Part shown: one piece after another, positions 1 to 64,000 of the stretch | How positions within the stretch are numbered: position 1 is the first letter of the stretch | Layout: every line of letters starts with the position of its first letter | Origin: Chondrosia reniformis | Taxonomy: Eukaryota > Porifera > Demospongiae > Chondrillida > Chondrillidae | Direction: 5' to 3' | Assembly (NCBI GenBank): GCA_947172415.1 | Contig: OX359194.1 | Location: 5,146,001-5,210,000 of the forward strand | Length of the DNA: 64,000 nt | Made by a program: the position numbers and the translations under genes | Notes under the pieces: model-generated | What the model was told of the DNA's origin: nothing | The model's database searches: none | Seen by the model: only the letters and a program-made list of their open reading frames with translations

Positions 1-484
1 ACCATGACACTTTAGTTGTGAACTTGGATTCTTTAAAGTTTTGCATTGGATACACACTCTTAATGGCCTAAATCTATATAAGTAGTTAAATGTTTTCACA
101 CTGGCTTAATAGTGAGTAAACTGCAGGTTATACATGCAGAAAACTTTCCTAAACTATAATTAGTAGCACACAGCACTTGCATCTTTGCCATGAGAACAGT
201 CCTAATAATAAATTTATAATAATTACTTTTTGAAACAAAATTTGTATTACATAGATAACAGTTCAGTAGTTGGAATCACATACAGATGCTATGTATTCAC
301 ACCTATAATATGTATTATGGAAGATGCTATCTTAATGAAATTATCAATTAACACTTAATAAATCGGCAATGGTGTATATATTTCTATATATTTAACTACT
401 TTGCAAACAATGTACATCACACACAGTGAAACATATATTATACATATATAACTGCAAATAGTTGAATGTAAGCAAAAAGAGTAT
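1..484. repeat. Copy of 48350-48780 (sequence 3' of the lipid-transfer gene)
   Basis: From about base 30 this stretch is nearly identical to 48355-48780, with only a few substitutions over the first 300 bases. In the right-hand unit the same sequence lies just beyond the 3' end of the lipid-transfer gene. Homology switches abruptly at about 484/485 to the sequence found at 42400, an intron of the N4BP2-like gene, so 484/485 is a rearrangement junction. No coding exon is seen here. Confidence 0.8.
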
Positions 485-2945
485 ATTAATTTGATTGGGT
501 TCTAATTCCCATCTTCAAATCATGATACATACCATATATCTGGAATTGAATGCAAGGGTAGTATATTGAGATTGAATGCAGGTATTTATAAGAAAAACTT
601 GTGGTTAAAAGATTGTGAGATGAAGCTTAAAATAAACAGACTAGTATATGGATCGAATTACTGGAGTGTCAAATCAATTACCTCAAAAGATTGTGGCTGC
701 AGACAAAACTTAGACACATGCATTCAAATTCCAATATTAAATAACTGATCATATATCATACTTATTTTTGTTATTTCTTTTTTGAAAAATTTTAATTGAT
801 TTTGTGAGATGTCTGCATATATGACTTTTGTTACTGCATACAGTGTTCTACTTCCTTGAACAACTTAATCCTATAGCATGTTAGAATTAATGTGATTAGT
901 CATTTTTACCTAGCAGAAAGTACGTAGATATGTATATATGCATGCATATAGTTGTTAAATTCTTCTTGACAAATCTTTTACTGCATGACTGTTTTTTCCT
1001 TCTTAAGAATCAGGAATTCGAAGCTGTTAGTAAACATTCCAGTCCAAGATACTACGACAAGGGTTGGTGAAAGACACAATACCCTACATATAGTAAAATT
1101 AAGGAAGGTCTTCAATAAACAATTATAGGTCATATGTTGTAGGCCAGGTTTTAATTGTGAGGTTCAATATTAATGTATAACACTACCAATTCACATTTAT
1201 GTCCTGATGGCTTTGTTGTACAACAAACTACTGACATGTAAATAGTTGTTTGTGTAATGTAATGAACATTTGATGGCTGGACTATATATGCAAAAGGGTT
1301 TACCAAGCATCCTCTGTATCAGTTGGATCTTTAGCTTGAGTAGCTGCTATAGTAGTCTTCACTGTGACAAAATATCAAGCTTTCCAGAGCAATTGATTAC
1401 AGTCTGGTGCTCACTTTGTGTTTCACCATACATATTGCTATCACACCCAGAGCTGTGACTTCCTTCCTCATAATCATTCCCATGTTTACCTTAAGTGTAA
1501 GTTATTCAATACCAGGAAAGTATCAAATGTACATGTGGGATCATGGTCAGCCTCACCTCACACTACCTTGTGGTTGTTATCCCTTTTAAACCTGTATCAA
1601 AATGTAACTCCAAAAGTAGTTGTACTATAAATCTGATTAATAAAGTACTTTTAACTTCTCTCTTAAAACCTCTGAATCCCTAAAAGAACCAACTGTGTCT
1701 CTATAGATGCTCAAAAGACTAAAAGATGAACCATCTCAAGAGAATATATAGTTATTAAATATACAACTAACCCATTACAGTTTAACTCCTACATATACAT
1801 GATTTTGCTGTGTATTTTAATTACTCTTTATGATTGTCTTTGAGAGGCAGTTACGTACTCTTATACGTACCTGTACACAATGGGAAGTAGTGTATATAGT
1901 GAGTGTAAAAACACTAGCCATTCAGATGATTTATAAGACCTACTTTTCATATATCTTAACATATCCTATACTTGTATCTGGTATATATATACACATATGT
2001 AGTCACTCATTATGCTAAAACTGTATCTATGTACATATGTGCTTTTAGAAAGCAATGAAAGTAGCTACTACTATCAAGAGTTTGAGGATCCTTATTACAA
2101 GGACTTCAGGGCTGAAGCTAATTTGCAAGCAGAACTGAGAAATCAAGTATTTCAAAAGGCAGCTACTGCTTGGAAAGGCAAGCAAAGTCATTTGGCAAGT
2201 TTTTATGCTGAACAGGTAAGGCTGGAGTACAGGCTGGAGTACTGAGTACACATATCCAGTTGTATCTGCATGTAATGTTTGTTGTTCCTTTAACATCTAG
2301 GGCAGAGAGCATGGAAAGAACATAAAGGAAGCTAATCCAAGAGCTGCTGATTGAGCTAATTTACAATAAGTACATGCTTTCATGATATATTTAATATAAT
2401 CACTTTTACCCTCAATATTGTCTACAATTTTTTTGGTTGCACAATAAAATGGCTACTTAGGTGATGTATATATATGTCAGATAATTAAATTAAAATAGCC
2501 TACTTAACTTTATCTCTTCTGCATAGTCAATGTCACTATGATACTGTGTGTTGAAAATACAATGTATAAAACACTTAGTAGCAAATGTAGATTTTTAAAA
2601 CTTTACATGTCCACTTTTATGCAGAAACCGGTCGAGATTACCAGAAGAAACAATGTTGATATTCATGGTCTGTATCATGGTCAATATGTATGTGTATTTA
2701 TGAGCCAACCAACAAATGTTTGTTTATACAATATAAGAGATCTAGAAAACCGAAATAGAAACTGCAAGACCATTTTCACCTGTTAACATATGTAAAGTAT
2801 ATTATTATGTGGTTTAAATGTATCCTGTGTGTTCCTACGTACTTAGATCAGTATATACTTTGAAGTCATCACTGGCAAAGGACATCATAGCTATGGAGGA
2901 GTATCTAAAGTGAAAAGTGCAGTGATTAGCTTCAATCATATAAGG

Positions 2946-4582
2946 TGTTGCCATACTGACCAGCAAGGCAGTCAATGGAGTTAATGAACCTATAGCTGTT
3001 TAGCTGTTACATTAACATATGACCTAGTTGAAGGGACAGCAATTGATTATATGCATGGTGTGATGTTGGGTGTTTCAAGGAGTCTTCTTCATATGTGGCT
3101 GGAATCAAGTAACTTTAAGCAGTTATTTTATTTAGGAAAAAGAGATATTTTCTCTATAATTGAAAACAGACTTGTAGCAATCAGGCCACCAAATGAAATT
3201 TCTCGCCTACCAAGAACCCTAACAAGCAGAAAAGAATGGAAGGCATCTGAATACCGTAATTTCCTGTTATATAACTCATTACCAATACTCTGTGATATTC
3301 TACCATCCGAGTACTTTCAACACTTAGAGCTTTTAGTAAAAGGGATCTATGTCCTACTTAAAAGAATTACAGCAGGCTCGGCGTTGCCTAAGAAAATGTT
3401 CTTCCCATTACGGATCATTATATGGAGAGGAAAACCTTGGAATTAATGTCCACAACCTAAACCATCTCTGTGATACTGTTGAAGCTCTAGGTCCCTTGTG
3501 GACATCTTCCTGTTTTCCCTTTGAGAGCTGAAATGGACAAATAAGACTCCCGGAGCAATTCATGGAGTCTGAGGGATGGGAGAGCAAGCAATTAGAGCAG
3601 TCCAGATTGCACAGCATATGCCTAATCAAAGGGATACAGGGAAAACAGCTGATCTGGAAGTATATTAGGATGTGGCACAGCAGCATCAACCACGGAAGAA
3701 GAAGCTATACTAAAGAAGCTGGAAGTTGAGTGCAAATGTAAATTCATACATTATCCACAAGCATGACTACGCTCAGTAATTTATGATAGCCTACTGTGGT
3801 CAACAAAGACACGAAATAATTCCACAGTAGCCTATTAGACCAATGTAGGCCAAGAGTATGGCCAGATAGTTTCTTTTGTTTCTTCATTTTGTGAAGGCAC
3901 AAACTTGAATTTTGCTATTGTAGCACCCATCTTGGTCCGTAGTTGTATTCCATTATTCAACATTCCACACTGTACATGTGTTTCTAGTGTTCTGTCTTCA
4001 CCAGAATCACTCGTTTGTGTTCCTTTGTATTCTATTTCCTGTAGATGTATTTCTATTAAGACTACTCTATTTTTACACATATAGATGGTGACTATAACTT
4101 CTCTCTTTTAATTCAGTCATAGCTTATTTATTTATTGTAAATATTTGTTTTAAATTTGTAATTTAACAGAAACTGGCAGATATGCATGGGACAGGCATGT
4201 AAAAATGTGACAACCTTACAATTGTACATGTGCTAATCACGAGACAGGCCTCTTAAAGGCTGCTAACATGTAAGAAGTAATCCTTTTATAAACAATTTTA
4301 CCAGAAGATATTTAACAGTTATGGAACAGGCATGTCAATTTGCACCATTTAGCTAATGAAGCGTTAATTAGTGCAACAGTCATTTGACAGGCTTGTTACA
4401 TGTAAGATACTTCTGTTACTGAGAAGCCTGTGAAAAGTAGCCTATATATATATATATATAGCTGTTGTAAACCTGTGACACAACTGAAACATATACAGAC
4501 CTGTTACAGCCCTGGCACAGTTATACTTTGCCTGTCTTACCATCTTATAGCAGGCCTTAGACAGGCCAACTTTTTTATAGGG
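2946..4582 (+). mobile_element. CACTA (En/Spm)-like DNA transposon insertion
   Basis: The right copy runs without a break from 45440 to about 45460, while the left copy gains about 1.64 kb here. The insert holds a transposase-like reading frame at 3051-3540. Its 3' half (about 4180-4580) is full of short ACAGGC/GCCTGT motifs in both orientations, together with repeated ACATGTAAG. This resembles the subterminal repeats that CACTA elements use for transposase binding. Exact termini and target duplication are not clear, and the ends lie within diverged host sequence. The host sequence picks up again near 4583. Confidence 0.65.
3051..3540 (+). pseudogene. Transposase fragment, CACTA/DUF4218-like
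   Basis: The frame at 3051-3446 reads HGVMLGV, then SRLPRTLTSRKEWKASEYR, NFLLYNSLPIL and ILPSEYFQH. A second frame at about 3420-3535 continues with NVHNLNHLCDTVEALGPLW and FPFES. This order (HGV-LGV, R-P-x-WKASE-R-FLLY-LP-L, N-H-L-HL, GPLW-FPFE) is the one known from the conserved C-terminal part of TNP2-type CACTA transposases and DUF4218 proteins. The two parts are in different frames, joined near 3400-3420, so there is at least one frameshift. The catalytic N-terminal part is absent. It is a dead fragment. Confidence 0.6.
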
Positions 4583-4931
4583 ATTAGAAAAATTTCACAT
4601 CTTTTCTTCACTCCATTTCTTTGGGCAGTCCATATGTGATATTCTTGACAGAGGAATTGATCTTCCTCTGTACGTCTCTCCCGGCCCCTCCTGCTCCCTC
4701 CAACTCTTCTTGGTCCTTTACACATTAGTAATAAATATTGGTCAGTTATACTAGATAATTTTCTCATTATTTTTAAATTAAAGACTGCTCCTTTGCCACA
4801 ACAAAATAAACCAACGTTTAACTACAGTAGTGGATTTATATTAATACTAATGAATCATATATATAGTCACAAACTTACAAATATGGTATGTTCATATTCC
4901 ATCAAACTTTGTCCTATATAATGTTATTAGT

Positions 4932-5830
4932 TATCAGAGAGTACGGTTGTACTCTCTAAGTAGGAATGGCCGAAAAAAGCCGCCCTATCCAATGTATTAG
5001 CAAGCAACACCTCATAAATCTCACCAACGAAGCAATTTTCGGTTATATTCAGTTATTTGCAGCCATTAATGCATGCTTTTCTAAATGCCAAAACATGTTT
5101 CAACGCCCTACATGTTCTACAGCGTTCAAAAAGTGGCTAACCAGGAATAGGCCCATTTCCAAATTCATTTTTTCTTCGTTTATTGAATAGACTAGCGCTA
5201 ATATGCGAACTTATGCGGGCACATACAGGTTATAAATCGTCATAAATATTTCCAAACTATATAGACAGCCCTAAATCTGAATGCGCTCTATAAGAAGCAT
5301 GTGAAAAGCGAAAATTGTGGTCTTCTCGGACGCAATGTTTAATTAAGAGATCATGGTTGTCAGCATAAATTTCTCTGTCTAAGACGATATTTCGAGATTT
5401 CCGCCAAGAAAACTTTCAAATCAATTTAAAACAAGTAATATTAAGAAGAAAAAAGGGGGAATACAAGTAAATAAAAAACATTTACAAAAATGTAGTTAGA
5501 AGTATATAGGAATGGCAGTGTTCACTAATACACTGCAAAAAGTATCGAAACAAGACCGTGATTATATGATAAGGTTAATCATACAGAAGTTGCATTTATA
5601 CTGAAATTAAAGTATATAACTTAACCATACACTTCTGTGTTTGGGCGCACTATATAAGCTGAAGTAGGAATGGTGCGCCCAAACACAGAAGTGTATGGTT
5701 AAGTTACTTAAATTTCAGTATACATGCAACTTCTGTATGATTACCCTTATTGTATAATCAGTGTCTTGTTTCGATACTTTTTGCAGATGTATTAGTGAAC
5801 ACTGCCATTCCTACTTCTAATATCATTTTT
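4932..5830. mobile_element. Fold-back element: non-coding body plus long-hairpin head
   Basis: The body (about 4932-5480) starts with a small hairpin, CAGAGAGTACGG..ACTCTCT, and matches the reverse complement of 24890-25424. The head (about 5509-5816) is an imperfect palindrome with arms of about 145 nt meeting around 5655. It includes a GCGCCCAAACACAGAAGTGT core on both arms. No protein is encoded. In the duplicated right-hand unit the corresponding place (about 47545-47820) has a different insertion, so this element arrived after the segmental duplication. It is probably a non-autonomous DNA transposon. Confidence 0.75.
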
Positions 5831-5844
5831 GAAAATGTTTTATT

Positions 5845-6065
5845 TACTTGTATATTTACAGTTTGTTGTTCCTTGATATGTAAAGTTTAACATATATTAT
5901 TGTTTCCCTGTTCTTAATTCAGATTTTATATATATGCCCCAAGGAAATCCTGTACATCCCAAATATCATGGCATGGGTATTAGTGATTTTATTTTGTAGC
6001 AAATATTATGTAGAAAAACTTAGACTTCTTTATATACTGGTGATAGTGATTTCATTTACTAACAT
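5845..6065. repeat. Copy of 47825-48045
   Basis: The stretch from the GTTTGTTGTTCC motif to about 6060 aligns with 47825-48040 in the right-hand unit, including the TATGCCCCAAGGAAATCCTG segment. It shows that the block duplication continues past the N4BP2-like 3' end. No gene is seen. Confidence 0.75.
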
Positions 6066-6480
6066 TTGGTGAAAACTTGAAATAAAGTAGCAGAATAGAC
6101 GATAAAATCAAGAGCTCTAAATTATACAAGTGCTAGTCTTTAAAAAGACTGCAAAATGTCTTGGCACGACTTAATGAATTGCATATATATATATATTATC
6201 AATTTGTGTTTGCACTGACCACTGTATGATATGACAATTAATTCAGTGGCTAGTTTCAGTGTACGTGGACACAACCAATGAATACACAAAGTTTCTTGCT
6301 AGGCCCAGGTCCTTCCATATTTGCTGTGCATAAAACTACCTGTTATGGATCACTCTATCAACGAACGCTTTTGAATTTCAAATTGATATTATTATATAGC
6401 TTGGACGTCTTCGGTAGTTCGTCTATGTACCGTAAACATGTATGCGGTCTACGATAATGCAATGTTTTAACTTTGCATAA
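6066..6480 (-). mobile_element. Inverted, partly decayed relative of the 20638 piggyBac-like MITE
   Basis: 6130-6470 reads as the reverse complement of much of 20780-21110, for example the segment containing CCAATGAATA..GTTTCTTGCTAGG. The first bases (6066-6120) instead resemble the fold-back body near 23180-23240. Terminal repeats are not complete here. Confidence 0.6.
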
Positions 6481-6485
6481 TTAAC

Positions 6486-6596
6486 AGGGTTAGAGACCAT
6501 TTTGTAACTTCCACACAAGGACATAAAAGGCCAAGGCCTTATATACATATGTCATATCCTTGTGTACAAGTTACAAAATGGTCTCTAACCCTGTTG
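6486..6596. mobile_element. Small palindromic MITE
   Basis: The left arm begins AACAGGGTTAGAGACCATTT and the right arm ends with its reverse complement. The arms are about 42 nt, nearly perfect, with a spacer of about 25 nt. A related single-arm sequence (AGAGACTATTTGGTAACTT) lies at about 14750, so this belongs to a family. Confidence 0.7.
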
Positions 6597-7559
6597 ATTA
6601 TGCGAATGCATGCAACCAACCGTTGGTATTCTTATATAGCTCCCTCACAGGGCAAATCAAATTAAATCTGTTGTGGTTATTAGCTGAGACCCCTTTAAGA
6701 CTGGAACCTTTGTTGATGTATGGCATGCAGATGCTTTATCTTCAGTCTATACTAAGGTGTGAAAAGGTAATTGATAGGCCGTTCTACCTTGCAATTGGAT
6801 GATAGTAGTTGAGAATTTCAAAGCCTGCAACAGTGTGACTAAAGTCTTGTACTGTTTAAAATACTGATTATCCTATGGGTCACTTGGATCTCTTGCACTG
6901 CATGTGTAGGTAGTACTTGATTGTAATTTTAATATTATATAGTCACTTGGACCTCATAATTATATAAATTTGCACATGTAACTTGTACTGTGTAGTACTT
7001 GATTGTAAATATTTATTTATTTATATTATATTATATTAGATAACCTTAGTATATTGTAACTTGTACTGTATTTATATTAGATTACCTTTTTAAATTAGTA
7101 TATATATTGTAACTTGTACTGTATATACAGACAAAATTACCATTCAACTCGCTATAGTGTGGGGCTTGCTCAGGCTCACCCCAACTAGAAATATTTAAAA
7201 AAAATTATGTACAAAAATGGGGAAGATGTAGGGATGGCACAAAAAGTACAGAAACAAGAAAATGATGTTACGCAGTGAAGCATTAGCTGTGTATGAATCA
7301 TACAACCAAGGGTGTTGCAACATATCCCTATACATCTGGCAACATTGGCATATATTTATAGAAACTGGGGCAGATGAAGCTGCAGTTCCCCTACCATAAA
7401 TATATATACTCCACACAATGACATGCAGTGAAATAAGTGTAAAGGCTGCAAGTATAGGAAAGTAGGACATAGACAAAGGCTTCCTATTATATATGCTAGT
7501 ATATATATACCTATGTACATGAAAAGAATAAGAATAGACATTGTGGCATACTCGTGACT
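6597..7559. other. Non-coding AT-rich stretch
   Basis: No convincing gene. It contains several TGTAACTTGTACTGTA motifs (about 6977, 7057, 7099), resembling a MITE terminal motif seen at many places in the window. A fragment at about 7205-7265 resembles the hairpin head of the fold-back family (GGGATGGCAC..GAAACAAGAAA). Confidence 0.5.
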
Positions 7560-10260
7560 GATTGTTAGGATTTAATTGTTACTAGAAATAGTACATACCA
7601 TATACAGTAGTGTTATAACATGATAGTAACTATATTGTTGTAACCATGTGCTTTCTATGTTGGGTTCAGGTGTGATCGTGACTGACTCTAAGCCGACTCT
7701 AAAGCGGAACGTTTAAATACCACATGGTGTCAGAAGTGGGATGGCTAGCGTTCGTTTGCAGCTTCCCTCATCCTTTGACTTCAAGAACCCAGAAGAATGG
7801 CCTCGTTGGAATAGCCGATTCGAACAATTCTGCCTAGCCTCAGGGTTGTCAGAAGAGAGTGGTGACAGACAAGTGAGTACGCTTTTGTACTGCATGGGAG
7901 AAGATGCAGAGGACATGCTCGCATCGACAAACATTAGTGCAGGAGATCGGAAAAGTACGATGCAGTAATTAAAGCAGTACGATGAATTTTTCAAGTTCAA
8001 AAGAATGTAATCTTGGAACGTGCTCGTTTCAATCGCCGCTGTCAGGGTGAGACGGAATTCGAATCTGCCGAACAATTCATAACAAGTCTACAATTTGGCT
8101 GAGAATTGCGCCTATGGCGACCTTCAAGAGCAAATGATACGTGATCGTATTGTCGTCGGAATTCGTGACAATTCGCTGTCTGAACGCCTCCAGATGGACT
8201 CAAATTTAACACTAGAAACATGAAAAACACAGGTACGACAACGAGAGGCTGTTCAAGAACAGCAGATCCTCCTCAAAAATGGACAAAAGGAGGACAAATC
8301 ATGCAGTCGATTTTGTGAGACATAACATGTCTAAGAGTAAAGCACAAAGGACCCCAAACAGTACCCAGTAGGACCCAGCAAAAAGGTGGGAAATGCTCTT
8401 GATGTGGTAGGGGACCGCATTCTCGTCAACAATGTCCTGCTAGAGATGCTGAGTGCCACAACTGTAAGAAAAAGGGCCATTACAGTGCACAGTGCTTCCA
8501 AAGGACAATAGCTGATGTCACTGCCAATGTCACTGCAGAGGAAGAGACTGACCTCTATGATATGTGTTTGACTCAGAACAGGATACCACATGGAGCTGCA
8601 CAGTGCTGCTCAATGATCAAGAAGTAAAATTCAAGTTGGACACTGGAGCTGATGTGATGGTTATCTCTGACGATCTGTGGACATCTTTGGGAAGGAATCA
8701 AACAAAACTACCAAAAATGAGGCTCCACGGACCAGATAAGACCCCCATGGAGGTGCTGGGTGAGTTTCAAACCACCCTGTCATACAAAGGTCGTTTATGT
8801 ACTCAGTTCATCTTCTTGGTAAGATAAATCTAGATTCCCTACCGCCAAGATTCTTACGCTTCCTCATCCGCCTCATGCGTTTTGACTATTCCATCAGCCA
8901 TGTGCCGGGCAAATTCTTGTATACAGCGGATGCCCTGTCTCGTGCCCTGATCTTATCACCAGGAGGCACCTACTAAGAAAAAGCTGTACAGACAGAGTTA
9001 TTTGTGCAAACAGTGGTCTCTCACCTCCCAGCTGATTCAGACTGATTTTTATCAGTATAGAGCCGCACAAAAGTAAGATAATACTTGTGTACAACTCATT
9101 ACATTTTGCAAAAGGGGATGACCAAGCAAGAGTCAGCTCAAGGGAGACCTTTGGCAGTACTGGTCAGTGAGAGGTGAGCTATCCCTTCATGAAGACCTGC
9201 TACTCCGTGGAAGCCGTATAGTAGTGTCACAAAGTTTACAGCGAGAAACACTTCAGAAAATTCATAATAGACATCAAGGAATTCAGAGATGCTTTCATGG
9301 GTAGCCTCATCAGTCTGGTGGTCAGGTATATCTCGACAGGTGGAACAACTAGTCAAAAACTACCCCATCTGTGCTAAGGTTAGCATACCTCACAGACAGC
9401 CAATGATTCCCTCACCACTTCCGAATCATCCCTGGGAGAAGGTTGCATCTGACCTCTTCAACCTTGAAGGAAAAAATTGTTGTTGATAATTTTTCATGAT
9501 ACATAGAAGTTCAGACACTTACAACCATCACCTCAGCAAGCATTATCCGTGCGCTGAAGGCAATATTCTCAAGGCATGGTATTCTGATAGTTCTTATGAG
9601 TGACAATGGTCCTCAATACAGTTCTAAGGAGATGAAGGACTTTGCAGAAAAATACAATTTCCAACATATCACTAGTAGCCCTCACTATCCACAGAGCAAT
9701 AGTTTGGCCGAAAGAATGGTCAAAACTGCAAAGAGTTAATTGGAAAATTTGGAGGACCCGTACATGGCACTCTTGAGTTGCAGAGCGACACCTCTACCAT
9801 GGTGTGGGCTCAGCCCTGCACAACTCTTAAGGAAGATGGGAAGACAACTGAGAACAGACATCCCCCAAACAAAGATTACCCTAACACCTGATTGGCAGAC
9901 TTTCACTAGAAAGACGAAGAGATATAAAGAAGAAACAACAGGCAAACTATGACAAACGTCACAGAGTGAGGTCACTGCCCCCACTGTCAAGTGATGAACC
10001 TGTCTGGATTCACACACAAGATAGAGAGGTTCCTGGTAGGGTGATTCAGCCAACAGCCACTCCGAGGTCCTACCTTGTTTAGACTATGTCAGGTATATAC
10101 AGTTCGCCGAAACCAGAGTCATCTTGTGCTGAGACCAACAGAAAGTACACAGGAGATATCAACAGATAACCAGCAGCGCCGAACTATGTGGCGCACAATA
10201 CTGATAACTTCACCCATCCATGCACAATCACAATTCATGCTGCCATCAAGAATCCGCATA
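7560..10260 (+). mobile_element. Ty3/gypsy LTR retroelement fossil, broken
   Basis: A primer-binding-site-like TGGTGTCAGAAGTGGGA at about 7726 follows a probable 5' LTR remnant. Recognisable parts in order are a gag-like region, a CCHC zinc knuckle near 8400-8500, an aspartic protease with an LDTGAD motif near 8637, an RNase H tail ending in a DALSRA-type motif near 8930, and integrase pieces from about 9240 to 9740. The element is broken in several places, with roughly ten or more breaks, and no intact 3' LTR is evident, so it appears old. Both outer limits are approximate. Confidence 0.85.
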
Positions 10261-10277
10261 TATATATATATAAGTGT

Positions 10278-10695
10278 CAGGCCTGCCAACCTAAATTTTC
10301 CAAAAACCTTGAGACCCAGCATGCAGGTCAAGAAAGCTAACAAAAATTAAACTTCTCGCTTCACGGATCGACGGTGAGTCGAAGCGTTCTCCTTTATGGA
10401 CAGTCGGTGTCGATTTCCAATCTCGGTGATCGACAATCGACACCTGTGTCAAAAGATCGTGGGTGATTGACAATGGTATTTTCCGTTCATGATCGACTGG
10501 TCCCATCGCTCCAAGTTTGTCAATGAATATTTATTATTATCGCACAAGAAATCGTTTTAATAGGGTTCACACAAAAGGAGACACTGTCATCCATTACTAA
10601 AATCCGTGAGTTTGAGTACGCGCAAGCCATGAGAACGTGAGATTAATAGTGAAACCGTGAGACTCCCAGAAAATCCGTGTGAGTTGGCAGGCCTG
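10278..10695. mobile_element. MITE with CAGGCCTGCCAAC termini and 6-bp flanking repeat
   Basis: The element begins CAGGCCTGCCAAC and ends GTTGGCAGGCCTG, a perfect 13-bp terminal inverted repeat. AAGTGT flanks it on both sides (10272-10277 and 10696-10701) as a target-site duplication. About 418 bp, non-coding. The superfamily is not certain; the termini look hAT-like, but an 8-bp duplication would be expected for that group. Confidence 0.75.
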
Positions 10696-11037
10696 AAGTG
10701 TTGGTATATAAACTTCACAAACAAGCTCTCAGATTTGTAAAATATTGGCTCTATGCAACATTAGCAGCAGAATGGCATTGGTACAGATTAAAGTACCAAT
10801 CACGTGGCAGCACACATGCCCATGGATGTTTAAACAAAAAGTGATCCTGGATTGTGTGCATGACTTGATCAAAAACAGCAATGTTGAAATACAAAACAAG
10901 AAGGCAGTTGACATTTCTCCTTCAATGCAAGAGTAGATAAGAGTAAAGTGTAATGCCAAATATTGTTTATATACAAAAGCAATCTGGCCAATCATAAGAG
11001 CAAAAGTATATGAATGCTTAATCATTGGAGAGCAAAT

Positions 11038-11145
11038 AAGTATGGGAATGGGGATGGTTTAGTTACTTACATCTGGTATGGGAATGGGAATGGGCTAGTT
11101 ACATGCATCTAGTATGGGAATGGGGATGGGCTAATTATATAGATT
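11038..11145. repeat. Three-copy tandem repeat
   Basis: About 45-bp units containing TATGGGAATGGGGATGG followed by a CTAGTTAC/CTAATTAT segment repeat three times. The rest of 10702-11680 shows no gene. Confidence 0.7.
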
Positions 11146-11691
11146 TACAAGTGATTATAGATATTGAAGACTGCATATACGGTATGATCATGATAATATA
11201 AATATGCAGCAAAAGCAGAAACTAACTTACAACCAGCCAAACAGATTTTTCAAACTTGTGTTACCAAACTAACACAGGCACAAACCCAAAATGCAATTTG
11301 CATTAAATTAGTAGGAGAACATGCATGACTTTAGTTCTCAAAAAAGGACAATGTCATGTTACTTGCATGTACAGTTGCACATAGACACCAGACTCTACAC
11401 ATTTGTTACAATTCACTTGACAACTCTAGAAATATATACATATATATAGTAATTAAGCCCAGTTGCTAATCTTCTGAACTGTCAACTAAACATGTCAATT
11501 ATTGACTTCTATGCCACAAGAGCACAATCTATATACAATATGGAAGCAAGCATTCTGAATATTGACATTAGTTTTATAATAATACTAATAATAATTGTTT
11601 TAATTATTAAAGTGACACATGCTACAAACTAAGCACTATATAGGCCAAGCTGGGCCTATAAAAATTACTGTATTAGTTGGGTAAAGTAAAA

Positions 11692-12150
11692 TATATCTGG
11701 TCTGGAGTCACTGATTCATATGTCTGGTCTGGAGTCACTGATTTACATATTTGGTCTGGACTCATTGATTCATAAGTCTGGTCTGGAGTCACTGATTCAT
11801 ATGTCTGGTCTGGAGTCACTGATTCACATATTTGGTCTGAACTCATTGATTCATAAGTCTGGTCTGGAGTCACTGATTCATATGTCTGGTCTGGAGTCAC
11901 TGATTCACATATTTGGTCTGGACTCATTGATTCATAAGTCTGGTCTGGAGACACTGATTCACATATTTGGTCAGGAGTCATTGATTCATATGTCTGGTCT
12001 GGAGTCACTGATTCATATGTCTGGTCTGGAGTCACTGATTCATATGTCTGGTCTGGAGTCATTGATTCATATGTCTGGGCTGGAGTCACTGATTCATATG
12101 TCTGGTCTGGAGTCATTGATTCATATGTCTGGGCTGGAGTCACAGATTAG
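11692..12150. repeat. 27-bp minisatellite, about 17 units, open in frame on both strands
   Basis: The unit TCTGGTCTGGAGTCACTGAT plus TCATATG repeats in tandem with scattered substitutions. Because 27 is divisible by three and the unit has no stop in certain frames, long open frames exist on both strands: minus 11673-12143 with a nine-residue TYESVTPDQ repeat, and plus 11720-12157 with SGLESLIHM. No flanking splice signals or conserved domain support coding, so it is called a minisatellite. A repeat-coding exon cannot be excluded. Confidence 0.85.
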
Positions 12151-12410
12151 CACATGATTTTTGGGAATTACAACGTCTCTCCTTTGTATTAGCTAGTTAC
12201 TTATTTGACTCAGAGGATAATTGACAAGTTGACATCATATTTAACAATAGTATACCAACACTTAAAATAATTAACTATTACTTACATATTTCAGAATTAA
12301 CAAATTGAAAACACAGAACAAAGACATCATATATACTTTCTATATAATATGGCTGAAAGCGAGGTTCTAAACTGTGTTCACACCTAATATGTATTATGCA
12401 AGATGCTGTC

Positions 12411-12888
12411 TAAGTGGGGATTGGCAAAAAAACATGGCTGCCTTATTTAATAAATTATCAATTAACACCTAATAATAAATCAGCAACGGTGCGATTCTGG
12501 TTATATTCGACTATTTGCAGTTGTTTGTTGTAGATGCCAAACCATGTTTCAATGCTCTGCAACCTTCAACCTAGAATAACCTACTCCCTAGTTTGGAGAA
12601 ATTAATGATGACTTACAATGAATGTCCTAGCATAAATTTGCTTGTTAGCATTAGCTCATTTGACAAAAGAAGAAAAAACAATTGGAATTGGAAATTGAGC
12701 TTACATATATTTCTATTTAACCAATTTGCAAACAATGTACATACACAGAGAAGTGAAACATATTTTGGCATTTAGAAAAGTGTATATAAGATTGCAAATA
12801 GTTGAATGTGAGCAAAAAGTGTAATGTTGTTGCTTGATAAATATAATACATTGAATAGATTAGCCTTGTTTTTTTGGCTATCCCTATA
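12411..12888. mobile_element. Palindromic MITE built from fold-back body sequence
   Basis: It begins TAAGTGGGGATTGGC and ends GGCTATCCCTA. The left half (12411-12570) is close to the reverse complement of the right half (12750-12888). Both halves match the body end of the fold-back elements at 23690-23870 and 25255-25400. Thus here the body sequence forms the inverted-repeat arms. Confidence 0.65.
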
Positions 12889-12950
12889 TAATATGTAGAC
12901 ACTACTGTACACTCTGACATATGTAGCAGTCTAATGTATACCATATGATT

Positions 12951-15900
12951 TCATATCAGTGTGCTAATTGCAGCTGCAAAATGCTCTATTGTTACTTACG
13001 TCCACAGCTAATAGGTACTGAGCAGGAGTTGTATGTGAGATGCCTTCCTCTACTGGGCAAATCCCACCTTGTTGATAGTGCATTCCACCTTTTTTTGTCA
13101 CTCCAGGTTATTGATGGCTATTTCAATTAAATTATACATACATACATATAATGTGTGTACATGTATATACATGAACGTGTGTGTATTTGAGGGAGAGAAA
13201 GAGCAAAAAGTGGGTAACTTGTAGTGAAGAAATGATTTCACTGTCATTACTTAAGAGACTTACACGCCATATACTTATACTCCTAGTCTGATAATAAGCA
13301 AAAAGATCCACGTAGCTGCTTGGCCAGCCACTGTATATTTGCAAGCAATTTGAAAGAGTTAGCTTAGGCTGAAAATTGACTTTGATACAGAATTTTGGTT
13401 CAACCTCATACACAAAATTTCCTGATATTTCAATACCCCCTCTGACAACTGCAGCCAAACTAGCACTTGCTCCTGCTGATGGTTGCAATGTTATTCTTGG
13501 TACAACTGATCCACAGGCAGCATAGTTCCTCTCGCATGCACAGTAATTTAATGTTCCTGAAAGGACCACACTCATCTACAAAATATTTATTATGATATAT
13601 AAGTGTAAAATAAATCCATCAATCCATATGTATATACATATATATAATAACTTTTTTGTTAACATTTAACCAATAAGTCAAAACTAAACAAATATTAAAT
13701 ACCTATTATATATATCATTCTAATAAATTAAATCTAACTTATTAATATAATGTTATATATAATACTTATTCACAACAATTTTAACTTACACTGATGTAAA
13801 ACCTCAAGTATCCAACATATATGAAAATTCTAAATGAAAAGTTAAACAGATTGATCCTTGCACTTCCCAAGCTTCTACTTCCAGTAACACAAGCCAAAGA
13901 AACAGAGCCATATTCATTATGCAGTACCTGTCCAACTATTTTGACATAAATTTTTTGATAGACTGAATTATATGATCTTTGTCTTAAAAATTCTATATCA
14001 ACTGCTGTAGCTGTCCGTCCAAAAGCATGACCTTTGGCAATAACCTTTGCAAATATCTGCAAAATGGATGGCTTTTATAATATGGCTAAACAACAAATAT
14101 AGCATACATCCTACGTATATACTTTGTATTTCTGTCCATTGTTTGCAATTCCTGCAAAACCTCCAATTCCAAAATCAGCATATACTTTAGATACACCATA
14201 TCTCTTGCCATAGATATATGCTTTATGTGATGGATAAGTTATGACATCACTTCTTCTGGAACTGTAGCTAGCAACTGCATCAAAACTACTGTTTCTTTCA
14301 TCCCAGTCTGATCCCCTACGTTTTCGAACCTTGAAAAATATATTCACCAATAATTCCAATTAAATAACTTATATGGGACCATGGACCCCCTAAAATGGTT
14401 CCCCCCAGTCTAAATATTTCAAAATATTCCCCCCCCCCCTGAACTAATATTTGAAATATTTGGATCCCCTTTACTGAACACATTTTCAATGATCTCTAGA
14501 CCTTTCATCAATAACTTATACTTGGAAGGTATTGCATTTATTACAACACATGCACAGGCCGTCTTTTGCTTTCAAAAAATAGGTTTCACACCTAGCTATA
14601 TAGACTGAAGATGATGCATCTACATGCCAGTACCAACAAAAGTTCAAAAAAGGGATAATATTTAACCACAGCAGATTTTATTTGCCTTGAAAGGGAGCTA
14701 GGTATACCGACGGGATGGTTGCATATATGCATTCACGTAATTATCTGGGTCAGAGACTATTTGGTAACTTGCACACAAGGGACATATAAGGCTGAGGCTT
14801 TTATACATGTCATACAATGTCACTTCTGTGAAATTATCATGTTCTTAATGTATTATTTAGCCTATAGGCTAACCTCTGTGAAATTCCAATGTTCTGTATC
14901 CTGTTCAAATATTGGATCAACCAGAGCATTGTCCCTCATCATTAGGATAAGCTTCCAGCATTCTTCAGTACCTACCTCTAGAAGGTAAGCTTCTACCAGT
15001 CTATAGAGTTCTTGGTTGTGTTCTCTCAAAGCTGCATTTACAATAGCTAAACTTAGATTAAAAGAACTCCCTTCTTCCTCAGTGGTTTGGTTATGATCCC
15101 TCTTTCCAGAAATCAAGGTTTTAACTATGACCTCCACTACCTATATATATTTGTGAAGTTTATAGAAAAACTGAACAGCATGAACATCAAAGTCTATGCA
15201 CAAGCATATATGCATGAATATACTATGCCTTACCTGTTCTTGGTTTGTTCTGTTTAATAACTTTTCAAAAATTTCCTGGGTCTTTTTAGAACTTGTGTGC
15301 ATTCGTAAGCTACTTATGGCTGTAAATTGAATATCTTCATTGTCATGTTGGACATATGGTTCTAAAGTTTGTATAGTGTTTTCCACTCCAGTATTACCCA
15401 AAGCATAAATCAGGTTAGTAATTGACTCAAATAAATCTTCATCTTTCTTTGTGTCATTGAGTAGCTTCTCTAACTTACCAAAAATAAGTTGCTTTATTTC
15501 AATCTACATAGAATTGAAAGCTGCATAAAAATCACAGATTTAGCTAGAGCTATATATAGACAATCTTACTTACCTCATCAGCATATCTAGCCATTGATCC
15601 TAGAACTAATAACAGGGGATCATTGTTTTGAATTAAATTAGCTAAAACTTCAACTGTAGTCCTTGTTACTCCAGGAAGAAAGGCCAAATTAATCTGCAAT
15701 GTTTCCATTTCTTTTGCTTCATATTCTTCATAATTATTTCGTAATTCAACCAAAGCATCCCTTAGCACCTGCATACATTATGGATCAGTACCATTATGCA
15801 ATCATGTATGTTTTTCACACAATGAATATATACTAACAGTCTCAATTGTGGGTTAAGAGAACAAGTATAGTTCGAGTTAAAAATTAACTTTCATTCTGTG

Positions 15901-15987
15901 TTGTACTTATTATTGTAACTTTATACTGATAATAATAATTTTAGCAGGAGTATAGGGCAGTAAGTATATAAATATCTCTCTCTCTCT

Positions 15988-16021
<34 letters not shown>

Positions 16022-19000
16022 CTACATATAGATATATGTACAACTACTAATACATCTTGGGTTATCATACTTCTTGAGCTTTTATACTCTTCACTGCTAC
16101 CAGTAATGAGTAAAGTATTTTTCTCATTTTAAAATCACTTTCCTTCTTCCCTGACCATATCTACGCATATATATAGTAGAACCATCAATTCATGTATTTA
16201 TAATGTTTGTATACCACATTGCCTCAGAAATGTAATGATAATGGGGGGCATTATCTACCATATACAGTGTGAATTGCTGATTAATAGGATAATACAACAT
16301 GAACTAGTTAATACAGAAAGTGAAGTAAATCTTTTGCATTTGTTTTCTTAGTTATTGGCCGTTTCTTTAGTCCCTGAAATAAATTAATGAATTCCTTTAC
16401 CTTTTTAGTAATTTCCTCCTGGACTGTTCAAAAGCCATGGCATGGGATACGTATATATAAATCAGCATATAGCCCATCACCTCAGACCAGCTTCCACCAA
16501 ACTATAATTATACTTGGCCACGGCTCCACCTCACTCTCATATTAAATTTTGCCTATAGTCCTTGCCTCTGGGCTATTAACTTACACACATATTGTATAAT
16601 CTGTATATAATACATTTATCAGAAAATTGTCGTCATCATATAAAATACATGAGCCACATAAAAAATCTTTTAATATATATATATATAGAATAAAGTAGAC
16701 TTTGCTAACCTGATGAAAATATATGATAAGTTCATCCATGACTGGACTTAAGTCAGGTGGTGTATCATACTGTGATTCATATATCAGCAGATTTTTAATT
16801 TTGTTCACTATAAATTATACAAAGTAAATGTTTCATATATATGTATTAAAAAAATATCTATAACTACAATCAAATACTACACAGTGCAAGTTACAAAATG
16901 CTCTGACTCCTGAGATAGCTACAATCAATTTAATCTGAAAGCCACATTTGTGGCCTTTAGGCCTACATGCACTAATTTCTTAACATTTATAGATATAAAG
17001 GAACGCATTAGAAACTACTGGGACAATATTATGAGTATTATAGGAATACAACACTTTGCTTAAAACCTGCACATCCACTCAAATCTTGTCAATCTAAACA
17101 ACTGTTGAAATATATTGAGTGTATGCATATACATCTATTCACGCACAGACTGATTCAGTATGGGCAATGTACCTAGTTTAATCTGTGTGGGATCCTTATG
17201 AAGCTGCTTCAAGGCAATTGGAATGGATGGAATTGAGTGTCTTAGCCAAGCAATATCTTCTTTGCTTACAGTTACTATATAAGTTTAGAGAAGGAAGTTT
17301 ATATTTACATAAGAATATAATAGTTTGAAGCTTTAAGAAATATATATATATATATGTATGCATATAAATGAACCATCCATATAGCATTGTATATGAATCA
17401 TCTCTATAATATTTAGGTATTTAACACCGCACAAATGCATGTGCACCTTCTTTGAAGTTGGCCATTATGTTATGCTTTTTAAGACCACTCATCCTTTTGT
17501 TATGCTCATGCTGTAGTGATCTCTTGTTAGCACCAGTAGCTATAGATTCTTCAGATGGCTGTTGACAATGAATTTGGACTAATTTATAGCTTCCACCCAT
17601 TGAGAATTTATTTCCCAAGTTAAAGCTTTCATTATAAGTGCTTTCATCATTTTCTAATGTAGTCATACTGTTAAAGATAAAAAGAAAAGTTATATGCACT
17701 TAAGTTATAATAATTGGACAGTACGTAAAATATATTATGTATATATATCTTTTAATTATCAAAAATGTATATAAACCATTACATTGCTTTCTTACTTTTC
17801 AACATCAGTGTTTTCATCTAATGAAAGAAATGTATGTCCTGAAGCTTGCACGAGGACTCTGTTGTTGAATGTAGCACTGTCCTCTTTGAAAAACGACTTT
17901 ACTAGCAGGTTTTCTTCAGGTGAAACTCCTGACAACTCCTCAATATCGGGAGTAGTCACTGTTCTTGTAAATGTATCTGAACCTTCCCCTAAAAAACTAT
18001 AAGACGCAATAACTACATTCATTTTGGGTTAATATACATCACCGGAGAATACGGTAGTATTAAACTGTCTAAGTGGGGGATGGCCATGGCCAGCCTATTC
18101 TATATTGCAGTATCAATAACACCTTAAAACACATTTGACTATAGGTTCATTGCTACGTTGTGACATAAGTAAGATTGTCTCATCATTTGACTCTAGATTT
18201 TACCCCACCATTCAGAGTATAATGATGAGACACCATAGCTTTAAGATTCAAATCATAAAGTCCCCTATTTTAAATATTTAGTAATCACCCACACTTTGGC
18301 TGTATCCCTTATCTGTTGATAAGGAAACCACAAGCTTTTAGTTCTTGGAGTATTTATCAACAGATTTCCTCTCAAAACGTCCATCGTATGCCATACTGAT
18401 GAGTCGTAAAATGAATTACTTCCAAAATAAAATTTAACTTGATCCATATACATACATTTCATTTCATCATGTGCCAAATAAATGGCATTATTAGTTCCAT
18501 TTCTAATGAACGTATTGGTAGGAAGAGGAAGTGATAAACTTTAACAGAGAATTGTGGAATTTTAAAGAACCTCCTACCAGGAGACACCATATTAGTGGAT
18601 CGTGGATTTGACATTAAGGATGGTGTCGGTTTTTTACTGTCCTACAATAAAGTTACTTTGCTTTTAAAAAGGGGAATTCGAAAAAGTTTAATATCTAGTG
18701 CAAGTTACAACATATTATATATAATATTGTAAATAAATAAATAATTAATTTAATATTTCATACAGTCCAATACAAGGTCCTATTATCATATTAAGGGAAT
18801 TTTAGGAGTTTAATTATAAATACTTAGTAGAATATTTAATTAGCCCTCCTATTCTGTAAATTGGGAATAAACTTCAAATAAAATGGACTGTACAACATAT
18901 AATATATAAAGGTATATCCCAATCTTACTCGTAATGAGAATTGTAAATGCCTGACACATCTGTTTCTCTTCGTAGCTTTTCTTGAGCAAAGTTTGCCTGA

Positions 19001-20487
19001 AAAGCACTGGCTATTGCTTTTTTGATGTTTGCTATATTCATATCTTCTTCTTCCGGGTAAATAACTTCAGCAATCTGTCCATCATTTAATTGGACAAAGC
19101 AAAACTTTTTTTCAAATATTTTATCACTAAGTTCACCACCATCAGTGCCATCAGAGCTATTACTACTAATACATTTCAAAAGGAAGATAAACATGAAAAC
19201 AGTATATGTATGCTATGAGTATATGACTACTATATATATATATATACCTGCGTGTGGCACTGCAGGACTATACACATAATGGTGCATGGTATTTGTATAG
19301 GTCGCAATACACAGTTTTTTATTCAAGGGTACATGGCATTAATTACATAGTTAAATAACAGTTCTATATATAGTGCATGGTTAAATTTAATGATTCGGAC
19401 AATTTGCATCTAAAGATGCATGGTCTTTTTATCTAATTCATAATGACAGTGAATTATAACAATGATCCAAATGATCACATGTTTGGAAAGAGTTCATGTA
19501 GCTCTTGTATATACCTATATATACATATATGTCTATATAGGCCTCTATATATTTATATATGTAAACATTATACTGTATTTATACATGAATTAATTTATAA
19601 TCTAATTATAAGACATATGCCATACACTTTTCTATATATATACGTATAATATTATGGTCGAAGTTACAAATATACCAATTTTCTATGCATCTGTAGATTA
19701 TGTATTTGCATCATCTATATACTGAATAGTAGTTAATAACAAAACTTTATATATTACCTTGAATTTTCAAAAAGATGCATTCCAGTGACACTTACAAATA
19801 CCCTGTTTAGTGAGATGCAATACAGGATAGAATCTATCATTTTGTACCTTCCAGCTGCATGTATAAATACATATGTTTGTTATGAAACTGATAGATCAAT
19901 TTAACATGCACATGCATATCACATATGTATAGATATATGAACAATCTGTACATGAATTAAATTTTAAAAACAATTGTATTATATATTAGCAATGATAATT
20001 TATAGATTCATGCACACTATATACAGTAGAAAATGCCCTTCCAGCAATGGCAATTGGATAAAAATGTATATAATTACTAAATATCAGTAGGCATATTCTA
20101 TTATGTATATATACATATATACTCACTTGATTCACAAGACACAGTAACATCTGTCTTAAAAGTAACATTAAGCTGTTCGTTTCCATCAAAGTTAAACTGA
20201 TTTACTGTGTATTTGTAAAGACAACCCTCTACATGCTGCAAAGATCATATAAGTGCATATAAATTTTATCAGATTGTGCAGAAGCAAAATATTAACAACC
20301 TGGGATTTATGGGCCCCAGCCTGACCCCTTGTACATACATATGACACTTTAATGTATTTATATAAATCCATACTTGACAATTTCCTGTAGGAAGATAGAA
20401 GTCTCCCTCCTCTTGATTAGATTCTGTACCTGTTACACCCATTAGCCATAGTTGAGTTATCAATACTAGCACCGTCAAGATCTTCAT
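12951..20487 (-). CDS. Secreted large lipid-transfer protein, vitellogenin_N/MTP-like, copy 1
   Basis: Sixteen exons (5' to 3'): 20374-20487, 20127-20235, 19758-19854, 18929-19165, 17796-17996, 17447-17667, 17173-17274, 16710-16807, 15574-15768, 15234-15503, 14874-15140, 14123-14329, 13790-14056, 13264-13575, 13000-13117, 12951-12973. Every phase agrees, giving 945 codons. The start is chosen because [20 protein letters not shown] is a clear signal peptide. Residues about 35-190 resemble the vitellogenin N-sheet; about 330-640 are helical, with an IYALGNTG motif typical of the vitellogenin/MTP superhelix; about 640-900 resemble the lipid-cavity sheets. The length is close to MTP large subunit (about 890 aa) and far below vitellogenin or apoB, and no von Willebrand D domain is seen. 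The C-terminus (exons 14-16) is rich in W, R and C. The likely role is lipid loading in the ER or extracellular lipid carriage. The family is fairly sure; MTP orthology is not. The tiny last exon is the weakest call. Confidence 0.82.
14360..14873. other. Intron 11 of copy 1, with C-rich and MITE-like insertions
   Basis: The intron differs from that of copy 2 immediately after GGGACCATGG. It has C runs (14397-14450), a small inverted repeat around AAATATTTCAAAATATT / AATATTTGAAATATTT (about 14413-14465), and a fragment of the 6486-6596 MITE near 14745-14815. Confidence 0.55.
15974..16019. repeat. (TC)n microsatellite in intron 8
   Basis: A run of CT dinucleotides interrupted by AGATCT. It is also present in copy 2 (53402-53446), so it predates the duplication. 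Confidence 0.9.
18045..18150. mobile_element. Fragment of fold-back body in intron 4 of copy 1
   Basis: CTAAGTGGGGGATGGCC followed by CCTATTCTATATTGCAGTATCAATAACACC resembles the ends at 12411 and 4960. It is absent from copy 2 at the equivalent place (about 55856). Confidence 0.55.
18695..18910. repeat. AT-rich short element shared by both copies
   Basis: Starts GTGCAAGTTACAACATA and ends near TGGACTGTACAACATATAAT, with CAGTCCAATA as an internal partner. The same sequence sits at 56370-56580 in copy 2, so it predates the duplication. The leading motif recurs widely (16885, 23873, 24409, 45640, 51534, 54620), suggesting an old MITE family. Confidence 0.5.
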
Positions 20488-20637
20488 ATCTGGAGCACAG
20501 GCAGAAGTAAAGACTGCTAATTCTGTTGCTGCCTGAAATTTGGCTCTGTGATATATATCTCCAAGATCCTGTGTTGTGACTTGTCAATGATTACTTCTTA
20601 TATAAGAAAATGAATCCATTTAATTAACCCTTTCCCG

Positions 20638-21272
20638 GTCGCGAACCACTTTAGTGGGTCCCAGTCGCTTAGAGGAAAACTCGTTCTTTTCAGTCGATTT
20701 TTGGCTTATCGTTTAAATATTTATCGTTTTACCGATATCATTAGAAATACGGGAGTAATACGGACATTTGTACGTATACGGGGTGGTGCGTTTAATAATA
20801 TTCAATGATATACGTGCAAAGTTAAAATATTGCATACGCGTTTACGGTACACACACGAACTATATACCGAAGACGTACAGCGAATATGGAAGGACCTGGC
20901 CTAGCAAGAAACTTCGTCTATTCATTGGTTATGTCCACGTGCACTGAAACTAGCCACTTAATTAATTGTCATATATATCATGCAGTGGTCAGTGCAAACA
21001 CAACTATTGATAATATGCAATTTACTAAATCGTGCCGAGACATTTTGCATCTCATACGGTGACAAAATTTCGAGTTAAATATTACCGTAATGAGTATGGT
21101 GCTAGTCTTTAAAAAGACTTCGATGAAAATCGACTGTAAATTTAGAAATGAAGTATCTATAAACATAACTAACCGTAACAAGTAATTTTATCTAAAACGT
21201 TGAGCCACTAAAGTGTCTCACGACCGGAAACGTTTAACGGGATGACGAAATATCGTAACGCCGGTTGAAGGG
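20638..21272. mobile_element. piggyBac-like MITE with TTAA target site
   Basis: TTAA flanks the element on both sides (20634-20637 and 21273-21276). It starts CCCTTTCCCGGTCGCGAACC and ends GGTTGAAGGG. The segment with CACTTTAGTGG near the left end has a reverse-complement partner (CCACTAAAGTG) about 60 bp in from the right end, an asymmetric terminal/subterminal arrangement known for piggyBac. At the equivalent place upstream of copy 2 (about 58271-58280) a plain TTAATTACATT is seen, which is the empty site. It lies about 150 bp upstream of the copy 1 start codon. Confidence 0.8.
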
Positions 21273-21296
21273 TTAATTTTAATCAGATTATGATTT

Positions 21297-21450
21297 GCAG
21301 ACACTTATATGGAATCAAGAAGCTGCATCAAAGCTATTTACAAAAGTTATAATAACCAATCAGTTTGCTAATTTACCATACTCAAAATATATAATGCAAC
21401 TATATAGGCTTCAGTACAAGAATTTGAACATGATATGCATATATGGCTAT
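21297..21450 (+). repeat. Dispersed repeat R1, copy a
   Basis: Contains GGAATCAAGAAGCTGCATCA, then CAATCAGTTTGCTAATTTACC and ATATAGGCTTCAGTACAAG. Further copies lie at 22277-22730, 24132-24410, 59160-59300, 59345-59690 (inverted), 60545-61095 and 61826-62000. Function and class are unknown. Confidence 0.75.
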
Positions 21451-21539
21451 GTGTAATATGCTAATTTCATTTGCAAATATAGATCCTTATACTTCCTTCG
21501 TGTTACAACACACCTTGCACTGCAGTTAATCTCCCCATC

Positions 21540-22010
21540 ATTGTATCTTAGTTTCTTCCTCCCACTCCTGTTTCACCACTCGCACAGCATTATCAGTCAG
21601 CATACACCTAACCTCAGCCTTCAACCAAGGACATCCTTCTTACTATATAAGCCTTCTATATTCCCACATCTTTCCATTCAATCTTCTCCAAACTTTGTTC
21701 CAACTCCTTCACCAGTCCTTGTCCAACCTTAAGACCCTATTCAATGCACCTCTTTTTGGCTCCCCATTCTAATGGGAGTATGCAGCCTAATCACTCCCAA
21801 AAACATTCTTGCCTCCCTTAACTGCACCTGTTCAACTGCTCCTAACTTTCTGCCACAGCCCCATACCTTGGCTCCATACAAAATTAAGGACAGACTATAC
21901 CAGTGCTTCCATTGGTTTAACAATAGTCGGTCCTTTGACCTCCCCCACATGCACACTTATTCTGCATCTACTCAGCCAAGGAGCCAGCTGCAGTCCTCTA
22001 TATATAGAAC
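21540..22010 (-). mobile_element. LINE C-terminal fragment
   Basis: On the minus strand, 21741-21956 reads SLSLILYGAKVWGCGRKLG then VEQVQLREARMFLGV. This pattern follows the reverse transcriptase in many animal LINE ORF2 proteins (LxYGxExW...). The surrounding frames are interrupted. Another LINE piece on the same strand, covering the RT itself, is at 59690-60440 and may be the same family. Confidence 0.65.
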
Positions 22011-22149
22011 CAACCTTAGCTCTCTCCTCCAACATGCATATATATATACAGTCAAATACATCCGCTTGCATGCACATATATGTACATATATACATAGACA
22101 TTGAATGAGTTCTACATATTTTAAATGCATGTACACTGTTACATTTGGC

Positions 22150-22276
22150 AGTAGGCACTTATACATATTCAAGAAGCTGCATCAAAGCTATTTGATGGTG
22201 GGCTCCTTGTAAAGTAGCCAATTTGGCTAATAGGCCCTCCCACCTAAAATAAGATTGATTGATTGATTGATTGATA
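22150..22276. repeat. Repeat end with (GATT)n tail
   Basis: TTGATGGTGGGCTCCTTGTA then GGCCCTCCCACC is followed by ATAAGATT and five GATT units (22254-22276). A short tandem tail of this sort is common at LINE/SINE 3' ends. It is in plus orientation, so it is probably not the tail of the adjacent minus-strand LINE. Confidence 0.45.
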
Positions 22277-22730
22277 TTTATAAAAGTTATAATAACCAAT
22301 CAGTTTGATAATTTACCATACTGAAACTATATAATGCAATTATATAGGTTTCAGTACAAGAATTTGAACCTACATAATATGGGTATATATAATATATGGC
22401 TGTGTTTAAATTGCAATTTTGCAAATATATATACAACAGAAAATTTTGACTTTATTGAACTTCAGCAACCTGGTAACATAGTATATATATTTACCCGGGT
22501 ATATAATAGGGAATTCAAAGCATACACTGTACATGTAGCTATATATATTATAAGCTATGGTTTCTGAGAAGTTAGAGAATTTCAATATAACACTTGAGGC
22601 TTAGGGTTGAAGGTTACAGCAAGCATGTGATTCAATTAGGCCTCTGAGTTATCCACATCCTTTTAAACATGAGTCCAAATTAAACACTATACTCAACTAA
22701 TGAATTGATGAATTGCATTGTACGCATGCA
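22277..22730 (+). repeat. Dispersed repeat R1, copy b (longer form)
   Basis: Shares the R1 core and continues through TTCTGAGAAGTTAGAGAAT, ACTTGAGGCTTAGGGTTGAA and GCCTCTGAGTTAT, with the same order at 60545-61095. Confidence 0.7.
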
Positions 22731-22762
22731 TGTAAAATATTCAAAACTCATTCAATATATAT

Positions 22763-23136
22763 AAGTTAAATAAAAACATTCAAAAATGAAGTTAAAAGTA
22801 GGGATGGCACTATAACAGTGATTGGCACATCTAGAAAAAGTAACGAAACAAGAAAGTGATCATATGGTAAGGCTAACATTGCAGAAGTGGCATACTGAAA
22901 CTTAACTATACACATCACTTCTATGTTTGGGCGCATCATGGATATACTAGAAGTAGGGATCGATGCGCCCAAACATAGAAGTGATGTGTATAGTTAAGTT
23001 TCAGTATGCCACTTCTGCAATGTTAGCCTTACCATATGATCACTTTCTTGTTTCGTTACTTTTTCTAGATGTGCCAATCACTGTTATAGTGCCATCCCTA
23101 CTTTTAACTTCATTTTTGAATGTTTTTATTTAACTT
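22763..23136. repeat. Perfect inverted repeat, two 175-bp arms, 24-bp spacer
   Basis: I compared 22763-22937 with the reverse complement of 22962-23136 base by base and found no mismatch. The sequence is the hairpin head of the fold-back family, with core GCGCCCAAACATAGAAGTG. Transcription across it would give a near-perfect double-stranded RNA of about 175 bp. Confidence 0.95.
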
Positions 23137-23880
23137 GTATTGCTCCTTTTTTCTTGTTAATATTTGTTTTGAAAGTTTTCTTGGCGAAAACTCGAAATAA
23201 AGTAGCAGAATAGACGATATAATAGAGAGCTCTAAATTAAAAAATGGCGTCCGAAAAGATCCCAAATTTGATAAGATGTTTTCTACCGTTCTTTAACATT
23301 CAGTTTAGGATATTAAAGGGTCCATAATCGTTAAGAATACGACTATATATAGGCCCTGAAAAGCGACTAAGAAATTCGATCGCGGGTAACGGCAGTACCA
23401 CAAATATTACTCATTCGGGTTACTTATTTTATATACAGAGAATTTGAAACTTAATTAAAAAATGGCGTTCAAAGAGGCCTTAAATTTGGCACTTTCAAAA
23501 GTAACACGCTTCGGTTGGAGCGCGTTGAAATCTAGGGTAGCCTATTCCCTAGTTCGGAAACATTCATGACGATTTAGTATTTGTATGTACCTGCGTAAGT
23601 TCGCATGTTAGCGCTAGCTCATTTGAAAAAAGAAGAAGAAGAAGAAGAAAAAATGAGGAATTGCAGAATTTGGCCTATTTCGGTTTAACCACTTTGGGAA
23701 GGTTGTAGAGCATCGTAACATGTTTTGGCGTTTAGAAAAGCATGCAAAAACGACTGCAAACACACGAATGCAACCGAAAATCTGAACGTTGTTGATTTAT
23801 GAGGTGTTAATTGATAATACATTGAATAGGGCGGCCATGTTTTTTTTCGGCCATCCCTACTTATAGATATACAGTACAAG
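23137..23880. mobile_element. Body of the fold-back element belonging to the 22763 hairpin
   Basis: Similar in order to 24860-25424: TTTGAAAGTTTTCTTGGCG, an AAAAAATGGCG motif (twice here, about 23236 and 23457), CCTATTCCCTAGTTCGGAAA, a purine (GAA)n run, TTGGCGTTTAGAAAAG, and the end GGCCATCCCTACTTATAG. Together with 22763-23136 it makes a complete-looking non-autonomous element. No protein. Confidence 0.75.
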
Positions 23881-24131
23881 TTACAATATACTAAGGTAAT
23901 CTAATATAATTAATTAATTAATATAAATAAATAAATCATATAAATAAATCATATGGCTCCAGGAAAGGACCTAGCAACAGAATGGGCATAGTATCTTAAA
24001 GTTTAGGGTATAAAACTCATTTTAAATTAAGGGATTTCTTATTTAGGTCTCCGTTTGGTAGAAAACGGAGGACAAAGTCTGCATATATATATATATATGT
24101 GCATGCAAGCGGATATATTTGACTATAATAC

Positions 24132-24410
24132 AATTGCAGACACTTACATGGAATCAAGAAGCTGCATCAAAGCTATTTACAAAAGTTATAATAACCAATC
24201 AGTTTGCTAATTTACCATACTGAAAATTTACAATGCAACTATATAGGCTTCAGTACAAGAATTTCAATGATATATATGCATAAGGTGGTAATATTTAATT
24301 TGCAAATGCAAATATAACACAACATGTAGATTTTCAGTAACCAGGTGTAGTGCATGGGTATATACGTATACATATAGTAGGGAAACTTATAATATAAATA
24401 TATATATACA
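24132..24410 (+). repeat. Dispersed repeat R1, copy c, interrupted
   Basis: The R1 core is present. R1-like sequence resumes after the fold-back element at about 25428-25480 (ACTGTACATGTAGAGCTATAGG), so the fold-back element at 24540-25424 and an adjoining AT-rich stretch probably inserted within this copy. Confidence 0.6.
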
Positions 24411-24497
24411 GTGCAAGTTACAATATACTAAGGTAATCTAATATAATATAAATAAATAATTAATTAAATAATTCATATGGCTCCAAGAAAGGACCTA

Positions 24498-24529
<32 letters not shown>

Positions 24530-24539
24530 AAGTAAATAA

Positions 24540-25424
24540 AAAACATTTACATAAATGATGTTAGAAGTAGGAATGGCAGTGTTCACTAATACATCAGCAA
24601 AAAGTATCGAAACAAGACAGTGATTATATGATAAGGCTAATCATACGGAAGTTGCCATACACTTCTGTGTTTGGGCGCACTAACCTCAAGTAGGAATGGT
24701 GCGCCCAAACACAGAAGTGTATGGTTAAGTTACTTAAATTTCAGTATATATGCAACTTCTGTATGATTAGCCTTATCATATAATCACTGTCTTGTTTCGA
24801 TACTTTTTGCTGATGTATTAGTGAACACTGCCATTCCTACTTCTAACATCATTTTTGTAAATGTTTTTTATTTACTTGTATTCCCCCTTTTTTCTTCTGA
24901 ATATTACTTGTTTTAAATTGATTTGAAAGTTTTCTTGGCGAAAATCTCTAAATAACGTCTTAGACAAGAGAAATATGACGAAAACCATCTCTTAATTAAA
25001 AAATGGCGGCCGAGAAGACCACAATTTTCGTTTTTCACAATTAACATGCTTCTTGTAGAGCGCATTCAGATTTAGGGCCGTCTATTCCCTAGTTCAGAAA
25101 TATTTATGAGGATTTATAACTTGTACGTGCCCGCATAAGTTCGCATATTAGCGCTAGTCTATTCAATAAAAGAAGAAGAAAAAATGAATTTTGGAAATGG
25201 GCCTATTCCTGGTTAGCCACTTTTTGAGCGCTGTAGAGCGTGTAGAGCGTCGAAGCATGTTTTGGCATTTAGGGAAGCGTGCATTAATGGCTGCAAATAA
25301 CCGAATATAACCGAAAATCGCTTCGTTGGTGATTTATGAGGTGATGATTGCTAATACATTGAATAGGGCGGCCATATTTTTTTCGGGCCATTCCTACTTA
25401 GAGAGTACTACCGTACTCTCTGAT
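24540..25424. mobile_element. Fold-back element, second complete-looking copy
   Basis: The hairpin head (about 24542-24874) has a left arm lacking about 33 bp compared with its right arm and an 18-bp centre near 24690; otherwise the arms match closely. The body runs to 25424 and ends with ACTTAGAGAGTACTACCGTACTCTCTGAT. It is opposite in orientation to 4932-5830 and very similar to it. Confidence 0.8.
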
Positions 25425-25629
25425 ACATATATACACTGTACATGTAGAGCTATAGGCTTCTGAGAATTTAGCTATACTATATATAACAAAGTGGACAAGT
25501 AGGTGGATCCATTTCTTAAGCTTTCATCATGCCTTAGCAAACAGCTGGCGCAAAAGGCTTTGGATGGATGTCATCACTGTCGTTACTGATCTTCATTTCA
25601 AATGCTAGTTGTAGCTGCTGTGCATAGGT

Positions 25630-26016
25630 CAGGGCCGTACCTAGCTATGGGGCAGGGGTAGCAACTGCCCCCCCCCCCCCCCCCCCCCCCAGAGAAACTG
25701 GCTTCAGAGTATAATGAAATACTATTTGTGTTCATAGCAGCTAGCTACTGAGCTATCATGGACTTGCCTGCCCCAATGAGCTGCTTCAGTCGAGGTTTCG
25801 CTCGTCCGACATCCAGCTACCGGGTATATACGTACGCACAAGTACCGCTGTTCACTGTTCTAAATAATGCACACTTTTAGCTGCGCATACGCATGTAGAT
25901 GTAGACTGCCACTGCATGACTCAACAATCTCGAACAATCTCAACAATAATATTATTCTGTTAGACAGTTTTCCTCCTGGTTGCCCCCCCTTGCAAAAAAA
26001 GTTATGTACGGCCCTG
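25630..26016. mobile_element. MITE with CAGGGCCGTAC termini
   Basis: Starts CAGGGCCGTACCTAGC and ends GTTATGTACGGCCCTG, with TAGGT directly on both sides (25625-25629 and 26017-26021). It contains a 22-base C run near 25669. Non-coding, about 387 bp, probably hAT-like by its terminal sequence. Confidence 0.7.
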
Positions 26017-26154
26017 TAGGTATATAGCACACTGCATGGTAAGCATTCCTTGTGTTTCTAGAAAATCTAGTGCCACATACAAAGCATATATAGATTCTTC
26101 AGAAACTCTGGTCCATGCTCCTGAGGAGAAATGAAAAGAAACAGTTATGTCAGT

Positions 26155-26340
26155 GTGTATGGGGTAAGTGTATGTGTGCAACTGTGCATGTGGGCATATA
26201 TGCATGCATTTGCGTGTTTGTGTGTGCACTTGTGTATGTGTTAGTTTGCATATTGCATGCTTCAGCATACATGTGTGTGTGTGTGGTGTGTGCAGATGTA
26301 TGTTTGTGTGTGTATATATATATGTATATTATTGTAACAG
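26155..26340. repeat. TG-rich low-complexity stretch
   Basis: Alternating TG/TATG sequence produces overlapping cysteine- and valine-rich open frames that I do not take to be genes. Confidence 0.7.
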
Positions 26341-26558
26341 TGTCTTATCGTGTATATGTATACATGTATGTAATAGTTATACTTATCTGAAGTGTGATGT
26401 GATAAATTGTATTTATCGCTCATACTTCAGTGTATGGAAACCATGTAATTCAGTAGTGTTTGCTCATTACCAAATTTCTCTGTCGTTTCTGGATGAAGCC
26501 TCTTTCATGCTCCTGCTATAGTGCGAGTTAAAGTAATATATACATCTATTATAAAACC

Positions 26559-27034
26559 ATGATAATGACATATGCCATAGCTATTGCACTCCCTACACAT
26601 CTGATGATGGCCTGGTATTGGCCAAAACACACCAATTACATGCAATGTTGTGTCGTGTGCATTGGAGTAAGAGTGGGAGTTGTATGTGTGTTTCCAGCTA
26701 TAATACTAGTGATCAAGAAGTTACCAGTGAGTTGGCATGCATGCATGCATATGCATGTGATCTTATAAAAATACGAGGCATACTATAATCTGTGCAGGGG
26801 GACAGTGATGAAGGCAAATACAAAGAAGAGTGGGAAATTATGTATAGTGGAAAGGAGTGGGAGCAGGAAGAGTACTGCTATATACAAGGAAGAATGGCTG
26901 CCTATGTATGGGAGGTCATACCACAGACCCAGCCAATGGACTTTGATGAATTACCCTCAACCATTCTGACATGGGTAGTATTAAAAAAAGAAGAAAATCC
27001 ACTGTATACAGAATTCACATCACTAGCAATATAG
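26559..27034 (+). CDS. Predicted small single-pass membrane protein, unrecognised
   Basis: Two exons, 26559-26726 and 26798-27034, are joined by a 71-bp intron with a consensus GTGAGT donor and a TGTGCAG acceptor. The phases agree and give 134 codons before a TAG stop. Residues about 31-53 (CCVVCIGVRVGVVCVFPAII) form a hydrophobic segment followed by KK, consistent with one transmembrane helix. The second exon is acidic and aromatic (DEGKYKEEWEIM, GKEWEQEEY, MDFDELPS). I do not recognise the family. Further 5' exons are possible because no strong start context is visible. It lies in the same orientation as the N4BP2-like gene, about 1.6 kb upstream of its first exon found here, but ends in its own stop. 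Confidence 0.45.
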
Positions 27035-27639
27035 CTAAGCTCTATATGTTGTTTTGGTTTCTAAAAGATGATGAAAATTACAAATGAGGAATAGTCTAGC
27101 TAGTTAGTTAGTGTGATCAGGATGCAAGTGGTCACATCTTAATTACTGGGGCACCTTATCCATAAGTCCTGCACACATTGTCACAGAGGAAAGGGAGTGG
27201 GAGTGGGTGTCCAGAGATCTAGACCTATGCATATGCATGGTTTTAGATGGCTGCTATTATTATTATTGTATACCTACAGTATGTATATACATATTTCCTG
27301 TGTATTGTCTCTTATACAATGTCTCTGCCTCTGCATGTTTGTTTACTTGTGACACATACGTACATGAAACTAGCAGGCGCCTACTGTTACTGAATGTAGT
27401 TGTCCAGGAGGACAAGTACAAGTAGTTGAGCAGAGCTATATAGGTAAATGAATGCCTTACATATATAACTACATATTATAACTCCATGATCCAGGTAACT
27501 TGTATATATAGGTAAATATAGACATATGTGCATGCATATATAAATATATACATTATATGTACACTCAACATACTATATACACTTCTATGTTTAATCTGTT
27601 CTATTTCCAATTGTGGTCATAAAATTGTGTGAAGATTAT

Positions 27640-27765
27640 ATACAAATAGATTATTACATATATACTGTAGTTTTTGTGATATACGTATGTTATACTGTAT
27701 ATACTCTCTTAGTAGCCATATCAATATATTTTATTACATCTAGGCTAGATCTATATAGTTACCAA
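27640..27765 (+). repeat. Repeat shared with 62665-62775
   Basis: Both places carry TATAGTTTTTGTG / TGTAGTTTTTGTG, then GTTATACTGTA and CTCTTAGTAGCCATATCAAT followed by TTTTATTA and a CTAGAT. No coding sense was found. Confidence 0.65.
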
Positions 27766-27804
27766 CGCTTTCACATACTTTGTATGTATGTACATCTGTA
27801 TATA

Positions 27805-28039
27805 CAGTGAAACCTCACTGTTAAGACCACCATTGAGACTGAATAAAAGTGATCTGAACTTATGAGGAATATAGCTACGTATATACTAAATGATTTTGTG
27901 CCAAAATTAACGGTTGTAATTCATAATAGTGAGGTGGTCGCATTTTATTACAAAGTAGATTTCTTCTGGGACCAAAAGTTATGATTGTTTTTAAGGTGGT
28001 CACCTTACTGCGGGTGGTTCTTTAAGCAAGGTCCCACTG
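27805..28039. mobile_element. pogo/Tigger-like MITE
   Basis: Begins CAGTGAAACCTCACTGTTAA after TA and ends GGTCCCACTG, the type of terminus used by pogo-like elements. Non-coding. 28040-28650 shows no gene. Confidence 0.6.
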
Positions 28040-28650
28040 TGAGCATCTCTCTATTTATCTAGCTGTTTGTAAATGATGAATCATTTTATTATATCTACAT
28101 ATGCTCAGTGAGACTTACGTATGTAGCTTGACGACTACCCCTGTTAAGGCTACATCTTTGAAAGCAATCGTAACTTTTCAACAAATGAAATCCTGTCCAT
28201 CCATATTAGTACATGCAACTATCTTGCTGTCTGAAATTATAACACTCATGTTTAGCATGAAATGTTTAGTTTCATTCCTCCCAAGAGGATTACAATTTCA
28301 AAATTACCTACACGTAGATCTTGTTTTTGAATTCCCACACATTAGAATTTCCAAGGTTTCTCATAAGACATTGACATGCTTACTAATATTGTTTGAAGCT
28401 TTAAACTGTTGTATATTTACATTTCACTGTGCATACCTTGAATTAATTATGCCATACTCTTCACAGTCATTAAATCACCCATACCATTTTCTGGGAAATT
28501 GAACCACCTGAGAATTTAGACTAAGTTCCCCCAGAAGTACGTACATACTGTATACATATGTAGTGTATACATACAAACATGTACGTATGTACGTATGTAG
28601 ATTAATACTTGAATTTCTGTTATCAATGTGGTTTGATTGTAATGCAATAG

Positions 28651-31600
28651 GTATATGTTTGATCCCTCAAAGCTCTCTGAAAACCATGAGAAGAACAGAT
28701 TAAAAGGTTAGTATGAATTACATAATACAATATTTAACTTATCTGATCACAAAACTTATTCAATGATACGAATGAAATTAAAAAAGTAAATGCCTATACA
28801 GTGTTTTATTGCCATTTCTTAATTTATTGTTGCTCTTTAATGCTTAATTCAAACCTTATTTTTTATGCTATCCAGCCCTAAAAGCTGTTGAGGAGGGAAT
28901 TTCCCCTGTTATCATTGATAATACCAACATGACCAAACGGGACATGGAGCCATATGTTCTTATGGTTTGTTAAGGAAGTGTTTATTGTAAAGTACCCTTT
29001 GATATGGATATTGCAGTGGTATAGCTATTACTTGTGTGTTATTAGCTTATGTTATGTACAAGTAGTGGATGCTCTGAGTCAGTTAAACTTACTTAATATA
29101 TTTTCACGCATTTCACTTGACAATGTTATATACTTTTGAGCGAACTTGTCCCATTGCATTGGATTACGTACCTTTAAATTTGTTATATGCCAACAAGCAG
29201 ATTATGCAATAAAGCATTATGCAATTAAGTGGAGTCCACTGTATATCCATAAATGATGTTTCTGTCATTAATGAGGCCTTTTGGCCACAGGTGCACTTCA
29301 GTGCACTGTGTGTGCTTTAGAAGTGAAAACACCACTGATCCACCTCCTCATGCACATACATGCACACTGTACATATGTCTCATACAGTAAGTCAACTCTG
29401 GATTTCCCCCACCCACTCATGTCTCCTGAGGAGCGTAATGAGTTAGTGGGTGGAACCTAGGTTCACGTAATGAGAACTAGAGTCTCCCCGCTTAACCACT
29501 CAAAAGATAGTTGAGCCATAGACAGCTGTTTCGTCCTTCTGAGGACTCATCAGTATGGCAGTCTGAATGGCTTCTCTGCTAATATATCCAGAGTCCACTG
29601 ATGAGATGTCAGAACCTTTTGATCTTCAAATCCTCAATTTTTTCATTACAATATACATTGATGGCTTTAATCATTTGGCATAAGTGTAATGCAGACTTAT
29701 GGAGTATTAGGACATTGTATAGCCATTGTACGTACATATGTAATGTAATGCTTACCGAGTTCTATTGCTATTTAGGGGTATAAGAATGGCTATGTAATTG
29801 AGTTCAGGGAAACCACCACTCATTGGAGACTGAATGTTGATGAATGTTTCAGGTACGTACATTCCGACATTCACCCTATTGCACCTACGTAAGTGTTTTA
29901 ATGTTTGTGCCATTACTTTATACAGTGCTCATATTAGCTTTTTATTGAATGTATAGAAGAAATTCCCACAACGTCCCAATATATGCTATTGAGAGAATGT
30001 TATACCGATTTGAAAAGAATGTGTCTGTAGAGTCTATTATTGGACCAATATCCAGAAAGTCACTGTAAGTACAATACACATACTTTTATAGTGAAATGGT
30101 AAAATGATGAACTGAAATGTTCACATACTTATATGCGACTTCAAATTTAAGGAGTCTTTGAAAGTTAAAGTGATCATCAAGCCACAAGTAATTATAATCA
30201 GTCAAACATCATAAACAAGGAAAAACATGAAAGAAGCAAATGCTGAGAATCGAACCCAGGACAGCTGATTATGACAACCAGTTGCTCTGCCACTGAGCTA
30301 CAACTGCCACAGCAAAGCCTCCCTCTTTCTTAAACTAACTACAAGCTAGTAATTAGTCTTCATTCATTAATTAGTGGTAATTCTCCTTATCAGGACAAGC
30401 TGATAATCAATAATAATGAACTATAATTAATTGCACACACATATTTGTGGTTTTAGTACATACCTATGACCACTACTACCACTAAGAAAACCTCTACTGA
30501 GCCATTAAGAGTAGGTTAACTATCTATCATCAAAACATGTCACCTTTAGTTACATGTATAGCTATATATACGTATTAACTAGAAGCTGACATGTTTTGAT
30601 TAAAAGTATAAAAATGTATTGATTTTTAGTCGGAAGATCTAGTAAAATATACAAGTATATAAAAAATCTCTGCTGTGAGTAAAAGGTATATTTCTGTAAG
30701 TAGGAATCCACTCATATAAGCACAGTTTATGCTATGTTTTATATACCTTATCCACTTTGTAATCAGTCAGAAACTATACTAAAATTAATCAAATGTCATG
30801 ATAGATACTGTACATACTTACTTTATCAAAAGTAGGCTCCACTTTGTGCTGCAACATACAGCCACATCTGTTTCATGTACTTTAGCCTGCTATCATCTTA
30901 CTGTACGTATGTATGTAGATCTGATAATCCTAGAGGATATAGCACTGGAAATGAAGAGGTGGACGGCTACCCTACCAATGCTATCAATAGTAACACTGGG
31001 AGTCAGAAAGGACTGGTCTGCTGCAAAAGTTGCTGAAAAACCACATGAATCCATAGACACTGAAGAACCGATCCTAAACAACGATCAAGCTGAACCCAAT
31101 GAATTGTACGATCCAGAGGGTCAATTGGAATGGCCTTACACGGACCTGCCGTACGAAGGTCTTCAATCTACAAGTGAATTTGATAAGTTGATCAACTTGG
31201 CCCTTCCTCAATCTGAGACTTTAGAAGATTTTGCAGACACAGATCCTGCATTACTTCCTCCCCCATTGTCCCTAGCTTCATTTGATGTTAAAAGAGCCGA
31301 TCTTGGAGATAACATATTTTTAGGTGATTGTGAAGGGACATTTATAATTATCAATTATAATGCTAACACAGAAGAATATTTGGCAGCTACTGATCCCTCA
31401 TTTGCACAGTCTGATAAGCAGACATCTGATTTGGACATGGTTCCAAATGGTGAATACACTTTTGATGATCTAAATCCTCAAGACTACAGTGGTGTTGTAA
31501 GCCACAGCAGTTATACTCTCTCAGATCCAACTGATACGGTGAACACAAATGCTGTAACTAACCCTGAAGAACCGCCCACTATTACCACAGTAACATATAC

Positions 31601-34600
31601 AAGATCTAATGGAGAGGGAGCCATAGGCTTTCTTATAGATTGTTTTCCTGATAAGCCTGAGAGTGTTTTGCTTCACTGTTGGGAGTGCTCTGGTGGAATA
31701 ATTGACACCTGCATGGATTTGATTTTAACATCTGACCAGGAAGAAGTAGGTTCGAATGATGCAGCCTGCTCCGAATCATCTAAATCAACAGATTTTGTAC
31801 AAGTTGAAAATGATAATCCTTCAAGGCTGATATCCGAATATTCTGGTTCTGTCCCAGAGTATCAAGAAGATGAAGACTTCCGGTTTGCCAGGCAGTTACA
31901 AGACGAGTGGAATTCACAAGAAAAGGGAAGTAAACCTCCTTCATCCTGGCCAAATGTTAGTGAAGAAGGGACCACACATTCCGGCCCTGGTCCACCCGAT
32001 AAAGATGATGAACAGTTTGCTAAAGAATATGGTGTGGACGAAGGCTTTGTCTTAAGGCTGCCACGCATGCTTGCATGCCACTTGCAGGAACAGTATGGAT
32101 CAGTGGAAGAGTATATAGAAGGAGGTAATTGAATGAATACACTTATACATACGTATGTTCCCTACATTAGTATGGATCGCTGGCCACTAACATATATCTA
32201 CAGTATCTAGGAGGTCTTGGGACTGTAAGTCTCTGATTACAATTGGCAGCAATTAAACAATTTTATTAAGATGGCTGCCCTGAATTATAATTTCTGCAAT
32301 TCATTTAATCCTTATCATACTTGTAATGCAGAAGTATAGCTTCTATACAGACATATAGCCAACTGGCCAGCTATAGTTCCCTGAGCCCCTTACTTACATT
32401 AGTGAAATAGTGTTATGTGGATACATAAAAGTATGCTAACAATTAACTGCTTTTGGGTGCCTTTTCATTAAGTTTAAAATAAGTTTGTATTTGGTGCACT
32501 TCACTTCATCTCTACACATTCAACCCTATTGTGTATAGTGGAGTATCTTTATTTCCATTCGAGAATTTACGTTGGTCAAGCTGTAGTTGAGTAATGCTTG
32601 ATATTATTTCTCACCACTCCGAGTGAGAAATCCTTTTGTAAATGTGTTGATTTACATCTCTCTATAAAGGCAATAATGTTAGACACCTTTGACTTTCGGG
32701 ACTAAGATTTTGTAAAGTGTTCCTTCATGATTATCACTCGCTTCTACAGTATGTGTGACATCCCATCATGACTGGCGAGTATAAACATTAATTTTGCGGT
32801 ATATTTTTTTCTCATTGCCCAGTTCCAATCTTTTGTGTGATTTTTCCAATTGCTACGTACATCCACATATACATTGCGTTATTCAAGTAGCCCATGTAAT
32901 TTTATCAAAAAAAGAAACATGAACAATTGAGTAAACAGCTAATAGCTAGTAATTCCTACAATCTTGAATAAGTCATACGGTAAGTACATTAAAGGTAGCC
33001 TAGTTTTCTTGGTGTTTACGTTATGCTTCTGTTAAACTCTATTTTGTACAAACTACGCATGTGACCTCCTTTTCTGGATGATAAGGAGGACAGGGAATTC
33101 CACTGCAGGTAGCTTCCACATGATAGAAAACAGCTCCATTAAGGTCTGCAGCACTTCCTGGAATGTACTCTGGGTTCTTGTCCACACACTCATACATTGT
33201 ACGGTAGTGAGCATTATTATGACGAGTAGCCATAAGGTAACCTTGATATTCTTTGGTCCATCCTGTCATGCAACTAGTCCTAGCTGGTATCATGAAATGT
33301 GCTGACCTTGTTGGAACATAGCACACAGCACATGGAACATTGAGGTCATGTACATTTGGGAGAGGTGATTTGTTGTATAATTCATACTCAGTCCCATGTA
33401 GTGGGTTTGTACCTTGCACTCCTGGGTAGTAGTCTGAATACTCTGGGGTTTCTGGGAGGCAGAGATAGTTGGCTCCACCTCCTGGTGTATTCCACCAGCT
33501 ACCAGCTGTTATTCCTTCATACAGTATTTCTGCATCCTGTGTTGTAGGACATGTTGTTCTGCCCCATCTTGTATAAACTATACCACCACTGCGGGGACCA
33601 GGCTCTCCCGTTATTCCAGTGTGACCAGGATGTCCAAGTTCCCCTTTCAGACCAACTGGTCCTGGTGAGCCAGTGTCTCCTTTGCTACCGGTATCACCTT
33701 TAGGACCTTGATCACCTTTAGGACCAGGATGTCTATCCAGTGTATTAAGTATTGCTTGAATGGGACAGTTGTTGCTGTCACTGCTTTGTCTTTTAGGCCT
33801 TTCCACTGTATAAATGTATATTTTAACAATGCTCAGTTTACTCTATTATTAAACAGTGTATTTCTCAACCAGTTATATAGACAACATGGGATATACCTAC
33901 ATATAAGAAGTATTTAGCTAGATACTTAAAGGTTCTGCATAAGAGGTGCTTTTGAAGATAAGTGTTTGTATTTTAGATCTTACTTTCCCTAGGGACTATG
34001 CATATCTGGTACAAATCCTTTCTTATTAGCTCTGTCTAGTAATATGTATACAAGTTGATAGAATTTGTATTTATTATATCTAGTTTTATCTGTACATGTG
34101 CTTAAGGTAATTTTGGATAAGTTAATTCCCAAAATTTCCTGATAGCTATTAAATCTTATATTCACAACTACAGCAATTTATAACTAAGCTTCTACAGTAG
34201 CATTGCTAAGTTACCTTCCCCACTTGCTGCCATCAGTGGAAAGCTGAGCAGTAAAAGAACTAGTTTTGTCTTCATAACGCAATAATACTTCCCTTATGTT
34301 GTTTTCATTTGCCGATTACGTTGTATGGCTTCATGTTATGGAAAGATACGTAGATATATAGATATACCACAGCACTGAGGTGTACTTACTGTATATGGGT
34401 TTTGGAGTCACGAGACCCAAGGGTGGGTGACTCCAAAAATCTGTAATACACCAAAGCGCTGTGGTAAGTGCATTTTGAAGCCTACAGCGTTTATACACAT
34501 TTGGTGGGATTCTTTTGACCTGTTTTCATGTTATTGTATAAATTCAATTAACATCTTCAATAATTGGCAGTGATACACCCTCTATGGATTGCTAGTGGAC

Positions 34601-37600
34601 TCTTTTGATTGTTATCACCTGTACTGGTGATTTTATCAATAAAGGATGGTCTGCTGCAGGTGTAATAGATCTGGGACACTGTGTCTGTAAGAAATCCGGT
34701 CACCATTGCTCAAATTGCTTACCAATGAAGTTAAAATGGTGTTCTAATCAAGAGACATCAGGGAACTGTTCTTTTTCGCATCGAATCTCCTCTGTTATTA
34801 ATAATGATACAGCAGATGCTAACGATGAGGCAGTTAACTGGGATCGCCAGGGTATGCAGGATGTGATCCTACCCGCTCCCGTTAGTGATCATCCTGTCAA
34901 GGAATCACACGTCCCACCACCTGGCACTGCTTTCTTGTGGGGCAAATTGGACAGTGACGCCTTTTGTAAGGTGGTTGATGACTGCTACAAGGAAGTGGTT
35001 CATTGGAAACGTAACATTGTCCTCATTCTTACCGGGGGGCTGGTAAGGCTTTCATAGACGAGGTAGCCAGACTGCTTCAATCCTACGCTGACAATGACAC
35101 CATCGAGCCCACTGCACTCAAGGCATGTATGGTGATGCAAGTCTTGTTATTGCAGAAACCTCGAAAGCAAAGCAAGGCCAAAGAACTTTCTGAGGCCCTG
35201 AGCAGAAGGCTGGCCTCTGGCAGAACGGTCAAATTTTGTCACTCGTTGAGGAAGGTCGCGGCATTCAAGCATGGCTACCAACACTCCACAACACAACCCT
35301 GGAAGATAATGTAGCCAACCAAGATGATGGGTTCAGAGAAGACTAGAGAGGCTCTAAGATGCATTGAGGACATTATTGTCAGAGGTGTACTAAATGTGAA
35401 TGACATCAGTATGCCCAACTGCGACCCAACTACTGTGCTTGATCGATTGAAGGAGCTACACCCTCCTGCGTAAAGAGAGGTGCCTGAAGCTTTGATTCAT
35501 GATTATCCAAAAGGCATTCCTGGGCCTACGGGACTTGATGGTTACGCTTGGAAGAGGATGTGCACTGCCTTTTGTCACGCCTCAAGCAACCTGTGCCTTA
35601 CCCTCGCAGCTGTTGCTAGGAAACTATACAAGCAGTCAGTTGACACAAGGGGCTTAGCCGCCCTCATTGCCTGCCGTTTAATCCCTCTTGATAAATGCCC
35701 AGGCATCAGACCAATTGGGGTAGGTGAAGTGTCGAGAAGGATCATAGCAAAAGCAGTGATATACACAAGAAGGAGGATGTGACACATGCTGCAGGTGGTC
35801 TGCAGGTGGTCTGCAGGTATGTGCGGGGCAGGAAGGAGGTGTCGAGGCTGCCATTCATGCTATGGATAAACTGTTCCAGAGCGAGGAAGTGGAGCAGTGT
35901 TCCTAGCTGATGCCTGCAATGCATTTAACAGCCTCAACAGGAACTGCTCTCTGCACTATATGCAATACATCTGCCCTTCCCTGTCCCTCATCCTAAGGAA
36001 TATGTACCAAGCCCCTGTTCGCATGTTTGTCCCGGGCGGAGGGGAGATCCCTTCTTTTGAGGGAACCACCCAGGGGGATCCCCTGGGAATGGCGATGTAT
36101 GCTCTGGAAATCGCTCAACTCTCATCCAAGTTTGGTTTGCTGATGACGCTTCTGCTGCTGCTAAATGCAAGCACCTGAGACAGTGGTTGGACCTGTTGAG
36201 TAGCCTCGGCCCAAAGTATGGTTATGTTCCCAATGGAGCGAAATCTTGCCTCATAGTCAAGGAGGGCAATGTTGATGAAGCAAAATGGATGTTTGAGGGT
36301 ACCAACATTCCAATCACCACTAACAGTGCTAAACATCTCTGTGCTGCATTGGGATCATCGGAGTTCAAGGAAGAGTATGTCAGGCTAAAGGTGTGTAAGT
36401 GGTGCAGCAAAGTAGGAAAACTTGCAAACATCGCATTGAGCCAACCTCATGTGGCATTTGCAGCATTCATAGCATGTAGACTTTTACTTTGTTATCACTT
36501 TTAAGATTAGTCGATAGGACACATTTACTTTGTTAACAGCTCGATCGATACTCAGTTAAAACTCGCTAGTCAAGGCACTCACCTCGTGTACTGTATGGAT
36601 CACTGGCCACTAACATATATCTACAGTATGTAGGAGGTCATGGGACTGTAAGTCTCTGATTACAATTGGCAGCATTTAAACAATGGTGTGGAGTATCTAT
36701 GAATTTTATTAAGGTGATTACCCTGAATTATAATTTCTGCAATTCATAAAATCCTTATCATACTTATAGTATAATATATGTAGCTCCTATACAGACATAT
36801 AGCCAACTGCCAGTTATAATTCCCTGAGCCCCTTACATTAGTGAAGTAACAGAGACACAAAGTATGCTATAATAATTAACTGCTTTTGGATGCCTTTTCA
36901 TTAAGTTTAAAATAGGTTTGTATTTGGTACACTTTACTTCATCTCTCCACTTAACACACTACACATACAATCCTATTGTGTATAGTGGAGTATCATTATT
37001 TACCATTTGAGAATTTAGGTCAGGCTGTAGTCGAGTGATGCTTGATATTTTTTCTCAACACTCCGAGTGATTTACCCTCGTTTTTTGAAATCCTTTCGTA
37101 AATGTGTTGATTTACATCTCTCTGTAAAGGCAATTCATCTATTGTTAGACACCTTTGGCTTTTGGGACTAAGATTTTGTACAGTGTTCCTTCATGATTAT
37201 CACTCGCTTCTACAGTATGTGTGACATCCCATCATGACTGGCGAGTATAAACATTAATTTTGCCGTGGATTTTTCTCATTGGCCAGTTCCAATCTTTAGT
37301 GTGATTTTCCCATTGCTACATTCATATGCATTGCTTTATTCAAGTAGCCCATGTAATTTTATCAAAAAATCAACAATATCAACCAACAATTGCCCATGTA
37401 ATTTTATCAAAAAATCAACAATATCAACCAACAATTGCCCGTGTAATTTTATCAAAAAATCAACAATATCAACAATTGAGTACACGGCTAATAGCTAGTA
37501 ATTCCTACAATCTTGAATAAGTCATATAGTAAGTACATTAAAGGTAGCCTAGTTTTCTTGGTGTTTACTCTGTACTTCTTTTAAACTCTATTTTGTACAA

Positions 37601-40600
37601 ACTACACATGTGACCTCCTTTTCTGGATGATAAGGAGGACAGGGAATTCCACTGCAGGTAGCTTCCACATGAAAAAAAACAGCCCCATCAATGCTTGCAG
37701 CACTTCCTGGAATGTACTCTGGGCTCTTGTCCACGCACTCATACATTGTACGGTAGTGAGCATTATTATGACGAGTAGCCATAAGGTAACCTTGATATTC
37801 TTTGGTCCATCCTGTCATGCAACTAGTCCTAGCTGGTATCATGAGATGTGCTGACCTTGTTGGAACATAGCACACAGCACATGGAACATTGAGGTCATGT
37901 ACATTTGGGAGAGGTGATTTGTTGTCTAATTGATATTCAGTCCCATGTAGTGGGTTTGTACCCTGCACTCCTGGGAAGTAGTCTGAATACTCTGGAGTTT
38001 CTGGGAGGCAGAGATAGTTGGCTCCACCTCCTGGTGAATTCCACCAGCTACCAGCTGTTATTCCTTCATACAGTATTTCTGCATCCTGTGTTGTAGGACA
38101 TGTTGTTCTGCCCCATCTTGTATAAACTATACCACCACTGCAGGGACCAGGTTCTCCCTTTATTCCAGTGTGACCAGGATGTCCAAGTTCCCCTTTCGGA
38201 CCAACTGGTCCTGGTGAGCCAGTGTCTCCTTTGCTACCGGTATCACCTTTAGGACCTTTATCACCTTTAGGACCAGGATGTCTATCCAGTGTATTAAGTA
38301 TTGCTTGAATGGGACAGCTGTTGCTGTCACTGCTTTGTCTTTTAGGCCTTTCCACTGAATAAATACATTTAAACAATGCTCAGTTTACTTTATTATTAAG
38401 CAGTGTATTTCTCAACCAGTTATATAGACAACATGGGATATACCTACATATAAGAAGTATTTAGTTAGATACTTAAAGGTTCTGCATAAGAGGTGCTTTT
38501 GAAGATAAGTGTTTGTATTTTAGATCTTACTTTCCCTAGGGACTATGCATATCTGGTACAAATCCTTTCTTATTAGCTCTGTCTAGCAATATGTATACAA
38601 GTTGATAGAATTTATATATATACCTAAGTTGATTAATGTTAGTTGAACTTGAATATATGTATTTATTTTATCTAGTTTTTAAGGTTAATTCCCAAAATTT
38701 TCTGATAGCTAATAAATGTTATATTCACAACTACAGCAATTTATAACTGAGCTTCTACAGTAGCATTGCTAAGTTACCTTCCCCACTTGCTGCCATCAGT
38801 GGAAAGCTGAGCAGTAAAAGAACTAGTTTTGTCTTCATAATGCAATAATACTTCCCTTATTTTACAAGTTGTTTACCTGATCCTGTATTTGTTTTCATTG
38901 GCTACTTATATTCATATTCTATGTTGACATAGGTAATGTAATTAGAGAGGTAGAGTACACTAGTTAACTGTATTCATTAGTCATTTCTGGACAGCAATCG
39001 TTTTTGCTTGTTTGTGGTGTCAATGTGTTCTTTAGTTTCCATTAAAGATCCTTAAAAACAGATGTAAAGATAGTACAGTGACTAACATAAACATGCCCAG
39101 CATGAATTACTAGCCATTATCAAGTGTATATTCCCCTAACCTATTTTGTGTATACATAAAGGTAGTTCAGTGGACCTTCGCTTATCCAGACCCAATGGGA
39201 CTGGACTATGTCCAGATAACTGAAATGACCGGATATGTGAATGTTTTCTTTTTCTCTGTTTGCAGGTGATGTTTCAGATGAAGATTTGGTTATTCTGTTG
39301 TCTGAGAGAGTAGCAAAATCATTGTATTACAACTGGGTAGAAACACTAAAAGTAGGTCAAGATGTATGTTGTTATCTGTTGTTGATCCAGATATAACATT
39401 CCAAGCAAATAAATGACTACTAGCATCAGTCTTTTTACGTATGTCTGCAATACATATTTTAGGATATAACGTATAATATTATCTTGTATTCATATTTCTA
39501 CATATCTGCATAAGGTTTAGTTGTAGAAGATATCTTAGTGAAGTGATATTGTACATAGCAGAACATGTTTACTTCCACCACACACAGCCTCATAGTCATT
39601 TGCACCTGTACATACTGTATGTACTTGTATTAGACCAAAAAGTATGAGCTGAAACACACAAGGAACCTTCAAAGGAGATCACAGTCAGGAGAAGGTACAT
39701 ATGAATTATACTGCTAATATATACATTATAAACTGTTGCCATACAAAAGGTCTAATTGGACGTTCTCTATTGCCTTTATTTACATTTATTTTTTACATTA
39801 GTATATTTATTTACATACAATTATTTTCATTTTAGGGACACTATCTGTTCCAATTGAATTGTACAAACATCTTTATCATTTTGATGCATGTACGTACGTA
39901 CATGTGTATGTATGTACAAGAATACTGACATTATTGAGTAACTGCAACATGAATTCTTTTAAATAGAACATTTCAACCTGGAGGTCTTCATCAGCAATAT
40001 ATTATGATCGCAACAAATTCCCTCTATCTTTTCATGTGTATATATGTACTGTACCTAATCTGATCAGTTACTGTATGAGACCTAATTTTCTGGCTACATT
40101 AGACTGGTGACCAGCTTGTAAGCATTTACATATGTAAGTGTTATAGTGCACATAAAGGTAATAAAACAAAATGGCTTAAATAAAAAGAATGGCTGCCAAA
40201 TAACAAGTAATCTTGATTTTCTTTCTTGTTGCTAAATTTCAAAAATCAAAAAGTATATCCAGATACAGTTGAACCAATCAAATATATTTTGGTTTTGCTT
40301 TTGTTGCAATTGTGCTCTGTCCTGTAAGAAGAAAGATTTATTTGGACCTATAAAAGTATTCAGTTAAATGTGGCCATGAAACAACAGATAAAACAACATT
40401 ACAAGTCTTTTTAATCTTTCAACATAAGTATCTACAGTAATAATGGCCCTCAATTATCAGCTCCTATAAACAGAGTGTCATTTTTGGTACTTTGTTGAAG
40501 TGACCACTTTAAAAGCAAGTAGCCATTCAAACCACAGTTCTAATGTATTCTTCATGTTGCTATAGTTTGCAAGGATGAAGAACAGAAAGGGCCTGTCATT

Positions 40601-43600
40601 ACCTCCCCATCAAAGAAAAATGGCAGGAGAAGAAAGAAAGGGAGAAAGATTGTACAACTAGAAGGTCCACCTCACCAGTCAAAAACATCCCCTGGTTATT
40701 CATTGGTACCAACTGGTTCTAACCAGCCTAACCTTCAGAGAAAATCTCTTAATGAAATCATGGATGAAGAGCTGGCACATGAGATTGAAACAAAAGAATG
40801 TGTAAGCCCCCTCGACATATTGTTTTTTTTTGTATGATAATATGTATGTACGTATGCTACCATAATTTGAAATCTACAATTTGGCTTAATGTAACTGATC
40901 TATATATGTAGTCTGACATGGTGTCTGAAAGGATGAAGTCTGACAGAGCCTTCTTTCATTCTGTCCAAGATTTGTACCTCAACAATAGGGATATCCCCAA
41001 GCAGAATATTGATCGATTGATTGTCCAGTGTAGGTAAGAGAAAGGAATGGTTTGCTTAAGTAATATGTTAGCTACACCTTGAAATAACAAGCAGTAAGTA
41101 TGTGAACTAACAAGGCTAAAGATTTGATTTTATTGTTTATTGCTGCCTTTAGTACGTAGCTCCACCATTTCATTAACAGTATGTTTGTATATGTACGTAG
41201 TTACTACTATGAATAATCTACGTACATGTGTATATGTATAGTTTATGTACATACGTAGATACATACACATTTTTAGGTATATAATAATGGAAATTTGGCT
41301 TCTATTTTTCCACTTGCTCTCTTATAACAAGTGTGGAATAATTCATAAGTTATCTAATATACAGTAACCGGTATTAGGCAGATTTGGGGGTTTTCAAATG
41401 GTGTTCCATGTCAAGTAGGTATACCTTTATGACATCTTCAATATACGTATATATGGGTCATAGCTCCCAAGAAAATATAAGCAGAGCTTTGTATAACATG
41501 ATCCCAGTCCACGTGTACTACACCAATTGTGCCATCATCCAACCTCACTAGCTAGTGGCTGTAGGAATGTTTTATTACTAGTTTCAGATTATTCTATAAC
41601 GCACGTTTTTCTTAATTTTGTGCATTTAGCATGAACACTTCAGATGCAAGGAGAAACCTGATCCTTCAAAGAAGAGAACAACAAACTGTCTCTGTGTTCA
41701 AGGAATCTGATAATCCTAAACCTGTCAACTCAAAAAAGGTAGACTCTTTGCACACACACACACACAAATACAAACGTTGAACACTATTAAGGCACATAAT
41801 GTACATGTACGGTACAGTGCATAAAAAAGGTAACGTTAATAACTTTTAACCTTTAACCATTAGAGGTTACCGATTCACCGTTATGTGGTATCAGTTAACT
41901 GCTAACAGTTAACTTAATTTACACATCGAAAGGTGTAGATAACTTGTGTATGCGCAGCGAATAAAGTGTGAAATCTGAGACTTGTTGAATAACGATGGAT
42001 AAAGTTAGAACCGTTAAAGAAGATAAGAAGAGAGAAAGGAGCAAAAGGACGATTGATTGCAGGGGAACAGGTCACAATCAAAACAAAGACAAAGATATGG
42101 AATGCCATAATTGTATTGTATACGTCCGTATATCATAGCCTATACTGACCATCTCATATGTTTTGAATATCTTCCTATTACGTAAACGATTAACAGCTCG
42201 AGGTGTCGATTTACACAGCTCTAACTTTAGACGATTTTTGGTTAACAGTTAACTATTACCAGTTAACGATTCCGTTAACTTTTAACCTCTAGCGGTTACC
42301 TTTTAATCGGTTACCGTTACCTTTTTTATGCACTGTACCGTATATGTGGCCAATTTTGTGGAAAGTCACTCTCCAAATTCAAGTGGCAGGTAGTGCTATT
42401 AATTTGATTGGGTTCTAATTCCCATCTTCAAATCATGATACATACCATATATCTGGAATTGAATGCAAGGGTAGTAGATTGAGATTGAATGCAGGTATAA
42501 GAAAAACTTGTAGGTAAAAGATTGTGAGATGAAGCTTAAAATAAACAGACTAGTATATGGATTGAATTACTAAGGTGTCAAATCAATGTACCTCAAAAGA
42601 TTGTGGCTGCAGACAAAACTTAGACACATGCATTCAAATTCCAATATTTAATAGTTGATCATATATCGTACTTATTTTTGTTTTTTGTTTTTTGAAAATT
42701 TTAAATTTTTTAAAACTGAGTCTGTATATATGACTTTTGTTACTGCATACAGTGTTCTACTTCCTTGAACAACTTAATCCTAGCATGTTAGAATTAATGT
42801 GATTGGTCATTTTAACCTGGCAGAAAATAGATATGTTTATATTCATATTTGTTAAATTCTTCTTGACAATAATCTTTTACTGTATGACTGTTTTTTCCTC
42901 CTTAAGAATCAGGAAGCTGTTAGTGAACATTCCAGTCCAAGACACTACGACAAGGGTTGGTGAAAGACACAATACCATACATATAGTTAAATTAAGGAAG
43001 GTATTTGATAAACAATTAGGTCGTATGTTGTAGGCCAGGTTTTAATTGTGAGGTTCAATATTAATATATAATAACACTACCAATTCACATTTATGTCCTC
43101 ATGGCTTTGTTGTACAACAAACTACTGACATGTACATAACTGGTGGTTAAAAGATTGTGAGATGAAGCTTTAAGTATACAGATTAGTATATGGATCGAAT
43201 TACTAAGGTGCCAAATCAATGTATCTCAAAAATTGCGGTTGCAGGCAAAACTCGCAATCTAGATACATGCATTCAAATTCCAATATATAGTAGTTGGTCA
43301 TAAATTATACTTGTTTTTGTTGTTGCTTCTTTTTCAAAATTGTTAATTGATTCTGTGAGATGTCTGCATATATGTATGACTTTTTTAATGCATACAGTGT
43401 TGTTCTTCCTTGAACAACTTAATCCTAGCATGTTAGAATTAATGTGATTGGTCATTTCTACCTGGCACAAAGTAGATATGTTTATATGCATAGTTGTTAA
43501 ATTCTTCTTGACAAGAATATTTACTGCATTGCATGACTGTTTTTCCTCCTTAGAATCAGGAAGCTGTTAGTGAACATTCGAGTCCAATACACTACGACAA

Positions 43601-45530
43601 GGGTTGGTGAAAGACACAATACGTACCCTGCATATACTGAACTTAGTTAAATTAAGGAAGGTATTTGATAAACAATCGGATCGTATGTTGTAGGCCAGGT
43701 TTTTCAATGTACAACAGGCTACTGACATGTAAATAGTTGTTTGTGTAATGTAATGAACATTTGATGGCTGGACTATGCAATAGTGTTTACCGAGCGTCCT
43801 CTGTATCAGTTGGGTCTTGAGTAGCTGCTATAGTAGTCTTCACTGTGACCAAATGCCAAGCTTTCCAAAGCAATTGATTACAGTCTGGTGCTCACTTTGT
43901 GTTTCACCATACACATTGCTATCACCCCTGGAGCTGTGACTTCCTTCCTCATAATCATTCCCATGTTCACCTTAAGTGTAGGTTCTTCAATACCAGGAAA
44001 GTATCAAATATGCATGTGGGGTCATGGTCAGCCTCACCTCATACTACAGTGTGGTTGTTATCCCTTTTGAACCAGTATCAAAATTTAATTCCAAAAGTAG
44101 TTAGAACGTATATAAATCTGATTAATAATGTACTTTTAACTTCTCTGTCAAAACCTCCAAATCCCTAAAAGAATCAACTACGTCTCTAGATGCTCAAAAG
44201 ACTAAAAGTTGAACCATCTTAAAGATATATAAAAGTTATTAAATATACAACTAACTCAAACCTGTAGCTTAACTCCTACGTACATGATTTTGCTGTGTAT
44301 TTTAACTACTCTTTATGATTGTCTTTGAGGCAGTTATGTACTCTTATACTATTCTACTATATACCTGTATACAATGGGAAATAGTGTAGTGAGTGTAAAA
44401 ACATTAGCCATTCAGATGATTCATAAGACCTACAGTTTATCTTTTCATATACCTTAACATATCCTATACTTGTATCTGGTATATACACATAGTCACTCAT
44501 TATGCTAAAACTGTATCTATGTACATATGTGCTTTTAGAAAGTGATGAAAGTAGCTACTACTATCAAGAGTTTGAGGATCCTAATTACAAGGACTTCAGG
44601 GCTGAAGCTAATTTGCAAGCAGAACTGAGAAATCAAAGGCAGCTACTGCTTGGAAAGGCAAGCAAAGTCAATTGGCAAGCTTTTATGCTGAACAGGTAAG
44701 GCTGGAGTACTAAGTACACATATCCAGTTGTATCTGCATGTAATGTTTATTGTTCCTTTAACATCTAGGGCAGAGAGCATGGAAAGAAAATGAAGGAAGC
44801 TAATCAAAGAGCTGCTGAGCTAATTTACAAAAAGTACATGCTTTCATTGTATATTTAATATAATCACTTTTGCCCTCAAATAGTCATTTTTATTGGTTGC
44901 ATAATAAAATGGCTTTCCAGATAATGTACATGTCAGATAATCAAAATTTACATAGCCTGTACATTTATTTCTTCTGCAAAGTCAATGCCACTATGGTAGT
45001 GTTGGTTAATAATATTGTTATTTATAAAAACTTAGTAGCAACTGTAGATTTCTTTACATGTCCACTTTTATACAGAAACCGGTCGAGATTACCAGAAAGA
45101 AACAAAGTAGATCTTCATGGTCTGCATGTTGAAGAAGCTCTTCAAGTTGTACAAGAGAAGCTTTATGAATTCAGAGGTCAGTTTGGTAATGTCAGCATCA
45201 TTTCTGTATCATGATCAATATGTATGTGTAATTATGAGCTAACTGACAAATGTTTGTTTATAGGAGAAAACCAAATAATAAACTGCATCTTTAGCAAGAC
45301 CATTTTCATGTATATCCTGCATACCTATGTGCTTAGATCAGTACTTTGAAGTCATAACTGGCAAAGGACATCATAGCTATAGAGGAGTATCTAAAGTGAA
45401 AAGTGCAGTGATTAGCTTCCTGAAGAGAAATCATATAAGGTATTGCATTGCATTAGACAGATTTCACATTTCTTTTCCACTGTTTATTTCTTTGGGCAGT
45501 GCATATGTGATGTTCTTGACAGAGGATTGA
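28651..45530 (+). CDS. N4BP2-like protein: PNK-like kinase, CUE, DUF1771 and Smr domains (5' end not found; frame break in DUF1771)
   Basis: Exons: 28651-28706, 28876-28964, 29776-29852, 29957-30064, about 30934-32124, 39266-39351, 39634-39694, 40566-40801, 40912-41033, 41630-41738, 42907-42955 (or its duplicate 43554-43602), 44539-44695, 44769-44833, 45076-45176, 45337-45439, 45500-45530. The first four encode the PNK-like part of N4BP2 (FDPSKLSENHEKNR, SPVIIDNTN, FRETTTHWRLN). A CUE-like FPDKPESVLLHCWECSGG lies near 31640-31695. DUF1771 (YQEFEDPNYKDFRAEA; GREHGKKMKEAN) and Smr (VDLHGLHVEEAL, EVITGKGHHS, YVMFLTED) follow. The Walker A exon is not in the window. The join into the large fifth exon does not fit the phase of exon four as I read it. 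Exon 44539-44695 lacks 10 nt found in the left copy, which shifts the frame. The human relative binds NEDD4 and BCL3 and has 5'-PNK and nicking activities. Likely intracellular; it may be a recent pseudogene or carry an assembly error. Confidence 0.8.
30236..30307 (-). tRNA. tRNA-like gene or tRNA-derived element, anticodon unclear
   Basis: The minus strand folds as a cloverleaf of 72 nt. It has an acceptor stem GCAGTTG/CATTTGC with one mismatch, a D arm GCTC-AGTGGCA-GAGC, a five-pair anticodon stem CTGGT/ATCAG and a T arm CTGGG-TTCGATT-CTCAG. A-box (TAGCTCAGTGGCAGAGC) and B-box (GGTTCGATTC) sequences are good, and TTTTT follows about 10 nt downstream. The anticodon loop TGTCATA lacks the normal U33, and two bases instead of one separate the D and anticodon stems. 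It may therefore be a pseudogene or SINE head. It lies antisense in an intron of the N4BP2-like gene. Confidence 0.6.
32150..34300. repeat. Left unit of a direct duplication carrying the collagen gene
   Basis: 32170-34290 aligns with 36595-38860, including the long 3' flank (TGGATC.CTGGCCACTAACA at both starts), both exons and the intron. The units are separated by about 2.3 kb holding a hairpin MITE and a reverse-transcriptase element. Identity in the coding part is high (about a dozen amino-acid differences), so the duplication is fairly young. Confidence 0.85.
33039..34275 (-). CDS. Secreted short-chain collagen (sponge type), copy 1
   Basis: Two exons, 34215-34275 and 33039-33805, join in phase to give 275 residues and a stop. 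The first exon is a clean signal peptide (MKTKLVLLLLSFPLMAASG), which fixes the start. A basic RPKR site follows at about residue 23-26, suggesting furin-type cleavage. Residues about 48-92 form fifteen Gly-X-Y triplets with many GPKGD/GDTG repeats. The remaining 180 residues form a cysteine-containing domain (YTRWGRTTCP, NYLCLPETPEY, CAVCYVPTRS, TCSGIPCPPYHPEKEVTC) of the type found in short-chain spongin-like collagens of sponges. It is probably secreted into the mesohyl or skeleton as a trimer. It sits antisense in a 7.1-kb intron of the N4BP2-like gene. Confidence 0.88.
34365..34466. mobile_element. Short hairpin MITE
   Basis: Ends TACCACAGCACTGAGGTGTA and TACACCAAAGCGCTGTGGTA are inverted copies, and an inner pair TTTTGGAGTCAC / GTGACTCCAAAA extends the hairpin. 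Absent from the equivalent flank of collagen copy 2. Confidence 0.7.
34600..36510 (+). mobile_element. Broken reverse-transcriptase element, class uncertain
   Basis: Plus-strand frames show a Cys/His-rich N-terminal part (about 34670-34790), a helical linker, and reverse-transcriptase signatures near 35520-36180 (GLDGYAWKRM, IRPIGVGEVSRRIIAKA, ADACNAFNSLNR, EGTTQGDPLGMAMYAL). The block is broken in several places (about six or more) and looks old to middle-aged. It resembles reverse transcriptases widespread in sponge and cnidarian genomes, but I cannot place it firmly as LINE or another class. It lies between the two collagen units. Confidence 0.7.
37347..37475. repeat. 45-bp tandem repeat, about three units
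   Basis: Units starting CCCATGTAATTTTATCAAAA and ending CAACCAACAATTG. Collagen copy 1 has a single unit at the same position (about 32887-32930), so the expansion followed the duplication. Confidence 0.85.
37588..38838 (-). CDS. Secreted short-chain collagen (sponge type), copy 2
   Basis: Exons 38778-38838 and 37588-38354 join in phase to 275 residues, exactly the length of copy 1. The signal peptide, RPKR site, fifteen Gly-X-Y triplets and all C-terminal cysteines are kept. Differences are conservative: DKGPKGD for DQGPKGD, GPKGELG for GLKGELG, KGEPGP for TGEPGP, and ASIDGAVFFH for ADLNGAVFYH. The absence of stops or frame changes against a diverged flank suggests both copies are under selection. 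Same nested antisense position as copy 1. Confidence 0.88.
39155..39245. mobile_element. pogo/Tigger-like terminal fragment
   Basis: TTCAGTGGACCTTCGCTTATCC followed by TCCAGATAAC resembles a pogo-like terminus. No matching opposite end is seen before the exon at 39266. Confidence 0.4.
41815..42335. mobile_element. MITE with CAGTGCATAAAAAAGG termini and TA target
   Basis: TA flanks both ends (41813-41814 and 42336-42337). The ends CAGTGCATAAAAAAGGTAAC and GTTACCTTTTTTATGCACTG are inverted copies. Several GTTAAC / TTAACTG motifs lie just inside each end. It is in the intron before the duplicated 49-nt exon, about 60 bp before homology to the left block begins. A TA target suggests the Tc1/mariner group. 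Confidence 0.7.
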
Positions 45531-45660
45531 TCTTCCTCTGTATATCTGTCTGTCTCTCCCCCCTCCTGCTCCCTCCAACTCTTCTTGGCCCTTGGCATAT
45601 TAGTAATAAATATTGTTCAGTTACTAGATAATTTTCTCATTTGTAACTTGCACTGTGTGG
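42395..45660. repeat. Right member of the N4BP2-like 3' block duplication
   Basis: Homologous to 485-2945 plus 4583-4790. Homology starts abruptly near TATTAATTTGATTGGG in both. Confidence 0.85.
42530..43735 (+). repeat. Local tandem duplication including a 49-nt exon
   Basis: About 42530-43140 and 43141-43735 are direct copies (AAAGATTGTGAGATGAAGCTT to ACTGACATGTAAATAG). Each carries the exon AATCAGGAAGCTGTTAGTGA..ACAAGG (42907-42955; 43554-43602) with acceptor and donor. The left block has only one copy. The exon is 49 nt, so using both would shift the frame. Confidence 0.8.
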
Positions 45661-45885
45661 TACTTGATTATGTATATATATATACAGTGGAACCTCCAAA
45701 TAACGGACATGCTCAGACCCACCATCTTGTCCTTTATTCAGAGGTTGTCCTCTTCTCAGAGGTTGGCCCATAATCACCCTCTAAACAACTAATTGTGTAA
45801 TAGCAGCTAGCTACCAGTTATATAGTGACACTATATTAGACTCATGGTCATGAAAATTATAAATATAATGCAATAAATACACACC

Positions 45886-46384
45886 TAGTCTCGCACAGTC
45901 CAGACTGCTATTTTGCCTCCATATTTTCTTGATGACGTCACATGGTCAGCGAAATAGGGTCTGGTGAATAGCCTATACCATTGTTGTTCTGATCCACCAT
46001 AACTTGGTGGTTCATTAATATTCAGTTACCATGGTAATAATGACATTCATACCTTATAACGCATTGGTAACCGAGAAAGGTTTCGAAAATTGGAACTTGC
46101 CAGCTATAGAGAGCAGCACGATGGAGCTTTGTTGCTTCGAAATTGTTGTCAGAATTTATGATGCTGTACATGAGTTTGCTAATTGATCAAACTGCAAAGC
46201 GCCAACTTTCCAATGTTTGCAAAGTGATTTCGTTTCTAACCGTTTTGTTAACAGAAGTTACTAATTAGTTACACCCCCAGAACAAAAAAACAGTATAGGC
46301 TATTCACCAGACCCTATTTTGCCAACCATGTGACATCATCAAGAAAATATGGAGGCAAAATAGCAGTCTGGCTATGTGAGACTA
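45886..46384. mobile_element. MITE with long terminal inverted repeats and 9-bp target duplication
   Basis: ATACACACC occurs on both sides (45877-45885 and 46385-46393). The ends TAGTCTCGCACAGTCCAGAC and GTCTGGCTATGTGAGACTA begin inverted repeats of roughly 95 bp (TTTTGCCTCCATATTTTC; AATAGGGTCTGGTGAATAGC). A 9-bp duplication with long terminal repeats fits Mutator-like elements. It is nested inside the pogo-like element. Confidence 0.8.
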
Positions 46385-46507
46385 ATACACACCAACAAGT
46401 TATATGGGGATTAGGAAGTCCAAATTAGGGTTTTCTTTGTATATATTCTATAGCTACAAACACTATAACATTTGATTAATTCATGCAATTCTTCTTCATT
46501 TTGAAAG

Positions 46508-46550
46508 TTCAGCGGCAGATATTATTCACTGAATAATATCTGCCGCTGAA
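46508..46550. repeat. Perfect palindrome, 21-bp arms, 1-nt spacer
   Basis: TTCAGCGGCAGATATTATTC and its exact inverse, inside the pogo-like element. Confidence 0.9.
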
Positions 46551-46806
46551 CCAGTTAGCTACTCCATAAACCAAACGAATTACTAAAGGTATACGTTTTT
46601 AATCTGGACCATACGAAATCGCTCGGAATGCTTTACTGATCAAGGGTTCGGTTCGAAGTTACACTGACGAGTGACCGCTGTCCAGTGTCCATTAACGAAG
46701 GTAAGAATGTATTGGTTTCTATAGAGAATCAATTGGGACCATTTAACATGTCCGTTGTGTGGAGGTTGTCTGCATTTCAGAGTGTCCGTTATGGGAGGTT
46801 CCACTG

Positions 46807-47600
46807 TACATATAATCCATAGCATTCAATTTTTGACACCTTGAGTATGCAAGGATTCTCATCAGCCAGGACGTGTTAGATTGTCATGCACCTGCTCAAC
46901 ATAGCTTCTTATACGTAGGTGTACGTTGTGACATAATCTTCATTACGTTCTCCATTTGCTCTTGAGCAGTCAAAATCTGCCCGCATCAGCCATTTTGGTG
47001 TGTCCCTGCCCAAAACACTGCTCCCTCGGGTCCAGGGATGCCCACATTCAGGCATACCACTCAATGTTAACAAGAGTGAGCAAAAACTCATTGCCATAAC
47101 TACGAAGACTGGATTGATTAACAAACGACGTGTAAATCGCAGCAATGTTTTGTGCGCAAGTCTACTGTACTGTTCTTTTTATATCTTAATGCTATGTCCG
47201 TGAGTGTACTATTCATGTAAATTCGACATCTCTTAACGTTACATGTGTGAATCAATTGTTCAGAACAAGATGTCACATGCGCGACTCTATTTTTTCCACT
47301 AACCCCTTCAAAACATTCACAATCATCGTTACATTTTCCCAGTTCTTCATAATAATACTCCATGCGCATTATTATTATAGTTATCAGTATACGCACCTGC
47401 CCTGCTTTCAAGCAAGGCTCTTGCATTATAAGTGTATGCACTAGTAATACTAATGATATACATATACAGTATGTAGTCACAAACATACAAATATGGTGTG
47501 TACATAGTCCATCAAGTTTTGTCCTACGTATGTAATGTTATTAGTTATATATTTTTAGTTTAATCGAATAAGGATTTCTTCTTACATCTTTCGAGCATCA
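46807..47600. other. Non-coding; partly shared with the left block
   Basis: 47465-47540 matches 4868-4930. The rest has no convincing gene; short open frames lack splice or domain support. Confidence 0.5.
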
Positions 47601-47604
47601 AAAA

Positions 47605-47775
47605 CGCAGTTTGGCTTGATAAATATTTTGTCAAGCATTTCGACCCTGAGGGTCTTCATCAGCGACTGGCTGGTGTCCATAAAAGGACCACTGAAAATTC
47701 TATCCATTAGTCGCTGATGAAGACCCTCAGGGTTGAAACGTTCGACCAAAAGATTTATCAAGCCAAACTGCCTTT
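47605..47775. repeat. Inverted repeat with about 65-bp arms
   Basis: GCAGTTTGGCTTGATAAAT to TCTTCATCAGCGACT is followed by its inverted copy, with a centre of about 45 bp. The left block has the fold-back element 4932-5830 at the same place. Confidence 0.75.
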
Positions 47776-48349
47776 TATATAGACGCTCAAGAGTCGAAAG
47801 ATGTACCATCTAAAATATATATTTACCGTTTGTTGTTCCTATATGTAAACATATAATATTATTATATTCTCTGTTCTTAATTCAGATTTAATATGCCCCA
47901 AGGAAATCCTGGACTCATTGAAGTATTTCTAATATAATAACATCATGTGCCTTAGTGATTTTGTAGCAAACATTATGCAGAAAAACTCTAAGACTTGTTT
48001 ATATATACTGGTGATAGTGATTTCATTTACTAAAACTTATATATATTGTTAGTCAAATTATACAGTATGAATAAATACTAATTTCAATTTATATAGCAGT
48101 CTCAGCACCACAAATTTCATTTTAATCTAGATTTTTTAGCTGTTAGCTTAATTTGTGAATGCTTATTACGCTTAAACAAGCCCAAAGTTATTTGTAGATT
48201 AGTAAAGGATGCAGCATGCAAGGACAGAGATTGAGTTGAAATTCAGGTCGAGGGAAAGATCCAGATTGCCTGGAGAGTGCATGCTGAATATTTGACTTTT
48301 GCAATTCCCTACTAATCATGCAGCATACATTTCGTAACCATGACACTGT

Positions 48350-48966
48350 GAATTAAGATTCTTTAAAGTTTTGCATTGGATACACACTCTTAATGGCCTA
48401 AATCTATATAAGTAGTTAAATGTTTTCACACTGGCTTAATAGTGAGTAAACTGCAGGTTATACATGCAGAAAACTTTCCTAAACTATAATTAGTAGCACA
48501 CAGCACTTGCATCTTCGCCATGAGAACAGTCCTAATAATAAATTTATAATAATTACTTTTTGAAACAAAATTTGTAATACATAGATAACAGTTCAGTAAT
48601 TGGAATCACATACAGATGCTATGTATTCACACCTTTAATATGTATTATGCAAGATGCTGTCTTAATGAAATTATCAATTAACACTTAATAAATCGGCAAC
48701 GGTGTATGTATTTCTATTTAACTACTTTGCAAACAATTAATGTTCATATACAGAGCAGTGAAGGTTGAATGTAAGCAAAAAGTGTATTGTTGTTATATGA
48801 GATGATATTTGATATATAAATATAATACATTGAATAGATTAGCCTGGTTTTTTGGCTATCCCAATATATGTATAGACACTACTGTACACTCTGACATACG
48901 TATATAGCAGACTATTTATAATGTATATATATACCACATGCATGATTTTACTAAATTGTTACTTAC
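48350..48966. repeat. 3' flank of lipid-transfer gene copy 2, copied at 1-484
   Basis: 48355-48780 equals 1-484. A weaker match at 12370-12950 flanks copy 1. A fold-back body end resembling 12750-12888 lies at about 48775-48870. Confidence 0.75.
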
Positions 48967-49864
48967 ATGTGCAGCTAATAGATGCTGAGCAGGAGTTGTA
49001 TGTGAGATGCCTTCCGCTACTGGACAAAGTCCACCTTGTTGACAGTGCATTCCACCTTTTTTTGTCACTCCAGGTTATCGATATCTACGTATTTCAATAA
49101 ATTATACATACATACATATACTCCGTTGCCAGGGCAACTGTGTGTGGTAAAATTGCATAACCATACAACCATAACAACCACAACCATATTGCATAATATT
49201 ATTATTAATTAACATTTATATACATGAATGTTAATTAATAATAATAAGCTGTGATCACTCGCTGCATCACCACCTCTGTGTCATTCTTCACGGTTTTTCG
49301 AAATAGAACACTGTTTCGTTCATCAAATTTCTCGGCCTGCTGTCTCAATGCTCTCTTATCGTTAGCCGTGAGGATGGCTGAAAATCCTAAAATCGTATCC
49401 CCTTTTCAGCCCAAGGTTGCTTCTTATGTATCTGATGATACGCTTAAATCGTAGAGTATAGGATAAATTATCCTATATAGGGTAGGATAAAATTTCCTAG
49501 TTTCGTTTATCCGCCCGGATAGTATATACTATCCGGGCGGATAAAATACACGGGGGATAAAATATCCTGTGACACCGGGATATACCTGCATCGGTTTCTT
49601 AAATCCTGCCCATATAATAATATGGAAGGTGGTAGGTGATTTCACGAAGCTGAAGTAAACACACCACCAAGCTTATAATAACAATAAAGCAGAGGTTAGC
49701 AGTAACAACTGAACTGAACAGAAGCTGAACTGAGCCATCTTGAAATCGATTGAAAGTCCCGTCAAAAAAAAGGCCCAACGACAGGGTATATATCACTCAT
49801 ACCTCGGGGCTGAGGTGTATATGGATTTTAGAAGCATGATCATGAGTTCCGAGGGCGCATATAT

Positions 49865-49895
<31 letters not shown>

Positions 49896-52800
49896 CACAC
49901 ATATTATAATGCGTGAGAGAGCAAAAAAGAGTGCATGAGTATAACTTGTAGTGAAAAAATGATTTCACTTTCATCTTTCAAGAGACTTACACGCCATCCT
50001 CTCCTTCTTATACTCCTAGTCTGATAATAAGCAAAAAGATCCACGTAGCAGCTTGGCCAGCCACTGTATATTTGCAAGCAATTTGAAAGAGTTAGCTTAG
50101 GCTGAAAATCAACTTTGATACAGAATTTTGGTTCAACCTCATACACAAAGTTTCCCGATATTTCAATACCCCCTCTGACAACCCCAACCAAACTAGCACT
50201 TGCTCCTGCTGATGGTTGCAATGTTATTCTTGGTACAACTGATCCACAGGCAGCATAGTTCCTCTCACATGCACAGTAATTTAATGTTCCTGAAAGGACC
50301 ACACTCATCTACATAATATTTATACGATATATATAATGAGTGTAAAATAAATCCATCAATCCATATGTATATACATATAATATCTTTTTTGTTAACATTT
50401 AACCAATAAGTCAAAACTATATAATCCCATAAAAGATTAAACAAATATTAAATACCTATTATATCATTCTAATAATCTAATAATCTAATTTATTAATATA
50501 ATGTTATATATTATACGTAATACTTATTCATAACAATTTTAACTTACACTCATGTAAAACCTCAAGAATCCAACATATATGAAAACACTAAATGAAGAGC
50601 TAAACAGATTGATCCTTGCACTTCCCAAGCTTTTGCTTCCAGTAACACAAGCCAAAGAAACAGAGCCATATTCATTATGCAGTACCTGTCCAACTATTTT
50701 GACATAAATTTTTTGATAGACTGAATTATATGATCTTTGTCTTAAAAATTCTATATGAACTGCTGTAGCTGTCCGTCCAAAAGCATGTCCTTTGGCAACA
50801 ACCTTTGCAAATATCTGCAAAATGGATAATGCATGGCTTTCATAATATGGCTAAACAAATATAGCATACATCCTATGTATATACTTTGTATTTCTGCCCA
50901 TTGTTTGCAATTCCTGCAAAACCTCCAATTCCAAAAGCAGCATATACTTTAGATACACCATATCTCTTGCCATAGATATATGCTTTATGTGATGGATAAG
51001 TTATGACATCACTTCTTCTGGAACTGTAGCTTGCAACTACATCAAAATCACTATTATATTCATCCCAGTCGGATCCCCTACGTTTTCGAACCTGGAAAAA
51101 TATATTCACCAATAATTCCAATTAAATAACTTATATGGGACCATGGCTGTTTACATTATATTAACACTGCAGATGTTATAATGGCTTTGTGTGCAAGTTA
51201 CAAGATGACATATGCTCAAAATCAATTTTGAGTTAACAATACACAAGTTTTGTATTTTGTATCGGCATAAGTTTGCATGTAAGCGTTAGTTTGTTAGAAA
51301 AAGAATTAAGAAGAATGAATTTGGAATTGGGCCTATTGCTGGTTAACCACTTTGTGATGTTGTAGAACATCGAAATTCATTTTGGCATTTAGAACACCAT
51401 ACAAAAATGACTGCAAATAGTCGAACATAACCGAAAAGCGAATCGATGATTTATTCCATACTAATATGTATAATTAATATTACATTAAATACAGTGGCCA
51501 TTTTTCCGGCCATTCCTATACTTTGCAAGTTACAATATATTTACTTGTACAACTCCTAGGATGGTCAAGTGAAGCAAATGTTCACAATATATATTATCAT
51601 TTTAAGGGAATTGTACATGACTTAAATTTAGCAAAAATTTTAATTAGGCTTCCATTTTCCCGTAAATTTCAATTTTAAAAAACCATTGGACTGCATACAG
51701 TGTGTACAGTATGTGGGATGCTTTATATTTGTCAGGTTTACCCACAAATTTACACAATAATTGGCTAGCTGACACTTATACATAGGTTATACATATATTG
51801 TACATAAATCACCATATATTGCATTTGAGTGGCTTTGTAGTAATTCTTTTTAGTACATACGTAACAAGGAAATGTAACATTTCAAGATTTGGTGAAATAA
51901 TGTAAATGTTTGGCCTGCCACCAAAGAGTAGTATAACTATATGGTATTTCTTTGGGTATCTCAGAGAGCCTGAAAGAGTTAACATTTTACATATACGCTA
52001 CAGCTACCACTACAATCGAGTAATAACCAGTTTAAGTTACAAAATGTTCTGACTCCTAGGATAGCTACAAACAAGTTTAAATATTAAATATGTAGTGCTC
52101 CTGCTACCAGCAAATACTTGACATTGAGACATTAATTCAGATTAACAAGATCACATTTATATATTCATAGAGCTACGTAGCAATAATGTAGAGTAAATGG
52201 CACATCATGGACAATTACATTTTCACATCTAGCATCTGTAGGCCCTATATTTTTTATGCATACAATACAAAGATATATATTTCAATAATACATTGACACC
52301 AAATAAGGATATACGTAGGCTCACTTCTGTGTAATTCTCGTGTTCTATAATATCTTGTTCAAATATTGGATCAACCAGAGCATTGTCCCACATCATTAAG
52401 ATAAGCTTCCAGCATTCTTCAGTACCTACCTCTAGAAGGTAAGCTTCTACCAATCTATAGAGTTCTTGGTTTTGTACTCTCAAAGCTGCATTTACAATAG
52501 CTAAACTTAGATTAAAAGAACTCCCTTCTTCCTCAGTGTTTTGCTTGTGATCCCTCTTTCCTGAGATCAAGGTTTTAACTATGACTTCCACTACCTATAT
52601 TTGTGAAGTTTATAGAAAAACTTAACAGCACCCAAATTATCAAAGTCTATGCACAAGCATATATGCATGAATATACTATACCTTACCTGTTCTTGGTTTG
52701 TTATGTTTAATAACTTTTCAAAAATTTCCTGGGTCTTTTTAGAACTTGTGTGCATTCGTAAGCTACTTATGGCTGCAAATTGAATATCTTCATTGTCATG

Positions 52801-53413
52801 TTGGACATATGGTTCTAAAGTTTGTATAGTGTTGTCCACTCCAGTATTACCCAAAGCATAAATCAGGTTAGTGATTGACTCAAACGAATCTTCATCTTTC
52901 TTTGTGTCACTGAGTAGCTTCTCTAACTTACCAAAAATAAGTTGCTTTATTTCAATCTACATATAATTGAAAGCTGCATAAAATATACAGATTTAGCTGG
53001 AGCTACAACCTTACTTACCTCATCAGCATATCTAGCCATTGATCCTAGAACTAATAACAGGGGATCATTGTTTTGAATTAAATTAGCTAAAACTTCAACT
53101 GTAGTCCTTGTTACTCCAGGAAGAAAGGCCAAATTAATCTGCAATGTTTCAATTTCTTTTGCTTCATATTCTTCATAATTATTTCGTAATTCAACCAAAG
53201 CATCCCTTAGCACCTGCATACATTATGGATTGCCATAATGCAATCATGTACGTTTTTCACATAATGTATATAAACAGTCTCGATTGTGGATTAAGAGAAC
53301 AAGTATAGTTTGAGTTTAAAATTAACTTTCTTTCTGTGTTGTACTTATTACTGTAACTTTATACTTATTTTTAGCAGGAGTATAGGGCAGTAAGTATATA
53401 AATCTCTCTCTCT

Positions 53414-53447
<34 letters not shown>

Positions 53448-56400
53448 CTACATATAGATATATGTACAACTACTAATACATCTTGGGTTATCATACTTCT
53501 TGAGCTTTTATACTCTTCACTGCTACCAGTAATGAGTAAAGTATTTTTCTCATTTCAAAATCACTTTCCTTCTTCCCTGACCATATCTACGCATATATAT
53601 AGTAGAACCACCAATTTATGTATTTATAATGTTTGTATACCACATTGCCACAGAAATGTAATGATAATGGGGGTCATTGTCTACCATATACAGTGTGAAT
53701 TGCTGATTAATAGGATATACAGCATGAACTAGTTAATACAGAAAGTGAAGTAAATCTTTGCATTTGTTTTCTTAGTTATTGGCCATTTCTTTAGTACCAG
53801 AAGTAAATTTATGAATTCCTTAGCCTTTTTAGTAATTTCCTCCTAGGCTGTTCAAAAGCCATGGCAATGGGATATATATAAATCAGTTATATATAGCCAA
53901 TCGCCTCAGACTATATAGCTTCCACCAAATTATAATTACTTGGCCACGGTTCCACCTCACCCTCATATTAAATTTTGGCTATAGTCCTTGCCTCTGGGCT
54001 ATTAACTTACATGCATATTGTAACAAAATTATAATCTGTATATACGTATATAAAAACGTTTACAGAGCATTGTCATTATTATATATTATACATACATGAG
54101 CCACATAAATAATCTTAGAATAAAGTAGACTTTGCTAACCTGATGAAAATATATGATAAGGTCATCCATGACTGGACTAAAGTCAGATGGCATATCATAC
54201 TGTGATTCATATATCAGCAGATTTTTAATTGTGTTCACTAAAAAGTAAATTTTTAATATATTATATTAAAAAATATCTATAACCTACTTAATATCTACAA
54301 TCAAGTACTACACAGTGCAAATTACAAAATGCTACAATCAACTTAACCTGAAAGCCACATTTCTGGCCTTTAGGGGTAGTCAACGGCCTACATGTGTTAA
54401 TTTCTTGTCATAAAGTTTATAGACATAAATTATTGGGACAATATTATCAGTATTATAGGAATACAACACTTTGCTTAAATACTGCAAAATCCACTCAAAT
54501 TTTGTCAATCTAGTTCAATTAGCCGAACAGTGAGTGGCTGTAATTTTTATATGTATTATGCAATTAACCAGCCTGATTTTTCTATTAATATATATTTTTG
54601 TATATTTTAGATAAGTACAGTGCAAGTTACATGTTAGAGTAACTAATAATATACACATCTTTAAAATAATTAGATACACAGGTAATATTTTAAACTTTTT
54701 TGAACATGTAGAGACTGTAATATTTCTGCAAAATTTTATACGATAGTCTTTTAATTAAGAATCCTGATATACTAATGTATAATGCAAATTAGTGCTGGTT
54801 ATAGAAACAACCACTGAATATAGGGATGAGTATAATGAGTATATGCATATAATACATTCATGCACAGACTGATTCAGTATGGGCAATGTACCTAGTTTAA
54901 TCTGTGTGGGATCCTTATGAAGCTGCTTCAAGGCAATTGGAATGGATGGAATTGAGTGTCTTAGCCAAGCAATATCTTCTTTGCTTACAGTTACTATATA
55001 AGTTTAGAGAAGGAAGTTTATATTTACAGAAGAATATAATAGTTTGAAGAAATCTATACTTTATGCACCATCCATATACAGTACGTATATATACGTAGCT
55101 ATGTATATAAATCATCCCTATAATATTTATGTACTATATATTTAATATATATATACGCATATAAATGAACCATCCATATAGCTATGTATATGAATCATCT
55201 CTATAATATTTAGGTATTTAACACTGCACAAATGCATGTGTACCTTCTTTGAAATTGGCCATTATGTTATGCTTTTTAAGACCACTCATCCTTTTGTTAT
55301 GCTCATGCTGTAGTGATCTCTTGCTAGCACCAACAACTATAGATTCTTCAGATGGCTGATGACAATGAATTTGGACTAATTTATAGCTTCCACCCATCGA
55401 GAATTTATTTCCCAAGTTAAAGCTTTCATTATAAGTGTCTTCAGAATATCCATCATTTTCTAATGTAGTCATACTGTTAAAGATAAAAAGAAAAGTTACA
55501 TGCATATGTATATACGTATGCACTTAAGTTCTTGGACAATTTATAGATATATAATATGCAAAATATATATCATTTTATTTAACAAACATTTGTATAAAAT
55601 CACTACATTGCTTTCTTACTTTTCAACATCAGAGTTTTCATCTAATGAAAGAAATGTATGTCCTGAAGCTTGCACGAGGACTCTGTTGTTGAATGTAGCA
55701 CTGTCCTCTTTGAAAAACGACTTTACTAGCAGGTTTTCTTCAGGTGAAACTCCTGACAACTCCTCGATATCGGGAGTAGTCACTGTTCTAGTAAATGTAT
55801 CTGAACCTTCACCTAAAAAACTATAAGAAGCAATAACTACATTCATTTTGGGTTAGTATTAGATTGTTTTATCATTTGACTCTAGATTTTACCCCACCAT
55901 CCAGAGTATATATAATGATGAGCCCATCACAGCTTTAAGATTCAGATCTTAAAGTCGCCTATTTTTAATATTTAGTAATCACCCACACTTTGGCTGTATC
56001 CTTTATCTGTTGATAAGGAAACCACAAGCTCTTTAGTTTCTAGCAGTAACTATCAACAGATTTCCACTCAAAACTTCCATCGTATTGCCATACTGATGAG
56101 CCAACATAAAATTTAACATATATATACATTCGTTTCATTTCATTATGTGCCAAATAAATGGCATTATTAGTTCCATTTGGATGTATTGGTAGGAAGAGGA
56201 AATGATAAACATTTAACAGAGAATTGTGGAATTTTAAAGAACCTCTTATCAGGAGACACCATATTAGTGGATCGTGGATTTGACATTGAGCATGGTGTCA
56301 GCTTATTTCTATATAGTACAGACAAATTTCTGGTATGATTGAGCATTTAATGCGTAAATTTTATATCTATTGCAAGTTACAATTTATATTATATATAATA

Positions 56401-58134
56401 ATGTAAATAAATAAATAATTAATTTAATATTTCATACAGTCCAATATAAGGTCCTATTATCATATTAAGGGAATTTTAGGAGTTTAATTATAAATACTTA
56501 GTAGAATTTTTAATTAGCCCTCCTTTTCTGTAAATTGGGAATAAACTTCTAATAAAATGGACTGTACAACATATAATATATAAAGGTACATATATCCCAA
56601 TCTTACTCGTAATGAGAATTGTAAATGCCTGACACATCTGTTTCTCTTCGTAGTTTTTCTTGAGCAAAGTTTGCTTGAAAAGCACTGGCTATTGCTTTTT
56701 TGATGTTTGCTATATTCACATCTTCTTCTTCCGGGTAAATAACTTCAGCAATCTGTCCATCATTTAATTGGACAAAGCAAAACTTTTTTTCAAATATTTT
56801 ATCACTAAGTTCACCACCATCAGTGCCATCAGAGCTATTACTACTAATACATTTCAAAAGGAAGATAAACATGTATGTATGCTATGAGTATATGACTACT
56901 ATATATACCTGCATGTGGTACTGCAGGACTATACACAAAATGGTGGTATTTGTATAGGTTGCAATACACAGTTTTTCATTCAAGGGTACATGGCATTAAT
57001 TACATAGTTAAATAACAGTTCTATATAAATTATAGTGCATGGTTAAATTTAATGATTCGGACAATTTGCATCTAAAGATACATGGTCTTTTTGTCTAATT
57101 CCTAATGACAGTAAATTTTAACAATTGGAAAGAGTTCATGTAGCTCTTGTATATACCTATACATATACGTATGTCTATATAGGCCTCTATATATTTATAT
57201 GTAAACATTATACTGTATTTATACATGAATTAATTTATAATCTAATTATAAGACATATGCCATACACTTTTCTATATATATACGTATAATATATGATCGA
57301 AGTTACAAATATACCAATTTTCTATGCATCTGTAGATTATGTATTTGCATCATCTATATACTGAATAGTAGTTAATAACAAAACTTTATATATTACCTTG
57401 AATTTTCAAAAAGATGCATTCCAGTGACACTTACAAATACCCTGTTTAGTGAGATGCAATACAGGATAGAATCTATCATTTTGTACCTTCCAGCTGCATG
57501 TACAAATACATATGTTTGTTATGAAACTGATAGATCAATTTAACATGCACATGCATGCATATCAGATATGTATAGATATATGAACAATCTGTACATGAAT
57601 TAATTTTTTATACAATTGTATTATATACGTATTAGCAATATGATAATTTATAGAGTCATGCACACTATATACAGTAGAAAATGTCCTTCCAGCAATGGCA
57701 ATTGGATAAAAATGTATATAATTACTAAATATCAGTATATATACCTATTATACTCACTTGATTCACAAGACACAGTAACATCTGTCTTAAAGGTAACATT
57801 AAGCTGTTCGTTTCCATCAAAGTTAAATTGATTTACCGTGTATTTGTAAAGACAACCCTCTACATGCTGCAAAGATCATATAAGTTGCATTATATATCTG
57901 CAGAAGCAAAATATTTACAACCTGGGATTTATGGGCCCCAGCTTGGCCTTGTGTTTTTTACTTAAAAGTACATACACGTGACACTTTAATATATTAAACA
58001 ATATAAATCCATACTTGACAATTTCCTGTAGGCAGATAGAAGTCTCCCTCCTCTTGATCAGATTCTGTACCTGTTACACCCATTAGCCATAATTGAGTTA
58101 TCAATACTAGCACCGTCAATTGCAAGATCTTCAT
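48967..58134 (-). CDS. Secreted large lipid-transfer protein, vitellogenin_N/MTP-like, copy 2
   Basis: Fifteen exons match copy 1 one for one: 58015-58134, 57758-57866, 57397-57493, 56607-56843, 55620-55820, 55244-55473, 54892-54993, 54140-54237, 53019-53213, 52687-52956, 52325-52594, 50885-51091, 50548-50814, 49991-50308, 48967-49084. All phases agree. It has whole-codon differences from copy 1: two extra residues in the signal peptide ([10 protein letters not shown]), three in exon 6, one in exon 11 and two in exon 14 (RRRGWR). The terminal exon was not identified; the copy 1 last exon has no clear equivalent. The first intron upstream of exon 15 has grown to about 900 bp by insertion. Absence of frame-breaking changes over 2.8 kb of exon suggests both copies are functional. 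Same family reasoning as copy 1. Confidence 0.8.
49085..49990. other. Intron 14 of copy 2 with about 760 bp of inserted sequence
   Basis: The equivalent intron of copy 1 is only 146 bp. The insert contains an inverted repeat around TTATTATTAATTAACATT (49198-49247), an open frame 49251-49454 of unknown meaning, the palindrome at 49506-49545, and a (CATA)n run at 49864-49892. Confidence 0.65.
49506..49545. repeat. Perfect 40-bp palindrome without spacer
   Basis: TTTATCCGCCCGGATAGTAT and its exact inverse. Related GGATAAA.TATCCT pieces lie on both sides (49460-49570). Confidence 0.9.
51230..51530. mobile_element. Solo fold-back body in intron 11 of copy 2
   Basis: TTGGAATTGGGCCTATTGCTGG, GGCATTTAGAACACC and the end GGCCATTCCTATAC match the body of the fold-back family. 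No hairpin head is attached. Absent from copy 1. Confidence 0.65.
53402..53446. repeat. (TC)n microsatellite
   Basis: Counterpart of 15974-16019. Confidence 0.9.
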
Positions 58135-59150
58135 ATCTGGAGCACAGACAGAAGTAAAGACTGCTGATTCTGTTGCTGGCTGAATTTAAGCTTCTGGGTT
58201 CTGTGATATCTCCAAGATCATGTATTGTGACTTGTCAATGATTGCTTCTTATATAAGAAAATGAATCCATTTAATTACATTCAGCTTTTCAGAGGATCAA
58301 ATCTCAGGTTAAATATGGTATGAAACCTATAAATTTGAAACTTCTTGAACAGCCAGGTTTCAAAGGGTGCTCAAGTATATGTGCTAATAGATTAATTTCA
58401 TGGGTTTCAAGTTTTTACAGCCCCCTTCACCTAGTTTTACAAACTTTTATACCTTTTGAAACCTGGCAGTTCAAAGAGTTTCGAATAGATTGCATGCTCT
58501 CTGAAACCTGAGGTTTGATCCTGTTAAATTATTATATACTATTTGCTATTTTACTTATCTGTAAATAGTCTATACAATAATCACAAGATTTTAAACATGA
58601 TAGACATATAGGTAGTATGGCTATGTTTATATGTATACATGTATATAAAACTGATAGTTTAGACTTTTTTGAACTTCATGATCAGTAACCAGCTACATAT
58701 ATAGGTATATAGTAGGGAAGCTTATATACACTGTATACACGTAGCTATAGTACTATGTGTATTATATAGGCTATCCTATGGCTTCTGAGAAGTTAGAGAA
58801 TATATAGGCAAGGTGGTCATAAAACACTTGAGGCTTAGGGTTGAAGGTTATATATATATAACCTATACAACAAGGATATAGTAATACAATTATATAATGT
58901 AATTCAGGCCTCTGAGTTATGTACATCCTTGAAAACATGAGTCCAAATTAAATATACTATACTCAACTAGTGAACTAATGAATTGCATTACATGCAACTA
59001 AATGTATAAGCCAAGTGGTTCGAGTTTGCTGGGGGCGCAGGAGTTTTTTAAACTCAAACTACTTGTTTTGCTTTTGGGAGTACTTATTAGCAGACTAGCC
59101 GCTCAAACTTCCATTGTATGTATGTACATATACACTGTTACATTTGGCAG
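58135..59150. other. Upstream region of copy 2; no gene, R1-related sequence
   Basis: 58690-58990 contains R1 segments (CTTCTGAGAAGTTAGAGAA, ACTTGAGGCTTAGGGTTGAA, GCCTCTGAGTTATGTACATCC). An inverted-repeat hint lies at 58280-58510 (CAGGTTTCAAA / TTTGAAACCTG). No coding exon is seen. Confidence 0.55.
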
Positions 59151-59159
59151 CATATATAA

Positions 59160-59690
59160 TTGTAGACACTGAAGAAGCTGCATGCATCAAAGACATTTAC
59201 AAAGGTTTCACTAACTGATAAGTTTGGTAATTTACCTTACTGAAAATATATAATGCAACTATAGGTTTCAGTACAAGACTTTGAACATGATATGTGGGTC
59301 TTATGGCTATGTGTAAATTACATTGTAAACAGAAGGTTTCAAATTCCTGTGTTGAAACCTATATAGTTGCAATATATTTTCATTATGGTAATTTAGAAAA
59401 TTTTCAATGATCAGTTACTGTATAACATTTGTAAATGGCTTTGATGCAGCTTTTTGATTCCACGTAAGTGTTCATGTCTGCAATTGCATACACTGCCAAA
59501 TGTAACAGTATATATAATATATTATGTCATGTGAAATATAGTCTAAGAACTCATTTAATATATATATATATAATATGTCTATGCAAACAAATGTATTTGA
59601 TTATTTATATATGCAGGTGCATTTAATTGCATGTAATGCAATTCATTAATTCATTAGTTGAGTATAGTATTTAACTTGGACTCAAGGATG
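59160..59690. repeat. Two R1 copies head to head
   Basis: 59160-59300 reads in plus and 59345-59690 in minus orientation (for example AGCTTTTTGATTCCACGTAAG near 59450, and AATTCATTAGTTGAGTATAG near 59645), forming a large imperfect inverted repeat. Confidence 0.7.
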
Positions 59691-60440
59691 TGCATATATT
59701 ATTCCAAAATTCCAAACGTCTACTGCAGCCCCATATCCACCTTATCATATATAGGCCTTTGCAAAATCAATGCATGCTAATAACAAACCTGCAGGCTTCC
59801 TCACCATCTCTGTTTGTCCCAATAACGCCAGTGACAATAATTGATCTCTGTATCCTCTCTCCTTACAAAAACCACCCCACTCTTCCGCTATGAGACCTTT
59901 CTCTTCGGCCATACTCGAGAGTCTGTTTTCCATGATCTTGCAAACCACCTTGCTGGCCAAGGAGGTTAAATAAATACCCTGAAAGTGTTTACATCACATA
60001 TTCCCTTTGCTTGCTTCTTGGGTACCAATACTCTCTCACTACAAAGAAGGGTACCCTTACATCCTCCCAGCAAGCCTCAAACAAAGCTACCCACACCTCA
60101 AACAACCTTCTCTTAGCATCATGTCCATCACTATATACACTATCAAGCCTTGGAGCTGCATCTCCTTAAGAGCCCATGATACCTCCTCTCTAGAGATTGG
60201 CTCACACAGATGTTGACTAGACTCTGGCCAATTCTCTTCTGTATTCACCTTAGTGCAACTGGTCTCCCTGTCTCCTTCATCATCACCACCCAGGACCTTG
60301 GCAAATGGTTTCTCCATACTTCAATTGCCTCTTCACTTGACTATGCTTCATCTCCCTCATCATATGTACGTATACCCATAGTAAATCACGACCCTGTTTC
60401 TTCATCTTGTTCCAACTGCTCATGCCTGTTCTTCTGATAG
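59690..60440 (-). mobile_element. LINE reverse-transcriptase fragment
   Basis: Minus strand, upstream to downstream: ISREEVSWALKEMQLQG (about 60150-60200), then MASKVVCKIMENRLSSMAEE, GGFCKERGYRDQLLSLALLG and LLLACIDFAKAY (59745-59960). These correspond to the K-x-PGxDG-preceding helix, the ILE.R, the QxGF and the F.D..KAYD regions of LINE RTs. It is interrupted, with a frame change between the two pieces, and lacks the rest of the RT. Confidence 0.75.
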
Positions 60441-60544
60441 GCCCTCTTAACCCTTTTCATATATATGTATATATATACATTGAATAAGTTTTGCATAATT
60501 TGACATGCATGTATACATAATATTATACGCTGTTACATTCAGTA

Positions 60545-61095
60545 GCATAAACAATATTAATTGTAAGCATTATGCAGAATCATCAAGGCAATTTACAAAA
60601 GTGTTATAATAACCTCAGTTTGCTAATTTACCATACTAAAAATATATTATGCAACTACAGGTTTCAGTACAAGACTTTGGACAGGATATTTATAATATGG
60701 GTATTATGACTATGTGTGATTTTGTTGAACTACAGTGACCAGGTACGTATGTAGTACATGGGTATATAGTAGGAAAGCTTATATACTAATACACTGTACA
60801 TGTAGCTATACTATAATATATGTATTATATAGGCTAACCTATGGCTTCTGAGAAGTTAGAGAATGTTATAGGCAAGATACATGGTCATATATATATAATA
60901 CTTGAGGCCTAGGGTTGAAGGTTAATATAATCTATTTGTATCACATGCATGCACGTAAGGATATATATAGTAATGCAGTGTTTTTGTAATGTTGTGATAC
61001 AGGCCTCTGAGTTTTCAATAATCTATGTACACACATCCTTGAAAACATAAGTCCAAGTTATATACTCAATTGACCTAATGAATTAATGAATTGCA
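60545..61095 (+). repeat. Dispersed repeat R1, long form
   Basis: Same segment order as 22277-22730, ending near CTCAATTGACCTAATGAATT. Confidence 0.7.
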
Positions 61096-61825
61096 TGCAA
61101 TTGATCATGAATTCAGACACATGTATCCCTTTGCATGGCCATATATTCCTGCATACTTATGTTACATGTATATACATATGTACATATACATGTACACTGT
61201 TATATACGTACATTCGGCAGTGTATATATACACAGTAGTGTGTAGGAAGATGTTTTCGTTGGGGGGCAGGCCCAGCTATAGTGGGTCCAGGGGCATGTGG
61301 CCTTAGGAAAATTTTAAAATTCTGATGCACTGAGATTAATTCTGGTTGCATACTGTGTATCATCAGTTGCAATGCAAATGCATGGTTCAATACCTGTGCA
61401 TACAAAAACAAAAAATGTCTTATTGATATGACACAGCTGTGCAGTTATACAGTGTCACAGTGGCATGTGTACACATAGGTGTGATGCTGTGTAACCATTA
61501 GCTGACCATATGCATGTACATGTACAGTTACTGCTCGCTGTGAGGCCGGGATAAAGAAGACTGGATATTTCTATATGCCATATACACCTCTGTGGGGCTG
61601 GTCTGGCATCTCTATATACTTAATTGAAAAAATAGAGTGGAGAAGTGGGCTTTAGTGCATTATCTATCCTACCATAGAATCTGAGATTATCTATGTTTTC
61701 AGACAACTGCAGCTTCAGCAGAGCTTTTAGCCAGCTGCTCTGAAAGGAAATGGGGCAAGTTGTGAAGTCCACAACTTGCACAATTTTTAGGGGAAGCCTT
61801 ACAGCCCCACTTCCTACACCAGTAT
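61096..61825. other. No gene seen
   Basis: Low-complexity ATATAC/TACATG sequence and a G-rich piece (61255-61310). Short open frames are unsupported. Confidence 0.5.
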
Positions 61826-62000
61826 ATACAATTGCAGACACTTACAGTACGTAAATGGAATCAAGAAGCTGCATGCATCAAAGCCATTTATACATGCCAC
61901 ACTAATGATCAATTTTCTAATTGACCATACTGAAAATATATAATGCAACTATATAGGTTTCAGTACAAGACTCTGAACATGATAAGCATTATATAGGTAT
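61826..62000 (+). repeat. Dispersed repeat R1, short copy
   Basis: GGAATCAAGAAGCTGCATGC, AAATATATAATGCAACTATA and GTTTCAGTACAAGACTCTGA. Confidence 0.7.
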
Positions 62001-62149
62001 TATGACTGTCCGTATATAGAACAGATATTCATTGGGAGTATAAATTGTATGTTTTTGTAAACAAACTATTAAAGTAATTGTAGAGCTGTATGTGGCCAGA
62101 TCATGATCACTGTCTCAATAGACCGTGATAGGGATGCATATCGTTTTAT

Positions 62150-62545
62150 ATAAGTTAATCTGATCCACATGCTCCATACATCATGACTTTCTAAATTGGA
62201 TAAGCCTAATTTTAATATTGTGCAGATTACATATACATAATAACTGTACATACGTAGGAATGTACTTACTTTAGGAAATGTTATTAGAAAATGGACTATA
62301 GTCTGTGTTGTTGACCCTCAGGTAAGTATGTTGTTCGTCAATTACAATAATATAGGAACTGTTTTACCTGATAGGATTTTACACTAGGAAATATGGCTGC
62401 ACCATATACATAATAGGAAGGAAGATTAATAAACCTATACTTCTGTTCCCTATATCCATGAACATGTAGTGCTTGCATTGATGTAGGGATTGTCTGTGCA
62501 GTGGTTGATGCTGTTGACTGTGTAGGTGACTGAATTTGTTGCACC
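62150..62545 (-). other. Duplicated segment (also 63690-64000) with a possible exon
   Basis: AATGGACTATAGTCTGTGTT and the segment containing CATGAACATGTAGTGCTTGC occur in both 62280-62500 and 63850-64000. On the minus strand 62430-62541 reads IQSPTQSTASTTAQTIPTSM then QALHVHGYREQKY without a stop. This is a Thr/Ser/Gln-rich stretch that could be an exon of an unidentified gene. The second copy loses that frame near the window edge. Evidence is thin. Confidence 0.35.
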
Positions 62546-62949
62546 AGGTAAATGTTGTCCTAAACTAAGTGTCTATAGAGAGAGAATGCCCCATTACTGG
62601 ACAAGTAATCTTTGGAAGATAAAACTGTACACCCTGCAATTCAACCTGCAAAAGACCTTTTACTGCATTATATATGTATATAGTTTTTGTGGTAAGAATT
62701 TATAATATATGTTATACTGTACCCTCTTAGTAGCCATATCAATTTATTTTATTAGATCTCCGCTAGATTATATATATATTGAATGTATGAATGTAGGCTT
62801 ATAATTACACTAGTAAGTACTGTATATATAATATGTGAAGCTATGTTCAAAGTGAATGTGATTGAATGTCCTGAGGAGACCTTATGTACGTGCATGTCAT
62901 AAACTCTGCTCACCCCAGTCAAATCCTGTACTCTGGACAGTATTACCGA

Positions 62950-63021
62950 ATATCAATTAAAACTTGCATCATTAAATTTATAATGACTAGAAAGATTAAT
63001 GATGCAAGTTTTAATTGATAT
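62950..63021. repeat. Hairpin with perfect 26-bp arms
   Basis: ATATCAATTAAAACTTGCAT..TTAA (62950-62975) and its exact inverse (62996-63021), loop 20 nt. Confidence 0.9.
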
Positions 63022-63104
63022 ATCCAGTACACTAAACTTCTGTGAAACATTAATTAGGGGTGATATAATGTATGAAGACATTTGTTAAGAGTAGGCAGAA
63101 ATGG

Positions 63105-63235
63105 CCAGTGTTGCAAATTTAATATATAGCACATCTAAAAAAAGTAACAAAACAAGACAATAATCTGCAATGATACTACGTATAACCATACAGAAATGGC
63201 ATAATGAAATTTAATTAATATATGACTTATACATT
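63105..63235. mobile_element. Decayed single arm of the fold-back hairpin head
   Basis: GCACATCTAAAAAAAGTAAC, AAAACAAGACAATAATCTG and CATACAGAAATGGCATAATG parallel the left arm at 22820-22910. There is no inverted partner. The rest of 63240-63690 shows no supported gene. Confidence 0.6.
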
Positions 63236-64000
63236 CACATCATTGAATGTTTCACTCAAAGAACAACAGTTTTAAAAAGCTAGGTTAAGAAACTGCCTTT
63301 CTTGTGTGGGAATATAGAGAACCGTTTTGTATACACCAATTTACATGCCATACGTACATCTACTTTAGACCTATAGGTAACTAAACCTAATTAATGAGAG
63401 CTTGGCTGAGGATATACAGATATATACAAGAATTTTCTCCTTCTCTTCTCAACTGGGCCAGACAGATGTTTCTGGGTATTCCACCCTTCATCACGACTCT
63501 GGGAATCTTTGTCATTTTCATATGTAATATCTACATACATAGGAGTGGCTGTGGATGTCCAGAGAGGTACTCTTCTAGATTAAGAGGCTAATGCATGTGT
63601 TAAAAAGTGCTAGCCCAAGATCTAGGATAAATGTATATACACCTACTGTAAAAATGGTAATGTCATAGAGGATGGTATATACTAATGTGATCCATGTGCT
63701 CCATGTGACTTCTATAAATTGAGCCTTTTAAACCAGAGTAAAATTAGAATTATATTTAATATAACTGTTAGTGAACATGTGGTGTGCTAACATTGCATAT
63801 ATATAGGTAATAACTATACATATAGGAAGTGTTGTATATAAGGAAAATGGACTATAGTCTGTGTTGTTGACCCCTTGTTCGTCAATTACAATAATATAGG
63901 AAAATATATACCTATATATACTTCTGTTCTCTATCCATGAACATGTAGTGCTTGCATTGATGGAGGGATTGTCTGTGCAGTGGTTGATTACTTTCCTGTT

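Follow-up and report, generated by a model that had tools for sequence, protein, structure and literature searches.

We found that a 374-bp hairpin with identical arms, located in the window (the whole 64-kb stretch of DNA that was analysed), is probably one end, a palindromic one, of a non-autonomous DNA transposon ~0.9-1.1 kb long, and that its two arms have probably been equalised by copying of one arm from the other. We compared the arms and spacers of three paralogous copies of this element. Arms that change together, and a spacer that is flipped between paralogous copies, are traces that arm-to-arm copying leaves in a family of repeats.

A perfect hairpin at the head of a repeat

The original prediction described a hairpin with identical 175-bp arms. 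Its coordinates were exact, and the arms were reverse complements of each other at 175 of 175 positions, on either side of a 24-nt spacer (Table 1). Outside the arms there is a single mismatch at 22762 (T vs C) and then three further matches. We listed the perfect inverted repeats in the 64-kb window whose arms were 25 bp or longer and whose span did not exceed 800 bp (n = 11). The 175-bp arms were the longest, and the runners-up were 94, 36 and 34 bp. Five of the 11 fall in heads of the hairpin's own repeat family, including the 94-bp repeat. The predicted RNA fold of 22759-23140 (382 nt) had an energy of -316.5 kcal/mol, compared to a mean of -78.9 for shuffled sequences; none of 100 shuffles was as low. 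A transcript of this region would, as modelled, fold into a long duplex.

The hairpin is the head of a repeat of ~0.9-1.1 kb that consists of a palindromic head followed by a tail and has no long open reading frames (ORFs). By comparing the window to itself we found three copies: c2, which contains the hairpin (22763-~23862, + strand), c3 (24530-~25423, + strand) and c1 (~4934-5850, - strand). c1 and c3 were 85.9% identical across 950 aligned bases, with matches at 446/495 positions in the tails and 322/351 in the heads. c2 was 22-25% diverged from both, in head and tail alike. Its tail matched that of c3 at 379/493 positions and that of c1 at 366/476 (76.9% in each case), and its head matched at 262/338 (77.5%) and 273/365 (74.8%), respectively.

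We also searched the window with nhmmer, using a head profile built from four of the six arms and a tail profile run likewise. These searches recovered decayed head fragments and tail relatives (Table 1). Further tail-profile matches were at 48766-48863 (E 8.7e-6), at 23234-23270 inside c2 (E 3.5e-4) and at two weaker sites (E 0.015 and 0.051). Neither the self-comparison nor the profile searches found a close relative of c2 in the 64-kb window.

Table 1. Positions of the hairpin, its repeat family and the segment paralogous to the c1 flanks (window coordinates).
Feature	Position	Strand	Remarks
c2 head, outer arm (175 bp)	22763..22937	+	0/175 mismatches vs 22962-23136
c2 spacer, 24 nt	22938..22961	+	contains AGTAGGGAT, which differs from the 13-bp motif of the family at 3 positions
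c2 head, tail-side arm	22962..23136	-	exact reverse complement of 22763-22937
c2 tail	23137..~23862	+	ends in inverted 13-bp motif; 76.9% to c3 and c1 tails where aligned
c3 head palindrome	24530..24877	+	aligned arms 129/131 identical; inner deletion in one arm
c3 tail	24878..25423	+	terminal short hairpin AGAGAGTAC..GTACTCTCT, then GA adjoining TA
c1 head palindrome	5465..5849	-	aligned arms 165/176 identical; spacer inverted vs c2, c3
c1 tail and terminal small hairpin	4934..5464	-	
Decayed single-arm head fragment	63083..63244	+	nhmmer E 9.9e-12
Decayed single-arm head fragment	7196..7272	+	nhmmer E 2.4e-4
Tail relative, without head match	51258..51518	+	nhmmer E 1.8e-43
Tail-like sequence inverted at both ends	12412..12886		12412-12568 on -, 12571-12886 on +
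Paralogous segment of c1 flanks	47442..48033	+	different insert between 47442-47548 and 47818-48033

Arms and spacers compared within and between copies

We compared the two arms of each copy to each other and to the arms of the other copies. We used flank-free counts; counts that include a few flank columns were 169/184 for c1, 132/135 for c3 and 179/183 for c2. The arms of c2 matched at 175/175 positions within the copy, vs 78-81% identity to arms of the other copies. The arms of c3 matched at 129/131 positions, vs 93.0-96.1% to the arms of c1; the longest perfect run in this head is 94 bp, and the asymmetry of its arms comes from the inner deletion. The arms of c1 matched at 165/176 positions (93.8%), with scattered mismatches, and this is no higher than the identity between c1 and c3 arms. 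That is, arms were more alike within than between copies for c2 and c3 (two of three copies) but not for c1. Because the arms of c1 are no more alike than those of c1 and c3 are to each other, homogenisation appears to have been episodic rather than continuous. The related heads had been described as clearly diverged in their outer half. They do differ from the c2 head, but the differences lie along the whole length.

The two arms of c2 have changed together. An alignment of all six arms contained 122 columns after 75 gapped columns were dropped. In 89 of these columns all arms were the same, and in 22 both c2 arms had a common base that was absent from all four other arms. There were no columns in which the c2 arms differed from each other, and the remaining 11 varied among the arms of c1 and c3. 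When the rule was relaxed, so that two or more of the other arms had to be present and to agree, there were 30 columns shared by the c2 arms, and again none in which they differed. The arms of c2 have not been held still, since c2 is about equally diverged in head and tail.

In the tail, changes private to c2 were found in 84 of 472 columns. If the two arms had changed independently at that rate, the probability of finding 0 differences in 175 positions would be ~1.6e-30; the 95% upper bound on arm divergence is 1.7%. Based on this improbability we infer that one c2 arm was overwritten by a copy of the other at a late stage of the c2 lineage, either in place or in the source of c2. The palindrome had been predicted to be very recently made or homogenised. 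Recent homogenisation is borne out when set against how old the family is, given the 84 tail columns and the absence of any arm difference. In contrast, the palindrome itself is not new, because all three diverged copies carry it; it predates the divergence of c1, c2 and c3. The identity of the arms gives no date for the origin of such an element.

It is quite possible, at somewhat less than an even chance, that c2 simply belongs to a divergent subfamily and was newly inserted from a source with perfect arms, with no copying in place. This is a sub-case of arm-to-arm copying, and the chance that we give it is the chance that no copying occurred in place. The lack of arm differences and the similar divergence of head and tail, as in a subfamily, are in keeping with it. 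However, it shifts homogenisation to the source, where copying is still needed, and the window is without a close relative of c2.

The heads of c1 and c3 were less diverged from each other than their tails, and the columns that set both c3 arms apart numbered 1 of 122, vs 5.7 expected at the tail rate (Poisson p 0.023). Thus, the head may have been under some constraint, or the history may have been uneven. We found no clear signal of GC excess in the arms, with 12 W->S vs 9 S->W changes (38 vs 29 in the tail).

Another way to keep arms paired would be selection for an RNA that folds into a long hairpin, whether for siRNA/piRNA production or for another role, acting by compensatory change. The very stable predicted fold and the somewhat greater conservation of the c1 and c3 heads are consistent with such selection, and PMC6211395 describes transposon-mapping endo-siRNA clusters with secondary structure in Amphimedon. 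In contrast, the 175 pairs contain neither a mismatch nor a G-U, a degree of identity beyond what RNA pairing needs, and the palindrome of c1 has decayed. In addition, there was no match to Rfam at the hairpin; the sole match in the whole window at the gathering threshold was a tRNA at 30235-30307. We consider selection on an RNA most improbable as the cause of the arm identity.

The spacers also differ in orientation. With the tail set to the right, AGTAGGRAT is forward in the spacers of c2 and c3 and reversed in that of c1. For the c1 spacer, the alignment score against the c3 spacer was 28 when reversed vs 7 when forward, and that against the c2 spacer was 19 vs 10; in each case, none of 5000 shuffles reached the reversed score. 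The common orientation of c2 and c3 was weaker when taken alone, with the score reached by 115 of 5000 shuffles (1240 of 5000 for the reverse). That is, c1 carries its spacer in the opposite orientation to c2 and c3.

Genome assembly is known to go wrong at perfect inverted repeats as long and as close together as these 175-bp arms, and the hairpin could be a fold-back chimera or the collapse of two near-identical arms into one consensus. Several results argue against an artefact. The edges of the palindrome are shared with c1 and c3, and the spacer of c2 is related to the spacers of both. The same assembly also preserves arm differences, at 11 of 176 positions in c1 and at 2 of 131, plus the inner deletion, in c3. 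A fold-back would not be expected to match two other, diverged copies in its edges or to resemble them in its spacer, and such an artefact is therefore unlikely. Overall, we judge an artefact to be very unlikely; it is possible that a few arm differences were collapsed in the consensus of c2.

The homogenised arms and the flipped spacer of c1 together fit template switching or gene conversion between arms, in place or in the source of c2, and the data fit both of these processes. In either case the arms would sometimes pair, when one strand folds back at a replication fork or during repair of a break, and one paired arm would be copied from the other. Such copying would erase mutations present in a single arm or spread them to both, and could flip the spacer. 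For c2, the last copying, or an insertion from a freshly homogenised source, would have been recent on the time scale of the family. Crossing-over between the arms could be an alternative source of the spacer flip. Work in yeast (PMC8604942) describes spacer inversion and arm homogenisation as traces of template switching between the arms of inverted repeats. In RNA genes (PMC8794818), loop inversion alone is found in excess (69 cases). The combination of compensatory change with loop inversion is described there as very rare, with 6 cases and no excess, which weighs against the copying that we propose.

Ends, insertion and class of the element

A 13-bp motif, AAGTAGGRATGGC, is found in inverted orientation close to both outer ends of the element. 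It recurs in the spacers, with one mismatch in c1 and c3 and in a degenerate form, with three mismatches, in c2. When up to two mismatches were allowed there were 13 sites in the window, vs 1.6 expected; 11 of the 13 were inside the three copies (12 of 13 when the fragment at 7226 is counted). As a guess, the motif may be a transposase-binding site. We found no terminal inverted repeat at the outer ends beyond this subterminal motif, and the outermost bases differ. The palindrome of c2 is a long snap-back inverted repeat of the kind found in foldback elements. However, these repeats do not lie one at each end of the element: both arms sit in the head, and the tail end has only the short motif in common with it.

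We compared the c1 insertion to a paralogous segment. The flanks of c1 match 47442-47548 and 47818-48033, and the c1 element is absent there. This is not a clean empty site, as another insert is present there, and the comparison covers c1 alone; no clean site paralogous to c2 was found within the large duplication in the window. The repeat is, like a MITE, a discrete unit, present in three copies and seen, for c1, against a site without it. It also appears to have no coding capacity, with none of the 23 ORFs in the window (at least 110 aa, stop to stop, standard code) overlapping any of the three copies. There is TA on both sides of c1, and the AT-rich target is compatible with a target site duplication (TSD) of 0-3 bp. 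The absence of the c1 element from the paralogous segment suggests that the unit is a non-autonomous DNA transposon lying in TA-rich DNA. It is most likely MITE-like, with a one-sided foldback (palindromic) head. No transposase was found by Pfam among the 10 of 23 ORFs that were scanned.

Helitrons begin with TC, end in a hairpin followed by CTRR, and insert between A and T without a TSD. Read in reverse, c1 has by eye a similar pattern, A^TC at one end and a short hairpin and CTTG^T at the other. The A^TC end is kept in c3, and the paralogous flanks of c1 are compatible with the absence of a TSD. However, CTTG differs from the usual CTRR end, neither c2 nor c3 retains it at its outer end, and a TA TSD fits equally well. 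We regard a Helitron-like element as rather improbable.

Known systems and the surroundings of the repeat

Arm-to-arm copying is already known, and given its precedents this family is an instance of a known phenomenon. The placement of both arms at one end is the oddity of the c2 family. Galileo, a foldback-like transposon of the P superfamily in Drosophila (PMC2775673, PMC3688188), has terminal inverted repeats (TIRs) that in GalileoN-1 and -2 show >99% identity inside each copy but ~7% divergence from one copy to the other, similar to the pattern here. GalileoN-4 and -5, which are chimeric after ectopic recombination, have the reverse pattern (PMC2775673). The long TIRs of Galileo also contain repeated transposase-binding sites, the role guessed above for our 13-bp motif. 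In contrast to the repeat described here, Galileo makes a 7-bp TSD and has long repeats at opposite ends; furthermore, no transposase was identified in the window among the 10 of 23 ORFs scanned. Tetris, a foldback element (PMC4079207), is likewise non-autonomous and modular with long inverted repeats, and its internal repeats were possibly homogenised in two of three complete copies. Its TSDs are 8-10 bp and Mutator-like, whereas our element has a TA-rich target that is compatible with a TSD of 0-3 bp.

The template-switch cases in yeast (PMC8604942) and RNA genes (PMC8794818) share with our family both arm homogenisation and inversion of the spacer or loop. The yeast arms are ~7-16 bp and were followed on strain trees, whereas we compared 175-bp arms and three paralogs. 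Mitochondrial genes of nematomorphs (PMC6649704) contain long perfect palindromes in which the arms, of up to 142 bp, undergo concerted evolution. These palindromes are mitochondrial and protein-coding, and ours are in a non-coding repeat that is presumably nuclear. The palindromes of primate sex chromosomes are a case on a larger scale (PMC8981503, PMC3723533).

A more tentative notion, which we think unlikely as it stands, is that the family is a one-ended foldback lineage in which a palindromic head of >170 bp is made perfect again, copy by copy, through repeated copying between the arms and flipping of the spacer, in step with replication or transposition. If so, it would be a natural assay of template switching at long palindromes in an animal nuclear genome. 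A large set of copies genome-wide, if it exists, would allow the rate of copying and its tract length to be measured in arms much longer than the 7-16 bp of yeast.

We looked for relatives of the element elsewhere. In a limited look at open-licence papers on MITEs, foldback elements and palindromes in sponges or Amphimedon, no such family was named. The head pattern was found in 0 stretches of viral contigs, and the c2 element alone (22700-23900) had no match among plasmids and phages in distant mode. By arithmetic, about one chance match to the head pattern was expected in genome_contigs. There was one match, in a Prevotellaceae MAG, in that collection, which we rejected as chance: it covers 20-22 bases, with nothing comparable around it, in DNA of 50% GC.

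The window contains a large direct duplication in pieces (~1-20626 vs 42397-58277), most of the pieces 82-95% identical and some 72-79%, and its two copies carry different inserts. One insert with inverted repeats (47549-47815) is at the position of c1 in the paralogous segment; another is at 45886-46384, with arms that are 88.9% alike. A short AT-rich interspersed repeat is present at 23862-23973, 24399-24497, 7010-7080, 18691-18791 and 56355-56465. One of its copies adjoins the end of the c2 tail and another is just before the c3 head.

Pfam matches were found in two of the 10 ORFs scanned (Vitellogenin_N, HEAT_2 and Collagen). The ORF at 15144-15503 (- strand) matched Vitellogenin_N above the cut-off and HEAT_2 just below it, which suggests a lipid-transfer-protein gene. 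This ORF is similar to one at 52591-52956 (- strand). Two near-duplicate collagen-like ORFs, at 33042-33842 and 37588-38379 (both on the - strand), are 93.6% identical over 1432 bp of DNA; the scan covered the first of the two, which matched Collagen above the cut-off. Together with the composition of the DNA, the collagen-like ORFs point to an animal genome, probably that of a sponge. The ORFs at 2988-3446 and 36061-36504 (+ strand), without a Pfam match at E 0.01, resemble by eye the remnants of a transposase and of a reverse transcriptase. There is also a tandem array at 11691-12148, in which 17 copies of a 27-bp unit leave one open frame on each strand.
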